Shown here piece by piece: positions 1-64,000 of a stretch of 64,000 bases of DNA. Made by a program: the position numbers and the translations under genes. The first letter of the stretch is position 1, and each line of letters begins with the position of its first letter. Origin of the DNA: Gammaproteobacteria bacterium (lineage in GTDB: Bacteria > Pseudomonadota > Gammaproteobacteria > Pseudomonadales > Azotimanducaceae); the NCBI GenBank assembly GCA_026708185.1, contig JAPOVK010000017.1:186001-250000 (forward strand). The letters are read 5' to 3'. A model generated the notes under the pieces. That model saw only the letters and a program-made list of their open reading frames with translations. It did no database searches and had not been told where the DNA came from.

Positions 1-1055
1 CCCTTGTAGTCGCGCACGTTCTTGTCCGGCGCGTAGTAGTTGACGTAGTCGCCTGGCGGCTTCTTCAGATCAGCCACCGAGGGGCTGATCACCTGGCCCG
101 GCTTGAGGAATGTCGTGACTTCCAGCGTCCGACTCTCCTCGCCGACGAGGTCGAAAGAGCCAATCAGGTCGGTGAGCGCCGCCGCGGCGGCGACGCCCTC
201 GTTGCCCTTGAAGAGCGTCAGCGTGACCGGCGAGGTCGCTTGGTAGGGATAGGCTTCGATGGACACGCGGTAGCGGCCCGCGCGGGGCACGGCGTAGCCC
301 TCGGTGTCCGTGTGAAACATGTACGTGGATGCGCCGTCGAAGAACGTGGCCACGGCGTCGTCCAAGAGCTTGGTGATGCCCCCGCCGAGGATCTCGGCGT
401 CGTGCATGAACCCGAGATAGCCGGATTTGGCGTACTCGACCCGGAACGTCTCGGTCTTCGGCCGCGCACCAGTGTCCAGCGCGACATCGAGCGCGGCATC
501 CGCAGCATCGAGATAGCCGCGCACGTGCAGCGCGGAAATGCCCTGCTTCGCGGCGACCGTGTCGAAGCCACCGGTATCGGCTTCCGCAGGAAGTGCCTCG
601 GCAATGGCGCCGGCGATCTCGGGATCGATCTTCAACAGATCGCTGATGGTGTACTGGTATTCGAGGCGCGTCAGGCGGCGCAGTGGCGTGCGCTGCGGAC
701 CCCGCGCTTCCAGGTTGGCCTCGGTCAATGCGCGATCCAAGGCCGCGAGGGCGGGATCGACCACCGTTGCCTCGGGGGTCGGCATCGGCGGCGGCGGCAT
801 CTCGCCACGCTGCACCCGGTCGAAGACCCGCTCCCAGGTCCGGAATGTCGCGCCGTCGGAGAGGTCGAACCCCGTGGTCGAGAGATCGAGTGAACTGAGG
901 ATCAGGTTGCTGTGGCACGCAAGGCACGACGACTCGAGGAGCGGTCGCACGTCGGATTCGAAGGCTTGCACGGAACCGCATGCGCCGACTGCCAAAACGA
1001 ACGCCAAGGCTGCGCGTGCCCCGTGCCAACCGCGCCGTTGAACGATGATCGGCAC
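1..1055 (-). CDS. Exported DUF1587/DUF1592-type c-type cytochrome protein, 3'-truncated by window
   Basis: The reading frame is open to the window edge, so only the N-terminal ~351 residues are visible. A GTG start at 1055 is preceded by a GAGGAG ribosome site. Residues 1-31 look like a signal peptide. A haem c motif CLACH follows at about 44-48 (planctomycete-type cytochrome domain), then a PLRRLTRLEY segment typical of DUF1587, then a beta-rich part (FEVEYAKSGY-like region onward) of the DUF1592 type. Known family members are large secreted proteins of unknown enzymatic role, common in marine bacteria. The product should be periplasmic or exported and haem binding. The gene is divergent from the type II secretion operon, and 186 bp between them holds no other gene. 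Confidence 0.72.
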   Translation of the reverse strand, partial: MPIIVQRRGWHGARAALAFVLAVGACGSVQAFESDVRPLLESSCLACHSNLILSSLDLSTTGFDLSDGATFRTWERVFDRVQRGEMPPPPMPTPEATVVDPALAALDRALTEANLEARGPQRTPLRRLTRLEYQYTISDLLKIDPEIAGAIAEALPAEADTGGFDTVAAKQGISALHVRGYLDAADAALDVALDTGARPKTETFRVEYAKSGYLGFMHDAEILGGGITKLLDDAVATFFDGASTYMFHTDTEGYAVPRAGRYRVSIEAYPYQATSPVTLTLFKGNEGVAAAAALTDLIGSFDLVGEESRTLEVTTFLKPGQVISPSVADLKKPPGDYVNYYAPDKNVRDYK

Positions 1056-1241
1056 GTTGGCGGATCCTCCTCAACCCTAACCTGCGAAGCCTACAACAAC
1101 GCTGGCCGTGCGGCGACAGCGACGGTGCGGCTGCGCGCTACCAAATCTCTGTCTACAGGGCACGGGCGCGAACTTTCGCGACCCCGTGGCGTCCAAGGCG
1201 CTATCATCCGTAGGTGCCAAGACGCGAGCGGCGGGGGCGCA

Positions 1242-2804
1242 GTGGCCGACTTGCCCGCACAACATAGCAACGGCGAGACCGGCGTCCCGGCGGGACCGGT
1301 TTTGCCGTTCGCCTTCGCGCGAGATTTCGGCGTCGTCGTTATCGACGAGGTTCGTCGCGAAGCGGCGCCTGGCGACGGCCGGCTGACGGTGGTCTGCAAG
1401 GCGCAGCCGACGCTGACCACGCTCGCCGAACTCAAACGCGTCACCAAGCGGCGCTTCGTCCTCAAGGTGGTCTCCGAAGAGGAGTTCGAGGCCTGTCTCA
1501 CCGAAGCCTACGCCCGCGATGCTTCGGCCACCAAGCAGATGGTCGCCGACATCGGCGAGCACCTCGACTTGGCGAGCCTTGCCGACTCGGTGCCGGAGAC
1601 CGAGGATCTGCTCGACGCGGAGGCCGACGCGCCGATCGTCCAGTTGATCAACGCGCTGCTCGCCGAGGCAATCCGCGAGGGGGCATCCGACGTCCACATC
1701 GAGACCTTCGAGAAAGTCCTCCAGGTGCGCTTCCGTGTCGACGGGGTGATGCGGGAGGTCGTCCACCCGAAGCGCGCCCTTGCACCGCTTCTCGTATCGC
1801 GCATCAAGGTGATGGCGAAGCTCGATATCGCCGAGAAACGCGTTCCCCAGGATGGCCGCATCCCCTTGAGAATCGGCGGGCGCGAGGTGGACGTGCGGGT
1901 GTCGACCTTACCGACGGGCAACGGCGAACGCGTCGTGCTCCGCCTCCTGGACAAGCAGGCCGGTGCACTGCAGTTGCCGAATCTCGGCATGGACGGTCGA
2001 ACGCTGACGCGACTCCGTGGCGTTGTCGCCAGCCCGCACGGCATCTTCCTCGTCACCGGGCCGACCGGATCGGGCAAGACCACCACCTTGTACGCGGCGA
2101 TGGGCGAACTGAACAGTGACGTGATCAACATCCTGACCATCGAGAACCCCATCGAATACAGCATCAAGGGCATCGGTCAGACGCAGGTGAACGAAAAGGC
2201 GGACATGACCTTCGCCCGGGGGCTGCGCGCCATCCTGCGCCAGGATCCCGACGTGGTGATGGTCGGCGAGATCCGTGACCTTGAAACTGCGCAGACGGCC
2301 GTCCAGGCGAGTCTGACCGGTCACCTGGTCATGTCCACCGTGCACACCAATACCGCGATCGGCGCGGTGACCCGGTTGGTCGACATGGGTGTCGAGCCTT
2401 TCCTGATCGCCTCCAGCATGGTCGGCGTCCTGGCGCAGCGGCTGGTGCGCACGCTGTGTACGGCCTGCAAGGTGCCGGTCGAGCCAAGCCCGTTGGAAAA
2501 GCGCTTCCTGAACGGCCTGAACCCCGGCGCCCCTATCTACCGCGCGCAAGGCTGCGATGCCTGCGGTAACTCCGGGTTCCGTGGCCGCACCGGCATCTAC
2601 GAACTGGTCACCATCGACGAGACCTTGCGGGGACTGATCCACGACCAGGCCTCTGAACAGGCCATGGCCGAATACGCGCGTCGATTCTCGCCGGGCATCG
2701 CAGACGATGGACGGCGCAAGGTCCTAGATGGCATCACGACGGTGAACGAGGTGATGCGCGTCAGTCTCGCGGACGACGGCGCCACGGAACAGCGCGACGC
2801 CTAG
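1242..2804 (+). CDS. gspE: Type II secretion ATPase GspE
   Basis: Cytoplasmic hexameric ATPase that powers pseudopilus assembly. The frame is open from 912, but the part before ~1242 overlaps the divergent gene and does not look coding. GTG 1242 gives 520 residues, near the ~500 usual for GspE. The N-terminal N1E-like part is followed by the N2E/ATPase core: Walker A GPTGSGKTT at about residue 273, Walker B region DPDVVMVGEIRD, and a C-terminal tetracysteine zinc site (CTAC...CDAC) that separates GspE from PilB-like paralogues. First gene of a tight gspEFGHIJKLM operon. The exact start is uncertain. Confidence 0.93.
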   Translation: MADLPAQHSNGETGVPAGPVLPFAFARDFGVVVIDEVRREAAPGDGRLTVVCKAQPTLTTLAELKRVTKRRFVLKVVSEEEFEACLTEAYARDASATKQMVADIGEHLDLASLADSVPETEDLLDAEADAPIVQLINALLAEAIREGASDVHIETFEKVLQVRFRVDGVMREVVHPKRALAPLLVSRIKVMAKLDIAEKRVPQDGRIPLRIGGREVDVRVSTLPTGNGERVVLRLLDKQAGALQLPNLGMDGRTLTRLRGVVASPHGIFLVTGPTGSGKTTTLYAAMGELNSDVINILTIENPIEYSIKGIGQTQVNEKADMTFARGLRAILRQDPDVVMVGEIRDLETAQTAVQASLTGHLVMSTVHTNTAIGAVTRLVDMGVEPFLIASSMVGVLAQRLVRTLCTACKVPVEPSPLEKRFLNGLNPGAPIYRAQGCDACGNSGFRGRTGIYELVTIDETLRGLIHDQASEQAMAEYARRFSPGIADDGRRKVLDGITTVNEVMRVSLADDGATEQRDA

Positions 2805-2822
2805 CCCCGTAGGAGAGGCAGC

Positions 2823-4055
2823 ATGGCGGCGTTCGAATACACGGCGTTGGATGCCGGCGGCAGGCAGCGCAAAGGCGTATTGGAGGGCGACAGTAGTCGC
2901 CAGATCCGCCAACTCCTGCGCGACCAGGGCCTGTCCCCGATGTCCGTTGCGGCCGCGAGCCGCCGCAACGGCGCACGTACGGCCAGCACGCCAACCGTTA
3001 AGCGGCTGTCGATCGGCGGCGCTGTCGCGCCTTTGGATCTTGCGCTCCTGACGCGGCAGTTGGCCACCTTGATCGCGGCTGGGCTGCCGGTCGAGGAGTC
3101 GTTACACGCGATCGCCCGCCAGAGCGACAAGCGGCGGCTGTCCGCCTTGGTGATGGACGTCCGCGGGCGGGTGCTCGAGGGTCACTCTCTGGCTGCGGCT
3201 CTCGGCGACTATCCGAACGCCTTTTCGTCGATGTACCGCTCGACGGTCGCGGCGGGCGAGCAATCCGGCTACCTCGATGCCGTGCTTGACAACCTCGCCG
3301 AGCACACGGAGCAGCGGTTCGAATCCGTGCGCAACGTGCAGATGGCCCTTTTCTACCCCGTGCTCCTGTTCGTGGTGTCCCTGATGATCATCGCTGGCCT
3401 GATGATCTACGTCGTGCCGCGCATCGTGGACGTGTTCGCGGACACGGGTCAGACGCTACCGTTGTTGACGGTCGTGCTGATCGACATGAGCGATCTCTTG
3501 AGGGAGTACTGGTGGGTGCTGGTGACAGGCGTCGTCGTTGCGGGTCTCGCCGTGCGCTGGCTGCGCGCCAACGCGGGTTTTCAGTTGTGGTGGGATCGAC
3601 GCAAGTTGTCGATGCCCCTTGTCCGCCGGCTCGCACGCGGCGGCAACGCCAGTCGCTACGCCAGCACGCTCGCCATCCTGACATCGAGTGGCGTGCCACT
3701 CGTGGACGCCATGAAAATCGCCACCGAGGTCGTCTCCAACACCTGGCTGAAGCGCGGGCTCGGGCGCGCGGTTCAGAGCGTGAGCGAGGGCAGCAGTTTG
3801 CGCGCGGCCCTGGAAGCGGTCGGGTACTTCCCGCCCATGTTCCTACACATGATCGCTAGCGGCGAGGCGAGCGGTGAACTGGATGCGATGCTGGCCAAGG
3901 TGGCGGACTACCAGCAGCAGGAACTGACGCGGCTGGTGACCACGCTGGTGCAGTTGTTCCAGCCGCTGATGCTGCTGCTCATGGCAGGCATGGTTTTGAT
4001 GATCGTGCTGGCCATCCTGGTACCCATCCTCAACATGAACCAATTGGTGGCTTGA
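2823..4055 (+). CDS. gspF: Type II secretion inner-membrane platform protein GspF
   Basis: A 410-residue polytopic protein with two tandem T2SSF domains. The first starts around LDLALLTRQLATLIAAGLP (about residues 70-90) and the second around RYASTLAILTSSGVPL. Three hydrophobic segments are visible (near FYPVLLFVVSLMIIAG, WVLVTGVVVAGLA, and the C-terminal LLLMAGMVLMIVLAILVPI). It couples the GspE ATPase to the GspL/M platform. The ATG has a good GGAG ribosome site 18 bp after gspE ends. Length matches the family norm of ~400. Confidence 0.95.
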   Translation: MAAFEYTALDAGGRQRKGVLEGDSSRQIRQLLRDQGLSPMSVAAASRRNGARTASTPTVKRLSIGGAVAPLDLALLTRQLATLIAAGLPVEESLHAIARQSDKRRLSALVMDVRGRVLEGHSLAAALGDYPNAFSSMYRSTVAAGEQSGYLDAVLDNLAEHTEQRFESVRNVQMALFYPVLLFVVSLMIIAGLMIYVVPRIVDVFADTGQTLPLLTVVLIDMSDLLREYWWVLVTGVVVAGLAVRWLRANAGFQLWWDRRKLSMPLVRRLARGGNASRYASTLAILTSSGVPLVDAMKIATEVVSNTWLKRGLGRAVQSVSEGSSLRAALEAVGYFPPMFLHMIASGEASGELDAMLAKVADYQQQELTRLVTTLVQLFQPLMLLLMAGMVLMIVLAILVPILNMNQLVA

Positions 4056-4099
4056 CCAGACTAAGCGAATCACCGCGTGGCGATTCGATGGAGGGCGTG

Positions 4100-4540
4100 A
4101 TGCGCAAGAGGAGATCGTTGGCCATGCACCGGCAAACCGGCATGACGCTGATCGAGATCATGATGGTCGTGGTGATCATCGGCATCCTGGTCGCGGTGAT
4201 CGTCCCCAACGTGATCGGCGTCGACGACGATGCCCGCACGGCGGCACAACAGATGGAGATCCGCACGATCGGCAACGCGCTCGACATGTACCGGCTGCAC
4301 AACGGCCACTATCCGTCGACGGACCAGGGCCTCGAAGCCTTGGTGTCGAAACCGAGCGGATTCCCTGAACCGCGGAACTGGGGACCGGAACCGTATCTCA
4401 GGAAATACCCGCTGGACCAGTGGGACAACGAGTACGTCTACATCAGCGAGGGCCGCTCGTACCGACTGGTGTCGCTCGGGGCCGACGGGGCCGAGGGCGG
4501 CGAAGGGGTGGACGCGGACATCAGTTCCGCGGACATCTGA
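4100..4540 (+). CDS. gspG: Type II secretion major pseudopilin GspG
   Basis: Forms the pseudopilus shaft. The prepilin signature is complete: a basic leader ending RQTG, cleavage before Met, then MTLIE with Glu at +5, and a ~20-residue hydrophobic helix. The body ends with the calcium-loop and C-terminal region typical of GspG (WDNEYVYIS). ATG 4100 has GGAGG five bases upstream. A second in-frame ATG at 4124 with its own AAGAGGAG would give a shorter 6-residue leader and is also plausible. Would be processed by a prepilin peptidase not present in this window. Confidence 0.94.
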   Translation: MRKRRSLAMHRQTGMTLIEIMMVVVIIGILVAVIVPNVIGVDDDARTAAQQMEIRTIGNALDMYRLHNGHYPSTDQGLEALVSKPSGFPEPRNWGPEPYLRKYPLDQWDNEYVYISEGRSYRLVSLGADGAEGGEGVDADISSADI

Positions 4541-4557
4541 GCTTGCCGGCCAAGCCC

Positions 4558-5139
4558 ATGGCCGGTCGTCATGCCGGCTTCACGCTACTGGAACTGCTGC
4601 TCGTGATGACCATCATCGGCATCCTGGCGGCCACGGTCACGCTCGCCGTGTCGGACGCGGGAGCCCGCCAGCGCGTTCAGGCGGAGGCTGAACGCGTGGC
4701 GTTGGCCATCGAGTTGGCCCGCACGGAGGCGTTGACGCGCAACGAGGTCTGGGGACTGTCTGTCAGCCCGACGGGCTATGCGTTTCAGACCTACGACCCG
4801 GAAGCAGGCGAGTGGCAGGTCCTCGACGAGCCGCCGTTCCTGCCGCGCCGGGCCGAGGACGGGTTGCTATTTGCCGTCCAGGCCGAACTCGGCCAGCGTC
4901 CGCAGGCGGACGAGGACGGTGAGGCGCCGTCTCCCTTCCTCGCAAGCGAGGACGACGATGCACCGTCTCCCGCGGGATTGCCGAGCATCGCGATCTTGCC
5001 CGGCGGCGAAATCACGCCGTTCGAAGTCGTGGTCTCGAGTGGCGACCTGCCGCCATGGTCGGCACGTTCCGACGGCATTGCGCGAGTCCTGGCCGCACCG
5101 CAGGGCGAATCGGAGGCGCAATCGACCCGTGTCCGCTGA
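4558..5139 (+). CDS. gspH: Type II secretion minor pseudopilin GspH
   Basis: Short leader MAGRHAG followed by FTLLELLLVMTIIGILAAT, the type IV prepilin cleavage site with Glu +5. At 193 residues it matches GspH. The region around residues 125-145 is rich in Asp, Glu, Pro and Ser (EDGEAPSPF...EDDDAPSPAG), an acidic, probably disordered insertion. GspH sits at the pseudopilus tip with I, J and K. The start follows gspG by 17 bp and has no strong Shine-Dalgarno; TTG 4543 is an alternative. Confidence 0.88.
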   Translation: MAGRHAGFTLLELLLVMTIIGILAATVTLAVSDAGARQRVQAEAERVALAIELARTEALTRNEVWGLSVSPTGYAFQTYDPEAGEWQVLDEPPFLPRRAEDGLLFAVQAELGQRPQADEDGEAPSPFLASEDDDAPSPAGLPSIAILPGGEITPFEVVVSSGDLPPWSARSDGIARVLAAPQGESEAQSTRVR

Positions 5140-5173
5140 GCCCATTTGGCCGACGCACATTCCGGCGGATCGC

Positions 5174-5572
5174 ATGATTCGCCATGCAGCCCGTTCGCGC
5201 CGGGGGTTCACCTTGCTCGAACTCATGGTGGCGCTGGCCGTGCTGGCGATCGTCGCGATGGCGGTGTTCGGCCGTGGCGGCGACTCGGTGCGCGATCTCT
5301 ACACCATGGAACAGCGCACGCTGGCGCGCTGGGTCGCCGAGAACGAAGTCGCTAGGTTGCGCCTTGAACATCGCGGCAGCACTGATGCCATTGGCCTCGG
5401 CACGGTGCACCAACGGGTGCGCCAAGGCGACCGCTCGTGGCAGGTCGTCAAGGAGACCCAGTCGACGTCCCATCCGTCGTTGCGGCGGGTCGAAGTGACC
5501 GTGTACGCCGTCGAGGAGGGCCGAGAAGTCGGGCCGTTGGACACCTTGGTCGCCTTCGTGGGGCGCTACTGA
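5174..5572 (+). CDS. gspI: Type II secretion minor pseudopilin GspI
   Basis: The leader MIRHAARSRRG precedes FTLLELMVALAVLAIVAMAVF, a class III prepilin signal with Glu +5. The rest is ~110 residues with the WVAENEVARLRLE segment characteristic of GspI. GspI nucleates the tip complex with GspJ and GspK. The stop overlaps the gspJ start (TGATG). A GTG at 5130, overlapping the gspH stop, is an alternative start that would give an unusually long 26-residue leader. Confidence 0.9.
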   Translation: MIRHAARSRRGFTLLELMVALAVLAIVAMAVFGRGGDSVRDLYTMEQRTLARWVAENEVARLRLEHRGSTDAIGLGTVHQRVRQGDRSWQVVKETQSTSHPSLRRVEVTVYAVEEGREVGPLDTLVAFVGRY

Positions 5573-6309
5573 TGGCGCGGCAACGACCCGGGTTCACGCT
5601 GCTGGAGATGCTCATCGCGCTCGGGGTGTTCGCCGTGATCGGGGTCATGTCGAGCCAGATCCTCTCGGGAATCGTCGATCTGTCCGACACGGTCCGCGAC
5701 CGTTCGGAGGAGTTGGAAGAACTGCAGCGTACGATGTTCATCATCTCCCGCGACGTCGAGCAGATGGCGCGCAGGCCGGTGCGCGACGCGTTTGGCGACT
5801 CGACGGCGGCGATCATCATCGGCGAGCCCCTGATCGAGTTCACCCGGCGCGGCTGGCAAAACCCGTTGCGATCGCCACGCTCGGAGTTGCAGCGGGTGGC
5901 CTACACGGTGGACGACGGCGACTTGGTGCGCCAGTTCTGGCCGCTTCTCGACCGCGGTCCCGACACCGAGCCCATCGACCAGGTGCTGTTGCGGGGCGTG
6001 GCGGACGTCGAGTTCCTGGCCCACGCCTCTCGTGGGGAGGAGCCCTCAGCGGGGGAGCGCGAGGGGCCTGCCCCTCGCACACAAGAGTTCCGCTATTGGC
6101 CCGTGGCGGTTGACGCGGACGACGATGAGAACGCGCTCGAGGCCATCGAGTTGCGGCTGGACCACGCGGTCTACGGTCGCTTGGAACGACTGTGGACGGT
6201 GGCGCCACGCGGAGACTTCCTGTTGGACGGTGATCAGCCCGGCTTGCCGGGCGCCGAGGGGAGGGACTCGGACGGTGAATTGGACCCGGATAGGGAGCCC
6301 TCGTCGTGA
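5572..6309 (+). CDS. gspJ: Type II secretion minor pseudopilin GspJ, with an in-frame hairpin repeat
   Basis: Starts by TGATG overlap with gspI. Leader MARQRPG is followed by FTLLEMLIALGVFAVIGVM, a prepilin signal. About 245 residues, usual for GspJ; it joins the pseudopilus tip. Near residues 158-172 a low-complexity stretch (SRGEEPSAGEREGPAPRT) coincides with a perfect DNA hairpin at 6059-6078, suggesting a small palindromic repeat was tolerated in a surface loop. The stop overlaps the gspK GTG. Confidence 0.9.
   Translation: MARQRPGFTLLEMLIALGVFAVIGVMSSQILSGIVDLSDTVRDRSEELEELQRTMFIISRDVEQMARRPVRDAFGDSTAAIIIGEPLIEFTRRGWQNPLRSPRSELQRVAYTVDDGDLVRQFWPLLDRGPDTEPIDQVLLRGVADVEFLAHASRGEEPSAGEREGPAPRTQEFRYWPVAVDADDDENALEAIELRLDHAVYGRLERLWTVAPRGDFLLDGDQPGLPGAEGRDSDGELDPDREPSS
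6059..6078. repeat. Perfect hairpin within gspJ
   Basis: GCGAGGGG, loop CCTG, CCCCTCGC, inside the coding sequence and keeping the frame. Same shape (8-bp stem, 4-nt loop) as the intergenic hairpins at 13163-13206. Confidence 0.65.
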
Positions 6310-7307
6310 GCCGCCGGCAACGGGGAGTGGCCCTGGTCAGCGTCCTGCTCGTCGTGGCCGTGGCCACCGCGCTGGCCTACGCCATGGTGGACCGCCAGGG
6401 ATTCACCATCGCGCACAGCCAGCAGACCCTCGCCGGGTCGCAGGCCCGCCAGTTCGCCTTGGGCGGCGAGCAATATGCGCGCCAGATCCTCTATGCCGAT
6501 TGGGAGGAGGAGGAGACGCGCGCAATCGACACGTTGCTCGAAGAGTGGTCCGCGCCTGCCGAGGCGTTCGAGGTGCGTGGCGGGGCCCTTGAGATTCGCA
6601 TCCAGGATCTTGAGCGACGCTTCAACCTCAACGCAGTGTCCGGGAACCGCGAAGGCGCCCAGAACACGGCGCGTTTGAAGCGTCTGCTCACGGCGCTCGG
6701 AATCGACGCCAACCTTGCCGATCATTGGGTGGACTGGGTGGACGCGGATCAGGACGTCACGGCGCTGGGTTCCGAAGACGCGGCCCACCTGATGGGTGAT
6801 CCGCCACGCCGGGCCGCCAATCAACGCGCGGCCCACGTGTCCGAGTTCGCCGTAGCGACTGGTCTCGATGCCGAAGCCTTCGAACGGCTGCGACCGCACA
6901 TCACGGTGCTGCCTATCGACGATCTGCACGTGAACGTCAATACCGCCAACGAGATCGTCCTCGGCACATTGGTGCCGAATTTCACAACCACGCGGGCCCT
7001 AGGACTGGTCGAGCAGGAACGCGAAATCGCCCGGTTGGAAGACATCACCGGCACCCATCCGGAACTCGGCGAGGCCGTGGCCGTGCTCACGGTGCACAGC
7101 GCCTTCTTCAGGGTTCAGGTTCGCGCGGAGGTGGATGGCGCGCGCAGCGAGTTGACCTCGCTCCTCCATCGCCATCCGGAGACCGGGGCGTTGACGCTGC
7201 TCTGGCGGAGTTACGGCGAGCGCTTCGAGGCGCTGGCCTGGCACGAACACGAGCCCGAGGAATCGGGGGCAAACGGTACAATGCGCCAGCCGGATCGCCG
7301 GGGTTGA
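6306..7307 (+). CDS. gspK: Type II secretion minor pseudopilin GspK
   Basis: GTG start in a GTGA overlap with the gspJ stop. N-terminus MSRRQRGVALVSVLLVVAV is the GspK-type signal, which lacks the usual Glu +5. The 333 residues fit the largest minor pseudopilin with its inserted alpha domain; the NLNAVSG and VNVNTANEIVL segments are family hallmarks. GspK caps the pseudopilus. The C-terminus runs directly into gspL (TTGA overlap). Confidence 0.92.
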   Translation: MSRRQRGVALVSVLLVVAVATALAYAMVDRQGFTIAHSQQTLAGSQARQFALGGEQYARQILYADWEEEETRAIDTLLEEWSAPAEAFEVRGGALEIRIQDLERRFNLNAVSGNREGAQNTARLKRLLTALGIDANLADHWVDWVDADQDVTALGSEDAAHLMGDPPRRAANQRAAHVSEFAVATGLDAEAFERLRPHITVLPIDDLHVNVNTANEIVLGTLVPNFTTTRALGLVEQEREIARLEDITGTHPELGEAVAVLTVHSAFFRVQVRAEVDGARSELTSLLHRHPETGALTLLWRSYGERFEALAWHEHEPEESGANGTMRQPDRRG

Positions 7308-7321
7308 TTCGAGAACTGCCG

Positions 7322-8602
7322 ATGCTGCGACTCTTTGTACGGTTCACCAGCCCCGTCGACGGCAGGCAGGAAGAACTGCTCGACTGGCTCATCCAGGACG
7401 ACGCGGATGGCGTTCGGGCCCAGGGACGGACCAACCGGGCGGGCCTTGCGGCGGTGGTTGCGGACGATGCGCCCTGGGCGACGGACCCGGCGCGCGTCGT
7501 TGCCTTCGTGCCGACTGCGGACGTCGTCGCACTGCGCTGCGAGGTACCGGGGCGAACGGCCGCCCAGTTGCGGCGCGCCGCGCGCTACGCGGTGGAGCCA
7601 TTCGTCACCGAGGACATCGACACGATGCACGTGGCCTGCGGGGCTTTGGCGCGTCACGAGCCCGTCCGTTGCCTGGTCACCCCGCTCGCCGCCATGCGGG
7701 CTTGGCTCGATGTCCTTGGCGAGGCCGGCATCGCACCCGGCTGCATGACGCCGGAGGCCATGGCGCTGCCAAGCGACGCCAATGCGATCGCCGTGTTGTA
7801 CGACGGGGACGACGCCCTCGTGCGGGCGGGTGACCAGTTGGCGAGCATCGACGCGGCCAATCTTGCCGCTGCCTTGACGTCCCTGCGCACGGATCTCGAC
7901 GACGCCGACGGTGTCATGCTGCGCCAGGTCAACGGCAGCCTGTCGGCGGTCGACCTGCGCGCGGCGGGGTTCGCCATCGACGAGGTCGAAGAGGTCGGGT
8001 CGCATGGTTCGGTGCTCGCGGACCTAGCGAGTGTTTTCGACGCCCGCCTCGCGATCGACCTGCTGCAGGGCGAGTTCACCGTGAAGCGGCGTGCCGGCCG
8101 GGCCTGGGCACGGTGGCGTCCGGCGGCCGTGCTCGCCGGTGCCTGGCTGGTGCTGGGGCTCCTGGTTGCCGCGGCACAAGGCTTTTGGGCCAACCACCGG
8201 GCCGACGGCTACCGCGCGGAGGCCGTGGCTCTCTACCGCGATATCTACGGTGTCGACCGCGCGCCCGGCAACCCGGCGACACGGATGCGCGTCCGTCTAG
8301 GCCAGGCGCCCGAGACGCGCCTTGGCTTCCATCGCCTGCTTGGGCATCTCGGCGTCGCCCTGTCCGATCTCTCGGGGAAGTACGAGTTGCGCAGCGTGTC
8401 CTACAACGAACGCAGCGGTTTCGGCGCCGACGTCCTGGTGGCGGACTACGATGTCCTGGACGAGTTGAAGGCGGCGCTCGGCAAGCGCGGTGTGGATTTG
8501 GAGATCGTGTCCGCGGAGCAGCATGAGGATCGCGCGCGGGCCAGCATCCGCATCGCGGACCACTGGATTGGTCCGGGCTGGGCGGGCAACCGGCGGGGCT
8601 AG
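7322..8602 (+). CDS. gspL: Type II secretion platform protein GspL
   Basis: Bitopic inner-membrane protein that recruits GspE. About 250 residues of cytoplasmic actin-like domain precede a single hydrophobic span (AAVLAGAWLVLGLLVAAAQG) near residues 262-281, followed by a periplasmic ferredoxin-like domain. ATG 7322 follows a GAGAA site; the frame also has a TTG at 7304 overlapping the gspK stop. Sequence conservation in GspL is low; assignment rests on architecture and position between gspK and gspM. Confidence 0.86.
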   Translation: MLRLFVRFTSPVDGRQEELLDWLIQDDADGVRAQGRTNRAGLAAVVADDAPWATDPARVVAFVPTADVVALRCEVPGRTAAQLRRAARYAVEPFVTEDIDTMHVACGALARHEPVRCLVTPLAAMRAWLDVLGEAGIAPGCMTPEAMALPSDANAIAVLYDGDDALVRAGDQLASIDAANLAAALTSLRTDLDDADGVMLRQVNGSLSAVDLRAAGFAIDEVEEVGSHGSVLADLASVFDARLAIDLLQGEFTVKRRAGRAWARWRPAAVLAGAWLVLGLLVAAAQGFWANHRADGYRAEAVALYRDIYGVDRAPGNPATRMRVRLGQAPETRLGFHRLLGHLGVALSDLSGKYELRSVSYNERSGFGADVLVADYDVLDELKAALGKRGVDLEIVSAEQHEDRARASIRIADHWIGPGWAGNRRG

Positions 8603-8605
8603 CAG

Positions 8606-9088
8606 ATGCTCAAAGCGTTCATCGACACGGTGCAGCCTTGGCGGGCTCGATTCGATGCCCTGTCGCCCCGTGAGCGGATGCTGGTCCTGGGCTGCGCAGT
8701 CGCCATCGGCATCGTGCTGCTCTACGGCGCGATCGCGCCCCTGGTCGAGTTCCGCGCAACCGCGATCGAGCGCCAAGCCCGCGAGTACCAGGATCTCATG
8801 TGGATGCAGGACAACCGTGCCCAGGCCGAAGCCCGTGCGGCGGACGCGTCTGCCACGTCGCAGGCGAGAATGTCGACCATCAACGCGGCGGCCAAGGAGG
8901 TCGATCTCCCGCTGCGACGCATCCAGCCTGAGGCCAACGGCTTCAGCGTGCAGGTCGACCGCCAGCCGTTCGACAAGGTGATCCGCTGGACGGACGCCTT
9001 GGAGAGCCGGCACGGCATCGAGATCGTGAGCGCGACCGTGGATCTGCACGAACCCGGGATCGTGAATGCGCGGTTCAGCCTGCGCTGA
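8606..9088 (+). CDS. gspM: Type II secretion platform protein GspM
   Basis: 160-residue bitopic protein with the diagnostic N-terminal pattern LSPRERMLVLGCAVAIGIVLLY: a short cytoplasmic tail, one transmembrane helix at about 26-45, then a periplasmic coiled coil and ferredoxin-like domain. Partner of GspL. It is the last secretion gene here: gspN does not follow, and gspC and gspD are not in the window, so the outer-membrane secretin must be encoded elsewhere. Confidence 0.88.
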   Translation: MLKAFIDTVQPWRARFDALSPRERMLVLGCAVAIGIVLLYGAIAPLVEFRATAIERQAREYQDLMWMQDNRAQAEARAADASATSQARMSTINAAAKEVDLPLRRIQPEANGFSVQVDRQPFDKVIRWTDALESRHGIEIVSATVDLHEPGIVNARFSLR

Positions 9089-9995
9089 GATCGACGCCTT
9101 GCGATTCGCGTACGCCGCAGCGGCACTGCTGCTGTCTGTCCACGGGGCCGCGGGGCCCTTGGTTCTTCAGACCGATTTCGGCCTCGAGGATCATGCGGTT
9201 GCCGCCATGCGCGGCGTGGCCCGCAGGGTCGCGCCGGGTCTCGTTGTCGACGACCTGACCCACGAGATTCCGGCATTCGACATCTGGCAAGCCGCCTACC
9301 GGCTGCACGCGGTGGTCGACTATTGGCCGTCTGACACCGTCTTCGTCTCGGTCGTCGATCCCGGGGTCGGCTCGGACCGCGAGTCGGTGGTCGCACGGCT
9401 GGCGAACGGGCAATTGGTGGTGACCCCGAACAACGGCACGCTCACGCTGCTGCACGACGGCGTCGGCGTCGTCGCAGTTCGGCGGATCGACGAGAGCAGG
9501 CATCGACTGCCGGGATCGGAGCGGTCGCATACGTTCCATGGCCGAGACCTCTATGCGCACGTCGGGGCGCTGTTGGCGAGCGGCAAGCTGCGTTTCGAGG
9601 AGGCGGGCGAGGCCACGCAAGCCGTGCGCCTCGACTACCAGCGCCCGATGATCGAAGCGAATCGACTGGTGGGCAGTATCCCTGTGCTCGACGTGCACTT
9701 CGGCAACATCTGGACGAACCTGCCGGCCGACTGGAACGCGCTGACCCTGGGTATGCGCTACCGGGTCACGATCACCGGTCCGGACGGGGCGCCCCGATTC
9801 GCCGGCGACGTGCCGTTCGCGCGGACCTTCGCGGACGTCGGGGTGGGCGAGGCGGTGCTGTACGTCAACAGCGTCGGCAAGATGGCGGTGGCGCTCAACC
9901 AGGCGAGTTTCGCGGAACGCTTCGGCATCGCATCGGGCCCGGGGTGGCGGGTGGTCGTCGAGGCGCCGCAGACCGGGAGTGACGCGCGCCGTTAG
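9066..9995 (+). CDS. Predicted exported SAM hydrolase (DUF62 / SAM hydroxide adenosyltransferase family)
   Basis: Residues from about 25 onward match the fluorinase/chlorinase-like DUF62 family: LQTDFG near the N-terminus, DPGVGSDRE (conserved Asp and Arg), NNGTLTLL, and FHGRDLYAHVGA (conserved His). Characterised cytosolic relatives use water to split SAM into adenosine and methionine. Unlike those, this protein begins with a hydrophobic stretch FAYAAAALLLSVHGAAG that reads as a signal peptide, so it may act in the periplasm. ATG 9066 overlaps gspM by 23 bp; TTG 9099 would give a cleaner signal peptide. Convergent with pyrB; the stop codons overlap. Confidence 0.82.
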   Translation: MRGSACAEIDALRFAYAAAALLLSVHGAAGPLVLQTDFGLEDHAVAAMRGVARRVAPGLVVDDLTHEIPAFDIWQAAYRLHAVVDYWPSDTVFVSVVDPGVGSDRESVVARLANGQLVVTPNNGTLTLLHDGVGVVAVRRIDESRHRLPGSERSHTFHGRDLYAHVGALLASGKLRFEEAGEATQAVRLDYQRPMIEANRLVGSIPVLDVHFGNIWTNLPADWNALTLGMRYRVTITGPDGAPRFAGDVPFARTFADVGVGEAVLYVNSVGKMAVALNQASFAERFGIASGPGWRVVVEAPQTGSDARR

Positions 9996-11044
9996 CGTGG
10001 GATAGGCCGCGGCGGCGTTCGCTTCGCGGTGTACCAGGTCACCGGCAGTGCGTGGTCGTGCACCTGCTCGGCGATGTCGAGCACCATCGCGAACAGCGCC
10101 ATGCGCACCACGACGCCGTTGTCGGTCTGGCGGAAGATGGCGAGGTTGGGATTCGCGTTGAGGTCCTCGTCGAGTTCCTGCGCCTGGGCCCGCGAATCCC
10201 GCGGGAGCGGATGCATGATCACCGTATTCGGCTCGCAGTGCTCCGTGTAGATCTCCTCGTTGACCCGGAACAGCCCGCGATAGCGATCGGCATCGGCGCC
10301 GCTCGCGAAGCGCTCCTCCTGCGTGCGGGTGACGTACAGGATGTCCACGTGCTGGATGCCTTCCTCGAGCTCCTGGTAGGTGGCGACGGTATGTCCGCGG
10401 GCGCGCAGGGGGGCCGTGACGTCGTCCGGCGCTTCCAGTCCGGGGGGCGAGACCAGGTGCACCGAGACGTCGTCGAACAGGGCCAGCAGCTTGAGAAGCG
10501 AGTGCACGGCCCGGCCGAACTTCAGATCGCCCACCAGGGCGATCCTGAGGCCGTCGATACCGGCCGTCACCCCTTGCCGAGCCGCGCGCGCGCCGATCTC
10601 CCGGCGCACCGTGTAGAGATCCAGCAGCGCTTGACTTGGGTGCTCGTTGGCGCCATCGCCGCCGTTGATCACCGGCACCCGCGATGCCGACGCGAACTCG
10701 GCAACCGCGCCCTCGACCGGATGGCGCATCACGATGATGTCGCTGTAGCCGGACAGCACGCGGGCGGTGTCGTGCAGGGACTCGCCCTTGGCCAACGCGG
10801 ACGCCTTGACCTCGGTGGTCTCCCGGACGTCGCCGCCGAGCAGATTGAACGCACAACCGAACGACACCCGCGTGCGCGTGCTGGGTTCGAAGAACATGTT
10901 CGAGAGGATCGCCCCTTGCAGCACGCGCGTGATCCGCCGTCGGCGGGCGTACGGGACCATGTCGTCGGCCACTGTGAACAACCGGTCGATGTCCTCGCGC
11001 TCGAACTGGTCAACCGAGAGGATGTGGCTGCCGACGAATTCCAA
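9992..11044 (-). CDS. pyrB: Aspartate carbamoyltransferase
   Basis: Second step of pyrimidine synthesis: carbamoyl phosphate plus aspartate to carbamoyl-aspartate. Carbamoyl-phosphate loop STRTR, HPSQALLDLYT and HPLPR motifs are present. About 350 residues, longer than the ~310 of E. coli PyrB, with a C-terminal tail rich in basic residues and proline. The chosen TTG at 11044 has a perfect AAGGAGG six bases upstream and puts the N-terminus level with E. coli PyrB; an upstream in-frame GTG at 11086 would lie before that site. No pyrI follows, and no DHOase-like partner is adjacent. Confidence 0.93.
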   Translation of the reverse strand: MEFVGSHILSVDQFEREDIDRLFTVADDMVPYARRRRITRVLQGAILSNMFFEPSTRTRVSFGCAFNLLGGDVRETTEVKASALAKGESLHDTARVLSGYSDIIVMRHPVEGAVAEFASASRVPVINGGDGANEHPSQALLDLYTVRREIGARAARQGVTAGIDGLRIALVGDLKFGRAVHSLLKLLALFDDVSVHLVSPPGLEAPDDVTAPLRARGHTVATYQELEEGIQHVDILYVTRTQEERFASGADADRYRGLFRVNEEIYTEHCEPNTVIMHPLPRDSRAQAQELDEDLNANPNLAIFRQTDNGVVVRMALFAMVLDIAEQVHDHALPVTWYTAKRTPPRPIPR

Positions 11045-11050
11045 GGGGAA

Positions 11051-11057
11051 CCTCCTT
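11051..11057 (-). promoter_or_regulatory. Strong ribosome binding site fixing the pyrB TTG start
   Basis: Reads AAGGAGG on the minus strand, six bases before TTG. It lies inside the longer open frame that begins at GTG 11086, so it decides between the two starts. Confidence 0.75.
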
Positions 11058-11201
11058 GGAGCATGGATTGTAAAGGAATCGGACACACGCGAAACCGGTC
11101 CTACGCGCGCGGTGGCGGATGTCCTACGCCGCGGTACGAGGCAGCCGGATCGCTTGAGTCCGTGTCACGAAGCCGCGTCAAGCGGTGTTACGGTTGCAGG
11201 C

Positions 11202-12620
11202 ATGCGACGCAAGACCAAGATCATCGCAACGATCGGCCCGGCGACCGGTTCGTATCCGGCGATCGAACGCATGTACGAGGCTGGCATGTCGATCGTTCGG
11301 CTGAACATGTCCCATGCAACGCACGACGAGGCCGCAAGCGTCATCAACTGGGTGAAGACCCTGAATCGCAAGGTGCGCTATGCGGTCCCGATCATGCTGG
11401 ACACCCAAGGGCCGGAGATCCGCACGGGCGTGCTGGCGGAGTCCTTGCGGCTCGCGGCCGGCGAGACCGTTTTCCTGGACGTCGAGCCGCAGCCAGAGGC
11501 GACGACTCGACCCCCATCGATTGCCGTGGACTATCCCGACCTGCCAGACGCCGTCGGTGTCGGCGACCGTGTCCGTCTGGACAACGGTTTACTGAACGTC
11601 GACGTCGTGGCGCGCGTCGGCGACCGCCTGCAATGCCGCGTCGTGGACGGCGGCACGCTCGGCAGCCGCAAGCACGTCAACCTGCCCGGCGTCGCGCTCA
11701 ACCTCCCGGCGCTCACCGCCAAGGACCGCACTGACATCGCCTTCGGCCTGGAACACGAGATCGACTACGTCGCCCTGTCCTTTGCGCGCTCTCCCGGGGA
11801 CATCGAGGAACTGCGCGACCTGCTGGGCCCGAAGGGGGCGAGGACCGTGAAGGTCATTGCCAAGATCGAGAACCAGCAAGGCGTCGCCAATGCCACTGAC
11901 ATCGCCCGCGCGGCAGATGGGGTGATGGTCGCCCGCGGGGACCTCGGCATCGAAACCGACATCGCTGCGTTGCCGATAATGCAGCGGCGCCTCGTGGAGA
12001 CCAGCGTGCGGCTCGGCAAGCGCTGCATCGTCGCCACGCACCTGCTGGAGTCGATGGTCGACAACCCGATCCCGACGCGCGCGGAGGTCACCGATGTCGC
12101 CAACGCCGTGTACGAAGGCGTCGACGCCATCATGCTGTCCGGCGAAACCGCCATCGGGAAGTACCCGGTGCGCTGCGTGGAGCAGTTGGCCAACATCGCC
12201 GAGGCGAGCGAACGCCAGCAGGGGTTCGGCCTACACCAGGCGCTGGCCATCGACACCGCCAAGCAGCACCTGGCGCGTGCCGCGGTCCAATTGGCCGATG
12301 CGATTGGGGCAGCGGGCATCGTCGTCATCACCCGGCGCGGGATCACCGCGGACGCCGTGACCAATTGCCGGCCCGAGCGCGTGCCGATCTTCGCGTTCAC
12401 GAACCTGAGCCAGACACGCCGGCGTCTCATGCTGAACCGGGGCGTCTTCGCGCACAGGACGGCCTTCAGCAGCGACCCCGAGAAGACCATCCGGACGGCA
12501 CTCAAGGTCCTTCGGGAGCGCGAAGGCGTACCGTCGGATGGACGTGTCGTGGTTATCTCCGACGTCCTGGCACAGACGGCGGTCGATGCCATCCAGTTGC
12601 GCCGCGTCGGCGACGACTGA
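11202..12620 (+). CDS. pyk: Pyruvate kinase
   Basis: Last step of glycolysis: phosphoenolpyruvate plus ADP to pyruvate plus ATP. 472 residues, the usual bacterial length. N-terminal TKIIATIGPAT, the substrate and metal region MLDTQGPEIRTG, the active-site signature VIAKIENQQGV, and VARGDLGIE and MLSGETAIGKYP are all intact. The C-terminal domain is present. ATG 11202 is the first Met in the frame that matches the family N-terminus. Divergent from pyrB across ~157 bp. Confidence 0.96.
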   Translation: MRRKTKIIATIGPATGSYPAIERMYEAGMSIVRLNMSHATHDEAASVINWVKTLNRKVRYAVPIMLDTQGPEIRTGVLAESLRLAAGETVFLDVEPQPEATTRPPSIAVDYPDLPDAVGVGDRVRLDNGLLNVDVVARVGDRLQCRVVDGGTLGSRKHVNLPGVALNLPALTAKDRTDIAFGLEHEIDYVALSFARSPGDIEELRDLLGPKGARTVKVIAKIENQQGVANATDIARAADGVMVARGDLGIETDIAALPIMQRRLVETSVRLGKRCIVATHLLESMVDNPIPTRAEVTDVANAVYEGVDAIMLSGETAIGKYPVRCVEQLANIAEASERQQGFGLHQALAIDTAKQHLARAAVQLADAIGAAGIVVITRRGITADAVTNCRPERVPIFAFTNLSQTRRRLMLNRGVFAHRTAFSSDPEKTIRTALKVLREREGVPSDGRVVVISDVLAQTAVDAIQLRRVGDD

Positions 12621-12653
12621 GCGATGAAATGCAGTCGCTGCCGTTCGTTCAAC

Positions 12654-13139
12654 TCATCGCGGAGCGTCGTCGAAGGCAACCGGCACCCCGCCGCCCGACC
12701 TTCTCCTCACGACCACCGTCCCTGCCAGCTTGTCGTGCCAGCCCTGCTTGCGGCTATCGAACGCCACCCAAATCAGGCCGAGCCCGAGCGGCAGTGTCGA
12801 TACGATGTAGCCGAAATAGCGGGCTATGAGTTGCCCGGCCGACGGTCTTAGACCCGTCCGGGCGTCCACGATGGTGGCGGAGATCGCCATTTTGCCCGGC
12901 GTGGCCAGCCTGTATAGCCAGAAGGCAATCACGAGCACGGCGGGAAGGAGATACCTGATCGAGAAGTCCGCCGGTCCCATCAGCAGATCCGGACCGAGGA
13001 AGTAACGCTCCCCGTAGGCCCACCACATGAGCGGGACGATGATGATCGCGACGAGTACGGAGTCGATGAGGACCGCGCCGACGCGAAGCCAGAATCCGGC
13101 GTATTCGAGATCGGAACCGGGCGCGCCTGGTCTCGCCAT
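12654..13139 (-). CDS. RDD-family membrane protein
   Basis: 161 residues with the RDD pattern: GFWLRVGAVLIDSVLVAIII at about residues 12-31 (the Arg and Asp in the first helix), two further hydrophobic spans, and the family end IWVAFDSRKQGWHDKLAGTVVV. Members are small inner-membrane proteins of unclear role, some linked to ion homeostasis. Start chosen at MARPG (13139) because upstream residues are Arg-rich and overlap the hairpin pair. Convergent with pyk, 33 bp apart. Confidence 0.85.
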   Translation of the reverse strand: MARPGAPGSDLEYAGFWLRVGAVLIDSVLVAIIIVPLMWWAYGERYFLGPDLLMGPADFSIRYLLPAVLVIAFWLYRLATPGKMAISATIVDARTGLRPSAGQLIARYFGYIVSTLPLGLGLIWVAFDSRKQGWHDKLAGTVVVRRRSGGGVPVAFDDAPR

Positions 13140-13162
13140 CGCCTGTGCGCGTAGGCCTAGGC

Positions 13163-13206
13163 GCGTCGCCTGACGGCGACGCGATCGAGAACGCTTGCGC
13201 GTTCTC
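13163..13206. repeat. Two adjacent perfect 8-bp-stem hairpins
   Basis: Hairpin 1, 13163-13182: GCGTCGCC, loop TGAC, GGCGACGC. Hairpin 2, 13187-13206: GAGAACGC, loop TTGC, GCGTTCTC. They lie between the end of the minus-strand oxidoreductase gene (13261) and the RDD start (13139). There is no U-run, so a Rho-independent terminator is uncertain; RNA processing or a REP-like element is equally possible. Confidence 0.7.
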
Positions 13207-13260
13207 CCGCCGGCGTCGGAAATGCACCCCAAGTGTCAATATTCGGCGCTCTCAAGACAC

Positions 13261-14538
13261 CTAGAAGAAAACGAACGACCTGACGACGACGTTCTTCCGG
13301 CACGGTGCGTCGGCGGGCGCCGTGGGATCGACGCAGGCCGTATGGAACGACCAGCGCGAAACCGAACCGTCCGTGACCGAGTCGTAGCACTTCAGCATCG
13401 AGACTTCGGTGGCCTTCTGCTGCGGAATCCAGTACCACTCGTGGTCAGGGCGGTACGTGAAGCGGGTGGTCTCACCGACCCGGTCGTCGTAGATCCGGTA
13501 GTTGGTGATGTACGGCTGGTCGGCGAACGAGGGCCAGGCGCAGAGCACGAAGGGATTCTGCCCCACGGTCTCCATGGGCTTCGCCAGGTTGATGGACATG
13601 AACCGACGCGACATCTTCGCGTCCGCCTCGGCCTCGGTGTAGTGCTGCGTGCGCCCGAAGTTGCGCAGGTTCTGGGTCAGCAACTCGCGGCAGCGCACGC
13701 GACCGCTGTTGTCGTTCAGGTCGTTGTGCACGAGGTTGGCGTAGCCGCGGTTCACCCCGGGGTCCTTGTTGTCCTGGTCTTCCGTTCGGTCGCCCGTGTA
13801 GTCCTTGTTGAAGACGTCGTGGTTGTAGACCAGGGCGTCGGTGGCACCGGGGAAGAAGTCCAGGAGGAGTTTCTCGATCTCCAGGTAGAAGACGCGCTCG
13901 ACCTCGTGCGCGTCGTAGAAGTTCCGGCACTTCGACTCCAGGTGCGCGAGCGCGACCCCGAGCCTGTCCATGCACTCCGGGCTGTTGGCCGAAAGCCCGG
14001 GGTGGTACTCCTCCATGCGCCGCGCATCGCGGAGGATCTGCGGGAAGTAGAGGCACCGTCGGCCGTGATTGCGCTCGTAGCGCCGGACCGCGTCCGCCTC
14101 GGCCTTGCGTGCCGGATCCCGCCAAAGCGCGTTCGACGAGACGATGGAATACGTGGGGTCTTCGTGGACGGTGTAGCGCAACGGCAGCGCCAACCCGCCT
14201 TCGGGAGCCTCGATGTTGTTCTCGTGGATGTAGGCCATGCACTCGTCGTATTCGCGGAAGCCGAGCCCCCACTTCGTCTGAATCGGGCCCGGTGGTGCGG
14301 TCTCGAGCAACTCGATGACCTCATCGCCCGTGCCTTCGGCGACCTGGGCGAACGCCGCCTCGGTGGCGGCTGCCGTGCCGGCGTCGCCGTCGCGGTCGAG
14401 CATCATGTAGGACCGCCCCCCATTGTGCGCGAACGGCGGCGGCTGTCCCTTGGTGAGCTGGAACGGCGGCACGTAGGCGGACGGCGTCGTCGCTGCGTCC
14501 GCCGGAAGCTCGTTCTCGACAACGTTGGTCTGATCCAT
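13261..14538 (-). CDS. CmcJ/NvfI-family (AsaB-like) oxidoreductase
   Basis: 425 residues. It shows the CmcJ/NvfI pattern: VYNHDVF and VHNDLND (candidate metal-ligand histidines), SINLAKPMETVGQNPFVLC (resembling the NVWRPI...PLALCD segment of the family), WYWIPQQKATEVSMLKCYDS, and the ending SFHTACVDPT...RKNVVVRSFVFF. Fungal and actinobacterial members are 2-oxoglutarate-type oxygenases in secondary metabolism. The N-terminal ~110 residues are an extension not typical of shorter members. The ATG has GGAG seven bases upstream. The substrate is unknown; no biosynthetic cluster surrounds it. Confidence 0.72.
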   Translation of the reverse strand: MDQTNVVENELPADAATTPSAYVPPFQLTKGQPPPFAHNGGRSYMMLDRDGDAGTAAATEAAFAQVAEGTGDEVIELLETAPPGPIQTKWGLGFREYDECMAYIHENNIEAPEGGLALPLRYTVHEDPTYSIVSSNALWRDPARKAEADAVRRYERNHGRRCLYFPQILRDARRMEEYHPGLSANSPECMDRLGVALAHLESKCRNFYDAHEVERVFYLEIEKLLLDFFPGATDALVYNHDVFNKDYTGDRTEDQDNKDPGVNRGYANLVHNDLNDNSGRVRCRELLTQNLRNFGRTQHYTEAEADAKMSRRFMSINLAKPMETVGQNPFVLCAWPSFADQPYITNYRIYDDRVGETTRFTYRPDHEWYWIPQQKATEVSMLKCYDSVTDGSVSRWSFHTACVDPTAPADAPCRKNVVVRSFVFF

Positions 14539-14583
14539 GGCGTAGCTCCGGCCGAAAGCGCGATTATGGCATACGTCCGTCGT

Positions 14584-15471
14584 TCAGTAGGTGCCTTGAA
14601 CGATGTCGTCGACCAAGGCAGCCGCGCCGCCGTCCGCGAAACCCGTGAGGAAGGTGACCGGCCCGCCGTCCCAATCCGGGCTGGTCTCGAGCCAGCGGAC
14701 GTCGGGATCGTCCGGCGAAACGCCGATCCGCCAGCCGCGCTCCTCGCGCACGTAGCGTTCCGGATGGAGCAGCCAGTCGATGGCCGCGGAGTCCCAGGGA
14801 TGGAATCCGGTATCGCCGGGGAACGCGCGCAGCCAATACGTGAGCCAAGGACGCGTCCGGGCGAGGAAATGCTCACGGATGGGGGAGGCGGGGAGTGCCT
14901 CGAGATGGGCGCCGCCAAGGACGACCTGGCTTGTCAACTCGAAGCCCGCCATCGTCACGGGCACACCGTGTTCGAGCAGGGCGCGCGCGGCTTCGATGTC
15001 GTTCTCCACGTTGAAGTCGTTCACCGGACCCCTGCCGTGGAGCATGAACCGGTTGCCCACGGTGCGTCCGCCGACGATGACCACGGATGCCGCGTTCGCC
15101 AGCCGTTCCGGGTAGCGTCGCGCGAGCAGACCGATATTGGTCAGCGGTCCGATGGCCGCAATGTGCGCGGATCGTGTCTTGAGCGTCTCCGCCATGAACT
15201 CGACGGCGTCGTTGGTGGCCGGTCCACTCGGTGAAAGCGGCTCCGCGGCGCCGGTGGCGACCGGCACCGTGCTTCCCTTCATCGTCACGACCTCGCGTGC
15301 GATCACATCGGTGTCGGTCAGCGGCGCGTTGCCGAACACGGTGGTGATCCCGAGCAGGTCGATTGCGGCATTGTTCAACGAGGCGACGACGGCGTAGGCG
15401 TCGTCGACGTCCCGCGGACGACCGTCGTGGACGGCGCCGAGTGCGATGTCGGTGTCGATGATCAGGCGCAT
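14584..15471 (-). CDS. Inosine/uridine-preferring nucleoside hydrolase
   Basis: Splits ribonucleosides into base and ribose. The N-terminus RLIIDTDIAL then DVDDAYAV carries the calcium-binding aspartates, separated by an insertion (GAVHDGRPR) compared with the canonical DTDPGxDDA. The GPLTNIG and FNVENDIEAAR motifs are present. About 295 residues. Start at 15471 chosen because family proteins begin just before the DTD motif; ATG 15483 in the same frame is also possible. Divergent from the carnitine-type operon, 126 bp apart. Confidence 0.87.
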   Translation of the reverse strand: MRLIIDTDIALGAVHDGRPRDVDDAYAVVASLNNAAIDLLGITTVFGNAPLTDTDVIAREVVTMKGSTVPVATGAAEPLSPSGPATNDAVEFMAETLKTRSAHIAAIGPLTNIGLLARRYPERLANAASVVIVGGRTVGNRFMLHGRGPVNDFNVENDIEAARALLEHGVPVTMAGFELTSQVVLGGAHLEALPASPIREHFLARTRPWLTYWLRAFPGDTGFHPWDSAAIDWLLHPERYVREERGWRIGVSPDDPDVRWLETSPDWDGGPVTFLTGFADGGAAALVDDIVQGTY

Positions 15472-15597
15472 TCTGCTGAGCATAGCGCAGGAATGCGCTA
15501 CGGAAGCGCCCGTGGAAACCCGCGTCAGAACGGTGCGTCAGTCCCGTTGCCGGGTGTAAAGTCGTTCCGGGAGCAGTCGTAAAGGGAGCCCGATGCC

Positions 15598-16485
15598 ATG
15601 AACCCCGAGGTTGTGATCACCTGTGCGGTCACCGGCGCTGGCGACACCGTCGGCAAGCATCCGGACATCCCCGTGACACCGGCGCAAATCGCGGCGTCGG
15701 CGCTGGACGCCGCCAAGGCCGGCGCCGCCATCGTGCACTGCCATGTGCGCGACCCCGCGACCGGCAAGGGCTCGCGCGATGTCGCGCTCTACCGGGAGGT
15801 CGTGGACCGGCTACGCGACGCCGAGACGGACGTGGTAATCAACTTAACGGCGGGCATGGGCGGCGACCTGTTCATCGGCCCGGACGACGCGCCCACGATG
15901 TTCGGCAACGAGACCGACCTCGTCGGCGCCGTCGACCGGCTGCCCCACGTGGCGGAGCTCCTGCCCGAGATCTGTTCGCTCGACTGCGGCTCGTACAACT
16001 TCGGCGAGGGCAGCCTGGTGTACGTGTCGACGCCCGACATGCTGCGCCTCGGCGCGCGTCGGATCCGCGAGCTCGGGGTCAAGCCGGAGTTGGAGATCTT
16101 CGACACGGGGCACTTGAGCTTCACGCTGCAGATGCTCGATGAGGAACTCTTGGACGATCCGCCCTTGTTCCAGCTCTGCTTCGGCATCCCGTGGGCGGCA
16201 CCGGCCGACGTCGGCGTGTTCAAGGCGTGCGTGGACATGCTGCCGCCAGGATCGAATTGGACGGCGTTCGCGATCAGCCGCAACCAGATGCCGTTCGCCG
16301 CGCAGTCCGTTCTGCTCGGCGGGCATGTCCGGGTGGGCCTCGAGGACAACCTGTACCTGAAGCGCGGCGTCTACGCGACGAATGCGCAACTGGTCGAACG
16401 GGCGCGCCAGATCGTGGAGCTGCTCGGCGCGCGTGTGCTTGGCCCGGACGAGGCCCGCGCAAAGTTCGGCCTGGCGCGTCGCTGA
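15598..16485 (+). CDS. Beta-keto acid cleavage enzyme (BKACE), probable dehydrocarnitine-cleaving type
   Basis: 295 residues of the DUF849/BKACE family: [25 protein letters not shown] (metal-binding HxH), and a TIM-barrel layout. BKACE enzymes condense a beta-keto acid with acetyl-CoA to give acetoacetate and a new CoA thioester. The next gene resembles L-carnitine dehydrogenase, whose product 3-dehydrocarnitine is the substrate of one BKACE class, so that specificity is inferred. AAAGGGAG lies upstream of the ATG. The stop codon lies in the first unit of a 17-bp tandem repeat. Confidence 0.88.
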
Positions 16486-16523
16486 CGCAGGCGCGTCGCT
16501 GACGCAGGCGCGTCGCTGACGCG
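16473..16523. repeat. 17-bp hairpin unit repeated three times across a stop codon
   Basis: Units at 16473-16489, 16490-16506 and 16507-16523. Each reads GGCGCGTCGCTGACGCA, with the last base of the third changed to G. Each contains the inverted repeat GCGTC-GCT-GACGC and a TGA; the first TGA is the BKACE stop. The array fills most of the gap to the next gene. Confidence 0.9.
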
Positions 16524-16537
16524 CGGGGAGAAGAGCA

Positions 16538-17506
16538 CTGGCCGATCGGACCTTTGCGGTAATCGGCGCCGGCGTCATCGGTGCCGGTTGGGCAGCACGC
16601 GCGCTTGCCAACGGTCTGGACGTGATCGCCTGGGACGTTGCGCCTGATTGGGAGGACAAGGTCCGATCGGCGGTGGACAACGCTTGGCCGGCGCTTGAGA
16701 GGTTGGGCCTCGACCAAGGAGCCAGTCCAGCCCGTCTGCGCTGCGCAGACACCTTGGAGTCCGCATGCGGCCGAGCGGACTTCGTCCAGGAGAGTGTCCC
16801 GGAGCGCGCGGATCTCAAGCGCGCCCTGATCGCGCGGATCGACACCGCTACCGACCTGGACGTCGTGGTCGCATCGAGCACGTCCGGGCTTAAGCCGAGC
16901 GACCTGCAAGCCGACTGCCAGCACCCCGAGCGCATCGTCGTCGGCCATCCGTTCAACCCCGTCTACCTCCTGCCGCTCGTCGAGGTCCTGGGCGGCGAGC
17001 GCACGGCCCGCGAGTGCGTCGATCGAGCCATGGCCTTCTACGCGGACCTCGGCATGCAGCCGTTGCGCGTCCGCAACGAGATCGAAGGCTTCCTGTCCGA
17101 CCGGCTGCAGGAGGCGCTGTGGCGCGAGGCGCTGCACCTTCTCAACGAGGACGTGGCGACCACCGAGGAACTCGATGCCGCCATCACCCTCGGGCCGGGT
17201 CTTCGATGGGCGTTCATGGGCACCTTCCTGGCTTTCCACATGGCCGGTGGCGATGCCGGGATGCGCCACTTCATGGCCCAGTTCGGCCCCGCCCTGAAAC
17301 TGCCGTGGACGCGCCTCGAGGCCCCGGAACTCACGGACGCCTTGATCGACAAGCTGGCTTCCGGCACCGCGCAGCAGGCTGGCGGCAGGACGGTGAAGGA
17401 ACTCGAGCGATTGCGCGACGACTGTCTCGTTTCCATCATCCAGGCGCTGCGGCGACACGGCGTCAGCGCCGGCAAGTCGCTCGCGGACAGCGGAGCTACG
17501 CCGTAA
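16538..17506 (+). CDS. lcdH: L-carnitine dehydrogenase-like 3-hydroxyacyl-CoA dehydrogenase family protein, apparent CTG start
   Basis: NAD-dependent oxidation of carnitine to 3-dehydrocarnitine is inferred. N-terminal Rossmann loop [12 protein letters not shown], then [31 protein letters not shown], and the segment [20 protein letters not shown] characteristic of L-carnitine dehydrogenases. To include the Rossmann loop the gene must begin between the in-frame TGA at 16517 and residue GAG. No ATG, GTG or TTG exists there; only CTG 16538, with GGGGAG seven bases upstream. This gives 322 residues, the family length. Co-transcribed with BKACE and the CaiD-like gene. Confidence 0.85.
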
Positions 17507-17522
17507 AGCAGCGGAGACAAGC

Positions 17523-18305
17523 ATGACGAATCCGATCAAGACTCGCGTCCAAGGGACGGTGCTCGAAGTGACGCTGGACCGCCCGAAGGCGAACGCCATC
17601 GACCTGGCCACGAGCCGCGCAATGGGCGAGGTGTTCGCCGATTTCCGGGACGACGCCTCGCTGCGGGTGGCGATCCTCTCCGGTGCGGGCGAACGGTTCT
17701 TCTGTGCCGGGTGGGATCTGAAGGCCGCCGCGGCGGGCGATGCCGTCGACGGCGACTACGGCGTCGGCGGTTTCGGCGGCATCCAGCGGTTGCCGGACCT
17801 CAACAAGCCGATCATCGCGGCCGTGAACGGCATGGCCGTGGGCGGCGGCTGGGAGTTGGCGCTGTCCTGCGACCTGATCCTCGCGGCGGACACCGCGACC
17901 TTTGCCCTCCCGGAAATCCGCGCCGGAACGCTGGCGGACGCAGCGTCCATTAAGCTGCCCAAGCGCGTTCCGTATCACGTCGCCATGGACGTGCTGCTCA
18001 CCGGCCGGTGGATGGATGCCGAAGAAGCGCACCGATGGGGCGTGGTCAACGAGATCGTCGAGCCGGGCAAGCTCATGGCGCGCGCGCGTGAACTCGCCGC
18101 GTCCCTAGCCGCCGGCCCGCCGCTGGTTTTCGCGGCGATCAAGGAGGTGGTTCGCGAGGCCGAGACCATGCGTGCCCAGGACGCGCTGCGCCACGTTGCC
18201 GAGCGCCGGTTCCCCACCGTGGACCGGCTCTATGCCAGCGAGGACGAGCGCGAGGGGGCGCGGGCATTCGCCGAGAAGCGCGAGCCGGTGTGGAAAGGCC
18301 GTTAG
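17523..18305 (+). CDS. Enoyl-CoA hydratase/isomerase, CaiD-like
   Basis: Crotonase fold, 260 residues. Oxyanion-hole segments FFCAGWDLKAAA and NGMAVGGGWELALSCD, the latter with acidic residues, resemble carnitinyl-CoA dehydratase (CaiD). It starts 16 bp after the carnitine dehydrogenase with a GGAG site. The context suggests a role in carnitine or a related betaine catabolic route, but the oxidative BKACE route does not normally need CaiD, so the exact reaction is open. Confidence 0.85.
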   Translation: MTNPIKTRVQGTVLEVTLDRPKANAIDLATSRAMGEVFADFRDDASLRVAILSGAGERFFCAGWDLKAAAAGDAVDGDYGVGGFGGIQRLPDLNKPIIAAVNGMAVGGGWELALSCDLILAADTATFALPEIRAGTLADAASIKLPKRVPYHVAMDVLLTGRWMDAEEAHRWGVVNEIVEPGKLMARARELAASLAAGPPLVFAAIKEVVREAETMRAQDALRHVAERRFPTVDRLYASEDEREGARAFAEKREPVWKGR

Positions 18306-18325
18306 AGCCTTAAGGGCGATGCCGG

Positions 18326-19438
18326 TCAGTCCTCGTCTTCCGCGAGGCGTCGCGCAATCGCGTCCAGTTTCGGCCCGATGGAGGACATGACGGCCGCGAA
18401 CAGCACGACCGCCCAACCTGCCGAGATGATCAGGTGGGCGCCGACTACGACCCTTGCTCCGACGGAAACCGGTTTGGTGGCCGCGAACTCCTGGCCGAGC
18501 GCGGTGAAGAATGCGAACGAGAGCCACTCGGTGATCCCGGTGCCGGCGTCGGCGAACGCGCCGGGCTGAAAGCGCTCCAGCATGCCGTAGAACCCGGCGA
18601 AGAGGACGATGATCGTCAAGTAGCCAACCGCGAAGGCGCCGATCGGCACCCACATGACGTTCAGGTAGTCGGCCAGGTAGCCGTAGACGCGGATCCTTGG
18701 CTGCAGCCACGTGATCACGGCTCGCCCGAGCAGAAACGAAACCGCCGTGAGGCCAACGGACATACCGGTGACCGCAAGGATGCCGAGTGCGAGGTAGATG
18801 CCCGAGAGTCCGCGACCTTCTTCCAAGTCACCGGTGTACATCCCCCAGCCTACCGCAACGGGGATCACCAACGCCGTCAGGACCAGCAGGAGAGGCGGCC
18901 GGCTGTCGCGCCATCCCGCGCGGCGATGGCTCAGGAGGCCTCCCGCGAGGGCAGTCCATGAGGACAGCACCAGCGTAGCCGCGATGGCCAGCGTTCCGTA
19001 GGAGAAGAACCCGTCAGCGAAGGTTTCCTGGACGATCCAGGCGGGTAGAAAACCCAATGCGACGAGAACCGCGACGATGAACGCCTCCTTCGCCATGTCG
19101 CGATAGCCCGCGATGGCCGTCCCGCGAAAGCCCGCGATCAAGCCGACGGCCAAGGCGAGCACGGGCACGACCAGGAGGCCGTACGCATTGCCCGGCACCA
19201 GGCCCGCGATCAGCGCCGTCGCCACGCCGACGATCACACCGGTGAGGATGCCCGTCCACGGCCCGCTCCCGGCGCCGCCCCGCAAGCCGACCCCCAAGCC
19301 GATGGCCACGCCGCATCCCACGCCCATCAAGACGTCGGCATGGACGCCGGTGATCGCGTAGCCGAACGGCACGACGACGGCTGCGACGACGACGCCGATG
19401 CGGGCGGCGAGCCAGATCAGTCGGGCGATATCACTCAT
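18326..19438 (-). CDS. Multi-pass membrane protein with C-terminal ion-channel-like hairpin
   Basis: 370 residues, about nine hydrophobic spans. The N-terminal half is Gly/Ala/Val-rich with several short helices. The C-terminal ~90 residues form two helices around GITEWLSFAFFTALGQEFAATKP, a layout like the two-helix potassium channel pore (Ion_trans_2), but the TVGYG filter is absent. This is therefore at most a degenerate or different-selectivity channel. I do not recognise the full-length family. Convergent with the carnitine-type operon. Confidence 0.55.
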   Translation of the reverse strand: MSDIARLIWLAARIGVVVAAVVVPFGYAITGVHADVLMGVGCGVAIGLGVGLRGGAGSGPWTGILTGVIVGVATALIAGLVPGNAYGLLVVPVLALAVGLIAGFRGTAIAGYRDMAKEAFIVAVLVALGFLPAWIVQETFADGFFSYGTLAIAATLVLSSWTALAGGLLSHRRAGWRDSRPPLLLVLTALVIPVAVGWGMYTGDLEEGRGLSGIYLALGILAVTGMSVGLTAVSFLLGRAVITWLQPRIRVYGYLADYLNVMWVPIGAFAVGYLTIIVLFAGFYGMLERFQPGAFADAGTGITEWLSFAFFTALGQEFAATKPVSVGARVVVGAHLIISAGWAVVLFAAVMSSIGPKLDAIARRLAEDED

Positions 19439-19479
19439 TTGCGCACGCCTATCATAGCGCCGCGAGGGGAACTGGGTGC

Positions 19480-19497
19480 GCGGGCCTCCCGGCCCGC
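19480..19497. repeat. Perfect 7-bp hairpin, REP-like
   Basis: GCGGGCC, loop TCCC, GGCCCGC. It lies 85 bp beyond the stop of the TlpA-like gene and upstream of the membrane-protein start. No T-run follows on either strand. Belongs with the other short hairpins of the window. Confidence 0.6.
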
Positions 19498-19581
19498 AAT
19501 GTCCTTGTGCCGGGGTGGGATGGCGGACGCGAACGGCAAGCCGTTCGTGGACGTGGCGGCCCTATTGGTCCGCGCGCACCG

Positions 19582-20754
19582 TCACCGGAGGCGCTCGGCG
19601 AGCTCGGCACTGAGCGCGTCCGGATGCAGGTCCTTGGCGAGGATCCTTCGATCCGCGTCGAGCAAATAGGTCTTGGGCAAGTGCGTGACCCCGAACGCCA
19701 CCGCCGCGGGACTTGAGAAGGCGAGCGGGTCCCCGAGGTCCACCCACGTCAGCCCGTGGTCGGCGCTGGCTTCGCGCCAGTCCTCCTCGTCGGTGTCCAG
19801 GGATACGCCGACCACTTCGAAGCCCCGGTCCCCGTATTGCGCACGCAGGTCCTTGAGATGCGGGAACTGCTTGATGCACGGCGCGCACCAGGATGCCCAG
19901 AAATCCACGAGCACGATCTTGTTTGCGGCGACGACGTTGGAAAGGTGCGTGGGATCGCCGCCCAAGGTCATCGCCGCGAAGTCCGGTGCGATCGCGCCCG
20001 CCACCAAGGCGGCATTGTTCGCGGCCAGCTCTTGCACGGCTTCGATGCGATTGCGCTTCTGTGCCACGCGCCGGGCGAGGCCGCTAGAGAGTCCGGATGC
20101 CAGTTCGTCCAGCCGCTCGAGAGCCGCCGATGTTGCGCCGAGCGCGCCGAACTCGATCGCGAGCAGCGCTGTCAGCGGTTCCTGATCGCCGGCCAGGGCA
20201 TCCAACGCGGACCTCCTGATCCGGTCCAGCTCCCCGTAGAGCCGGTTCGCATCCGCCAATAGAGCCTCGTGTTCCGAGCCTTCCGGCGTAGCGCGCTTGG
20301 TCGTCATGACCTCGGTGTATTGCGCCAAGGTCTCGCGGTACGCGTCGGAGTCTCGCCAGGACAGGACGAGTTGCTGGTGGTGCGGGCCACCGCCCGCAGT
20401 GGTCAGCCCCGCGACCCAGCCGCCCCACCGGATATCCAAAAGGGAACCAGGCTCCACGATCACCTGGGTGGCGGTGCGCGTTTCGTTCTCGACCTGGATC
20501 TTGACCTTTCCGAGCCAAGCGGGTCCGGTCTCGCCGAGTAGCTCGAACCGGCCGTCGCGGATCGGTGCCCTCGCGTAGACGCGCTCTTCGGCTGGAACGG
20601 ACGTGCTGCCGACGAGGACGGCTTCGCCCGTGGTTAGGAACGCCCCGATGTCCCCCTGGATCCGGAAGCCCGGCTCCTGCGTGCAGGCGGGAGCAAGCAC
20701 CAGGCACGCGCAGAGGACAACCCGTTGCAGGGTGACGAGGGCCGAGGAGGGCAT
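19582..20754 (-). CDS. TlpA-like thioredoxin-domain lipoprotein
   Basis: 390 residues. The N-terminus VVLCACLVLAPAC reads as a signal peptide ending in a lipobox-like cysteine. A ~240-residue helical and beta N-terminal part is followed by a thioredoxin domain with IVLVDFWASWCAPCIKQFP (CxxC) and the cis-proline loop HLPKTYLLD. TlpA proteins are membrane-tethered periplasmic thiol-disulfide oxidoreductases. It lies 5 bp after a second TlpA-like gene and in the same operon as a TonB receptor, suggesting envelope redox work linked to receptor cargo; that link is inferred. Confidence 0.85.
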   Translation of the reverse strand: MPSSALVTLQRVVLCACLVLAPACTQEPGFRIQGDIGAFLTTGEAVLVGSTSVPAEERVYARAPIRDGRFELLGETGPAWLGKVKIQVENETRTATQVIVEPGSLLDIRWGGWVAGLTTAGGGPHHQQLVLSWRDSDAYRETLAQYTEVMTTKRATPEGSEHEALLADANRLYGELDRIRRSALDALAGDQEPLTALLAIEFGALGATSAALERLDELASGLSSGLARRVAQKRNRIEAVQELAANNAALVAGAIAPDFAAMTLGGDPTHLSNVVAANKIVLVDFWASWCAPCIKQFPHLKDLRAQYGDRGFEVVGVSLDTDEEDWREASADHGLTWVDLGDPLAFSSPAAVAFGVTHLPKTYLLDADRRILAKDLHPDALSAELAERLR

Positions 20755-20759
20755 GGTTG

Positions 20760-22019
20760 TCAGTTCAGCAGCTCCTCGAGCTTCTCATCGAGGTGATGAC
20801 CGCGCAGGTCCTTGGCGACGATCTCGCCGGTGCTCGACTCCACGAGGTAGTTCTTCGGTACCCCGGTCACGTTGTAGGCGAGCGGCGCCTCGGCGTCCCG
20901 GCCCATGCCTAGGTTCGGCCAAGGCAACTGCTCCTCCTCGGAGGCGATCTCCCAGTCCTCGCGGTCGTCGTCGATCGTGAAGGAGACGATCTCGAAGCCC
21001 TCGTCCCGGTAGCGGTCGTAGGCTTCCTTCATGTGCGGGATCTCGACGCGGCATGGGCCGCACCAGGACGCCCAGAACTCGAGCAGCACGTACCTGCTTT
21101 CGGCGCGAACGTCGGACAGCCGAACGGGCTCGCCGTGAAGCGTGTTGGCGACGAAGTCGCGGATCCCGGCACCGACCGCGAAGCGCTGCCGCTCCTTGGC
21201 ACGTTTCACGGCGCGCTCCTCCGCGCTCGCCAGCTTCTCCTGGACCCATGAATCATCCGGCGTCAGCGCCGCGAGGCCGCGCCACGCTTCGAGCATCCAG
21301 TCACCCCCGAGCCAGGTGGTCGCAAGCGTAAGGCGCCGGACGAAGGGGTCCGAATGGGTGGTGGCGATGCGCGCTCGCCCTTCGGTCTCGAGGGTCAGCA
21401 TCCTGTCGAAAACCGCCGCCGCCTCATCGACGCGCCGGCGGCGCTCGTCCTCGGTTTCGCCGTCGACGGACCGGACTAGCCGTTGGTACTCGGCCTGCGC
21501 TTCCACGAACGGTGCCGAACGCCGCCAACTGTTGTAGACGGCGTCGTTCAAGGGCCCGCCTTCGACGAAAAACTGCCCAGGCCGACTCATATGCAGCCGC
21601 AGCCGACCTGGTTCGAGGATGAACGCGTTGCCTTTCATCGGGGCGAGGCGCCGACCCTCGTGCCCAACCGCGTCGAGCACGTAGAAGTAGGCACGCCGTG
21701 GCGTCTCGACGGTTCCCTCCACGCGGAACGTGCCGTCCTCCATGAGGGGTGATTCGGCGATCACCTCGTAGGGCCGCGCAGCCTGAGCGGGCTTGGCGGC
21801 GCTCGACGCCGGCTGGGCCGGCTTGGCGGTCGTCGCCGCCGACATGCTGATCCGCACAGCCCCGCCTTGCGCGGATTGCTTCGGCTCCCAAACGACGAAG
21901 TTGCCGCTGGCATAGAAGGCCGACAGGTCGCCCTCCAGGACGAACTCGTCGGCTTGGACGGCCACCGGAGCGCCGGCCACCAGGCCGAGGACGAGAGCGG
22001 TTCTGCAGAGCGGATTCAC
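20760..22019 (-). CDS. TlpA-like periplasmic thioredoxin-domain protein
   Basis: 419 residues with signal peptide ending around PVAVQA. The N-terminal DUF4369-like beta region carries an Ala/Lys/Pro-rich linker (TTAKPAQPASSAAKPAQAA). A coiled central part follows (RRVDEAAAVFDRMLTLETEG). The C-terminal thioredoxin domain has LEFWASWCGPCRVEIPHMKE and the cis-proline GVPKNYLV. It parallels its downstream neighbour in domain order, so the two are probably old duplicates. The gene starts 13 bp after the TonB receptor. Confidence 0.87.
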   Translation of the reverse strand: MNPLCRTALVLGLVAGAPVAVQADEFVLEGDLSAFYASGNFVVWEPKQSAQGGAVRISMSAATTAKPAQPASSAAKPAQAARPYEVIAESPLMEDGTFRVEGTVETPRRAYFYVLDAVGHEGRRLAPMKGNAFILEPGRLRLHMSRPGQFFVEGGPLNDAVYNSWRRSAPFVEAQAEYQRLVRSVDGETEDERRRRVDEAAAVFDRMLTLETEGRARIATTHSDPFVRRLTLATTWLGGDWMLEAWRGLAALTPDDSWVQEKLASAEERAVKRAKERQRFAVGAGIRDFVANTLHGEPVRLSDVRAESRYVLLEFWASWCGPCRVEIPHMKEAYDRYRDEGFEIVSFTIDDDREDWEIASEEEQLPWPNLGMGRDAEAPLAYNVTGVPKNYLVESSTGEIVAKDLRGHHLDEKLEELLN

Positions 22020-22032
22020 GGCAAGCTCCAGG

Positions 22033-25000
22033 CTACATCGACATGTGTAGCGAAAGGTTGAACACGCGGCCGTAGAGCAGCGAGCGGGTGTCGTTCTGCG
22101 CGACGAGCGCTTCGCCGTCGTCGCTGACTCTCGACGTCGTGCCGAAGCTGTCGCGCAGGTTGTTGATCGTCAGCCTGACGCGTGTCGTGTTCGCCCAGGC
22201 CGGCGCGGGCAACCACCGGGCCTCCGCGAAGTTGTAGCTCAAGCTGAGGTCGACGATCGTGGCCGGGTCGTAGGTGGCGAGGACGCCGCCGAGTTCGGTG
22301 GTGGTCTCGGACCGCGACGACACGTCCACGGCAGCCTCCATCCCGCGATAGCCCCAACTGAACTGCGCTGTCGACGCCGTTCGGGACACCACGCCGATCG
22401 CGGTGTCGCCCTTGGTGTGTGCCACGACGCTGATCGGGTCGTCGGTCGCCGGGTCGAGCGTGAAGTGGTACTTGCCGGTGCGCGAATGGCGGACTTGCGC
22501 CGTGAAGTCGCCGACGTTCGTGGACGTCCGGTAGTAGGCCTCGTAGTCGACGCCTTCGCGGTCGACGGACGACACGTTGATCCAGCGGCGCTCCTGGAAC
22601 CAGATGTCTTCGCCCGCCAGATAGCGCGTATTGCTCGGCGGGTTGTCGGGGTCGATGATGAAGGCCGAAAGCAGGCTGATCCGGTCCTCGTACTGCGTTT
22701 CGTTCCAGGTCGCCTTCAATCCGAGTCCCGGCAGGAAGCGCGGGTTGAACTCCACGCCGGCGCTCAAGGTATCCGCGGTTTCCGGCCCGAGTTCCGAATT
22801 GCCGCCTTCGGTGATCAAGGCATCGGCGAAACCCAGCGACCCGTCGGGATTCTGGATCAACAAGCCCCGGAATCCAGTGACGGTGTTCTCGCTGGTGCGA
22901 CGGAGGATCTGGTTGAGTTGCGGGGCCACGAAGGCGGTCTGCGCGTTGACGCGGAACGTGATGTCGTCGACGGGCGTGAACACGAGGCCGGCGCCCCAGG
23001 TTGTCTTGGTGCCGGGATCGCGGATGTCCTCCGCGGTCTCCGGTCCTTCGTCGGAATCCCGGTAGAGGACGTCCGCTTTGTCGTAGGAGTCCCACCGCGC
23101 GGAGAGGGCGAGCGTCACCATGTTGAAGACCGGCACCAGCGCCTCGCCGAAGACGGCCTGGTTGGCGCGCTGGGCATCGGTCTTGAACGTGTCGATGTCC
23201 CCGATCGCCGCCTCGGTCGTGCCGATCTGAAACTCGCTTGCGCTGTTCAAGACGGTCTCGTGCCAACTGTAGCCGACGAGCAGCCGCACTTCGCCGGCCG
23301 GCAATGCCCCGAGCCCGCCGCGCAGCAGCGCATCGACGCGTTTCTGTTCGTTCAGGCTGCCGGCTAGAAGCGCATCGTTGAGATACGCCGACAGATCGCC
23401 GAAGGGGTTGATCGGGTCAAGCGGCGGCAGACTGATCCGGCAAAGACCGAAGAAGAACGAGCCACCCGCCTCCGCGCACGAGGCGGCGTCGTGGCCACCG
23501 AGGAATTGGCTGCGGGGCGTCACCCCGTCGGACGTGAGGCCCGCGCCGAACGTCTGGCTGTCGATGGTGTTCAGGCGCTGGCTCCTGGAGTCCTCCGAGC
23601 TGAAACCGAAACCGGCCTCCCAATCCCAGTTGTCGCCGAGGGAGCCCTCGAGGTCGATGCCGACATCGAAGATGTCGGCGATCGTCTCGGTGGACACGGA
23701 GCCCATGTCAGGCCGCTGGCCACGCAGGTGGACGCTGCGGCCAAAGGGGTTGAACGGGTTGCCGCCGCCCAAGGTCTGGCCCGAGAAGCCCACGTAGCCT
23801 CGGCGGTAAGTGGTGTCGCGGCGCTCGTAGCGTGCGTGCACCTCGGCGCTCATGCGCTCGTTCAAGTCCCTGTCGAGACTTCCGGAGAAACTGTTGCGCA
23901 CGGTCTCGGGCAGGACGTGCCAGCCCGCCTGCGTTGCGGAACCCCAGTTGGGCGGGCCGAATCGCGTGATCTCGTCGACGGTGGAATCCGCGTCGAACCC
24001 CGACGGGAGAACGGCGTGGGTCTCCGGCGATGTCCTCGCTTGGTCTTCCGGCGAGAGCGCGTTGTATTCGGACAGGGTCAGCACATCGCCGCCGAGGCGA
24101 TAGAGGATCGGAACGTGGATTGGCCCGGGGAGGCAGCAGAACCGAATGTCGTACTGGGGTCCTGCGTAGATGGAGCGTTGGAAAAGGGTGGCTTCCCGAT
24201 CCGCGCCGTCGAGACCGGAGTGCACGGAGCGGGAATACGTCGCCCGCACCCGGGACCCGTCCACGTTGCCGCCGGCAGAGATCGTCCCACGCCATTCGTT
24301 GTATTCGCGGCCGCTCGGCGTGTTGTAGTTCAGATCGACCTCGACGCCCTGGTAGTCCTTGCGCGTGATGATGTTGACTACGCCGCCGACGGCGTCCGAG
24401 CCGTAGATGGCCGACGCGCCGTCGAGCATGACCTCGACCCGCTCGACGATGGACAAGGGAATGCTGGAGACATCGGTGACGCCGCCTAGGAATCCGTTGT
24501 GGCCGGCGCGCTTGCCGTCGATCAGAATGAGGGTGGACTCGGCGCCGAGGCCCCGCAGGTTCACGGTGGATCCACCCGTGAAGTTGGACACGTTGTTGAA
24601 ATTGCTGAAGATCTGCTCCGTGGTGGAGTTCAGGTTCTGCGGCAACTGGCGCAGCACGCGCTCGAGCGTCACCTCGCCGGTGGCGTTGATGAAGTCCTCG
24701 TCCAGGATCACGAGGTTGCCCGCCAACTCTCCCGGCGTGCGCGCGAGACGGGAACCGGTGACCACGATTTCCTCGACCTCGGTCATCGGCACCACCGGCG
24801 CATCCTCCAACTCGGTGGGGGCTACCACGGGAGCGTCTTCGATTTCCGTCGCCTGAACCGTTGCCGATTCGAGCTCGGTTTGCGCTACGACCGGCGCCGG
24901 CTCGATTCGCTCGGCGGGACGAACGTCCGTTCCCCTTTCATCTTCGGCAGCCTCTGGGCCGGATGCGGTCGCGGGAAGGCCTGTCAGACCGGTGAAGACG

Positions 25001-25071
25001 GCAGCCAGAATGCCATGATGGAGCGCGACCTTGCGCATTGCCGTTGTCCCTGCGGACTCGTGGTCGAACAT
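22033..25071 (-). CDS. TonB-dependent outer-membrane receptor
   Basis: About 1012 residues. N-terminal signal region (RKVALHHGILAAVFTGL), then four ~11-residue repeats like APVVAPTELED, ending in the TonB box EEIVVTG. The plug follows, with NLRGLGAESTLILIDGKR and ASAIYGSDAVGGVVNIITRK, then a long beta-barrel ending RVFNLSLHMSM. It imports an unknown ligand using the proton motive force. ATG 25071 has GGAGG five bases upstream; ATG 25038 is a second candidate with a weaker AGGGA site. First gene of an operon with two TlpA-like genes. Confidence 0.93.
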   Translation of the reverse strand: MFDHESAGTTAMRKVALHHGILAAVFTGLTGLPATASGPEAAEDERGTDVRPAERIEPAPVVAQTELESATVQATEIEDAPVVAPTELEDAPVVPMTEVEEIVVTGSRLARTPGELAGNLVILDEDFINATGEVTLERVLRQLPQNLNSTTEQIFSNFNNVSNFTGGSTVNLRGLGAESTLILIDGKRAGHNGFLGGVTDVSSIPLSIVERVEVMLDGASAIYGSDAVGGVVNIITRKDYQGVEVDLNYNTPSGREYNEWRGTISAGGNVDGSRVRATYSRSVHSGLDGADREATLFQRSIYAGPQYDIRFCCLPGPIHVPILYRLGGDVLTLSEYNALSPEDQARTSPETHAVLPSGFDADSTVDEITRFGPPNWGSATQAGWHVLPETVRNSFSGSLDRDLNERMSAEVHARYERRDTTYRRGYVGFSGQTLGGGNPFNPFGRSVHLRGQRPDMGSVSTETIADIFDVGIDLEGSLGDNWDWEAGFGFSSEDSRSQRLNTIDSQTFGAGLTSDGVTPRSQFLGGHDAASCAEAGGSFFFGLCRISLPPLDPINPFGDLSAYLNDALLAGSLNEQKRVDALLRGGLGALPAGEVRLLVGYSWHETVLNSASEFQIGTTEAAIGDIDTFKTDAQRANQAVFGEALVPVFNMVTLALSARWDSYDKADVLYRDSDEGPETAEDIRDPGTKTTWGAGLVFTPVDDITFRVNAQTAFVAPQLNQILRRTSENTVTGFRGLLIQNPDGSLGFADALITEGGNSELGPETADTLSAGVEFNPRFLPGLGLKATWNETQYEDRISLLSAFIIDPDNPPSNTRYLAGEDIWFQERRWINVSSVDREGVDYEAYYRTSTNVGDFTAQVRHSRTGKYHFTLDPATDDPISVVAHTKGDTAIGVVSRTASTAQFSWGYRGMEAAVDVSSRSETTTELGGVLATYDPATIVDLSLSYNFAEARWLPAPAWANTTRVRLTINNLRDSFGTTSRVSDDGEALVAQNDTRSLLYGRVFNLSLHMSM

Positions 25072-25113
25072 GAGCACCTCCGATTGGTCGGAACGATCAG
25101 GCTTGGCTTTCCG

Positions 25114-25145
25114 ATTATATGCTTATTCCCAATTGACATTGCCGA
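25114..25145 (-). promoter_or_regulatory. Candidate sigma70 promoter of the TonB receptor operon
   Basis: On the minus strand a perfect TATAAT -10 box lies at 25119-25114, about 43 bp before the ATG at 25071. A clear -35 hexamer is not seen; the upstream DNA is AT-rich, unlike the surroundings. Confidence 0.5.
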
Positions 25146-25159
25146 GCCGACATCGTCAG

Positions 25160-25720
25160 TCATGCCTTGAGCTTTCGATAGCGCGGACCGCCGGGGATCC
25201 ACCAGCCGGCGATCTTCCGAACAGCCGGATGCGGGTCGTGCGCATGCGCGTGCTCGATGGCCGCGCTCGCGACATCGCTCCTCCGAACCGACGGTCCGAG
25301 CATCCCGGCGGCCTGCTGGCGCACGCTCCGGTCTCCGTCATGCCTAAGCGCATCGATGACCATGGGGATGACGTCGTCCTCGCCGGGCCTGCAGACGCCC
25401 TCCTTGCACCGGTCGCAGGCCAGCGCGTGGATCGCCCAGGCGCGCACCCCGGGATGCGGGTGGCGGACGTTGGCGACCAACTCCGGCAACGCCGCGGCGT
25501 CCATGAAGTGGTCAAGCACCTTGCAGCAGGCGATTCGCACCTCCGGATCGGCGTGTTTGAGCCCCGCGCGCACGACCGGCGTGCCGGCGCGACCGGCGGC
25601 CATCAACTTGCGCAGAGCGACCTTGCGGCGGTGCGGACTCGCCAGCATCTCGACGATCTCCTCGAGCGTGTTGCCGGACAGGTCTACGACGGGCGGGCGG
25701 GCCGTCGCGGAGTTTCCCAT
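25160..25720 (-). CDS. HEAT-repeat protein
   Basis: 186 residues built from about four to five alpha-helical HEAT units: VRAGLKHADPEVRIACCKVL, VANVRHPHPGVRAWAIHAL, VIDALRHDGDRSVRQQAAGML, HAHDPHPAVRKIAGWW. The N-terminus is VVDLSGNTLEEIVEMLASP. HEAT proteins are binding scaffolds; no catalytic motif is seen. It follows the dioxygenase gene by 2 bp, so the two are likely co-translated. Function unknown. Confidence 0.8.
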   Translation of the reverse strand: MGNSATARPPVVDLSGNTLEEIVEMLASPHRRKVALRKLMAAGRAGTPVVRAGLKHADPEVRIACCKVLDHFMDAAALPELVANVRHPHPGVRAWAIHALACDRCKEGVCRPGEDDVIPMVIDALRHDGDRSVRQQAAGMLGPSVRRSDVASAAIEHAHAHDPHPAVRKIAGWWIPGGPRYRKLKA

Positions 25721-25722
25721 CT

Positions 25723-26829
25723 CTAGCTCGAAGGCGCGTAGTAGGGCGTCCTGCGCGAGACGTCGTGGTCGAGGATCGTCAATCGTTCCATGCGCCGACG
25801 ATGCGGCCAGAAGTCAGCGCTGGCGCTGTGCAGGACGGCGCGGTTGTCCCACATGGCGATGGAGCCGGGCTCCCAGCGGAAACGGCAGGTGTACTCGAGG
25901 CGGCCCTCCTGTCGCTTCATCTCGGCGAGTAGCGCGCGTTCTTCGTCCTCGGGAATGCCGTGCTCCGGCGCGAATCGCTTCACGAAGCCTTGCTGGACAT
26001 ACAGCGTGGTCTTGCCCGTCTCGGGATGGGTGCGCGCCACCGGATGTTGTGACACGGGCGTTTTCCCGTCCATCTGGTGGACGAGGCCGCCTTCATGGAT
26101 CGCGGTGAGGTGCTGAACGCGTTCCCGGGTCGCCTCGGACAAGCCCTGCCACATGCTGTAGCAGTCGCAGAAGCACGTGTCGCCGCCGACAGGGGGTGCC
26201 TCGCGGCACATCAGCACGGAGGCCATGGGCGGCCGCTTCTGCCAGGTGGCGTCCGCATGCCAACCGGAGGCGGCGGCGGGGACCTTCTCGTCGGAGATCA
26301 GCACCAACATCTCGGGCACCCCTTCGATGACGGCCGGCCCCCTCGTTTCGCTCCGCGAGTTCGGCTCGTGGCCCCGCTCGCCGTACTGAACGCCGACCTC
26401 GCCGAAGTGGCTTGCGAACTCGAACTGCTGGCGCGGGGTCAGGTGGTTCTGGTTCCGGAACATGATCACCCGGCGCTCAAGCCACAGGCCCCGCAGGAAC
26501 GACACCATCTCCGGTTCGGCGAGATCGCGGGCCAGGTCAATCCCGTGCACGACCGTGCCGATGCTCGGTTGCAGCGGCTCGAGCTTGAGTTCAACGCCTG
26601 CCACGGTCACCGGTTTGAAGTGGATGGTGCCGAAGCTCGCGGAGACCAGATCGTCCTCGGCCCTCAACTCGTCGGCCATGGCGGCCCGTGTCTTGCTGCC
26701 GGGGGCGCGCGATCCGGCGACCGCACCGAGCGGCGTCGCCGTTGACGGCGGCTTGTTCTCCCGCGCCCGCCGGGTGAGGTCGACGTAGCCCGGATGCTCG
26801 TCGAGGTTAACCGCTTTGCTCTGTGCCAT
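25723..26829 (-). CDS. TauD/TfdA-type 2-oxoglutarate-dependent dioxygenase
   Basis: 368 residues. The iron motif HxD is in GWHADATWQ at about residue 188, the distal His is in VLHSASADFWPHRRR with the 2-oxoglutarate Arg nearby, and the family segment IMFRNQNHLTPRQQFEFASHFG is present. Members hydroxylate taurine, sulfonates, phenoxyacetates or carnitine precursors; the substrate here cannot be read. A ~60-residue N-terminal extension is present. ATG 26829 has GGAGG five bases upstream. Upstream of, and coupled to, the HEAT gene; divergent from a sulfatase. Confidence 0.88.
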   Translation of the reverse strand: MAQSKAVNLDEHPGYVDLTRRARENKPPSTATPLGAVAGSRAPGSKTRAAMADELRAEDDLVSASFGTIHFKPVTVAGVELKLEPLQPSIGTVVHGIDLARDLAEPEMVSFLRGLWLERRVIMFRNQNHLTPRQQFEFASHFGEVGVQYGERGHEPNSRSETRGPAVIEGVPEMLVLISDEKVPAAASGWHADATWQKRPPMASVLMCREAPPVGGDTCFCDCYSMWQGLSEATRERVQHLTAIHEGGLVHQMDGKTPVSQHPVARTHPETGKTTLYVQQGFVKRFAPEHGIPEDEERALLAEMKRQEGRLEYTCRFRWEPGSIAMWDNRAVLHSASADFWPHRRRMERLTILDHDVSRRTPYYAPSS

Positions 26830-27021
26830 GGGATCCTCCAACGTGTTTTGCCGCTGCATGGTTTCAGGCGAGCCCCTAGTATTCCACGACCCACGTGCCT
26901 GCGCTTCGCGCCGAGGACCGGCAGACGCCGGGTTGTTTTTGGGGGACCTTGGGCGTGGATTGCCGTGGCCGTGCCGATTGCTCGTTGCTAGGCTCGATTC
27001 ACATGCCGCAGGGGTAAGGCA

Positions 27022-29472
27022 ATGTACCGAACCGATTCCCGGAAGCCAGGCAGGGCGATGCTCGTTGGCCTGACGGCGCTGGCGCTGGCAAGTGGAGCTT
27101 TGGCCGAGACCAGGCCCAACGTCGTCCTCGTCATGGCAGACGACATGGGCTGGGCGCAGACCGGCTACTACGGCCATCCCGTCATGAAAACGCCGAACCT
27201 CGACGCGATGGCGCACAACGGTCTGAGGATGGACCGGTTCTATGCCGGCGCGCCGAGTTGCACCCCGACCCGGGCCTCTGTACTCACAGGCCGGACCAAC
27301 GACCGAACGGGTGCGTTTCGCGTCGGACATTCCATCAACAAGCAGGAAAAGCTGCTCTCGACGGCGTTCCGGGACGCCGGCTATGCAACGGCCCACTTCG
27401 GCAAGTGGCACCTGAACCAGGGCGGCCCCAAAGGCCATCCACTGCCCGCCGATGACCCGCACAATCCGGGGGAGCTCGGGTTCGACTACTGGCTGAGTGC
27501 GACAAGTGGGTTCGATCGATTCGACCTCGAGGGCGGCCGGTTCGAACTCAGCCGCAACGGCACGGTCGAGCAGTTCCAGGGGGACGGCTCGGAAGTCATC
27601 GTTGATGAAGCCCTGAAATACATCGCAACCCAAGTTGCCGCCGACAAGCCGGTGTTCGTCGTCATCTGGTACTCGGCACCACACGGACCGTGGGAGGCTT
27701 CCGAGGAAGACATCGAGCCGTTCCTGGGAGTCGTCGATCGAACGTCGGCGCACATGCATGGCGAGATCGTCGCCATCGACCGGTCGATCGGGCACCTGAG
27801 ATCCGGCCTTAAGGACCTCGGAATAGCCGACAACACGCTCATCTGGTTCACGAGCGACAACGGCGGGACCCCCAACATCGACTACCCGGCGAACTGCAGC
27901 GCGGCACTGGATCCGGATCTGACGAGCGAGGAAACCAGGGCCTTGGGCTGCTACCGCGGCGTCCGTCCGGACAGCACCGGTCACCTTCGCGGATTCAAGA
28001 AGGACTTCTACGAGGGAGGGCTGCGCGTACCCACCGTCGTCGAATGGCCCGCCGGAATAGCACCTCGGGTGTCGAACTTCCCCGCGGGGACCGTCGACAT
28101 GTTCCCCACATTGATCGACGTGGCGGGGCTCGATCCCGACGCCATCAACGAGGTCCACGACGGCATCTCGCTGGCCGAAGTCTTCAAGTCGGAACCGGCG
28201 CGGCGCGATCAACCGTTGGGATTCCGGGCGAGCGACGGACGGATGTGGCTGGACAACGACTGGAAGCTCGTTCAGAACGTCAGCTACGCGGACGGGGAGT
28301 TCGTCACCGAGCCCTTCGAGTTGTACAACGTCATCGGCGATCCGAGCGAAGAGCAGAACTTGATTGGCTTGTATCCTGAACTCGCCGAGCGCATGCGTAG
28401 GCAACTGGATTCCTGGAGCCTCTCGGTGAGCCGCAGCGCATTGGGCTACGACTACCCCGAAGGCAAGGTGCTTCCTTCGGGTCGCGAGCCCGACCCCGAT
28501 GTCGACGAGCGCCGGAGAATGCGAATGAAGGAATGGGCGGAGGAAGTGGAAAGAGCTGCGAAGATACCGACTCGACGAAAGCAGGCCGACATGACGGACA
28601 CTTCGAACCCCGGCAACCTCGTCCACTACCCGGACTTCCCCACCGAACTCCTGGCCCCACGTCCCGTGGACGTCTGGTTGCCCGAGGCCTACGAGGCCGC
28701 GCCTGGCGATCGGTTTCCGGTCATCTACATGCACGATGGCCAGTTTCTGTTCGATCGCGGCCATTCGCCCTACGTGGGAACGGACTGGCTCTGGGATGTG
28801 GACAGAACCATGACGCGGCTCATCCGGGACGGGGAAATCCGACCGGCGATCGTCGTCTCGGTGTGGATGAACGAGACGGAGAAGGCCAGTCGGGGAGCCG
28901 AGTACTTGCCGGAGAAGATGATGACCGGTGAAGTCAGACAGCGGGTTTACGAGCAGCACCCGGACTTGGCGAGCCAGGAGCTCGCATCCGACAACTATCT
29001 CAAGTTCCTGGTCCAAGAGCTCAAGCCGTTCATCGACCGGAACTACCGCACGCGGCCGGGTCGGGAAGACACGTACCTCATGGGGTCGAGCATGGGCGGC
29101 ATGATCTCCGCGTACGCCATCGCGGAATACCCCGATGTCTTCGGGGGTGCGGCCTGCCTGTCGACCGACTGGACCTTCGGCGACGGGGCCTTCGTCGACT
29201 GGCTAAACGACCACTGGCCGGCGGCTGGATCGCACCGCGTCTATTTCGACCACGGTACGGCGACGTACGACGCCGCCTACGGACCGCACCAACGGAAGAT
29301 GGATGGCGTATTGCGCAGCAAGGGCTACCGAGCCGGTGATGACTGGATCACGCGACGGTTCGAAGGGGCCGACCACACGCCGAGAGCCTGGGCTAAGCGC
29401 CTGCACATTCCATTGCAGTTCCTGCTGGCTACGCCGGGTGCGCCGACGCCGAAAGCAAACACGACGCACTGA
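27022..29472 (+). CDS. Exported sulfatase fused to an Esterase-D/CE1-like alpha/beta hydrolase
   Basis: 816 residues. Signal peptide (VGLTALALASGALA), then a sulfatase domain to about residue 490: NVVLVMADDMGW, formylglycine motif SCTPTRASVLTG with Cys near 80, GKWHLNQGG, FTSDNGGTP. A charged linker (RRMRMKEWAEEVERAAK) leads to Met 524, after which the sequence restarts like an independent esterase: PVIYMHDGQ, YLMGSSMGGMISAYAIAEYPDVFGG (nucleophile Ser near 690) and a C-terminal His in EGADHTPRAW. It probably removes sulfate and acyl groups from one polysaccharide or natural product; this is inferred. The Cys sulfatase needs a maturation enzyme not seen here. Confidence 0.88.
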   Translation: MYRTDSRKPGRAMLVGLTALALASGALAETRPNVVLVMADDMGWAQTGYYGHPVMKTPNLDAMAHNGLRMDRFYAGAPSCTPTRASVLTGRTNDRTGAFRVGHSINKQEKLLSTAFRDAGYATAHFGKWHLNQGGPKGHPLPADDPHNPGELGFDYWLSATSGFDRFDLEGGRFELSRNGTVEQFQGDGSEVIVDEALKYIATQVAADKPVFVVIWYSAPHGPWEASEEDIEPFLGVVDRTSAHMHGEIVAIDRSIGHLRSGLKDLGIADNTLIWFTSDNGGTPNIDYPANCSAALDPDLTSEETRALGCYRGVRPDSTGHLRGFKKDFYEGGLRVPTVVEWPAGIAPRVSNFPAGTVDMFPTLIDVAGLDPDAINEVHDGISLAEVFKSEPARRDQPLGFRASDGRMWLDNDWKLVQNVSYADGEFVTEPFELYNVIGDPSEEQNLIGLYPELAERMRRQLDSWSLSVSRSALGYDYPEGKVLPSGREPDPDVDERRRMRMKEWAEEVERAAKIPTRRKQADMTDTSNPGNLVHYPDFPTELLAPRPVDVWLPEAYEAAPGDRFPVIYMHDGQFLFDRGHSPYVGTDWLWDVDRTMTRLIRDGEIRPAIVVSVWMNETEKASRGAEYLPEKMMTGEVRQRVYEQHPDLASQELASDNYLKFLVQELKPFIDRNYRTRPGREDTYLMGSSMGGMISAYAIAEYPDVFGGAACLSTDWTFGDGAFVDWLNDHWPAAGSHRVYFDHGTATYDAAYGPHQRKMDGVLRSKGYRAGDDWITRRFEGADHTPRAWAKRLHIPLQFLLATPGAPTPKANTTH

Positions 29473-29500
29473 TTCGTACTCAAGAAGAGGTTGAAAGAAG

Positions 29501-29890
29501 ATGGCGAGCAACCACGTCCGACAGGGTTTCGGTACGGTGAGGCCGTACCTTTACGGACCCTACGAACTGCCCGAGTTCCTGACCGCCGTGTTCGATGCGC
29601 GGGAAATGGAGCGGCACGAGGCCTCGGGGCGACGCGCCGCGCACGTCGAGCTAGCAATCGGCGACAGCGTGATCGTGGTCGAAGCCGGGGAGATGCCCCC
29701 GGCGGTCAACCCGACAGAGGCGTCGATCTACGTTTACATCGAGGATGTCGACGCGGCCTATCGGCGCGCCTTGGATGCTGGCGCGGAGGCGATCACTGCG
29801 CCCGAGGACAAGCCGTACGGCGAGCGGGGCTGCGGATTCCGGGCGTGCGGAAACACGTGGTGGGTGGCGACGCACCTCGGATCTGGATAG
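29501..29890 (+). CDS. VOC-superfamily (glyoxalase/PhnB-like) protein
   Basis: 129 residues with paired beta-alpha-beta-beta-beta modules: VRPYLYGPYELPEFL, HVELAIGDSVIVVEAGE, ASIYVYIEDVDAAYRRALDAGAEAI and GERGCGFRACGNTWWVATH. This resembles PhnB-like VOC proteins. Metal ligands cannot be fixed from sequence alone. It starts 28 bp after the sulfatase fusion with GAAAGAAG upstream and is probably in the same transcript. Confidence 0.8.
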   Translation: MASNHVRQGFGTVRPYLYGPYELPEFLTAVFDAREMERHEASGRRAAHVELAIGDSVIVVEAGEMPPAVNPTEASIYVYIEDVDAAYRRALDAGAEAITAPEDKPYGERGCGFRACGNTWWVATHLGSG

Positions 29891-29953
29891 GGCATGGGTT
29901 CGCGCTCCGCCACCTCGGAACGGTGCCCTGGTTACGCGTTCTGCGCGTTTTGT

Positions 29954-29995
29954 TGCGCGATACGACTAATCGCGCAATTGACCTTGCGCAATTGA
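29954..29995. promoter_or_regulatory. Inverted and direct repeats upstream of fumC
   Basis: TGCGCGAT (29954-29961) and ATCGCGCA (29969-29976) form an inverted repeat. GCGCAATTGA is then repeated directly at 29972-29981 and 29986-29995. The block lies ~150 bp before fumC and ~65 bp after the VOC stop. An operator or a terminator are both possible. Confidence 0.4.
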
Positions 29996-30142
29996 TACCG
30001 GTGCCCGGGTTGGGGAGCCTCCGGAACGCCTCTTGGGCGTCCCACACCGTACCTATACAAGCTGCGCCGGAGTCCGCAAGATGACTTGGTGTGTGCGAGG
30101 GACGTGCCTCGGGGCCGCAGGTTCAGGGCCAATGGGAATCGC

Positions 30143-31528
30143 ATGACCACCGAAGATCGAACGGTGCGCGACAGCATGGGTGAGCTGAGCGTGCCATCCG
30201 GTGCGCTGTGGGATGCACAGACGCAGCGGGCCGTCGTGAACTTCCCGATCAGCGGCCTGCGCATGCCTCGGCAGTTCATCCGCGCCCTGGGCTTGATCAA
30301 GTGGGCTGCCGCCGCGACGCACGACGATCTCGGGCTGATCCCCGCCGAGTTGGCCGACGCCATCAAGTCGGCCGCGATCGAGGTCGCCGAAGGGCGACAC
30401 GACGACCAATTCCCGGTGGACGTCTTCCAGACGGGATCCGGCACAAGCTCGAACATGAACGCCAACGAGGTCATCGCCAACCTGGCGTCCCGCGTTCGTG
30501 GCAAGCCCGTTCACCCCAATGACGACGTCAACAAAGGGCAGAGCAGCAACGACGTGATTCCGTCTGCGATCCACGTCAGCGCGGCGCTCGGCGTCACGGA
30601 GTCTCTGCTGCCGGCGCTGAACCATCTGGCCAATGTCATCGAGCGCAAGTCAAAGGCGTTGCCCGGGATCGTCAAGACGGGTCGGACCCATCTCATGGAT
30701 GCCATGCCGATTCGCCTCGAGCAGGAGTTGTCGGGGTGGGCTTCGCAGATCAGGAACGCCCATCAGCGCATTGCCGGTTGCCTGACACGTCTGACCGCCT
30801 TGGCGCAGGGGGGCACGGCGGTCGGCACCGGCATCAACGCCCATCCCGAGTTCGGCGCTCGCGTGGCAGCGCACTTGTCGCAGCAGACGGGCATCGCGTT
30901 TCGACCCGCCGACAGTCACTTCGAAGCGATGAGCTCCCAGGACACGGCCGTGGAACTGTCGGGCCAGATCAAGACCGCGGCCGTGAGCCTGCTCAAGATC
31001 GCCAATGATTTGCGTTGGATGAACAGCGGCCCATTGGCGGGCGTGGGCGAAATCGAGCTGCCGGCCCTGCAGCCCGGCAGCAGCATCATGCCGGGGAAGG
31101 TGAATCCGGTGATTCCCGAGGCCGTCGCAATGGCGGCGGCCCAGGTGATCGGCAACGACACGACCATCACCGTCGCCGGGCAATCGGGTAACTTTCAGCT
31201 CAACGTCATGCTGCCAGTGATTGCTCACAATCTTTTGCAAAGTATTGAAATACTGTGCAATTCATCGAGACTGATGGCTGATTCCACCATTGCCGGTTTC
31301 ACCGTCAACGAAGATCGCATGCGGGCCGCTCTACAACGCAACCCCATACTGGTCACGGCATTGAATCACCTCATCGGTTACGACAAGGGGGCCGAGATCG
31401 CCAAGCGCGCCTACCGGGAAGGGCGGTCGATCATCGACGTGGCCGCCGAGGAAACCGAACTAAGCCGGGAAGAGCTTGAATCGCTGCTGGACCCCGCCGC
31501 GCTGACGCAGGGAGGTATCAAGGGCTAG
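30143..31528 (+). CDS. fumC: Class II fumarate hydratase
   Basis: Reversible hydration of fumarate to malate in the TCA cycle. About 461 residues, the class II norm. The TGSGTSSNMNANEV, KGQSSNDVIPSAIH and KTGRTHLMDAMP substrate-site segments are intact, as is the fumarate lyase signature GSSIMPGKVNP. ATG 30143 chosen because upstream frame residues do not match the family. Monocistronic, with a 252-bp leader region containing repeats. Confidence 0.95.
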   Translation: MTTEDRTVRDSMGELSVPSGALWDAQTQRAVVNFPISGLRMPRQFIRALGLIKWAAAATHDDLGLIPAELADAIKSAAIEVAEGRHDDQFPVDVFQTGSGTSSNMNANEVIANLASRVRGKPVHPNDDVNKGQSSNDVIPSAIHVSAALGVTESLLPALNHLANVIERKSKALPGIVKTGRTHLMDAMPIRLEQELSGWASQIRNAHQRIAGCLTRLTALAQGGTAVGTGINAHPEFGARVAAHLSQQTGIAFRPADSHFEAMSSQDTAVELSGQIKTAAVSLLKIANDLRWMNSGPLAGVGEIELPALQPGSSIMPGKVNPVIPEAVAMAAAQVIGNDTTITVAGQSGNFQLNVMLPVIAHNLLQSIEILCNSSRLMADSTIAGFTVNEDRMRAALQRNPILVTALNHLIGYDKGAEIAKRAYREGRSIIDVAAEETELSREELESLLDPAALTQGGIKG

Positions 31529-31534
31529 GCCACC

Positions 31535-32200
31535 TCACCTTGGCCGGGGGATCTTGTGCTCCTCCGGCAAGGTGCAGATGCGTTCCATCCGTGTGACGGT
31601 GCCGTCGACGTACTCCCACACAAGCTGCTCGCCGTCACGGTAGCGCCGCACCACGACAGGCCCCCAGCCGAAGATGTGGAAGTCCAGAACACCGTCATTC
31701 CAGATCATGCTGGCGGATGATCGAGCGCAATAGGGCCTTCCGCCGATCCTGAACGCCACCGAGCCCCGGGTGTCGTTGGTGTTCTCGCCCAGCGTGCTGT
31801 TAGGGCCGTAGTCGTGAATGACGCCGCTGCTGGTGACGACCACGCGGCGGCCGCACTGTTCGATGCGTTCCACGTGACCCACGCGTCCCTCGACCCCCAG
31901 CCAAAGGCCGCGGATGTCATCGGCCCCGGCCACCAGCGGCTCGGTGCAACGGCCAAGGATCGGCAACGGGAAGTGGGTGTAGCTGCAGTCCGGGGTGTTG
32001 CCCTTGGGTATGTCCCGGGCCAACTTCCCGCTGCCATCGAGCTCAGGTATTTCGCAGTAGTCGACCGCGCTCCCATCGCCTGCAAGCGTCGCAGGGTCGG
32101 TCGTGAGGGGTGGTCTCGGCGAAAGAAAGATGCCCCAGAACGCAAGCAGGACCAAAACAACGAGGACGCCCACGGCCCATCGGACGATTCGCCAAATCAT
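31535..32200 (-). CDS. Membrane-anchored protein of unknown function
   Basis: 221 residues. A single N-terminal transmembrane anchor (VLVVLVLLAFWGIFL) is followed by a soluble, mostly beta domain with six cysteines (for example CEIPEL, DCSYTHF, GRCTEP, EQCGRR, PYCARS, ICTLPEE), suggesting a disulfide-bonded periplasmic fold. I do not recognise the family. It starts 24 bp downstream of the carboxylesterase stop on the same strand and is probably co-transcribed; convergent with fumC. Confidence 0.6.
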   Translation of the reverse strand: MIWRIVRWAVGVLVVLVLLAFWGIFLSPRPPLTTDPATLAGDGSAVDYCEIPELDGSGKLARDIPKGNTPDCSYTHFPLPILGRCTEPLVAGADDIRGLWLGVEGRVGHVERIEQCGRRVVVTSSGVIHDYGPNSTLGENTNDTRGSVAFRIGGRPYCARSSASMIWNDGVLDFHIFGWGPVVVRRYRDGEQLVWEYVDGTVTRMERICTLPEEHKIPRPR

Positions 32201-32224
32201 CGTGCCGTTACCTCGTTCCGCCTT

Positions 32225-33823
32225 CTACGAACGTCGACTCTCCCAGATCGCCCGTATGTGAGCGTCCGGGTCGCTGATCACTTCGCTGCGCGCATTCAAC
32301 ATCATCGTCTGACGCCGCTCGGCGTCGAACTCGGGCCATTCGGGTAGTCCTGACGCCGCGGGTACGCCCGTGCGGGCGAACGCGGCCCAGGCATCGGTGA
32401 TGCTGTCTGCCAAGGCTTGCGCTTCCGCCACGTCGCCTTCGTCACCCAGGCACGCTCCCAAGGTCGACAGGTTGTTGAACATGAACGCGGCGTCGAAGCC
32501 GTGGAATGCACCGAAGGCACCCTTGAGGCCCTGGGTCTCGTACTCGAACTGGTACATGTAGGTCTTGGCGTTGCTGGTATCGCTGTGGACTTCGGCCGCT
32601 TGGATCGATCGCATACGGTACAGGGCGTCGGATTGAATGCGCTCGAGCACGGTGTAGCTGTCACTGTCCGGCAAGGCGGATTTGTATTCTCCGATCAATG
32701 CTTTACGTTCGTCTTTGGTGTTCCCGATGAGGCCGTGGAACAGGCTGTTGCCGATCTGAATCGCCAGCAGCTTGGGCAACGGCATCGGCAGTACGGCAAC
32801 CCGGCCATCGTGCCGGCAGTTGCCCACCAGCAGGTCGATGTTGCGCACCCTGGCGTTCGACATGGCCACGAGGACGTCCTCGGGCATGAACTCCGTGTGG
32901 TAGGCGCCGGCGGCGGGGAGGCGAATGCGGCTCATCTCGCCGTACGGTTCGCCCCGGCGGTACAGCATGGTCTGCATCTTCGAGCCGACGATGACGTCGT
33001 TGGACACCTCGGCAAGCGCCTCGACATCGCCGACGGGTACCTTCATTGCCTTCAACACGTCCGGGGTGAACTTGTGATGGTCCGCAATGTCGATCATGAC
33101 GATCGGGCCGCTCATCACCACCGCGCGATGGAACAAGCCTTCGCTCTTCGGCGAAGACAGCAGGGCCCAGACGCAGGTTCCGCCCGCCGATTGGCCGACG
33201 ACCGTCACGTTGTTCGGGTCACCGCCGAATGGCTCGATGTTGTCTTGGACCCACTGCAACGCTGCCACGACATCCATGAACCCGCGATTGCCGACGCAGA
33301 CGGCGTCGTCGAAGAGCCCGTCGGCGGCCAGAAAGCCGATCCCGCCCAAGCGGTAGTTGATACTCACGACGACAACGTTCCCTCGCTTCGCTAGGGCGCC
33401 GCCGTCCGCGCTGGGGGGACTGCTGCCACCGCTGGCGAGCCCACCGCCGTGGATGAAGAAGATGACGGGCAGCTTTTCGTCCGAGGCGGGGGCCTCCGCC
33501 GGCGTCCAGACGTTGAGCGAGAGGCAGTCCGGACCGGGTTCGGTCATGCCGCCGAGCATGTCCATCATCGCCGCCCCGGCCTTGGGCATCAGCCAACCGG
33601 GCACGGACGGAACATTCTGGGGCGCTGACGGACCGAACTGTGTTGCGTCGAAGGTGCCCGCGAGGACCGGACGCGGTTTCGGCGCAAGCCAGCGGTTGAT
33701 GCCTTCAATGGGCGCAGCGTAGGGAATACCCTTGAAGCTCACGATGCCATCCGCGAACCGGCCCCGGATCAGGCCATCGCCCACTGCAACTGCTGGGTCA
33801 GATGCGAGACCAACTGCGGTCAC
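32225..33823 (-). CDS. Type-B carboxylesterase
   Basis: 532 residues of the COesterase alpha/beta-hydrolase family. FKGIPYAAP near the N-terminus, CLSLNVWTP, IHGGGLASGGSS oxyanion region, nucleophile elbow GQSAGGTCVWALL with Ser near 210, and GFDAAFMFNN carrying a His-type segment. No clear signal peptide. Hydrolyses carboxylic esters; the natural substrate is unknown. Confidence 0.88.
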   Translation of the reverse strand: MTAVGLASDPAVAVGDGLIRGRFADGIVSFKGIPYAAPIEGINRWLAPKPRPVLAGTFDATQFGPSAPQNVPSVPGWLMPKAGAAMMDMLGGMTEPGPDCLSLNVWTPAEAPASDEKLPVIFFIHGGGLASGGSSPPSADGGALAKRGNVVVVSINYRLGGIGFLAADGLFDDAVCVGNRGFMDVVAALQWVQDNIEPFGGDPNNVTVVGQSAGGTCVWALLSSPKSEGLFHRAVVMSGPIVMIDIADHHKFTPDVLKAMKVPVGDVEALAEVSNDVIVGSKMQTMLYRRGEPYGEMSRIRLPAAGAYHTEFMPEDVLVAMSNARVRNIDLLVGNCRHDGRVAVLPMPLPKLLAIQIGNSLFHGLIGNTKDERKALIGEYKSALPDSDSYTVLERIQSDALYRMRSIQAAEVHSDTSNAKTYMYQFEYETQGLKGAFGAFHGFDAAFMFNNLSTLGACLGDEGDVAEAQALADSITDAWAAFARTGVPAASGLPEWPEFDAERRQTMMLNARSEVISDPDAHIRAIWESRRS

Positions 33824-33888
33824 CAGCTATTCCTCGTTTCAGGCCGTCTGGCGCCGTTCTACCACCAACGTCCGGCTCCCGCCAACGC

Positions 33889-33956
33889 GCCTGCTACGCA
33901 GGCGTGCCTGCTACGCAGGCGTGCCTGCTACGCAGGCGTGCCTGCTACGCAGGCGT
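33889..33956. repeat. 17-bp hairpin unit repeated four times beside a stop codon
   Basis: Four identical contiguous units GCCTGCTACGCAGGCGT starting at 33889, 33906, 33923 and 33940. Each contains the inverted repeat GCCTGC-TAC-GCAGGC. The array begins one base beyond the stop codon (33958-33960) of the minus-strand DUF1330 gene, and each unit carries a TAG on that strand. Confidence 0.92.
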
Positions 33957-33957
33957 G

Positions 33958-34668
33958 CTACCGCGTCGGAAATGCAATCGTCCCTGCCATCCCTGGCTCG
34001 CGGTACGCGTTGTTGGCAGCCTGCCACTCATCGCTCGCCAGCATGGACTGTAAGGCTTCGAACGACGGATACCGCACCAGGACGAAATGTTCCCACTCGT
34101 CGTCGCTGACCATCGCCTGATCCGCGGCCAAGGACAGCTCGACGTTGCCGCCGAGATCTTGAATCAGGCGTGCCGCGACCTCGCCGTAACGGAAGAACGA
34201 CGCTCTTCCTTCGTCGCCGTGGTAGCGCAGCAGGTTGACGACGAAGACTTCCTCGTCGGAGTTTCGCTGCATGTCCTCGAGCGGTGGCGGCGTCACGGGC
34301 AACGGGCCGGCGCCGCGCGTGAAGGCGTAGAGCAGGCGCGCCGCCAGGCCCGCAGTGCGGTCGGCGATGGCAGCCTGGTAGGCGGGGCTGTCCTGCATGT
34401 CGAGCCAGGCCGCCCGGCGCGGGTAGTAGACGAGCGCCACGCCGTCCCAGTGATCCCCCGCGAGGCTGTTGCCGCTGTAGAGCACGCGCCCGCCGCGGGC
34501 GGCGATTTCGCGCCCGGCGACGGTACCGTAACGGGCGTAGCGCTCACGGCCGCCGGGTTCGGCGTACTTGAGCAGATTCACCATGACGATCGGATCGTCA
34601 TCGGGTCGGGAACGAAGCGCCGCGATGCTCTCGTCGCTGGGGTTCACAGCGCTGGTGGGGTTCGTCAT
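33958..34668 (-). CDS. Tandem DUF1330-like (dimeric alpha-beta barrel) protein
   Basis: 236 residues made of two ~100-residue ferredoxin-like repeats, each with the pattern VMVNLLKYA...YARYGTVA...VALVYYPRRAAWLDM and FVVNLLRYHG...FFRYGEVA...FVLVRYPSFEALQSM. Each half ends with the SPAYQAA / DEWQAAN type of helix. Family function unknown. Divergent from the purine nucleoside permease across 88 bp. The stop abuts a tandem hairpin array. Confidence 0.82.
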   Translation of the reverse strand: MTNPTSAVNPSDESIAALRSRPDDDPIVMVNLLKYAEPGGRERYARYGTVAGREIAARGGRVLYSGNSLAGDHWDGVALVYYPRRAAWLDMQDSPAYQAAIADRTAGLAARLLYAFTRGAGPLPVTPPPLEDMQRNSDEEVFVVNLLRYHGDEGRASFFRYGEVAARLIQDLGGNVELSLAADQAMVSDDEWEHFVLVRYPSFEALQSMLASDEWQAANNAYREPGMAGTIAFPTR

Positions 34669-34756
34669 CCGATCGCTCCAGTCATGGTTTGGCCGGGGCG
34701 GCCACGGTCACGTTAACATCGCCGCCGTTCTTCGCCGTGCTAGCGCCGTCCCACTG

Positions 34757-35842
34757 ATGATACGCACCCCAGGCATCGTCTCGGCAGCCCTTCTACTAGC
34801 CGGCGTCTGCGCGTCTGCAAGCGAATCCCCAACTGCGCAATCGGCCGTTCCCGACGTGAACCCTGTGCGCGTGGTTGTCGTGACCATGTGGGAGCGGGGT
34901 GCCGACGAGGGCGACGAGCCGGGCGAGTTCCAGTTCTGGAAGGCGCCGAGGTCCCTAACCGAGCGCTTCGCTCTGCCACACGGCGACCATGACCTCTACT
35001 ACAACCGCGAGTCGCAGATCCTCGGCATGGTGACCGGCGTCGGCACCGCGAAGTCGGCCGCCACCACGATGGCCGTCGGCCTCGATCCACGTTTCGATCT
35101 CACGCGCGCCTACTGGCTGGTGGCCGGCGTTGCCGGCATCGATCCGGAGGACGCCTCGATCGGCTCGGCGGTCTGGTCCGCCTATCTCGTCGACGGCGAT
35201 CTCGGCTACGAACTCGACGCCCGGGAGATCCCGGCCGGCTGGGAGACGGGGTTCTTCGCGATCGGGTCGACTTCCCCGACGGACCCGGACAAGCGGGAGC
35301 CGCGCGGCGAGGTGTTTCTCGTCAACCCGGGTTTGCGGGACTGGGCGTTTCAGCTAACCAAGGACCTGACACTGCCTGACGATCCGGCGCTAGCGGCGGC
35401 TCGGGCGCCGTATGCCAACCATCCGAATGCCCGGAAGCCGCCGTTCGTCGCCCGCGGGGGCCACATCGCGGCCTCGACCTTCTGGCACGGCGCGCTGAAG
35501 AACGCCTGGGCCAACGACTACGTGCGGTACTGGACCGAAGGCCGCACCGATTTCTACACGTCGGCCATGGAAGACACCGGGACATATCGGGCCATCGACT
35601 ACCTGGACCGCGCTGGCCGGGTAGACGCCAGCCGTTTCATGGTGCTGCGCGCTGGGAGCAACTACACCATGCCGCCGCCCGGGATCAGCGCGGCCGAATA
35701 CCTGCTGCGGGAGAGCGAAGGCTATTCCGGGATGATCGCCTCGCTCGAGTCGCTCTATCTCGTCGGTTCGACCGTCATCGACGAACTGCTCGGGAACTGG
35801 GCTCACTACGCCGAGCACGTGCCGGGCGTGGACGCCGATTGA
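34757..35842 (+). CDS. Purine nucleoside permease (NUP) family protein, exported
   Basis: 361 residues. Signal peptide PGIVSAALLLAGVCASA, then VRVVVVTMWERG, GMVTGVGTAKSAATTMAVG, YWLVAGVAGIDPEDASIGSAVW, and an ASTFWHGALKNAWANDYVRYW segment. Yeast NUP transports nucleosides; the fold is related to nucleoside phosphorylases, and bacterial exported members may bind or split nucleosides in the periplasm. ATG 34757 was chosen because it starts the signal peptide. Overlaps the GDPD gene (TGATG). Confidence 0.85.
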   Translation: MIRTPGIVSAALLLAGVCASASESPTAQSAVPDVNPVRVVVVTMWERGADEGDEPGEFQFWKAPRSLTERFALPHGDHDLYYNRESQILGMVTGVGTAKSAATTMAVGLDPRFDLTRAYWLVAGVAGIDPEDASIGSAVWSAYLVDGDLGYELDAREIPAGWETGFFAIGSTSPTDPDKREPRGEVFLVNPGLRDWAFQLTKDLTLPDDPALAAARAPYANHPNARKPPFVARGGHIAASTFWHGALKNAWANDYVRYWTEGRTDFYTSAMEDTGTYRAIDYLDRAGRVDASRFMVLRAGSNYTMPPPGISAAEYLLRESEGYSGMIASLESLYLVGSTVIDELLGNWAHYAEHVPGVDAD

Positions 35843-36600
35843 TGAGGACGTTCCTAGGGCTCGAAAGCCCGGTTGCGATTGCCCACCGGGGCGGCGCGGC
35901 GGAGCATCCCGAGAACACGATGGCCGCCTTCGAACATGCCGTTGAGCTCGGCTATCCCTGCATCGAGACCGATGTCCGGTCGACCCGCGACGGCGTGGCG
36001 ATGGTTTTCCACGATGAGAACCTGGACCGCCTGACCGACCACATCGGACCGCTGGTGGAACGGGACTGGGCACAACTTGACGATGTGCGGATCGCGGGCA
36101 AGGAGCCCATCGTCCGCCTCGAGGACCTGCTCGGCGCGTGGCCGGATCTCCGCCTCATCATCGACCCGAAATCCGACGACGTCGTCACGCCGTTGATCGA
36201 CGTTCTGCGTCGTACGAATGCGCGCGACCGCGTCTGCATCGGTTCGTTTTCCGCCCGCCGCCTGCGCCGAATCCGAGACGAGTTGCCGGGCTGCACGTCC
36301 TGCAGCCCCGCCGAGGTGGTGCGGCTTCGTGCGGACTCCTGGGGCGTCCCGACGGGCAAACTGGCTGCCGACTGCGCGCAAGTACCGCCACGCCATCCGC
36401 TTTTCGCGGGCCTGTCGATCCCGGTTGTCGATGCTGCGTTTCTTCGCTCTGCCCACGCGCGCGGCATGCCTGTGCAAGTCTGGACGGTGAACGACGACGC
36501 GGAGATGGCGCACCTACTTGACCTCGGCGCAGACGGCATCATGAGCGACCGCGTGACGGCGCTTAAGGACCTGTTCGAACGGCGCGGGCTCTGGCGCTGA
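35842..36600 (+). CDS. Glycerophosphodiester phosphodiesterase
   Basis: 252 residues, UgpQ-like. The N-terminal HRGGAAEHPENTMAAFEHA, the metal-binding ETDV, VFHDENLDRLT and the C-terminal VQVWTVNDDAEM, LGADGIMSDR match the GDPD family. It lacks a signal peptide, so it is probably cytoplasmic. Hydrolyses glycerophosphodiesters to glycerol-3-phosphate and an alcohol. Starts in a TGATG overlap with the preceding gene. Confidence 0.92.
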   Translation: MRTFLGLESPVAIAHRGGAAEHPENTMAAFEHAVELGYPCIETDVRSTRDGVAMVFHDENLDRLTDHIGPLVERDWAQLDDVRIAGKEPIVRLEDLLGAWPDLRLIIDPKSDDVVTPLIDVLRRTNARDRVCIGSFSARRLRRIRDELPGCTSCSPAEVVRLRADSWGVPTGKLAADCAQVPPRHPLFAGLSIPVVDAAFLRSAHARGMPVQVWTVNDDAEMAHLLDLGADGIMSDRVTALKDLFERRGLWR

Positions 36601-36643
36601 GCTAAGCGGCTCGGAATCACCGTAGCCGCCTGACGGAGAGACT

Positions 36644-38233
36644 ATGACCGACAACTTCAAGAAGATCCGCAGGAGGCTTGTGCTCGCTGTGACCGGTATG
36701 GCCATGGGCATGTTCCTGGCGGTCCTGAGCCAGACCGTCGTTGCCACGGCGATGCCGGCGATCATCGTCGAGCTTGGCGGATTCGGCCGCTACGCCTGGG
36801 TGGCCACCGCTTACCTGGTCGCGGCCACCGTCACCATGCCCATCGCGGGGCGCATCGCCGACCTCTACGGCTTCAAGCGCGTGCTTCTCGCGGGTATCGG
36901 CCTATTCACCATCGCGTCGATCCCGGCCGGTTTGAGCCAGACGTTGAACGAGCTGGTGGCCTACCGTGCGCTCCAGGGGATCGGCGGCGGGATCGTCATG
37001 ATCGGCAGCCTGGTTGGCATGGCGCAGTTGTTCCCACCCCAACAGCGCGCCCGATACCAGGCGCTGGTGGCCGCGGTCTACGCGTTGGCCTCGGTGCTGG
37101 GCCCCGCTTTGGGCGGGTTCATCACGGACGGAATCGGGTGGAGTTGGGTGTTCCTGATGAACGTGCCGCTCGGCGCGATCGTCCTGGCGGTCGTGGTTGC
37201 GACCCTTCCTAACGGTCGGGCGAGTACCGATGTCAGCAGGCTGGACTACACGGGGATGGTGTTGCTGGTGCTCGCCGTGACACCGCTGATGTTCGCCCTG
37301 TCGTCCGGCGGCGTCCTCTTCGACTGGTTCTCTTGGCAGATCGTCGCCTGCCTGGCCTTCGGCGCAGTCATGACGGCGGTTCTGATCACTTTGGAGATGC
37401 GCACGGAGAGTCCGATCCTGACCGTCGACATCTACCGGGTCCGAGGTGTGCCAGTGTCGTTGGCGGCGTCGGTGCTGACCGGATTCGGCTTCTACGCGGC
37501 TTTGTTGTTCGTACCCCTGTTGCTGTTCACCGGCAGCGGGATGTCCGCCAGTGCCGCCGGGAGCCACCTGACACCGATGCTGCTCGGCATGGTGGTCGGT
37601 GCGGTGATCATGGGGCGGCGGCTTTCACTAGGCAAGGGAACCCACCGGAGGTCGGCGTTGACGAGTACGGGACTTGCCATCGTCGGACTGTTCCTGATGT
37701 CCATCGTGGGCGAGGGCGCGAGCATCCTCGCGATCGACGGGACGATCGTACTGGTCGGGCTGGGACTCGGCGGCATGCTGGCGACTTTCGGTTCGGCGGT
37801 GCAGGGCGCCGTTCCCGAGAACATGCTGGGTGCCGCGACCTCTTCGCTGTCGTTCTACCGGTCTGTAGGCGGCATGGTGGGCGTCGCCGCTGCCGGCGCC
37901 GTGCTGACGAACCGGCTGCGCGACGGTCTCTCGGACGTGTTGTCCTCCGCTGCGTCCCCGACCGGCACCTCCGTGCAGTTGCCGCCCAACTGGCTGGGCA
38001 ACGTCCAGTTGGATCCGCGATCGCTATCGGATGGCCAATCGACGGAGGCGGTCGTCGCCGAGTTGGCGCGATCAGGCCTCGATCAGCAAGTCGCCGAAAC
38101 GTTGGCCGAGGCGTTTCCTTCCGCTCTTACAGGTGCGATCGGGGAGGTCTTCCTGGTCACCGCGGCGGTCGTGGTGCTCGCGTTCGGGCTTTCGCTGTTC
38201 TTGCGTGCGGAGAACGACGGAGAGGCCCGGTAG
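36644..38233 (+). CDS. DHA2-family (14-helix) MFS efflux transporter
   Basis: 529 residues with ~14 hydrophobic spans. Motif A is GRIADLYGFKR and motif C is LGPALGGFITDGIGWSWVFLMNVPLG, as in EmrB/QacA drug-proton antiporters. A periplasmic loop near residues 440-485 carries SVQLPPNWLGNVQLDPRS, which reappears in a decayed copy at 40741-40901. It stands upstream of a sulfatase gene (13 bp gap), which suggests co-expression. Confidence 0.9.
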   Translation: MTDNFKKIRRRLVLAVTGMAMGMFLAVLSQTVVATAMPAIIVELGGFGRYAWVATAYLVAATVTMPIAGRIADLYGFKRVLLAGIGLFTIASIPAGLSQTLNELVAYRALQGIGGGIVMIGSLVGMAQLFPPQQRARYQALVAAVYALASVLGPALGGFITDGIGWSWVFLMNVPLGAIVLAVVVATLPNGRASTDVSRLDYTGMVLLVLAVTPLMFALSSGGVLFDWFSWQIVACLAFGAVMTAVLITLEMRTESPILTVDIYRVRGVPVSLAASVLTGFGFYAALLFVPLLLFTGSGMSASAAGSHLTPMLLGMVVGAVIMGRRLSLGKGTHRRSALTSTGLAIVGLFLMSIVGEGASILAIDGTIVLVGLGLGGMLATFGSAVQGAVPENMLGAATSSLSFYRSVGGMVGVAAAGAVLTNRLRDGLSDVLSSAASPTGTSVQLPPNWLGNVQLDPRSLSDGQSTEAVVAELARSGLDQQVAETLAEAFPSALTGAIGEVFLVTAAVVVLAFGLSLFLRAENDGEAR

Positions 38234-38246
38234 CGGAGATCGCACC

Positions 38247-39725
38247 ATGCCGCACAAACCCAACATCGTCCTGATCTTCTCGGACCAGCACCGGGGCGAC
38301 GCGCTTGGTTGCGTGGGAAACCCAGTCGTGCGAACGCCGAACCTGGATGGCCTCGCCGCCGAGGGCGTGGTCTTCCGAAACTGCAACACGAACTCGCCTC
38401 TGTGCATGCCCGCGCGGGCCTCGTTGATCACCGGTCTGTACGTCAACGAGCACGGTGCCTGGGGCAATCGTACGGAGGCCGATCGCCACGGGCCGAGCCA
38501 CGTGAGGAACATCCGCGACGCCGGTTACTGCACCGCCGTCATCGGCAAGACCCACTTCCGGCTGTACCAGGCCGACGACGGCCACACGCGCGACCATGCC
38601 TCGGGATTGCACGACTGGGGCTACGAGTTCGCCCACGAGACCAAGGACACCATCCCCTCGGCCACCCACCGCTGCTACTACACGGACTTCCTGGCCGCGA
38701 GAGGCAAGCTGCAGGTCTACGAGGACTGCGCACGCAACTTCAGGCTGGGGCAGAAAACGGGGTTCGTGCGCCCGTGGGAACACCTGCCCAACCTCCTCGA
38801 AGAGGATGAGCACATCGACGCCTACATCGCCAACACGGCATCGGAGTGGATTCGGAGCTATGCGGACGACAGGCCGTTCTACCTCCAGATCTGCCTGACG
38901 GGGCCGCATCCCCCGTTCGACGCTCCGGCGAGATTCAGGGACATGTTCGACCCCGCGGAAATGCCCCAGGCGATCATGGAGCCTCCGGCTGAACCCGTTT
39001 CTCCCCAGCTCAGGACGGTGTACTCGCGGCGGGGCTTAAAGGACATGGCCGAGTCCCAGGGCCGAACGTTCACGAGCCACTACTACGCAAAGGTTGCATT
39101 CGACGACCACGCGATCGGCGTTGTCCTTCAGGCTTTGCGGGAAGCGGGCCTGATGGACAACACGTGGATCGTCTATACCTCCGACCACGGCGAAATGCTT
39201 GGCGATCACCGGTTGGCGCAGAAGTCGGTGTTCTATGAGGGCGCACTCAACATACCGCTGATCGTGAGACCACCTGGCGGAACGGAGTCGTGGACGGCGC
39301 ACGGCCTGACGGACCACTACGACATCTGCTCAACGTTGATTGACGCGGCTGGTGCCGACGATCTGGAAGTTGACCATGGCCTGTCGTTGCGTCCGAAGAT
39401 CGAGGCTGGTTCTGACGCGAGCGATGCGCAACGCGGCAAGGACGTGGCCTTCAGCGAGGTGAACCTGTACTCGATGGCGCGGACCGAGCGCTACAAGATG
39501 ACCATCGACTCGCTGACACGAAAGCCCTTGGAACTGTACGACATGGAGGACGATCCGCAGGAGCTGCGCAACCTGGTGGACGAACCGCGACTTTCGGGCG
39601 AGCGCGACCGCTTTCTCAAGGACCACTTCGATCACCTGCTGGCCAACCTGAACGAGGTGAAACTCAAGGTGTACCAGGACGGTGGCATACCCACCAGGCT
39701 GCACCAGGAGTATCCGGAGTATTGA
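38247..39725 (+). CDS. Type I (Cys) sulfatase, choline-sulfatase/arylsulfatase-like
   Basis: 492 residues, no signal peptide, so probably cytoplasmic. Metal site NIVLIFSDQHRGD, formylglycine motif LCMPARASLITG with Cys near 53, GKTHFRLYQ, and DHGEMLGDHRL are intact. The C-terminal region ELYDMEDDPQELRNL is typical of the family. It hydrolyses a sulfate ester of an unknown organic substrate imported or exported by the neighbouring transporter; that pairing is inferred. GGAGAT precedes the ATG. Confidence 0.9.
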   Translation: MPHKPNIVLIFSDQHRGDALGCVGNPVVRTPNLDGLAAEGVVFRNCNTNSPLCMPARASLITGLYVNEHGAWGNRTEADRHGPSHVRNIRDAGYCTAVIGKTHFRLYQADDGHTRDHASGLHDWGYEFAHETKDTIPSATHRCYYTDFLAARGKLQVYEDCARNFRLGQKTGFVRPWEHLPNLLEEDEHIDAYIANTASEWIRSYADDRPFYLQICLTGPHPPFDAPARFRDMFDPAEMPQAIMEPPAEPVSPQLRTVYSRRGLKDMAESQGRTFTSHYYAKVAFDDHAIGVVLQALREAGLMDNTWIVYTSDHGEMLGDHRLAQKSVFYEGALNIPLIVRPPGGTESWTAHGLTDHYDICSTLIDAAGADDLEVDHGLSLRPKIEAGSDASDAQRGKDVAFSEVNLYSMARTERYKMTIDSLTRKPLELYDMEDDPQELRNLVDEPRLSGERDRFLKDHFDHLLANLNEVKLKVYQDGGIPTRLHQEYPEY

Positions 39726-39899
39726 ATGCAGCTCGACTTCAACGACGGGGCGTTCATCGAGCAGCCGGACGGCCCGGCAAAGTGCTCGCAAATCGACCCG
39801 GGGCCGCGGCCGGCGGGAGGAAGTTCGGCGGGCGAGGGACCTCAGCGGCAGGGAGGCAATGCAAAAAGACCGCGGACGGCATCAATGGCGGTCGTTTGA
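39726..39899 (+). CDS. Possible 57-residue ORF or gene stub
   Basis: ATG directly after the sulfatase stop opens MQLDFNDGAFIEQPDGPAK, which looks like a genuine N-terminus, but the sequence then turns Gly/Pro/Arg-rich and stops. No family recognised. Probably the 5' stub of a disrupted gene or a spurious frame. Confidence 0.2.
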   Translation: MQLDFNDGAFIEQPDGPAKCSQIDPGPRPAGGSSAGEGPQRQGGNAKRPRTASMAVV

Positions 39900-39944
39900 A
39901 ACCTATTCTGCAATCTGCGGGGTTGCGGCAGGCTCGCGTGCCAG

Positions 39945-40283
39945 CTAGCTCTGGTCAGAGTTCGTCGTGATCAACGCGTGGCCGCCCGGTGCCAGCGAGT
40001 GAATGGCCCTCGCGATGTCGGGCAGGGCCTCGCGAAGAGACGAGAGGCGATTGTCGTCGACGGCGAGGACCGCCAAGCCGGGGTGCCGTTGTTGCTCGGC
40101 GAGACGCTTGTCGGTGGTGACGAGCACGGGGAAGCCCTCCGCGCTGGCCTCGGCGAGCAGTTCGGCGTCACCCAACGAGCGCCACCGGTGGTACACGGCG
40201 CTTTCGACTGGCGTGTCATCGAGGGCCGCCTGAAGCGGAAGGCGGCTCCGCGGAGAGACTCCGACGTCGAGCAGGACCTTCAA
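39945..40283 (-). CDS. DUF5615-type PIN-like toxin
   Basis: 112 residues: MKVLLDVGVS at the N-terminus (conserved early Asp), LGDAELLAEASAEGFPVLVTTDKRLAEQQ in the middle and LAVLAVDDNRLSSL. This is the PIN-like DUF5615 pattern, usually a toxin encoded after a DUF433 antitoxin, as here (12 bp gap). Predicted RNase fold. TTG start at 40283, no strong ribosome site. Confidence 0.8.
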   Translation of the reverse strand: MKVLLDVGVSPRSRLPLQAALDDTPVESAVYHRWRSLGDAELLAEASAEGFPVLVTTDKRLAEQQRHPGLAVLAVDDNRLSSLREALPDIARAIHSLAPGGHALITTNSDQS

Positions 40284-40295
40284 GTGCCGAGGTCG

Positions 40296-40571
40296 TCAGA
40301 CGAGGTCGGCGCAGGCGGGGTTCTGCGTTGCAGCCGTCTTGACGGCCGCGCTCCCGACCCTTAGGACGGCGGTGGCAGCTCGGGGGTCGATCTCGAAATC
40401 CCGGACGAACTGGTCGAGGGTCACGCCATCGGCGAGCCAGTCGAACAGCTGTTGAACGGGCAGGCGCGTACCGCGGAAGCAGGGGGTTCCGCTCATTCGG
40501 CCCGGATCGATCCAGACGGCCTCCGCAAGCGTCATCGCTGTGGGGGGTTGGGATTCCGCAGACGTTTCCAT
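40296..40571 (-). CDS. DUF433 antitoxin
   Basis: 91 residues with WIDPGRMSGTPCFRGTRLPVQQLFDWLADGVTLDQFVRDFE, the helix-turn-helix-like DUF433 core. It precedes and is probably co-transcribed with the DUF5615 gene, forming a toxin-antitoxin pair. The C-terminal ~25 residues are an Ala-rich tail without resemblance to the family. ATG 40571 chosen; ATG 40535 would still contain the core. Confidence 0.82.
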   Translation of the reverse strand: METSAESQPPTAMTLAEAVWIDPGRMSGTPCFRGTRLPVQQLFDWLADGVTLDQFVRDFEIDPRAATAVLRVGSAAVKTAATQNPACADLV

Positions 40572-40740
40572 GGTGCTGGATGAGCATACGGGGAGCGGGG
40601 CCAGAGTCAATTCGTAGGGCAGGTGAGTGGCGGATGCGGAGCATTACGCCGCTTGTGGACGCGGTATCGACGAGCTGCGGTCTAGAGCGCTCTGGGGCGT
40701 GGTGTGCGCCGTCCGCTGCTGCAGGCCTACTGACGCGGTG

Positions 40741-40901
40741 ACTTTCGATGTGTCACCGACAGGCGCTTCGGTGCAGTTGCCGCCGAATTGGCTGGGCAGC
40801 GTCCAGTTGGATCCGCGATCCTAGTCACCGCGGCGGTCGTGGTGCTCGCGTTCGGGCTGTCGCTGTTCCTGCGGTCGGAGAACGGCGAAGAGACCGGGTA
40901 G
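40741..40901 (+). pseudogene. Decayed C-terminal remnant of a DHA2 transporter paralogue
   Basis: Two blocks match the transporter at 36644-38233. The first encodes TGASVQLPPNWLGSVQLDPRS; the second encodes LVTAAVVVLAFGLSLFLRSE and ends with a stop in the same place. Between them about 130 bp present in the intact gene are missing, and the frames disagree across the join. No N-terminal part exists upstream. This is a duplicated and degraded gene end. Confidence 0.85.
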
Positions 40902-40948
40902 TGTCCGCGCTCGAGGCTGGCGAGTTTCGCTGCCAGGAACTGCCTTGT

Positions 40949-41410
40949 TCAGCTTCGCGGTTGCGCGTGGTGCTTCGCCAGGTACTGATCCAGGGCGTTG
41001 GCGAAGTGCTGCACTTCCTTCTTGCCCAGAGCACTGGGTCCACCGGACACCGCGCCGACACTGCGCAACTCGTCCATCATGTCGCGTCGTTGCAGGTAGT
41101 CACGCACATTTTCGCGGGTGTACATCTTGCCGCGCGGGTTGAGGGCCGCGCCGCCCTTCGCAACGACCTCGGCGGCGAGCGGCACGTCGCCAGTGACGAC
41201 CAGGTCGCCTGACGCCATTCGCTCGACAATGGTGTGATCAGCCACGTCGAAACCTGCTGCCACCTGTACCGACTCGACCACGCGCGATGGCGGCGTTCGT
41301 ACGTATTGGTTGGCCACGAGGATGGTACGAATCTGCACGCGCTCCGCAGCCCGGAACAACACCTCCTTGATGGCATTGGGACAGGCGTCGGCATCGACCC
41401 AGATTCTCAT
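40949..41410 (-). CDS. yaiI: YaiI/YqxD family protein (DUF188)
   Basis: 153 residues. RIWVDADACPNAIKEVLFRAA at the start, VANQYVRTP, DHTIVERMASGDLVVTGDVPLAAEVVAKG and LNPRGKMYTRENV are family hallmarks of this PIN-like fold. Function unknown, possibly a nuclease. ATG 41410 has GGAGGGG upstream. Confidence 0.93.
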   Translation of the reverse strand: MRIWVDADACPNAIKEVLFRAAERVQIRTILVANQYVRTPPSRVVESVQVAAGFDVADHTIVERMASGDLVVTGDVPLAAEVVAKGGAALNPRGKMYTRENVRDYLQRRDMMDELRSVGAVSGGPSALGKKEVQHFANALDQYLAKHHAQPRS

Positions 41411-41568
41411 GAGCCCCTCCAGATTGGTTGCGCCACCACGCTGGCCGCCCGTGTGTGCACCCCTTCGTGGTTCTCGAGGTGGAACGCGAACCGCCGCGCT
41501 CGCCCAGCGCCTTCGAGCGCGAGGCGCTTCTTGAACGACGCCGTGAACCGGCGCCTCTTCCTTGTCAT
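41407..41568 (-). pseudogene. IS3-family orfA 5' stub
   Basis: A good start (GGAG eight bases upstream of ATG 41568) opens MTRKRRRFTASFKKRLALEG, the N-terminus of IS3-type transposase OrfA. Homology then ends and the frame runs 53 codons into unrelated sequence. No orfB or terminal inverted repeats are seen nearby. Leftover of an insertion sequence. Confidence 0.7.
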
Positions 41569-41611
41569 CCCAGTGTCTCCTCTCGACGCCGGAGTACACC
41601 TCAGCGCCGCC

Positions 41612-43117
41612 TCAGTCGAGCGCCGGAGTGCTCTCCGGCAGCCTCCGCACGGGAACGAGCTGCTCAACCGTAGCGGCCAGGTTCAGGAGCTTCTGCTCGG
41701 CCCAGGCCTCCGCCAGGAACTCGATCGCCACGGGCAAGCCATTGACGCCGAAGCCGGCCGGGACGGAAATCGCCGGGAGACCCGACGCAGCCGCGAGCTT
41801 GCAGTTGAAATGGCCTTGCTCCTCACCGAGCGGAACAGCTTCTTCCGTGGCGGTCGGATAGACGAGCACGTCGACACCGTGATCGTGCATGAGCGCGAGC
41901 AGTTGGCGGCGCACCGCGGCGCCAGCGGCGTGCGCCTCGAGGTAGGCGGCGCGCGATCTGCGCTCGGGATCGGCAAGGATGTTGGCCCAGTGGCCGGCGA
42001 CGACCGGCTCGAGGCGATCGTGTGCGGCGACGGATTCGAACGATTGCACCGGGAGATCGGGGTGGCGGCGCAAATAGGCCGTCAGGTCATGGACGATATC
42101 GTAGTCGTCCACGAGAAAGGCAACGGGTCCTCGGGTGTCGGCCTTGAGCTCGGCAAGGTCCGCGATCTCGACTATGGATGCGCCGCCTTCGGTGAGGGTC
42201 GCGAGAACGTGTCGAATGCGCGCGTTCGTCGACGCGTCGTCTTCAAACCAGTCATTGAGCACGCCGAGGCGCAACCTGGTGAGGTCCACATGGTGGAGGT
42301 CGGCAAGATAGCTGCCTGGGATCTTGCCGCGCGACTCGGTGGTTTGGGGGTCCGCCGGGTCATAGCCGACCGTTAAGTCCAGCATGATCGCGAGGTCGCG
42401 CGTGCTACGTGCCAGCGGACCACCGATATCGCGTGAGCTCGAAAGCGGGACGATCCCGTGCCGGCTGCTCAGACCTTGAGTGCCCCGAAGGCCCACGAGG
42501 TTGTTATGTGCGGACGGCACACGGATCGAGCCGCAGGTGTCGCTGCCCATCCCCGCCGCACCGAAATTGGCGGCAACACCGGCACCCGTGCCGCCGCTCG
42601 AACCTCCCGCGTGACGGTCGAGCCCGTAGGGGTTTTTCGTCATGCCGAACGCGGAGCCGCGCGTCGTCCAACCGAACGCGAATTCGTGCATTGTCGTCTT
42701 GGCCAGGATGATCGCGCCCGCGGCCTTGAGCTTCGCGACTTGCGTGGCGTCGTTCTTCGGCCAGTGACCTTCGATGATCGCCGAGCCTGCGGTGGTCGGC
42801 GCATCGATGGTCTCGTAATTGTCCTTTACGAGGACGGGAATCCCGTGCAGCAGCGAGCGCGGTCCCGAGCGCCGGCGCTCGTCGTCGAGCGCCTGCGCCT
42901 GGGCACGGGCGCTGTCGTTCATGTGCTGTATGGCATTCAACGCGGGGCCTTGCTGGTCGTAGGCCTCAATTCGGCGCACATACCAATCGACCAAGTCCAC
43001 GGACGAGACGGTAGCGGACGAGAGTTGGGCCTGGAGCTCCTCGATTGAGGCCTCCAACGGGTCGGCGCTCACGGCGACGCTCCAAACAACACAGACAGTC
43101 GACAAGATTCGTTGCAT
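41612..43117 (-). CDS. Exported amidase (amidase signature family)
   Basis: 501 residues with signal peptide MQRILSTVCVVWSVAVSA. The Ser-cisSer-Lys triad is visible: Lys in GIPVLVKDNYE, cis-Ser in DRHAGGSSGGTGAGVA, and nucleophile Ser in GSDTCGSIRVPS. Hydrolyses amide bonds; the substrate is unknown, with periplasmic location inferred. ATG 43117 chosen because it starts the signal peptide, with GAGGAG nine bases upstream. Confidence 0.9.
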   Translation of the reverse strand: MQRILSTVCVVWSVAVSADPLEASIEELQAQLSSATVSSVDLVDWYVRRIEAYDQQGPALNAIQHMNDSARAQAQALDDERRRSGPRSLLHGIPVLVKDNYETIDAPTTAGSAIIEGHWPKNDATQVAKLKAAGAIILAKTTMHEFAFGWTTRGSAFGMTKNPYGLDRHAGGSSGGTGAGVAANFGAAGMGSDTCGSIRVPSAHNNLVGLRGTQGLSSRHGIVPLSSSRDIGGPLARSTRDLAIMLDLTVGYDPADPQTTESRGKIPGSYLADLHHVDLTRLRLGVLNDWFEDDASTNARIRHVLATLTEGGASIVEIADLAELKADTRGPVAFLVDDYDIVHDLTAYLRRHPDLPVQSFESVAAHDRLEPVVAGHWANILADPERRSRAAYLEAHAAGAAVRRQLLALMHDHGVDVLVYPTATEEAVPLGEEQGHFNCKLAAASGLPAISVPAGFGVNGLPVAIEFLAEAWAEQKLLNLAATVEQLVPVRRLPESTPALD

Positions 43118-43431
43118 TGATGCGCGCTCCTCGAACACTTGACGCCACTGTTCCCATTTGGGTGAGGAAACGCAACTGGCCAATGGCATTTCATGCCGTG
43201 AGCACTCGCGCAGGCCAACACTGGTCCACGATAGTTTGCGCCATCGGTCGCCGGCTGGCACCAGACTCCTCGACGGCGTGTGCGGCGGCGGTTGTCAGTC
43301 GGCCCTGCGTGCCGTCGGCCGGTTACCGCGTGCGGCGCGTTCGCGGCGCGCCCGTCGCCGCCCGGGGCGCCAACCGGCCGCGGGAGCGCCTGTTGCGACC
43401 GGAATCCGGTTGATACCCTTGCCCGCTCACC
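43118..43431. other. Intergenic region without a recognised gene
   Basis: 314 bp between the divergent amidase and MFS genes. It presumably carries both promoters, but no convincing -10/-35 pair, RNA or repeat was found. Confidence 0.5.
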
Positions 43432-44610
43432 ATGAATTCTCCCCGGAACGTGCCGCCGTCGCCGGCGCCTTCGCTCGGCGCAACGACCCTGTCCGCCGCG
43501 GTGCTGTCGATCGTGCTGATGGGCGATGCGCTCATCTACGTCGTGCTTCCGGTGAGCGCCGGAGCCTTCGGAATCAGCATCGTCTGGGTCGGGGTGCTGC
43601 TTTCCGCCAACCGCTTCGTCCGAATCGTGTCCTACGGCGCGATCGCGCGGGCGACCACCGCCTGTGGATTGCGGCAGGCGACGATCGTCGCGTGCATCGG
43701 GGGCGCATCGTCGACGGTGATGTACTGGCTCTTCGATGGCGGGTGGCTCCTGCTCGTCGCACGGCTGCTATGGGGCCTCTCCTTTGCCGGCCTCACCCTC
43801 ACCACCCTCGCCTATGCCGTCGCGGACCGTCGCCGCGCGGGCACCCGGGTTGGCCTCAGCAGCGCCATCCAGCAGTTCGGCTCCGTTTTCGCCCTGACCG
43901 CGGGAGCTTGGATCGCCGGCCAGTTCGGACCCAAGTCCGCCTTCCTCTTTCTCGGTCTCGCCTCCTTTCTCGCGCTGCCGTTCGCGATCGCCCTCCCGCG
44001 CGAGCGAGCCGAGCCGGGCGCGAGCCGGCCCCGATGGCTCCCGAAACCCCATCCGCTCGACTGGCTGTTCTTTGCCGTCGGATTCGCCGTCGATGGCGTC
44101 TTCGCGATGACGATCACGATCATCCTCGCCGACCTCGTGTCCCTCGAGGCGGCGATCCTCGGCGGGGGCATCGTTCTGTCGCTCCGGCGCGTGGGCGATG
44201 CGGTGTTCGCTCCCATCGGCGGCTGGCTCGGCGACCGGCTGGGCACCGAAGCGGCGCTCTTCGCCGCGACGGTGTTGACCCTGGGGGGCCTCGCTGCTAT
44301 TGCGCTTGGCGGGGTCTACGCCGGCGCGGGAGCGGTCATCGTCGGCCGGGCTGCGATCGCGGCGCTCGGTCCGGCGACGGTGGCGGTCCGAAGTCCGTCC
44401 GAGCATCTGATGCACCGGATGGCGACGATGCAGACCTGGCGCGACTTCGGGGCCGCGCTTGGCCCGCTGCTCTCCGGCTTCTTCCTCGCCGGCTTCGCGA
44501 TTTCCGCGATCTATCTCGCGCTCGTCCTCATCCTGGCCGCCGCGCTTCTCGTGCAGCTCTTCCGCCGCGTCTACCCCCACCGGACTTGCACCGATCGGTC
44601 GGACGGGTGA
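43432..44610 (+). CDS. MFS transporter, 12-helix type
   Basis: 392 residues, ~11-12 hydrophobic spans. LPVSAGAFGISIVWVGVLLSANRFVR and, in the second half, PIGGWLGDRLGTEAALFAA resemble motif A of MFS proteins. The substrate cannot be read. ATG 43432 directly follows the intergenic region. It lies just outside the left side of the defence island. Confidence 0.85.
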   Translation: MNSPRNVPPSPAPSLGATTLSAAVLSIVLMGDALIYVVLPVSAGAFGISIVWVGVLLSANRFVRIVSYGAIARATTACGLRQATIVACIGGASSTVMYWLFDGGWLLLVARLLWGLSFAGLTLTTLAYAVADRRRAGTRVGLSSAIQQFGSVFALTAGAWIAGQFGPKSAFLFLGLASFLALPFAIALPRERAEPGASRPRWLPKPHPLDWLFFAVGFAVDGVFAMTITIILADLVSLEAAILGGGIVLSLRRVGDAVFAPIGGWLGDRLGTEAALFAATVLTLGGLAAIALGGVYAGAGAVIVGRAAIAALGPATVAVRSPSEHLMHRMATMQTWRDFGAALGPLLSGFFLAGFAISAIYLALVLILAAALLVQLFRRVYPHRTCTDRSDG

Positions 44611-44886
44611 GGGTTCCCGCCACCAGCACCGGGGTCGGCGCATCCGCCGAGCACGACCAGCCCTGGGGGCGCGAGGCTGGCGAAGCGCTCGGGAGGCCCG
44701 TCCGGGGGGAAGACCCGAGTTCCGGTTCCCGTACCGCGACCAGGTTGCGCGACTCCGCGGTGTCTCGGAGAAGCGGGTGACGTCGAGGCGCGTACCGACG
44801 TGTCCGACAGCGAGTACGGTCGGCTGGAAATGTATACAGTGTTTTACGGCGGATGTACCAAAATGCGTCACCGCTCGACCGTCCGG

Positions 44887-46563
44887 TCAGTAGTCGGACC
44901 AAGTGAGTAATCTATCGACCGCCGCATCCGTGACGCGATCGTCTTCGAGAAACACGTTTGGCACGCCGGCACCGTAGAAACGGACGTTCTCCGGGCGGAA
45001 CAGTGCCCGCGCTGCCGCGACAGCGCGGGGCACTCGGACGTATGCGTCGATGTCACTGCGCGACAGCCAACGTGGCGGATAGCCGGCTTCTTTGCCGATG
45101 ACGCTGCAGCGCACGGGGTCACGGTCGCTGCGTCGGACCCGGGCGGCGAGGAAAGCGCGGTAAGTGACGTCGTCGGGCGGCAGGGAGTAGCCCATGAGTA
45201 CGATGTGATCCGCATCCTCAACGACGACGCGCATGTCGCGTTGGATTTCCTCGAGAAACGGCGGCGGGCGGCTCTTGACCGTGGTCTGCGTAACGAGCGG
45301 GGTGTGATGCGCGTAGGTGAGCGTGCCACAGTGCACACACGCACGGGCATCGACTTCGCCGCGATCCCACGCCCCCTCTTCGTCGACCTGGTCGCCCCAT
45401 GGTTTGAAAGCGATACCGTGCGAGAAACGGGCGAGGGGTGGCGGCGGGAGCAGAGTGCGCGAGTCGACCATCCAAGCGTCACCGATGAAAGAGGAGAGCT
45501 TCCCGCAGTTCGGGCATTCCCGCCACCACAGGCAGCCATGGGGGAAGAGGTATTTGGTGACGCGGACGCGGATATCCGCGCCGTGTTTCGGGTCGTTGAG
45601 TTGCCGGGCGGAGGACTCATTCATCGGCTGCCAGACGGGGCTGCCTGCATGGGGCTTTTCGACCCGGGGGCCGGCGACAAAGTGGCCGAGATCGTGGTAG
45701 GAGAGGAGCGAGGCGTTCCTCGGGCCGATTTGGGGCGCGCGGCGCGGGTCGTTGTATTCGCGGTTCGCTACGAACTGAGACCATAGGCCGACTGGATCCC
45801 AGTTGAGACTGACGAAGCCGACGTCGGTGAGTACGAAACCCGGCTTCTCGAGGTCCGCTTCCCTTTCCGTGGAGTCGGCGAGGGCGATTCCGCGTTCTTG
45901 GACGCGGCGCGATAAAGCGCGAGCGAAGTCGCGATGGAGGTGGAGGTGGTGTTGGCCGACCGCCGACCCGCGGCACGTGTGCCAGTCGATGTATGCCAGC
46001 ACCTGCAGGAGCAGACCGAGCGCATTCCGGGCCGCACGGACCCTCTCGGGCGACAGGAACGTGCGATCCCGAGCTCGGAACCCGTGACCGGATTGCTGAT
46101 GCATGTCGAGCAGATTGAAAAGGTCTCGGAGCCCAAAGCGGTCTACGGCAGGCGCACGAGCGACCGGGGCTCCCGGGCAGATATTGATGGCAGCGACGAG
46201 CGCGGGCCAGTCGTAGAGGGTCCGCAACTGTGCGATGCGTGCGCGCCGCCATCTCGCGTCCGCGCCGGGGAGGCTCCGCTGCATGGCTCGGAGTTGCCCG
46301 GTGGTAACGATGTCGACGCGGGTGTTGTGGTCGGCGTTCCGACCGTTGTCACCGAGGATCGCGAGCAGGTCGTGCAGGGCGTGCTTCCATCGAGCTGGTA
46401 CGTTGCCGAGGGCGCGCCGGACACGTTGCCTGAGAGGTCGATCGACGTCAGGGCGCGGCGCGAGTCGCCGAAGGAACCGAGACTGGTCGTCGGTGACGCG
46501 GAAGCCAAGGGAAGCGGTCGCCCCGGCGCCCCAGAAAACGACGGTTCGGGGTATTCGGGCCAT
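44887..46563 (-). CDS. SIR2-like defence protein with internal zinc ribbon
   Basis: 558 residues. The N-terminus RTVVFWGAGATASLGFRVTD is the glycine-rich nucleotide-binding start of SIR2-like domains, and the end VLMGYSLPPDDVTYRAFL is the typical SIR2-like closing motif. SFVSLNWDPVG matches the conserved Asn-x-Asp region. Between them CPNCGK...CVHCGT forms a probable zinc ribbon. SIR2-like domains in antiphage systems degrade NAD+. It lies downstream of a restriction-modification pair on the same strand. ATG 46563 chosen by homology; no Shine-Dalgarno is seen. Confidence 0.75.
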   Translation of the reverse strand: MARIPRTVVFWGAGATASLGFRVTDDQSRFLRRLAPRPDVDRPLRQRVRRALGNVPARWKHALHDLLAILGDNGRNADHNTRVDIVTTGQLRAMQRSLPGADARWRRARIAQLRTLYDWPALVAAINICPGAPVARAPAVDRFGLRDLFNLLDMHQQSGHGFRARDRTFLSPERVRAARNALGLLLQVLAYIDWHTCRGSAVGQHHLHLHRDFARALSRRVQERGIALADSTEREADLEKPGFVLTDVGFVSLNWDPVGLWSQFVANREYNDPRRAPQIGPRNASLLSYHDLGHFVAGPRVEKPHAGSPVWQPMNESSARQLNDPKHGADIRVRVTKYLFPHGCLWWRECPNCGKLSSFIGDAWMVDSRTLLPPPPLARFSHGIAFKPWGDQVDEEGAWDRGEVDARACVHCGTLTYAHHTPLVTQTTVKSRPPPFLEEIQRDMRVVVEDADHIVLMGYSLPPDDVTYRAFLAARVRRSDRDPVRCSVIGKEAGYPPRWLSRSDIDAYVRVPRAVAAARALFRPENVRFYGAGVPNVFLEDDRVTDAAVDRLLTWSDY

Positions 46564-47221
46564 CACAGTGAAATCACAGACACGGTGCAAACGGTGATGG
46601 GCCTTCTGGTTGCGGAGACCGTCCGATAAGGGCGTCCCGCAAAGGCATCGTGACGTTGCAGGAAAGGGTGGTTTGGCGGGACTCGAACGGCACGCGGGGT
46701 CTGAAACAAGCAAGGGGCAGGCAAATTGTAGCGGATGGCTATGGCTCGCCGGTCCGGATGCACAGTGCCGTGTTTCGCACTCACACGGACCGCCCCCGCG
46801 GGTTGGTCGGAGGGATCCCCGTGGGGCCGAGGTGTCGCCGATGCGCGATTCATCGATTCGGCGACCGGCGCCGTGGAGCGGAAGGCCCAGCGATTGCGTG
46901 GGCTGGTTCGCCAGGAGATGCGGAAGCTCCTTCGGCCAGTCACGCGGTCGCGTGGCGTTCGAGCCGGCGCATGCCAACGGTTGCAGGCATGGCCACACTG
47001 GTCGCATCTGCGGGCCTCTAGGTGCCCTGCCGCTGCGACGCGCCCCGCGGCCATCCGGTCTACCGCGACGAGCGCGACGCCGACGGTAACCAGACAACAC
47101 CGGTGCGGTGAGAGCATGCTGATTACAGAGGCGGCCCGAGCATCTCGTTACGCCGTGGTCAGGAGACAGGCAACGGCCTCGTGCAACTCGTGGACCGCGC
47201 GCTCGATGACGGACCCGTAGC
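46564..47221. other. Gene-poor 658-bp region in the defence island
   Basis: Separates the SIR2-like and methyltransferase genes. No reading frame looks coding on either strand. It contains a tRNA-3'-end-like sequence at 46674-46688 and is the most likely place for a recombination scar. Confidence 0.45.
46674..46688 (-). other. tRNA 3'-end-like sequence, possible attachment-site remnant
   Basis: On the minus strand reads GTTCGAGTCCCGCCA, the T-loop and 3' acceptor side common to many tRNAs. The 5' side does not pair into a T-stem or a tRNA body, so no functional tRNA is present. Such 3'-only pieces are left at att sites. It does not match the tRNA-Sec 3' end at 57818. Confidence 0.3.
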
Positions 47222-48535
47222 TTACGCGCCGGCTCCGACCAACGCCTGCTCGATGTCGCGCTGCTTGCGCTTCCTTGCGCCGCTCTTTCGGTTCCGTCTG
47301 CTGATCGGAACGTCCACGCCCCAGTGCGCCGCTGCCTTAGTCATGCCGAAGCGGAGCAGGTCGGCCGAACCGAGCGAGATCGAGCCCGGCGGAGACGTGG
47401 GTTCGAAGTCCAATGCCTCGCGTACGCATTCCGCGACGGCCCTGGCCAACGGAGGCGGCACAGAATTGCCGATCTGGCGGGCGCCGTGCCACTTGGTGAC
47501 GTGGAACCTGAACCAGTCCGGAAACCCGTGGAGCCTGGCCATCTCGCGCACCGTGACGCAACGGTCATGCGCGTAGTGGATTGGGCGGGGGCTGGTGAAC
47601 GCGCCGCGAGCAGAGTCCGTGCCGGCCCGTAGCGTGTTCGAGACCCCGTTTGCCGCGAGCTTGTAGAAGCGCGATATAGGTTCGACAGTGCCTGGGCGGG
47701 CATCGCGAAACCTGCGCCGCGAGATATCGGTGTGAGCGGTCCGCAGGCTAGCAGTCATGAGGTTTCGGTCCCATTCGCGGACGTAGCCGTAGTGCCAAGC
47801 GTCGTTGCTGAGGCACCTCATCTCGCGAGCATACGCGCTCAGGCGGTCGGGGTTCGCTGGCTGGACGTGCACGGCGTCTGAGTCCGTCAACTCGTCGAAG
47901 TCCTCGGCGTCCGGGAGGTCCTCCAGCGCGTCCCGGCAAGTGGGCGGGTGACAGAACAACTCAGGAAGAGGGTACCGGAGCCCCTTTCCGTTTCTGGCAC
48001 CGAGCAGGAAAAGGCGCTGTCTGTCCTGCGGCACGCCGTAATCCCGTGCGTTCAAAACCTGCCACGGCAGCGTGACACTGTACCCCGCATGCTCGAACTC
48101 GGTCGCCAACTCGTCCAGGACACGTCGGTGCTTGCCGACTGTGAGCCCGCGGACGTTCTCAAGCACGAAGGCGGCAGGCTCGAGCTCCACCACCAAGCGG
48201 AGGAAGTGCTTCACAAGCTGGTTACGCGGGTCATCGAGCGCCCGCTTGCCGATCATCGAGAAGCCTTGGCACGGCGCGCCTCCGACGACGACGTTGATCG
48301 GTGTGTGCACCCGCGAACGAACGTCGGCGCCACATATACGCGTCGCATCCGCGCACAAGGTCCGGCATCGCGGGAAGTTGAAGGCGTGCGTGGCGGCGTG
48401 AACGGGGTCGATTTCCAGCGCAGCGGCCACGTCAAAGCCTGCCTGTTCGAAGCCGAGCGCGAGCCCCCCCACGCCGGCGAAGACATCCAGTACCGTCGGA
48501 CGGCTTTGGGGTTTGGCTGTGCGACTGTTGGTCAC
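47222..48535 (-). CDS. DNA (cytosine-5) methyltransferase of a type II restriction-modification system
   Basis: 437 residues from GTG 48535. Motif I TVLDVFAGVGGLALGFEQAG, motif IV GGAPCQGFSMIGKR with the catalytic Cys, motif VI ENVRG, motif VIII-like QDRQRLFLLG, and the C-terminal motif X QIGNSVPPPLA. The target-recognition domain lies between (~residues 220-330). It should protect the site cut by the upstream endonuclease. The start is preceded by a -10-like box so closely that the transcript may be leaderless. Confidence 0.93.
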   Translation of the reverse strand: MTNSRTAKPQSRPTVLDVFAGVGGLALGFEQAGFDVAAALEIDPVHAATHAFNFPRCRTLCADATRICGADVRSRVHTPINVVVGGAPCQGFSMIGKRALDDPRNQLVKHFLRLVVELEPAAFVLENVRGLTVGKHRRVLDELATEFEHAGYSVTLPWQVLNARDYGVPQDRQRLFLLGARNGKGLRYPLPELFCHPPTCRDALEDLPDAEDFDELTDSDAVHVQPANPDRLSAYAREMRCLSNDAWHYGYVREWDRNLMTASLRTAHTDISRRRFRDARPGTVEPISRFYKLAANGVSNTLRAGTDSARGAFTSPRPIHYAHDRCVTVREMARLHGFPDWFRFHVTKWHGARQIGNSVPPPLARAVAECVREALDFEPTSPPGSISLGSADLLRFGMTKAAAHWGVDVPISRRNRKSGARKRKQRDIEQALVGAGA

Positions 48536-48542
48536 GACAGCT

Positions 48543-48571
48543 ACTGTATATTTGGACAGATCAGATGGCAA
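48543..48571 (-). promoter_or_regulatory. Candidate promoter for the methyltransferase, leaderless-type
   Basis: Minus strand TTGCCA (48571-48566), 17 bp, TACAGT (48548-48543). Transcription would begin about at the GTG at 48535. No Shine-Dalgarno precedes that GTG. This would let the methylase be made independently of the upstream endonuclease. Confidence 0.35.
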
Positions 48572-48697
48572 CCGCGCCGTCGCTAGCTTGCCGTCCCTAG
48601 CAGCCCGGCTTACGGTGCTCCGAAGGGGACGCGGCGAGCGCCGGTGCCAAGGGGCTCGTGGCAAACGGGCCAACGCGGTGCGTACGCTCGGGCAAGT

Positions 48698-49519
48698 TCA
48701 ATCGTCGGCACGTTCGTTGTAACCGAGGAGCTCCTCCTTGGAGATCGAGTTTTCGGGTACGAGATCGTAGTGGATCTCTCGGACGATCTTAACAGCGTCC
48801 TCGGAGATAGTTAGCTCGAACATGGCGATCTTCCCCTTCGGCCCAGACTTCCCCTTCCGTCCGAACTTCGCGGAAAGGGCGCGGCATACAAGCGTAGGGT
48901 ACTCCTGCCGACAGTACTCGAGGTCCTGCCAGAGTTGGGCGTAACCGATCTTGTCGCGACCGACCTTCGCCTGGACGGGAACAACGAAGTGCCTTCCGTG
49001 CCGGTCGACTCCGACGTAAATCTCATCGATTTCGATCTGGCCGATGCCCGCCACCTGGGTTCGAAGGTGATTCTGTAGAGAGTAGGCCGTGATTCCGAAG
49101 AACGTATCGACCAACCGGTTGTAGCGGACGCGGGCGAGGAGGGCCTGTTCGTCGGAGTACGCGTACCGCTTGATTATCTCAGGAGTCGCGTCGGGGATTT
49201 TGGTGGCGAGTAAGCTCTGGTTTGGCACGATGTTGCTGGCGGAGACGAGTCGGAACTCGTACTCCGAGACCCCCCGGCCGAGTATTACCCACTCCTTCCC
49301 CGGAGGCTGGGTGCTGGTGATCTCGTCGGGCAGTTTGGCGCGGTATCGATAGGAGTAGATTGGGCCGTCGCCCATGTTTGCCAGCGGTTCGATGCCGTGG
49401 GTTTCGCAAACCGCGTGGAGGTCGTTTCGCGAGAAACGTACCGACGTCATGCCGGGGGAGTATCTGTCGGAGAAGACGGCGTTGACGATCTGGCTCTGTC
49501 TGCTCGGTGCCTTGGGCAT
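48698..49519 (-). CDS. Predicted type II restriction endonuclease, PD-(D/E)xK fold
   Basis: 273 residues; not a family I can name. The motif QIEIDEIYVGVD followed 13 residues later by FVVPVQAK has the D-(13-20)-Q/E-x-K spacing of PD-(D/E)xK nucleases. It lies 163 bp upstream of a C5 methyltransferase on the same strand, the usual place for the cognate endonuclease. The recognition site is unknown. ATG 49519 chosen; ATG 49450 (MTSVRF) is an alternative. Confidence 0.72.
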   Translation of the reverse strand: MPKAPSRQSQIVNAVFSDRYSPGMTSVRFSRNDLHAVCETHGIEPLANMGDGPIYSYRYRAKLPDEITSTQPPGKEWVILGRGVSEYEFRLVSASNIVPNQSLLATKIPDATPEIIKRYAYSDEQALLARVRYNRLVDTFFGITAYSLQNHLRTQVAGIGQIEIDEIYVGVDRHGRHFVVPVQAKVGRDKIGYAQLWQDLEYCRQEYPTLVCRALSAKFGRKGKSGPKGKIAMFELTISEDAVKIVREIHYDLVPENSISKEELLGYNERADD

Positions 49520-49890
49520 ATGTCGTCCGATGACCCCTTCGTGGTACTAAACGGCGTATGTTGGGAAACAGCGGACCTTTGGATGCCACGAGTGATCCGC
49601 AGCGACGGCGACATAGTACGATGCGCCAGTTTCCATGGCGAGAGAGATCCTGCGGCTCCTCGTTGCCATGTGCACGAGAGCGGGATGGCGGGATCAAGTC
49701 TGCCCGGGAATTGCGCTCGCAGGCGGCCTGGTGTGTCAGCGGTTGCATGGCCGCATGGACGCCACCGGATTGGGAGACGGACAAGCGAGGTCGACCGTTC
49801 TTGTTGGAGGGGCTAGCCTACGGAGCGCGCCGCCGCGGCAGACCGCCCGGGATCGGGGGCGGGCGCAGGACGCATCGACAGAGGACGGAT
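49520..49890. other. 371-bp divergent intergenic region
   Basis: Between the endonuclease gene and the DUF6998-like gene. The DUF6998 frame is open through part of it, and an ATG at 49747 would add MAAWTPPDWETDKRGRPFLL to that protein. No RNA, repeat or clear promoter is seen. Confidence 0.4.
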
Positions 49891-50358
49891 ATGGGCATTG
49901 CAGAGCGAGGGGGAGCAGGGGAAATCGGGGAGATCCTCGGGCGTGCGAAGGAAGTGGCCGTCGACTACTACCGGGCAACCGGAAAGCCGCTTGGGGTGAC
50001 CGGCGAGGTCGGCGAATACGAAGTGGCCCGGCTACTCGACCTCGAGTTGTCGGAGGCGCGAACAGCCGGCTACGACGCGACCGACGCGGAGGGCCGGCGG
50101 TACCAGATAAAGGCGCGTTCGATCCCGGCGGCGGCGCGCGGAAGGTCGCAGCGCGTCGGCACGATCAACTTGGCACACGCGTTCGACGCCGTGCTGCTGG
50201 TGGTTATGGACGAGGCGTTCCGGACGTTGGAGATCTGGGAGGCGAACCGCGAAGCCGTGAAGGCCGCGCTGGAGGCGCCGGGGAGCAAGGCGCGCAACGA
50301 GCGCGGCGCATTGTCGGTCTCCCAGTTTCGTCGGATCGGTCAGCGCGTCTACGGATGA
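49891..50358 (+). CDS. DUF6998-like protein, possible nuclease-related fold
   Basis: 155 residues: LGVTGEVGEYEVARLLDLELSEARTAGYDATD, RRYQIKARSIPA, and the ending APGSKARNERGALSVSQFRRIG. This is the DUF6998 pattern as I remember it. The E...D...QIK order resembles PD-(D/E)xK nucleases, but catalysis is unproven. ATG 49891 follows GAGGAC; an N-terminal extension from 49747 is possible. It overlaps the next gene (ATGA), so the two products are translated together. Confidence 0.65.
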   Translation: MGIAERGGAGEIGEILGRAKEVAVDYYRATGKPLGVTGEVGEYEVARLLDLELSEARTAGYDATDAEGRRYQIKARSIPAAARGRSQRVGTINLAHAFDAVLLVVMDEAFRTLEIWEANREAVKAALEAPGSKARNERGALSVSQFRRIGQRVYG

Positions 50359-51278
50359 CCGCGAGCGGCGGGCGGGCGCCGGAGTCGGCGGTCGGCAAGC
50401 ATCTGGCGGTCGCGAGGATCGTCGTGGACGGCGCGCCCGCGCGTACGAACCGGCGGGGATCGAACGTGGCGGGCGCCCGGAGGATGCTGCTGCAGGCACG
50501 AGCGCACAGGACGTGGGGGAAGCCGGCGTCGTTTGCCATGACGCCCGGGGGCTTCCTGCAGTACCCGTTTCCCGCGGACTACGCAGGCCGTCGGGGATGG
50601 CGATCACGTGATCATGACTTCAGGGCACTCGCGCGGTGGGCGCAGGCTGCGGTAGACGAGTTCCTGACGCCGCGGGTGCTTGCGGCGGCGCGGCCTGCAG
50701 CGGACTACCTGACGCTGGGCGTGGACCTGCACAACGACGTGTGGAAAGGGGAGGCGCTGCGGACGGCGGGGCTCGCCGCGGAACTCGTGGCGATCGTGGA
50801 GACCGCGTCCGCGGCGACGGTACACTGGACCGGGAAGTCGTATCCAACGCCTTCTCAGGAGCGGATGTTGGTGCGGGAGCCAGACCTCGATAGCCACCGC
50901 TTCGAATGCCGCCACGGTCGGATCCTCGTGCTTGGCTGCCACGATCTCAACATGTTCAGCAACCGGTCGCGTTCGAGGCTAAGGCCGGGTACGCCGCGCA
51001 GCGTGTGCTGGCACGAGATGAACCGGCTGGCGGGGGAATTTGCCCCGACCGCGATCCTGCACCATCCGCATTCGACTGACTCGCGGCAAATTTGGTCGGT
51101 CGGCTGGAGCGGGGCCCGCCGGTTGTTGCCGACGGGCGCGGACGGGCGTCCGCATGTCTGGGCGTCGGCGATCGCCTACTACAACCGGCACGGTGCTCGT
51201 CAGGCGCTGGGCGACGTGCTTGAAGCGACGGCGTGCTGTTCCCGCGTGGCGTATGTGGTGGTCGCCGGCGACGGATAG
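50355..51278 (+). CDS. Unknown 307-residue protein coupled to the DUF6998-like gene
   Basis: No family recognised. Visible conserved-looking blocks are DYLTLGVDLHND, VLGCHDLNMFSNRS, CWHEMNRLAGEF, AILHHPHSTDSRQIWSVGWSG and YYNRHGARQALGDVL. The His/Asp-rich HDLN and HHPHSTDS segments look like metal ligands of a hydrolase or nuclease. Starts four bases inside the DUF6998-like gene, which implies a joint role. Lies in the defence island. Confidence 0.65.
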   Translation: MTASGGRAPESAVGKHLAVARIVVDGAPARTNRRGSNVAGARRMLLQARAHRTWGKPASFAMTPGGFLQYPFPADYAGRRGWRSRDHDFRALARWAQAAVDEFLTPRVLAAARPAADYLTLGVDLHNDVWKGEALRTAGLAAELVAIVETASAATVHWTGKSYPTPSQERMLVREPDLDSHRFECRHGRILVLGCHDLNMFSNRSRSRLRPGTPRSVCWHEMNRLAGEFAPTAILHHPHSTDSRQIWSVGWSGARRLLPTGADGRPHVWASAIAYYNRHGARQALGDVLEATACCSRVAYVVVAGDG

Positions 51279-51280
51279 GC

Positions 51281-51735
51281 GTGAACGGCGCCGGGGCCGG
51301 GCCGTGCTCCGGCGGCATCCCCGTAGAGTTGCTAGTACCACGGCACGGGGAGGACGACCGGACGTTTTACGGCTGCACGAACTACCCCTACTGCGAGCGC
51401 ACTGAACGGCCATGCCCGGAATGCGGCGTCGGGTTGAGGCTACGCGAAGGGGGACACCTCGGTGCCGGGAGTGCGGCTCGACGGCGCAGGCATGCCCGCG
51501 TTGCGACGGCGTGCTGCTTGAGCGTACCGGGCCCTACGGCCCTTTCGGCGGCTGCTCCAACCACCCGGCATGTACCCTACAGGTGGGATGGGCGTCGCGT
51601 TGCTACGAGCCGTTCCAGTGTCGAAGGCCGGGGCGGGCGTGCACGTCGATAGGCCAACACCCAAGGCACCGTCAATGTGATGTGGACGCTGTGCGGGCGA
51701 GCGGGACCACCGCAGTAGCTCACCTCCGACGATAG
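51281..51735 (+). pseudogene. Topoisomerase-type zinc-ribbon protein with a one-base frameshift
   Basis: Frame 1 from GTG 51281 encodes FYGCTNYPYCERTERPCPECGVGL; frame 2 continues with PRCRECGSTAQACPRCDGVLLE and GPYGPFGGCSNHPACTLQVGW. Together they give at least two zf-C4-Topoisom-like ribbons. The frames join if one G is added to the G5 run at 51449-51453, so a base is missing there by mutation, programmed slippage or assembly error. The module resembles DNA-binding tails of topoisomerase I and of some helicases. Confidence 0.65.
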
Positions 51736-51774
51736 AAGACCAGATCCCCTCGCGACGCGGGGCGGAATGCCGGT

Positions 51775-53256
51775 TCAAGCAGTGAGAGCGGAGGGCCGTT
51801 CGCGTCTACCCGACCTTGCGGGCATTGCCTTGAGATGGTCCGGGTCCCCGACCGGGGGAAGGCCGAGTTCGCTCGCCCGATCGTCCAGATATGCCAGGTA
51901 GCGTGTTTGCGCGACCAATTCGCCATCGGGATCTTCGGCTAGGAGGCCGACGAGTTCCCGCTGGGCGGCCGGGATCGACCGCCAGGGGACACGAGCATCG
52001 GGCAGGGCGGCGAGACGCTTCCGCAAGGCTTCGTCTGCGCGGGATCGCCATTTCGCCGGAAGCACGTCGGGTCGCTCGAGGTAGATGAGCCGCAGTGCTA
52101 GGCGGCGGAGCCTGGGGTCGGCGAGCCGCCGAGCCGTGTCTTGGCGCGAGACCCAGGGCAGCGAATGGAACGAGTCCATGAGGGTTCTGTCCTGGTCGGA
52201 CGGAAAGCCGTGACCGTACAACTGGTCCTCAACGTGGTCCGACGGGGGATAGACTGGCTCAGCGTCCTGCGCGGCTTGACGAAGGCGGCCGTAGAGGTCG
52301 GCATGCGCGCGGAGTTGTCCGACGCGCTGAAGAACCTCGGCTTCGTCGGCAAAGGGCTCGATCAGCTCGGCGGGTGCTTCGTAGAGAGGCCACAGCGTCG
52401 GTGCCCTGTTCGTGCGGACCGCCACCACGGGGCTATCGAGCCCCTCGCAAACGGTGACGAGTTCGGCATCCGACATGGACGCGAGGGAGTCGACGTCGGC
52501 GCTCAGGTCCAGGCAGTAGTGACGAGGCTGGGCGGGGTGTGGGCCGATGGGGGCGACGACCCGAAAGCGATGCTGGTTGCCGAAAGTCTCGGATACGAGG
52601 AATGCATCCTCTTCGACAATGAAGGCCTCGACGCTCGCCCTCTGGCTGAACCTCACGAATTGCGACCAGACGTCTGGGGCGCGTCGACGAATCGTCCTGC
52701 AGAGGGAGAGAGTCGCCATGGCGTCGGCCATGGGATCGTGTGGAGTGCCGATTGGGCAGTCATTGGCTGCGGCGAGCGCTCTGAGGCGGAAGCTGACGCT
52801 ACCGTCAGGGTGCCGCGCGGGCCGGAATACGTGCGGTCTGAGGCATGCCGCGAGCCGGCAGAGCGGTAGCACGTCGGCGCGGGCGCTGCCTTGGGTGTTG
52901 GTCAAGAAGGGTTCGTAGAGACACTGATAGAGCGCGTGGCGGAGAAACTCCTCGTCGAAGGGGATGGAGTTGTAGCCGAGGTGGATGGCCGGTCCCCAGG
53001 AGACCAGCGTACTCCGGATGTCCGTGACCATCGCGTAGTGTGACGGCAAGGACGGGTGGATCAACTGGCCTATGTGAAGCCCGGTAATCCTGAGGGCCTC
53101 CGGTGAGGGGATGACATGGCGCGAAAGCCGAGCCCGGAACACCTCTTGATCTAGGACCGCCAGGTCGGAGTCAGTGAGGATGGCTGCGAACTGGAGAATC
53201 TGGTCGAAACGCGTTGAGAGGCCCGTCGTCTCGACGTCGTAGATGACGAAGCTCAA
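51775..53256 (-). CDS. ExoI/SbcB-like DEDDh exonuclease
   Basis: 493 residues. ExoI N-terminus YDVETTGLSTRFDQILQFAAI (catalytic Asp and Glu), LGYNSIPFDEEFLRHALYQ and HDPMADAMATLSL (final Asp). The ExoI C-terminal helical region is present (VEDQLYGHGFPSDQDRTLM). E. coli ExoI degrades single-stranded DNA 3' to 5'. Here the gene lies inside a defence island, overlapping ImmA/IrrE by 4 bp, so a defence or regulatory role rather than housekeeping repair is inferred. Confidence 0.88.
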   Translation of the reverse strand: MSFVIYDVETTGLSTRFDQILQFAAILTDSDLAVLDQEVFRARLSRHVIPSPEALRITGLHIGQLIHPSLPSHYAMVTDIRSTLVSWGPAIHLGYNSIPFDEEFLRHALYQCLYEPFLTNTQGSARADVLPLCRLAACLRPHVFRPARHPDGSVSFRLRALAAANDCPIGTPHDPMADAMATLSLCRTIRRRAPDVWSQFVRFSQRASVEAFIVEEDAFLVSETFGNQHRFRVVAPIGPHPAQPRHYCLDLSADVDSLASMSDAELVTVCEGLDSPVVAVRTNRAPTLWPLYEAPAELIEPFADEAEVLQRVGQLRAHADLYGRLRQAAQDAEPVYPPSDHVEDQLYGHGFPSDQDRTLMDSFHSLPWVSRQDTARRLADPRLRRLALRLIYLERPDVLPAKWRSRADEALRKRLAALPDARVPWRSIPAAQRELVGLLAEDPDGELVAQTRYLAYLDDRASELGLPPVGDPDHLKAMPARSGRRERPSALTA

Positions 53257-53783
53257 CTCTGTTCTCCGAGCGAACTCAGCCGGTAACGCATCGCTGCGGG
53301 GCTGACCCTGAACCGTCTGGCCAGTGCCACGACCGCGTCGTCATCCTCAAGATCGACGGAACGGCCGCCGAGTGCCGAGGCGATGATGTCCGGCGGCATG
53401 AGCAGTTCCGCCGCGAAGGTGTTCGCTTCGATTTCGATCGGATCGAGGCCCTCGGCGGCACGGGCGTCGCGGCGCAGGGGGCCGCGGTCCACATGGACGG
53501 CGTGTTCCAGATGCCGGCGGTGAAGTTGGACGTGGGCGAGCTCGTGGGCGAGCGTGAAGCGCTGGCGGCTCGGCGCGTGCAGGGCATTCATGCCGACGAT
53601 GGGGACGCCGTCCCGGATGCAGACGAGGCCGGAGAGATCGCCGTCGAGCGGGGCGTACTCGACCCGGATCCCTAGGGACCTGGCAATGCGCTCGATCGGA
53701 ATCGGAGGGGTCTTGATGCCATGGTCGTCCAGCAGTGCCCGTGCCGCGGCGCGGGCACCGGGCTTGTCGGCACGACGTGTCAT
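53253..53783 (-). CDS. ImmA/IrrE-family metallopeptidase
   Basis: 176 residues from ATG 53783. Zinc motif in RFTLAHELAHVQLH (HExxH), third ligand region IEIEANTFAAELLMP. ImmA/IrrE proteases cleave or inactivate XRE-type repressors; the XRE gene lies directly upstream and overlaps it by 4 bp, the usual pair. Followed by the exonuclease gene with a 4-bp overlap, forming one transcript. Confidence 0.88.
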   Translation of the reverse strand: MTRRADKPGARAAARALLDDHGIKTPPIPIERIARSLGIRVEYAPLDGDLSGLVCIRDGVPIVGMNALHAPSRQRFTLAHELAHVQLHRRHLEHAVHVDRGPLRRDARAAEGLDPIEIEANTFAAELLMPPDIIASALGGRSVDLEDDDAVVALARRFRVSPAAMRYRLSSLGEQS

Positions 53784-54118
53784 GAGGATCTTTGGCCGCC
53801 GTGGCCGACGGGCATGGAGGCCACAAGGTGTTCGACGGACGATCGCTCGCTCGGCGTGAGAACCGTTCCGGTGACCCGGAGATTCGGCAGGTCTGATGGC
53901 GGCGCCCATGTCTGGGGCACCAGATCGAGGATGGAGTCGAGGTTCAGGATGTTCACCAGCCCGAAAAGCTGGTGGACCATGATGCGCTGCCGGCCGCATT
54001 CGAGATTGGCTAGGGACGCACGCGACAGGCCGAGCCTCGCGGCAACGTCCCGCTGGGTGAGGCCGAGCTGCCGGCGGCGGTTCGCGACCGTGCGACCGAG
54101 ACGGCGATACAGTTCCAT
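53780..54118 (-). CDS. XRE-family transcriptional regulator
   Basis: 112 residues. Helix-turn-helix QLGLTQRDVAARLGLSRASLANLECGRQRI at about residues 18-47, followed by a short C-terminal domain. Start at MELYRR (54118); GTG 54127 adds three residues. Head of the XRE-ImmA-exonuclease operon and divergent from the ubiquitin-like operon. It probably represses one or both promoters in the 276-bp gap, with ImmA relieving repression; this is inferred from family behaviour. Confidence 0.86.
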   Translation of the reverse strand: MELYRRLGRTVANRRRQLGLTQRDVAARLGLSRASLANLECGRQRIMVHQLFGLVNILNLDSILDLVPQTWAPPSDLPNLRVTGTVLTPSERSSVEHLVASMPVGHGGQRSS

Positions 54119-54132
54119 GTCTGCCACAACTA

Positions 54133-54201
54133 CAAACTACCTGGTCCTCGGGCGTGCGTCAAACGGGCCCGAGCCATCAGACTATCTCCGCTCAAACTAC
54201 C
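54133..54201. promoter_or_regulatory. Direct repeats CAAACTACC, candidate XRE operator
   Basis: Identical 9-bp copies at 54133-54141 and 54193-54201, with a partial copy TCAAACGG between them. They lie immediately upstream of the XRE gene. The half-site CAAAC recurs in the inverted repeat at 54277-54296. Confidence 0.45.
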
Positions 54202-54276
54202 CGTTGGACGAAGGATTTCGGTGACAAGCATCGGTACACGCGACCGAAGTCGGTGACACGCAGGTCTGTGTACTGG

Positions 54277-54296
54277 ACAAACAACTTAAAGTTTGT
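54277..54296. promoter_or_regulatory. Inverted repeat ACAAAC-N8-GTTTGT, candidate operator
   Basis: Perfect 6-bp arms with an 8-bp AT-rich centre, 12 bp upstream of the -35 box of the ubiquitin-like operon. It shares the CAAAC half-site with the direct repeats near the XRE gene. Confidence 0.45.
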
Positions 54297-54308
54297 CAGT
54301 CGATATGG

Positions 54309-54338
54309 TTGACACGGCTAGATTTGGCCTGATAGGGT
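54309..54338 (+). promoter_or_regulatory. Candidate promoter of the ubiquitin-like operon
   Basis: TTGACA at 54309-54314, an 18-bp spacer and TAGGGT at 54333-54338. It leaves a leader of about 60 nt before the Ubl start codon. Confidence 0.45.
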
Positions 54339-54404
54339 CTCGATTGGCGGCAGCGAGGACTTGGAATCCTCGCGCCAGCGGAATTGGACAACTTGGAGCA
54401 TGAG

Positions 54405-54662
54405 ATGGCAAAGACTGTCGAGGTCTCGATATCAACAGGATCAGGCTTTTTCCCCGAGGAGGGGTTCGTCCGCGTCCCGGAAGACGAGAAGGTGCATTTC
54501 CTGCTGGAGAAGGCGCAGCTGACGCTGGACCTGAAGGACACGGGCGACTGGGGCGTGAACGTGGCGGGTCGTCGAATCGATCCGGAGCAGACGTACGCCG
54601 AAAACGGGCTCGGGGGCGAGGTTACGCTGAGCTGGGGTCCCAAGCGCGGAGGCGGCGGCTGA
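54405..54662 (+). CDS. Ubiquitin-like modifier (Ubl) ending in GGGG, BilA-position
   Basis: 85 residues with one beta-grasp-like domain: VEVSISTGSGFFPEEGFVRV (two strands), helix VHFLLEKAQLTLDL, then DWGVNVAGRRIDPEQTYAEN and VTLSWGPKRGGGG. The exposed C-terminal glycines are what an E1 adenylates. No processing tail follows, so the modifier is made mature. Known BilA proteins (ISG15-like) have two such domains; this one has a single domain. GGAG is six bases upstream of ATG 54405. First gene of a four-gene operon. Confidence 0.82.
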   Translation: MAKTVEVSISTGSGFFPEEGFVRVPEDEKVHFLLEKAQLTLDLKDTGDWGVNVAGRRIDPEQTYAENGLGGEVTLSWGPKRGGGG

Positions 54663-55106
54663 ATGCACGCGGCCGCATCGAGACGCATGTTCGCGGAGGA
54701 CACGGCGCACCTCACGGCGAAGTTCGCGGCGGCACGAGGGTGGACGCTCCACGAAGTGGAATTCCCACGAATCGACTGCTGCTTCGCCGGGCCCCACAAG
54801 AGGTCGATCAGGTTGCGGCTGTGGTGCGACGACTGGAACGACCAGCCGCCGTCGATAGAGATCCTTGATCCAGACGGATCGCCGGTGTCGAAACCGCTCG
54901 TGGATCCCAACTCGGTCTTCAACCAGGGTCCCCATCCGGTGACCTTAAGACCCTTCATCTGCACGCGCGGTTCTCGCGAGTACCACACGCACCAGAGCCA
55001 CGGGAACGACCTGTGGGAGAACGTCAAGGATGATAGGGGCAAGTACGGCCTCGGCGGGATTCTGAGCGGGTTGTGGGATGCGTGGATCGACCTGAGGGAG
55101 GGATAG
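54663..55106 (+). CDS. E2-like (UBC-fold) protein with C-E-H-H motif, BilB-position
   Basis: 147 residues. N-terminal helix, then strands including DDWNDQPPSIEILDPDG, which resembles the YPxxPPxV turn of E2 enzymes. The candidate catalytic Cys (near 100) is in RPFICTRGSREYHTHQSH, where C-x5-E-x-H-x-H matches the CEHH signature described for a predicted metal-binding family in prokaryotic ubiquitin-like loci. E2 activity is inferred from position and fold pattern; a metal-binding partner is the alternative. The ATG directly follows the Ubl stop. Confidence 0.68.
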   Translation: MHAAASRRMFAEDTAHLTAKFAAARGWTLHEVEFPRIDCCFAGPHKRSIRLRLWCDDWNDQPPSIEILDPDGSPVSKPLVDPNSVFNQGPHPVTLRPFICTRGSREYHTHQSHGNDLWENVKDDRGKYGLGGILSGLWDAWIDLREG

Positions 55107-55110
55107 GGCG

Positions 55111-55572
55111 ATGGTCGTTCTATGCCCTTCGGGAGTGGTGACCGTGACCCTTGACGAGATCCGGTCGGCCGGACGGCGCGGGCGCGAGTGCGGCGTTCTC
55201 TGGCTGGGGCGCCGGAACGCGGGCTGCGTCAGGATCGTGGAAGCCTACCGGCCGGCGCAGAATGCAAGCGGGCGGATGTTCGAGTTCCCCCGGAGCAGCA
55301 TGGCGGCGCTCGAGAAAAAGCTGATCCAGGAGCGCTACATGATCCCGGCGCAGGTCCATTCCCACCCGGGTAGGGCGTTTCACTCGCTGGCGGACGATCA
55401 CGGAGCGGTGATCCGCCACGGAGGAGCCCTGTCGTTGGTGGTACCCGACTTCGGGCTGCGAACGAGCGTCGACAGATTCCTTGCGGATGCCAAGGTGTAC
55501 CGGCTTACGGCCGAAAACCGATGGATCGAGGTCGGGGCAATGGAGTTGGACAAATGTCTCCGGGTCGTCTGA
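55111..55572 (+). CDS. JAB/JAMM metallo-isopeptidase, BilC-position
   Basis: 153 residues. The zinc motif is in AQVHSHPGRAFHSLADDH: His 83, His 85, Ser 92 and Asp 95/96; the spacing from HSHP to Ser is one residue shorter than in Rpn11. Expected to remove the Ubl from targets or recycle conjugates. GGGAGGGATAGGG precedes the ATG. Overlaps the E1 gene by 19 bp. Confidence 0.86.
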   Translation: MVVLCPSGVVTVTLDEIRSAGRRGRECGVLWLGRRNAGCVRIVEAYRPAQNASGRMFEFPRSSMAALEKKLIQERYMIPAQVHSHPGRAFHSLADDHGAVIRHGGALSLVVPDFGLRTSVDRFLADAKVYRLTAENRWIEVGAMELDKCLRVV

Positions 55573-56954
55573 ACCGGGATGCGGCGATGGAAAACGCGCT
55601 CACCCTGGCCGAGGTCGCCGGTGTGAGCCTTCCCGAGGCGGAGGAGGCGCTCGGAGTGGTGACTGCCGTCACGTTCGATTGTACCGACGAGACGGCGCGC
55701 CAAGTCGCCGGCGAGGTCGAGGCGCTGTTGAGTCGAACCGTGCGGACGGTGGGCGGGACGAATGGTGAGGGCGAGGCGATCGCGGAGCTGGTCATCGGCG
55801 ACGCGCCGTCGCGCACCCGGGGCGCGAAGATGTATCTCGGAATCGCGCAGGGCGAGGCGGTGCTGCGGCGGACCAGAGACAGGTACCGCAGGTGCGCGGC
55901 GATCCCGCGCGTGCTGCACGTGTTGATTGCGTGTATTGCCACGGGGGCGGTGCTCCGCCGGGCGCTGCCGGGAGCGCTTCCGGGGCCCGACAGGGACACG
56001 CTGGTCCTGAGCTACGCGGACTTGGGGTTGGATCTGGGGCGGATGGCGGAGCCGATCGACGTCGGGCACGCGTACATGGCCGGGGCGGGGGCGGTCGGCA
56101 ACGGGTTCCTTTGGGCCGTACGGCATCTGAGCTTTGTTGGAAGACTGGACATCGTCGACGACGACCGCGTGAGCAAGGGGAATCTGAATCGCCAGGTCTG
56201 GTTCGGCGACGAAGACGTGTGCCGCTCGAAGGCGGTGCAACTGGCAGCAAAGGCGGGCCAGCACTGCGGGGGTCTGGAACTGGTGCCGAGGGAGTGCCGT
56301 TTGCAGGATCTTCCCGACAGGTCCGACGGACCGTGGCTCGAACGGCTGATCGTAGGAGTCGACAGTAGGCGTGCTCGACGCGCCCTTCAGAACGAGTGTC
56401 CCGGTGAGGTGTTCGACGCATCGACAACGGATATTAGGGAGGTGGTGCTGCACCACAATAGACAGCCCGCGGCGGGCGCGTGCTTGGGCTGCGTGTATCC
56501 GCCGGACGAGGAGGAGTACACACGCGAGCACCACATTGCGGAACGTCTGGGTGTCGCGATCGCCGAAGTTCGAAGGGAGCGCATTTCACCGGAGTCCGCG
56601 CGGGAAATCTCGAGGAGGTATCCGCAGCTGCGCCCTGGAGACCTCGTCGGGGTCGCTTTCGACACGTTGTTCAAACGGCTTTGTTCGGAGGGGGAGCTGG
56701 ACGGTGGTCCCGGGAAGAGAGTGGTGGCACCGTTCGCGTTCGTGTCGGTGTTGGCAGGTGCGTTTCTCGCGCTTGAGATGGTAAGGCGACTTGGGAGCGG
56801 ACATGTGGCGGGCTACAACTTTTGGCGCGTGAACCCCTGGTCGTCTTGGGAGTCGCGGCTGCGGGAGACGTGGCCGAAGCAGGATGGTTGCACGTTCTGC
56901 GGGAACTCGGACCTGATGGTCGTGAACGGTGAACTTTGGGGAAGCCGGGCCTGA
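55554..56954 (+). CDS. E1-like (ThiF/MoeB-fold) adenylating enzyme, BilD-position
   Basis: 466 residues. A ~170-residue N-terminal domain (ENALTLAEVAGVSLPEAEEAL...) precedes the Rossmann loop HAYMAGAGAVGNGFLW near 176, then VDDDRVSKGNLNRQVWF (adenylation Asp/Arg/Asn). Zinc pairs CLGC near 310-313 and CTFC near the C-terminus fit the MoeB/ThiF structural zinc. It would adenylate the Ubl C-terminal Gly and pass it to the E2-like protein; the transfer Cys is not obvious, Cys in KRLCSEGEL being one candidate. ATG 55554 has GGAG upstream; ATG 55587 is an alternative. Confidence 0.86.
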   Translation: MSPGRLNRDAAMENALTLAEVAGVSLPEAEEALGVVTAVTFDCTDETARQVAGEVEALLSRTVRTVGGTNGEGEAIAELVIGDAPSRTRGAKMYLGIAQGEAVLRRTRDRYRRCAAIPRVLHVLIACIATGAVLRRALPGALPGPDRDTLVLSYADLGLDLGRMAEPIDVGHAYMAGAGAVGNGFLWAVRHLSFVGRLDIVDDDRVSKGNLNRQVWFGDEDVCRSKAVQLAAKAGQHCGGLELVPRECRLQDLPDRSDGPWLERLIVGVDSRRARRALQNECPGEVFDASTTDIREVVLHHNRQPAAGACLGCVYPPDEEEYTREHHIAERLGVAIAEVRRERISPESAREISRRYPQLRPGDLVGVAFDTLFKRLCSEGELDGGPGKRVVAPFAFVSVLAGAFLALEMVRRLGSGHVAGYNFWRVNPWSSWESRLRETWPKQDGCTFCGNSDLMVVNGELWGSRA

Positions 56955-57167
56955 AGGGAAGTCAGCGCTACGCGCCAGACCGTACGTGATAGGGCGGGCC
57001 GCCGTACATTTTCGCTGACTATCGGGGCTGGGAAACGCGCGTCAAATCCGACGCACTGTCGGGCACGGCAAGGCGAGCCCGGGGTGGCTGGCGGTCAAGG
57101 CGGGGCTCCGCAGGCGAGGCCTAGATTCAGCGACCGGGAAGGCGGGCAGGCGGGTCCCGCGCGTTGG

Positions 57168-57600
57168 CTACTGTGTGCGGAGCCCGGCGGCCAATTCCGC
57201 CCACTGGTCCATTAGGACGCGTCTTTTCTCGAAGAGGTCCGATCGGGCGTAGGCCCGCTCGACGGCCGACCCGACCGTGTGCGCCAACGCGAGTTCCAAC
57301 ACGGGATCGGCCGCGTGTGGGTTCGCTCGGCGGCCCAATCGCGTAACGCGGACCGGTAGCCGTGCATGGTCGTGCGCTCGGCCAGGCTGGCGCGGCCCAG
57401 CACGGCCGCAAGGGTCGCGGACGCCTCGGCGAGCGCCACGGCGGGGTGCGGACCCAGTCCGAGTTCGCGCCGTCGGCCGTCGATGGTTGCGCGGAACACC
57501 CAGGTCTTGGCGCCCGTGTACGCGGAGCGGAGATACAGTCCGTCCGTGCATGGCCGGCTTGGCGAGTACTTTGACCTTTGCGGCGGTGAGTTTTTGCCAC
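57168..57600 (-). pseudogene. P4-type tyrosine integrase remnant at selC
   Basis: Pieces of one integrase in three frames. N-terminal DUF4102 part: KLTAAKVKVLAKP, then after a frameshift DGLYLRSAYTGAKTWVFRAT and GRRRELGLGPHPAVALAEA. The central ~200 residues are missing. The C-terminal catalytic end is next, TTMHGYRSALRDWAAE (H-x-x-R), then after a second frameshift DPVLELALAHTVGSAVERAY and ARSDLFEKRRVLM with the nucleophile Tyr. Points away from tRNA-Sec, ~220 bp from its 3' end. Non-functional. Confidence 0.85.
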
Positions 57601-57817
57601 TTTCGTGGGGTGGTGGGTTGGACTCCCGTGGGAGGAGGCCAATGGCGGTTCGACTCCCTCTGAACGAGTTTACCCACCACTCAGCCGCCAGTCACGGCCG
57701 AAACCCTACGCGACGTCGAGACGAGAGTCAAGACGACGAATATCGCTTAACGTAATGATAAGTCGTCGGTTTTCGAGGCTTTGCGGGGCGTTCTGGAGCG
57801 GCGTGAGAAAGGGGTGG

Positions 57818-57911
57818 TGGCGGAAGAGGTAGGAGTCGAACCCACCGGGCACCTATCGAGCGCCCCGACGGCTTTGAAGGCCGCGCGCCCCACCGGAGAC
57901 GATGCTCTTCC
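57818..57911 (-). tRNA. selC: tRNA-Sec, anticodon TCA
   Basis: 94 nt including encoded CCA. 5' GGAAGAG pairs with CTCTTCC before G-CCA; the anticodon loop CTTCAAA gives TCA; the long extra arm (TCGGGGCGCTCGATAGGTGCCC region) and T-arm GGGTTCGACTCC are clear. It closely resembles E. coli selC. It lies 27 bp downstream of selB on the same strand, completing a selA-selB-selC set that decodes UGA as selenocysteine. Confidence 0.95.
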
Positions 57912-57937
57912 GGGGGCCATTGTACGACCTTGTCCGA

Positions 57938-59797
57938 TCAGGCGGCGACTGCTGATGGCGTCGCGACTACCGTTCGCGTGTCGCCTTGGCGCCGCGTGAA
58001 GCCCTTGGCGTCGAAGTGTTCGAGCACTTCGATGACCACGTTGCGGCCGACGCCTGTGGCGTCTCGGAACTGGCGGACGGTGAAGGGGCCAGCACTGTCG
58101 AGGTTGATCGCCGTGTTGGCCAGTTCGAGTAGGCGGCCCGGCAGGTAGTAGCGCGTTGGGCTGATGCGGACGGCCAGTCCGAACGCTGGCAAGGCGCGCA
58201 TGTCTTGTTCGAAAGGCGTGAATGGGCGTTTCAGACGCTTGGCCAGGTCGCCCAGGCTTGGAGGTTGTATTGAGTCGAGCATCTGTTCGACGCTGCCGAA
58301 TAGGCGGCTGACGTCGTCGGGCAGCGTTGCGCGGTGGGCGGCGTCGGCGTACAGGCCGTTGCCGACTCGTACCGTGCCTCTCTCGACCAGTTGGGCGAGG
58401 ACCAGCCGCCGTGTGGGATCGCGTCCGGCGAGGGCTTCGAGGGTCATGCCATCGCTGTCCGGATGTGCCTGGTGATGGGCGGAAAGCGCAGTCTCGACCT
58501 GCTGACGGGCCGTCGCGATTAAGGCTGGCGCGAGCCAGTGGCCGTCGATCTGCTCAAGGCCCTGGTCTGTCGCAAGGGCATCTACGCTAGCGACTCTGGC
58601 GTTCCAGTCTCGGGCGAAGACGGTGCCATCGACCGGTTCCACGACCGCAAGGTGGACCAACGAACCAGCCGGGTCACCAGAGTCGAGACCACTCAGCCGC
58701 GTACGTCGCCCCTCGCCCCGGCGCCGTGTCCGCGGCACGCCGAGGTCGACGACCCGGCCGCCTCCCAACGTGCGTTCGAGATCCTGGTCCCGGAGGACCA
58801 CGCGGTCGCCCACCTTGACGTGAAGCGGCGTATCGCAGAGCACGTCAACGAGTGCCTCGCCGCCAGGGGGCACGCGTGCGCTGTCGAGCAGCAGCAAGCG
58901 GCCGTGGGCATGGCTGGTGGCGTGGTAGACGTGAACTGCGGCGTTGTGTCTGACCGGGCGCGGGAAGTCGTCGACGACGCTCAAACGTGCGGCGAACCCG
59001 GTTTGCGGGTCGCGGACATCCGGATCGAGCAGCCAGTCGCCGCGCCCGACCTCGTCGACGGCGACGCCGGCGAGGTTGATTGCGGCCCGATCGCCAGTCG
59101 TCGCTCGGCTGGCCGACTCGTCCTGGACGTGCAGACCGCGGACGCGCGCGGCAGCACCGGTGGAGGCGAGCACCAACCGGTCGCCGACGGCTGCACTGCC
59201 TGAGGTCACGGTGCCCGTCACGACCACGCCGCTACCGCGGATGGTGAACGCGCGATCGATCGCCAGTCGGAAGGGTGCGTCCTGCTCGCGGTCGGGTGTC
59301 CGAGTAGCGGCGTCAGCGAGGTGCGCGCGTAGACCGTCGAAGCCGGTGCCGCTTTCGCAGGAAAGGTCGATGATTGGCGCGTCCTCGAGGAACGTGCCGG
59401 AGCCTAGGTCGCGGACTTGGCGCCGCACTTCGGTCACCCTGTCGTCGTCGACGCGGTCGACCTTGTTCAAGGCCACCAGGCCGCGCTGCAAGCCCAGCAG
59501 CCGCAGAATCTGCAGGTGCTCCCGGGACTGTGGCATCACCCCGTCATCGGCCGCCACGACGAGCAGCGCGAACTGTCGCCCTGCCACGCCCGCGACCATG
59601 TTGTGGATGAACCGGTGGTGTCCCGGGACATCCACGAAGCCGACGCGCTGGCCGTGGATGTCGGCGTATGCGAAGCCGAGGTCGATAGTCAGACCGCGGC
59701 GTTTCTCTTCCGCCAAACGATCGGTGTCCACGCCGGTCAACGTGCGTACGATGGACGTCTTGCCGTGGTCGACGTGTCCGGCCAGCGTGACGATCAC
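57938..59797 (-). CDS. selB: Selenocysteine-specific elongation factor SelB
   Basis: 619 residues. GTPase motifs AGHVDHGKTS (G1), FVDVPGH (G3) and NKVD (G4). EF-Tu-like domains II/III follow (RGSGVVVTGTVTSGSAAVGD), then four C-terminal winged helices, of which LDSAGPFTVRQFRDATGVGRNVVIEVLEHFD is the last. It brings Sec-tRNA to UGA codons marked by a SECIS hairpin. GTG start in a GTGA overlap with selA. Confidence 0.95.
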   Translation of the reverse strand: MIVTLAGHVDHGKTSIVRTLTGVDTDRLAEEKRRGLTIDLGFAYADIHGQRVGFVDVPGHHRFIHNMVAGVAGRQFALLVVAADDGVMPQSREHLQILRLLGLQRGLVALNKVDRVDDDRVTEVRRQVRDLGSGTFLEDAPIIDLSCESGTGFDGLRAHLADAATRTPDREQDAPFRLAIDRAFTIRGSGVVVTGTVTSGSAAVGDRLVLASTGAAARVRGLHVQDESASRATTGDRAAINLAGVAVDEVGRGDWLLDPDVRDPQTGFAARLSVVDDFPRPVRHNAAVHVYHATSHAHGRLLLLDSARVPPGGEALVDVLCDTPLHVKVGDRVVLRDQDLERTLGGGRVVDLGVPRTRRRGEGRRTRLSGLDSGDPAGSLVHLAVVEPVDGTVFARDWNARVASVDALATDQGLEQIDGHWLAPALIATARQQVETALSAHHQAHPDSDGMTLEALAGRDPTRRLVLAQLVERGTVRVGNGLYADAAHRATLPDDVSRLFGSVEQMLDSIQPPSLGDLAKRLKRPFTPFEQDMRALPAFGLAVRISPTRYYLPGRLLELANTAINLDSAGPFTVRQFRDATGVGRNVVIEVLEHFDAKGFTRRQGDTRTVVATPSAVAA

Positions 59798-61161
59798 CGG
59801 AGGGTCTCCAGGACCGCCACAAGTTCGTCCAAAGGCTCGGCGCCGCGCATGTCGAGCACGAGCCTGTCGTCGGCGATCCGCGCGATCACAGGTGGCTGCA
59901 ATCGGCGCAGAGCCTCCGCGAGCGAGCGCAATCGCTTCTGTTGGGCGAAGCCCACCGTCACGGCACGGCTTTCGAGCAACTGCCCGGGCAGTGCGCCGCT
60001 GCCGAGTTGCGCCTGGCTGGCGCGGACGTCTACATCTGCGTCCTCCAGCTTTTTCAAGGCCTTGGCAACTTTACCTGCACGCTTGTCGAGCTCTTCCATA
60101 GACGCGGCCAGATTCCGCAGCAGCGGGATCTTCGCGACCGCCTCGTCGTCTTCGTACGCCTTGAGCGTTGCGTCGAGCAGGGCGAGGGCAAGCTTGTCGA
60201 GGCGCAAGGCGCGCTTGAGCGGGTTGGCGTTCACCTGTTCGACGAGGTCACGGCGGCCGACGATGATGCCGGCCTGGGGCCCCCCGAGCAGCTTATCGCC
60301 CGAGAAGGTCACCAAGTCCGCCCCGGCGGCGAGCAAGTCCTGGGGCAGTGGCTCGCGCGGCAGGCCGAAGCGGGTGAGATCGATGAGTGCGCCGCTGCCG
60401 GCGTCGATGCAAACCGGCAGCCCTTCGTTCTTGGCGATGCTTGCCAACTCGCGCACGGAGACTTCGTGCGTGAAGCCTTCGATGCGGTAGTTGCTGGGAT
60501 GCGCCTTGAGCAGCAGCGCTGTGTCGGGGCCGATGGCGCGCCGGTAGTCGTCGGCGTGTGTTCGATTCGTCGTGCCCACTTCGCGCAGGGTGCAGCCTGC
60601 GCGCTCCATGACCTCCGGCAATCGGAAACTGCCGCCGATCTCGATCAGTTCACCGCGCGACACCGGTACTTCCTTGCCGCGGGCCAGGGTGTTCAGCACC
60701 AGCAGCACGGCGGCGGCGTTGTTGTTGACGACGGTGGCGGCTTCGGCACCGGTCAGCAGCCGCAGACGATGCGCCACGATGCCCTCGCGGTCGCCGCGCC
60801 GTCCGTCGGCGAGGTCGTACTCGAGTGTGACCGGTCGGGTTGCCGAGGTGAGGGCGTCGGTCAGCATCTCGGGGTCGAGCAGGCTGCGCCCGAGGTTGGT
60901 GTGGATGATGGTCCCGGTCAGGTTGAAAACCCGTACGTACCCATGCCCGACGTGTGCGCCGAGCCATGACCGAACGTGCGGAGCGTAGGCCCCCTCGTCG
61001 GCGGACCAGTCGGGGATGTCGCTCGCATCGGCGGCGCGAAGATCGTCCTGCAAGGCGACGACGGCCGATTTGACGGTCTTCAGGCCCCAGTCGCGAACGG
61101 CGTCGCGCATCGCAGCGTGCTGCAGGATGCGGTCGACGCTGGGGAGGCGGCGGCGAGACAT
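59794..61161 (-). CDS. selA: L-seryl-tRNA(Sec) selenium transferase SelA
   Basis: 455 residues. PLP enzyme that converts Ser-tRNA(Sec) to Sec-tRNA(Sec) using selenophosphate. The PLP lysine is in VTFSGDKLLGGPQAG near residue 290; N-terminal LPSVDRIL and NLTGTIIHTNLGRSLL segments are family hallmarks. selD is not in the window. No selenoprotein gene with an in-frame UGA was recognised here. Confidence 0.96.
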   Translation of the reverse strand: MSRRRLPSVDRILQHAAMRDAVRDWGLKTVKSAVVALQDDLRAADASDIPDWSADEGAYAPHVRSWLGAHVGHGYVRVFNLTGTIIHTNLGRSLLDPEMLTDALTSATRPVTLEYDLADGRRGDREGIVAHRLRLLTGAEAATVVNNNAAAVLLVLNTLARGKEVPVSRGELIEIGGSFRLPEVMERAGCTLREVGTTNRTHADDYRRAIGPDTALLLKAHPSNYRIEGFTHEVSVRELASIAKNEGLPVCIDAGSGALIDLTRFGLPREPLPQDLLAAGADLVTFSGDKLLGGPQAGIIVGRRDLVEQVNANPLKRALRLDKLALALLDATLKAYEDDEAVAKIPLLRNLAASMEELDKRAGKVAKALKKLEDADVDVRASQAQLGSGALPGQLLESRAVTVGFAQQKRLRSLAEALRRLQPPVIARIADDRLVLDMRGAEPLDELVAVLETLR

Positions 61162-61263
61162 GCGCGGAGCCTAGCGCAATCCGGTTGTTTCCGGCCATGA
61201 AACGCCGCTGTGGGCGGTGGTAAGGTGCCCGTTTGCGCTCCCGCATCTGACTCAAGGACCGCT

Positions 61264-62151
61264 ATGACCGACAGCAAGGACGTGGCCTTCGTAGGCCTCG
61301 GCATCATGGGCTACCCGATGGCCGGGCACCTCGCGGCGGCCGGACACCGCGTCTGCGTCTACAACCGCACCGCCGCCCGGGCCGATGCTTGGCTGCAGGA
61401 CCATGAAGGCCGGTCGGCACCCACGCCGCGCCAGGCGGCGGAAGGTGCCGAGATCGTCTTCATGTGCGTCGGCAACGACGACGACGTGCGCAGCGTGAGC
61501 TATGGGGACGATGGCATCTTCGCCGGGGCCGGGGAGGGCACGATCGTGGTCGACCACACGACGGCGTCGGCCAAGCTTGCGCGGGAGTTGGCGGCGGCCG
61601 GTGCCGAAAGGGGTGTCGGCTTCCTTGACGCGCCGGTCAGCGGCGGCCAGGCAGGTGCCGAGAACGGACAGCTCTCGGTGATGGTTGGCGGCGACGCGGG
61701 GGTCTTTGACCGCGCACAGGGGGTCATCGACTGCTACGCCAAGATCGTCAAGCTCATGGGCGATGTCGGCAGCGGGCAACTCACCAAGATGGTCAACCAG
61801 GTGTGCATCGCCGGCATCGTGCAAGGCCTCTCGGAAGGTCTGCATTTCGCCGAGAAGGTGGGGCTCGACCTGGACGCCGTGGTCGATGTCATCTCCCAGG
61901 GCGCGGCGCAGTCCTGGCAGATGGACAACCGGGCGGCGACCATGGCGCGCCGCGAGTTCGAGTTCGGCTTCGCGGTCAACTGGATGCGCAAGGACCTCGA
62001 CATGACCCTGGCCGCCGCGCGCGAAGTGGATGCGCGCATGCCGCTCGCGGCGCTGGTCGATCAGTTCTACGCGGACGTGCAGGCCTTTGGCGGCGGGCGC
62101 TGGGACACCTCGAGCCTGATCGAGCGCTTGCGCCGGGTGGAGGAGTCGTGA
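61264..62151 (+). CDS. 3-hydroxyisobutyrate dehydrogenase-family (beta-hydroxyacid) dehydrogenase
   Basis: 295 residues. NAD(P)-binding GLGIMGYPMAGHL, substrate-binding DAPVSGGQAGAENGQLSVMVGG, catalytic Lys in LTKMVNQ. Could act on 3-hydroxyisobutyrate, tartronate semialdehyde or succinic semialdehyde. ATG 61264 with AAGGAC upstream. Overlaps the kinase gene (GTGA). Divergent from selA, 102 bp apart. Confidence 0.9.
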   Translation: MTDSKDVAFVGLGIMGYPMAGHLAAAGHRVCVYNRTAARADAWLQDHEGRSAPTPRQAAEGAEIVFMCVGNDDDVRSVSYGDDGIFAGAGEGTIVVDHTTASAKLARELAAAGAERGVGFLDAPVSGGQAGAENGQLSVMVGGDAGVFDRAQGVIDCYAKIVKLMGDVGSGQLTKMVNQVCIAGIVQGLSEGLHFAEKVGLDLDAVVDVISQGAAQSWQMDNRAATMARREFEFGFAVNWMRKDLDMTLAAAREVDARMPLAALVDQFYADVQAFGGGRWDTSSLIERLRRVEES

Positions 62152-63104
62152 TCCAACGCCGCCCACGGTTTCCGCAAGCGGAAGACGACTATCCGGTCGT
62201 CACCCTGGAGGACACGGACAAGCCGCTACCCAAGAGCATCAATCCCCATACGCGCTATGCGTACTTCAAGACCATCGCCCGGGGTGGACGGTCGATCATC
62301 CAGTCCTGCAAGGATCTGCACTTGATGCGGGTCGTCTGCTACAAGACGCTGAAGCCGGAGTTCGCCGAAGACGCCGACCACCAGCGTCGTTTCGTGCGCG
62401 AGGCACGCGTGTCGGCGATGCTGCAGCACCCGAACACCGTGCCGACCTACGAGATCGGACGCGATATGGTCGGCCACTACTACTTCACCATGAAGCTCGT
62501 GCACGGTTACACGCTGCGCGAGATCTTCGACTTCCGTGAACGCTACGACCTGACACGCCTCGTGGAAGTCGTGATCCAGGTGGGCCATGCGCTCGAGTAC
62601 GCGCACGGGCATGGCGTGGCGCACCGCGACATCAAGCCCGAGAACGTCCTGGTCGGGCCGTTCGGCGAGGTCCTCTTGATGGACTGGGGACTGGCCAAGG
62701 TGTGGCATCCCGACGGCGAAGCCGAGGCGGTGGATCGCACCGCGGCCGGTGCGCAAGGGAATCGACGAACCGACGTCACGGATCAAGGACTCGAGGGGAC
62801 GATCTCTTACATGTCGCCGGAACAGATTCGCAACGACGGCGAGCTGGACTATCGGACCGACATCTACAGCCTCGGCGCCGTGCTCTACGAAGTCCTCACG
62901 GGACGTCCGCCGGTCGTCGGCGAAACTGTCGATGAGATCCTCAATCAGACGCTGGCCGGAGACCTGGCGCCGCCGTCACAGGTCGCCAACACCCTCGTTC
63001 CGTCGCGCCTGGAGACGATCTGCATGCAATGCCTGCGGCTGGCTGCGGACGAGCGCATCCAGACTGCCGGTGAACTGATTAGGGAGCTCCAGGAAGACTG
63101 GTAA
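62148..63104 (+). CDS. Serine/threonine protein kinase
   Basis: 318 residues, Hanks-type. Gly-rich loop weak (IARGGRSIIQSC), catalytic Lys near 66 (VCYKTLK), HRDIKPEN with Asp near 161, and Mg-binding LMDWGLAKV in place of DFG (Asp-Trp-Gly). Activation segment GTISYMSPEQIR. No transmembrane part. GTG start overlapping the dehydrogenase stop, with GGAGGAG upstream; the coupling suggests shared expression. Confidence 0.9.
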   Translation: MIQRRPRFPQAEDDYPVVTLEDTDKPLPKSINPHTRYAYFKTIARGGRSIIQSCKDLHLMRVVCYKTLKPEFAEDADHQRRFVREARVSAMLQHPNTVPTYEIGRDMVGHYYFTMKLVHGYTLREIFDFRERYDLTRLVEVVIQVGHALEYAHGHGVAHRDIKPENVLVGPFGEVLLMDWGLAKVWHPDGEAEAVDRTAAGAQGNRRTDVTDQGLEGTISYMSPEQIRNDGELDYRTDIYSLGAVLYEVLTGRPPVVGETVDEILNQTLAGDLAPPSQVANTLVPSRLETICMQCLRLAADERIQTAGELIRELQEDW

Positions 63105-63108
63105 CGGT

Positions 63109-64000
63109 CTACTCGGACGTCGGCACCTCTGCCGCCTCGGCGGCGTCGAGCCTCTCGAGCGCGCGGGCCGCGCGTTCCCGCCACGACGCTTCCGAGTCCC
63201 AGTACTGGGTCTTGCGCAGGTGGCGGCGGGCCAGGTCGACCACGCCAAGCATGCCGAACGCTTCCCCGAGATAGTAGTTGACCCGCGGCGACCAGGGCGC
63301 GCGGGTGTAGGCCATCGCCAGGTATTGGAGCGCTTCCTCCGGTTGTCCTTCGCGGAGGTACACCATGCCCAGGCCGAATGCGGCATCGGCGCGGTCCTGG
63401 TCGGGTCCCAGGGCGACCTGGTAGAACGCCTTGGCCGCATCCCAGTCGCGGACGCAGTCGACGACGCCTTCCTCGCAAGGCGCGACGCTGAGTTGGGCCA
63501 TGCGCAGGTTCACGGCCGGATCCTGCGGTTCCTCCGCGTAGGCTTGCTGGGCTGCCTGCTCGCGGAGCTCGCTGTCTGGGTGGACGCGTGATCGGCCTAG
63601 CAGGGCGCCGACGTGCCGCGGCTTGCGGGCCAAGATGTCGTCATAGAGCTGACCGGCGAGGTCCGCGCGCCAGAACCCGACGGCATCGGCGAGCACCTGG
63701 CGCGCCTCGACCCCGTCGAGGCAAGTGCGGTCGAACGCCGGCATCTCGTAGTCGGCCACCGCGTACTTGTACACGCCGAGCGTGCTCTCCTGGCTGCCGT
63801 CGTAGTAGCCCCGCATCAGGCCCTGGAGTTCGCTGGGGTCGAAACCCAAGTGCTCCCGCATGGCGTTCGCCGACGATGCACCCTGGTCGATCGCGTCGAG
63901 CATGTCGCCGAGTTGCGCTGCGTACATGGTGCCGTCCGACCGCCGCGCATGGTGCAGGAAGCGCACGATGCCCCAAGCGAGGGTGTAGACGTTGGACAGG
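63109..64000 (-). CDS. TPR-repeat protein, 5'-truncated by the window edge
   Basis: The frame is open to position 64000, so the N-terminus is missing; the visible ~296 residues begin LSNVYTLAWGIVRFLHH, which resembles the DUF1570-type metallopeptidase-like segment often fused to TPRs. TPR units follow: AAKAFYQVALGPDQDRADAAFGLGMVYL, EALQYLAMAYTRAPWSPRVNYYLGEAFGMLG. Convergent with the kinase gene (stops 4 bp apart). Probable scaffold or peptidase-associated protein. Confidence 0.7.
   Translation of the reverse strand, partial: LSNVYTLAWGIVRFLHHARRSDGTMYAAQLGDMLDAIDQGASSANAMREHLGFDPSELQGLMRGYYDGSQESTLGVYKYAVADYEMPAFDRTCLDGVEARQVLADAVGFWRADLAGQLYDDILARKPRHVGALLGRSRVHPDSELREQAAQQAYAEEPQDPAVNLRMAQLSVAPCEEGVVDCVRDWDAAKAFYQVALGPDQDRADAAFGLGMVYLREGQPEEALQYLAMAYTRAPWSPRVNYYLGEAFGMLGVVDLARRHLRKTQYWDSEASWRERAARALERLDAAEAAEVPTSE

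Follow-up and report, generated by a model that had tools for sequence, protein, structure and literature searches.

Within the window, by which we mean the whole 64,000-nucleotide stretch of DNA analyzed here, 4 genes encoding a ubiquitin-like protein (Ubl), an E2, a JAMM (JAB) isopeptidase, and an E1 are packed end to end on the forward strand (positions 54405-56954). All 4 open reading frames were confirmed at the positions listed in Table 1, and their order within a single operon, Ubl-E2-JAB-E1, is that of Bil (BilABCD). A cassette of 3 controller genes lies divergently upstream, and both gene sets are carried, together with restriction genes, by an island that ends at a tRNA-SeC gene. The E1 has an alternative start at ATG 55521 (477 aa), but ATG 55554 agrees better with the annotated starts of its relatives and makes the gene overlap the JAB gene by 19 bp.

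Table 1. Features of the locus, in window positions.
Feature	Position	Strand	Description
Island	44680..57818		13.1 kb, with the operon on it; bounded on the right by the tRNA-SeC 3' end
C5 DNA methylase	47222-48673	-	Island defense gene
Type II restriction enzyme	48698-49519	-	Island defense gene
Methyl-directed restriction enzyme	49558-50358	+	Island defense gene
ExoI/SbcB-like DEDDh exonuclease	51775..53256	-	Third cassette gene; RNase_T and Exonuc_X-T_C above cut-off
CapP-like M78 (ImmA/IrrE) metalloprotease	53253..53783	-	HELAH motif; PADLOC capP 3.4e-32; Peptidase_M78 83 bits
CapH-like HTH repressor	53780..54127	-	First controller gene; HTH_3 35.9 bits (cut-off 23); PADLOC capH 5.8e-05
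Operator-like inverted repeat (tentative)	54276..54297		GACAAAC-8-GTTTGTC, between the divergent operons
Ubl (BilA role)	54405..54662	+	ATG start; 85 aa; C-terminus KRGGGG followed by TGA, no tail
E2 (BilB role)	54663..55106	+	147 aa; begins 1 base past the Ubl stop; Metal_CEHH, BilB profile, and fold
JAMM (JAB) isopeptidase (BilC role)	55111..55572	+	153 aa; E26, H83, H85, S92, D95
E1 (BilD role)	55554..56954	+	466 aa from ATG 55554; E1-N and ThiF adenylation domain
tRNA-SeC	57819..57912	-	Putative integration site of the island

The Ubl scored above no Pfam cut-off, with DUF2604 as the best match (E 0.019; 15.8 bits versus a cut-off of 25), and its profile, when searched against solved sequences, yielded only 2 weak glycine-rich matches, both variants of one protein. 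The gene is supported by 26 aligned sequences of its family, and the AF2 model (mean pLDDT of 89) displays the beta-grasp order of elements, as the preliminary description had proposed for the 85-residue product. In fold comparison, the model matched the Bil Ubl chain 8tyx_A with a TM score of 0.72; SUMO chains equaled or outscored this Bil chain. Given that the window Ubl family is undetectable by sequence search from the Ubl of pNGR234a, it can be related to the solved Bil through the fold and the operon position. According to the accessible portion of PMC11354881, BilA is trimmed by BilC; since the window Ubl already ends in GG, trimming of this kind should be unnecessary. The 85-aa, apparently pre-matured protein is a minimal candidate for reconstitution.

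The E2 scored above the Metal_CEHH cut-off (33.7 bits versus 25) and matched BilB by profile (2.5e-10). Its predicted model (pLDDT of 90) matched the BilB chain 8tz0_C with a TM score of 0.72, and in the fold search the top 3 matches were BilB chains, followed, weakly, by eukaryotic E2s, in keeping with the UBC fold originally ascribed to this protein. The signature C100-x5-E106-x-H108-x4-H113 is invariant across 25 aligned sequences, and an invariant His91 precedes Cys100 by 9 residues. The C-E-H-H residues had been regarded as a candidate metal motif added to a UBC-like layout. However, the active site of BilB, as given in the available text of PMC11354881, consists of Cys138, Glu144, His146, and His151, with Cys138 being catalytic, and the spacing (+6, +8, +13) is the same in both proteins; thus, these residues are not an extra metal motif, and the Pfam name "metal-binding CEHH" is again shown to cover a conserved E2 active site.

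The third and fourth genes likewise have solved counterparts in Bil. The isopeptidase exceeded the Prok-JAB cut-off (26.6 bits versus 25), as expected of the JAMM gene of Bil, and matched BilC at 9.8e-17 in the search of solved sequences, with E26 aligned opposite residue 33 of the BilC E33A mutant chain; its motif residues are invariant in 24 aligned sequences. The E1 matched BilD at 1.7e-21 over a span of 411 residues and scored above the cut-offs for both ThiF (50.5 bits versus 28.1) and E1-N (37.4 bits versus 27). Judging from its sequence, it would comprise an inactive N-terminal and an active C-terminal adenylation domain, as do the E1s of Bil, with Cys388 as the candidate catalytic cysteine and CxxC pairs at 321/324 and 457/460 (477-aa numbering). 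In the alignment, Cys417 of BilD falls 1 residue off Cys388, and the catalytic residues are invariant across 6 aligned E1s.

The island is absent from a close relative, the genome of which aligns to the window up to position 44679 and picks up again at 57818 (G007, locus L078). On the left side, no copy of the tRNA end was found, and a search for integrase remnants next to the tRNA gene turned up frame pieces (57127-57700) with weak matches only. The operon shares its island with a methylase and 2 restriction enzymes, which bears out the earlier placement in a defense island.

To place the operon among its relatives, 29 of the 30 clear E1 relatives were scanned for partner genes (L040 was excluded as a copy of L014). 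In the same gene order, a JAB motif was present in all 29, and a strict CEHH E2 and a GG-ending Ubl in 27 each. The exceptions are L043, which is cut by the contig end and lacks both E2 and Ubl, L021, with a frameshifted Ubl (shared with L011, the same plasmid), and L045, with an off-motif E2. Among other plasmid relatives, L012 carries an insertion sequence at the expected site of Ubl and E2, and in L013 the Glu of the E2 motif is replaced by Gln. The neighborhoods that were read are Ubl-conjugation operons and none is a thiamine or molybdopterin operon; the E1 searches returned no relatives in phage records or viral contigs. The relatives whose E1s show 48-52% identity to that of the window, namely, Bradyrhizobium pBb1S5b (L011/L021), L016, L017, L019, L020, L022, and Dyella L018, group with the window in a single E1 clade (8 rows, support 95/82).

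The identity and order of the genes, the conserved catalytic residues, the predicted folds of Ubl and E2, the island, and the cassette are what the analysis established. The 4 genes probably constitute an operon for ubiquitin-like conjugation of the Bil type, from a diverged clade and borne on an island at tRNA-SeC, for which we infer the biochemistry, induction, targets, and antiphage effect. The preliminary description had left the assignment between Bil and Bub; of the two, Bil is the apt name. The Pfam search gave no Multi_ubiq match for the window Ubl. The operon belongs to a separate clade of Bil that has a Ubl family of its own, considering that its E1 shares 26.5-27.7% identity with the E1s from Sinorhizobium in the solved clade, that its Ubl family cannot be reached by sequence from the pNGR234a Ubl, and that its Ubl has no tail. 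By contrast, the grounds first offered for a distinct subtype fail: the C-E-H-H motif is that of BilB, and the single Ubl domain, although correctly recognized, is not unusual for Bil. The window Ubl indeed differs from two-domain, ISG15-like Ubls, but the pNGR234a system, a near-copy of the solved one (its E1 and a piece of the solved BilD, 427 residues long, share 95.5% identity), encodes a DUF2604 Ubl of 98 aa that also has one domain, so we judge that two domains do not define Bil. Within the window Ubl family, 15 of the 31 full-length Ubls read have at most 21 residues ahead of a single domain. A point against the Bil assignment is that the PADLOC Bil models match the window operon weakly (BilB 17.7, BilC 43, and BilD 31 bits; none for BilA); these models are also weak or silent on 10 proteins from 5 other loci (L016, L034, L039, L041, and pNGR234a). 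The window operon is a further member of a clade of complete operons for ubiquitin-style conjugation, which these profiles capture poorly.

The genes for the HTH repressor and the M78 protease diverge from the operon as in the CapH-CapP controller. An HTH plus M78 pair in this orientation was found in 18 of 30 loci for which 1.2 kb or more of upstream sequence was present. According to the accessible text of PMC13373217 and PMC10904395, CapH and CapP form a pair that controls immune operons, Bub among them, with ssDNA triggering CapH cleavage and derepression. The inverted repeat between the divergent operons may be due to chance, as 8 inverted pairs, this one included, were listed within 321 bases; repeats loosely resembling it occur in some other cassettes, in a comparison made without a chance control, and a sigma-70 scan of the divergent region found no promoter. 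The exonuclease matched PADLOC RTasSbcB (1.4e-90), and its best solved match is exonuclease I (3.1e-32), although it stays below the NCBIfam ExoI equivalog cut-off (193 versus 260 bits). None was found in viral contigs.

A possible reading, though less likely than not, is that CapH, CapP, and the ExoI-type exonuclease form a module exchanged among Ubl-conjugation and CBASS-like operons, in which the exonuclease would destroy the ssDNA that activates CapP, resulting in pulsed expression. The alternative, that the exonuclease is an unrelated neighbor outside the controller, is favored by Bil-associated CapP-like genes of other loci, where the 4 kb upstream of the Ubl contain no exonuclease of this kind, and by the exonuclease-linked CapPs, for which a single clade was neither supported nor rejected (p-AU 0.161). 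It is nonetheless unlikely: the CapP-like gene overlaps its neighbor on either side by 4 bp, the complete cassette is found again next to further Ubl and CBASS-like operons, and HTH, M78, and exonuclease genes follow in this order in 6 of 6 opened loci other than the window, with exonucleases about 40% identical or more. The exonuclease residues D7, E9, D101, H173, and D178 are invariant in 6 loci. Conversely, 28 more distant exonuclease loci (L097-L124) have no CapP and a single CapH-like HTH (L108) in their 1.5-kb flanks.

We propose that the CapH-like repressor would hold the Bil operon off until phage infection or DNA damage produces ssDNA, which would activate the CapP-like protease, leading to CapH cleavage and expression of the operon. 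The E1 would adenylate the C-terminal glycine of the Ubl, hold the Ubl as a thioester on Cys388, and hand it to Cys100 of the E2 for attachment to lysines of target proteins. The targets are probably phage structural proteins, as in the Bil literature, and the JAMM enzyme would take the Ubl off again. Finally, the exonuclease may turn the sensor off again by degrading the ssDNA, as proposed for Cap18 (PMC10419184, accessible portion).

The antiphage part of this scheme is inferred and has a competitor, in which the same conjugation chemistry would serve a DNA-damage or stress response and the island would reflect horizontal transfer only. The type II restriction genes on the island and the recurrence of the cassette beside a CBASS-like operon speak against this view, and published Bil systems are antiphage. 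However, control genes of the ssDNA type adjoin the operon, and Bub operons with the same regulators, in the part of PMC13373217 available, are described without demonstrated phage protection and as possible stress responses; overall, we consider a stress role rather unlikely. Two further readings deny conjugation altogether. That the second protein binds metal, with the pathway stopping at E1, would suit the Pfam name "Predicted metal binding domain" but is highly improbable given the BilB active-site residues (PMC11354881, in the text available) and the BilB-led fold matches. Even more remote is an operon for a sulfur carrier or a cofactor (ThiS/MoaD with ThiF/MoeB): the E1 has a ThiF-family domain and the small beta-grasp protein ends in GG, yet the operon includes a BilB-like E2 of its own, along with a JAMM protease, in an order kept across relatives, and the best solved match of the E1 is BilD, with ThiF or MoeB chains absent from the matches listed.

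Compared with known systems, the window operon shares with the solved Bil (PDB 8tyx/8tyz/8tz0, which we take to be from Ensifer aridi) and pNGR234a the gene order, the C-E-H-H residues of the E2, the JAMM residues, and an E1 composed of an N-terminal domain and an adenylation domain; the single Ubl domain is common to pNGR234a and the window. The differences lie in the E1 (27.7% identity to that of pNGR234a over 71%), its N-terminus (Pfam E1-N in the window versus Prok-E2_C), the length of the E2 (147 versus 205 aa), and the Ubl, which belongs to another sequence family and ends in GGGG rather than KAGVAGA (pNGR234a). The relatives with 48-52% identical E1s have the same 4 genes and the same Ubl family, with a GG end and no tail in the 6 Ubls read, but 4 of these 6 are extended at the N-terminus by 41-51 residues or have a second domain. 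The relatives also use a different HTH-M78 version as controller (in L011, the annotation includes a CopG gene) rather than CapH-CapP-exonuclease. Bub operons are also E1-based Ubl operons, with CapH/CapP control reported (PMC13373217, available text), and the Bub-type loci L091 and L092 have a window-type exonuclease cassette; unlike the window, they encode a Multi_ubiq Ubl, and the CEHH E2 and HxHP motif are absent from the genes read.

The closest parallel to the cassette is Cap18 of CBASS, a 3'-5' exonuclease found with CapW or CapH and CapP that, in the accessible part of PMC10419184, may act by removing ssDNA; an exonuclease off-switch has therefore already been proposed in print. In CapH-CapP regulators, as in the window, the HTH and M78 protease genes diverge from an immune operon. 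By contrast, the window exonuclease is of the 493-aa ExoI/SbcB type, and the PDB sequence search, at an E of 0.1 or better, listed chains of exonuclease I and of the oligoribonuclease type as its solved matches, with no chain named Cap18; moreover, its gene comes third in the regulator operon, and that of Cap18 is listed after the CBASS core genes (E. coli upec-117). The repressor-protease-exonuclease cassette offers a second setting in which to study how bacteria shut such operons down following a DNA-damage signal and, if the module reading is true, would be the ExoI-type counterpart of the Cap18 proposal, coupled to a Bil operon with a pre-matured Ubl.

The four packed open reading frames (ORFs) listed first in the table constitute a Bil-type operon. 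Ubl and E2 genes abut (0 bp), E2 and JAB genes are 4 bp apart, and JAB and E1 genes overlap by 19 bp. Three of the products match their Pfam families above the cut-offs, and the sole Pfam match of the Ubl is DUF2604, below threshold (E 0.019). In phmmer searches, the E1 matched BilD (8tyz_A; 1.7e-21, residues 56-466), leaving MccB and eukaryotic E1s far behind, and the JAB matched BilC (8tyx_B; 9.8e-17), with its E26 aligned to residue 33 of a chain named E33A mutant and its HSHP motif also aligned. For the E2, a search with the single sequence matched BilB at 0.0011, and one with a profile built from 25 relatives did so at 2.5e-10. AF2 models of the E2 and the Ubl, built from alignments of loci of this family (mean pLDDT 90 and 89, respectively), were searched with Foldseek. 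For the E2, BilB chains take the first three places (E 6e-7 to 3e-6, TM 0.65-0.72), followed by eukaryotic E2s at 9e-3 or worse. The Ubl groups with chains of SUMO and ubiquitin; the Bil Ubl 8tyx_A comes fourth (TM 0.72), and 8tyz_B has rank 23. The operon identification of the preliminary description holds.

Features of the operon, its surroundings and related loci
Locus	Feature	Positions	Strand	Remarks
Window	Ubl ORF	54405-54662	+	85 aa
Window	E2 ORF	54663-55106	+	Metal_CEHH above Pfam cut-off
Window	JAB ORF	55111-55572	+	Prok-JAB above Pfam cut-off
Window	E1 ORF	55554-56954	+	Alternative start 55521; E1-N plus ThiF above Pfam cut-off
Window	HTH, M78 protease and exonuclease cassette	51775-54127		
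Window	ORF at left island edge	44887-47100	-	737 aa
Window	Frame pieces adjoining tRNA-SeC	57127-57700	-	
L078 (genome G007)	ORFs at the same tRNA-SeC site	16444-17593		
L012 (Bradyrhizobium septentrionale)	IS110 element	4164-5393		
L014	RES/Xre pair	3177-4266		
L085 (Natrinema zhouii plasmid)	Four-gene run	1794-4556		

The same description had suggested a possible distinct subtype, based on a candidate C-E-H-H metal motif in the E2 and a one-domain Ubl, and neither ground is borne out. The solved BilB chain carries C-x5-E-x-H-x4-H, given in part of PMC11354881 as Cys138, Glu144, His146 and His151, with Cys138 catalytic, and C100, E106, H108 and H113 of the window E2 have the same spacing. These residues are invariant across 25 aligned E2 relatives, partly by construction, since strict-motif loci were chosen and L013 and L045, in which the motif departs, were excluded; His110 and His91, the latter 9 residues before the Cys, are also invariant. 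As for the Ubl, proteins from Sinorhizobium plasmids share 95.5-96.3% identity with the solved piece of BilD (pNGR234a, 95.5%), and the pNGR234a operon encodes a 98-aa Ubl (DUF2604, 121 bits), a Metal_CEHH protein (327 bits), a JAB and an E1; therefore, the solved system's nearest copy itself has a one-domain Ubl. A Rhizobium NGR234 operon type was described in 2006 in section 14 of PMC1779556, one of its proteins being predicted as metal-binding.

The N-termini of 31 full-length Ubls of the window's family (near-copies counted, starts picked by hand) vary in length. The conserved domain is preceded by at most 21 residues in 15 (2 in the window), by 41-64 residues, coiled-coil-like by eye, in 6, by approximately 150 in 8 (2 of the 3 scanned pass the Multi_ubiq cut-off) and by 173 in 1; the remaining one has a second Ubl domain. 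In such operons, the number of beta-grasp domains reportedly ranges from one to three, and the N-termini are diverse (Gong et al. 2025). Seven of the 31 Ubls end directly in GG, all in the E1 clade of 8 rows (support 95/82) formed by the window and L016-L022, and the other 24 carry 1-5 residues beyond GG. In the eighth clade member, L021 (the L011 record, Bradyrhizobium pBb1S5b), the Ubl gene is frameshifted, with the GGGG end in another frame. A tail-less Ubl should need no trimming. The A2 Ubl profile does not detect the pNGR234a or R. etli Ubls, and the window Ubl therefore represents a separate Ubl sequence family.

A single profile search of genome contigs with the E1 alignment yielded 46 loci, 16 of them remote and 30 clear relatives (L016-L045; best segment 35-52% identical, most of E1 covered), labelled by the tree tool as Pseudomonadota, Acidobacteriota, Verrucomicrobiota, Bacteroidota, Myxococcota, Campylobacterota and Fidelibacterota. 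Among 29 of these (L040, a copy of L014, was omitted), the JAB motif was found in all 29, a strict CEHH E2 in 27 and a GG-ending Ubl upstream of E1 in 27. A strict motif search of 19 remote loci also recovered the CEHH signature in 8 (L046, L048-L051, L059, L088 and L089). Near the host, the presence of the operon is sporadic. Of 58 surrounding genomes, only its own has a full-length E1 match; ten others have partial ones (E 8.8e-16 to 3.2e-4), the best being in G008, from the host's genus (31% over 239 residues), where the JAMM motif is present and no CEHH motif was matched within 3.7 kb. Across the phylum, 3 of 398 genomes, including its own, pass 1e-25 for E1, and the other two carry CEHH and JAMM motifs in a form identical to the solved type. 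In L012, an IS110 element lies near the expected Ubl and E2 position, and what remains of the operon is E1 and the final part of the JAB gene. A haloarchaeal plasmid locus, L085, has a run of 86-aa, 158-aa, JAMM and ThiF proteins which looks like an archaeal instance of a Ubl-conjugation operon; the 158-aa protein has weak DUF7665 and A3 matches, and the CEHH motif was not found in the run.

Three genes with 4-bp overlaps between neighbours diverge from the operon; their products are an HTH protein (PADLOC capH, 5.8e-05), an M78 protease (capP, 3.4e-32) and an exonuclease resembling ExoI/SbcB (RTasSbcB, 1.4e-90). CapH and CapP are described, in parts of PMC13373217 and PMC10904395, as an ssDNA-triggered protease-repressor pair controlling immune operons. 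Upstream sequence of 1.2 kb or more is available for 30 loci of the family; in 18 of these, window included, an HTH-M78 pair diverges from the Ubl gene, with L023 and L024 counted on weak or motif evidence. All 7 other members of the window's E1 clade match a different HTH-M78 version, and the window CapP is 70% identical to a Rhizobium anhuiense CapP adjoining a DUF7665-type Ubl operon, against 33-40% for Bil-associated CapPs that lack the exonuclease; hence, the controller was probably exchanged. In the window, the stretch separating capH from the operon contains inverted repeats; loosely similar CAAA/TTTG repeats, scored without a chance control, occur in L090, L091 and L094, and none of this form was found between capH and the operon in L092 or L093. 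In rhizobial members with multiubiquitin-Ubl fusions, a RES/Xre toxin-antitoxin pair takes the place of the regulator of other members; the pair is annotated in L014, and L034, L036, L038 and L042 have genes of the same sizes.

Alignment of G007, a close relative (SelB 93% identical), to the window stops at 44679 and restarts at 57818, the 3' end of tRNA-SeC, with 13.1 kb between these points in the window versus 1.47 kb in G007; smaller differences occur further left. Besides the controller and the Bil operon, this island encodes a C5 methylase and two restriction enzymes, one type II and one methyl-directed; its GC content (65.4%) is similar to that of the flanks (66.1 and 67.2%). A search of its left edge for a copy of the tRNA end found none, and the 737-aa ORF located there had no match among Pfam, PADLOC or PHROGs families at the thresholds applied. 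The broken frame pieces adjoining tRNA-SeC give weak profile matches, and one end presumably resembles the C-terminal region of a tyrosine integrase. At the same site, G007 has ORFs resembling, by eye, an Xre-type and RES-type toxin-antitoxin pair, and this may therefore be a hot spot for integration.

The exonuclease, whose best solved match by sequence is exonuclease I (3.1e-32), has DEDDh residues invariant in 6 aligned proteins; elsewhere in its genome, the host has another SbcB-like gene, 32% identical to this one. Of 43 plasmid records matched by tblastn, seven are 39-56% identical with 75% or more of the query covered: five loci were read, and two R. leguminosarum plasmids, similar in coverage and identity, were taken as near-copies (two Rhizobium records, 46.8% identical over 45% of the query, are left out of this count). 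The order HTH, M78, exonuclease is found in 5/5 (L090-L094); the divergent operon includes E1 in four (with DUF7665 in L090 and L093, with multiubiquitin in L091 and L092) and is CBASS-like by annotation in L094. In a search of 398 genomes from the phylum, 85 pass 1e-30; the loci examined number 30. Besides the window, L096/L125 (exonuclease 41% identical) has the cassette, facing an operon CBASS-like by eye. In the other 28, the exonuclease is at most 36% identical, and their 1.5-kb flanks contain no CapP and a CapH-like HTH only in L108. The cassette thus recurs in L090-L094 and L125, divergent from Ubl-conjugation or CBASS-like operons.

PMC13373217 makes no mention of exonuclease, ExoI or SbcB, and literature titles and abstract openings, subscription papers being outside this scope, yielded no ExoI-type exonuclease as the third CapH-CapP operon gene beside Ubl operons. 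The variant features of the operon are modest, though open to testing: a bare Ubl without a tail, a separate Ubl family, and a probably exchanged controller that includes an exonuclease of the ExoI type. The idea of an exonuclease with such a controller is mostly not new, given the precedent of Cap18, a different exonuclease with a similar published association.
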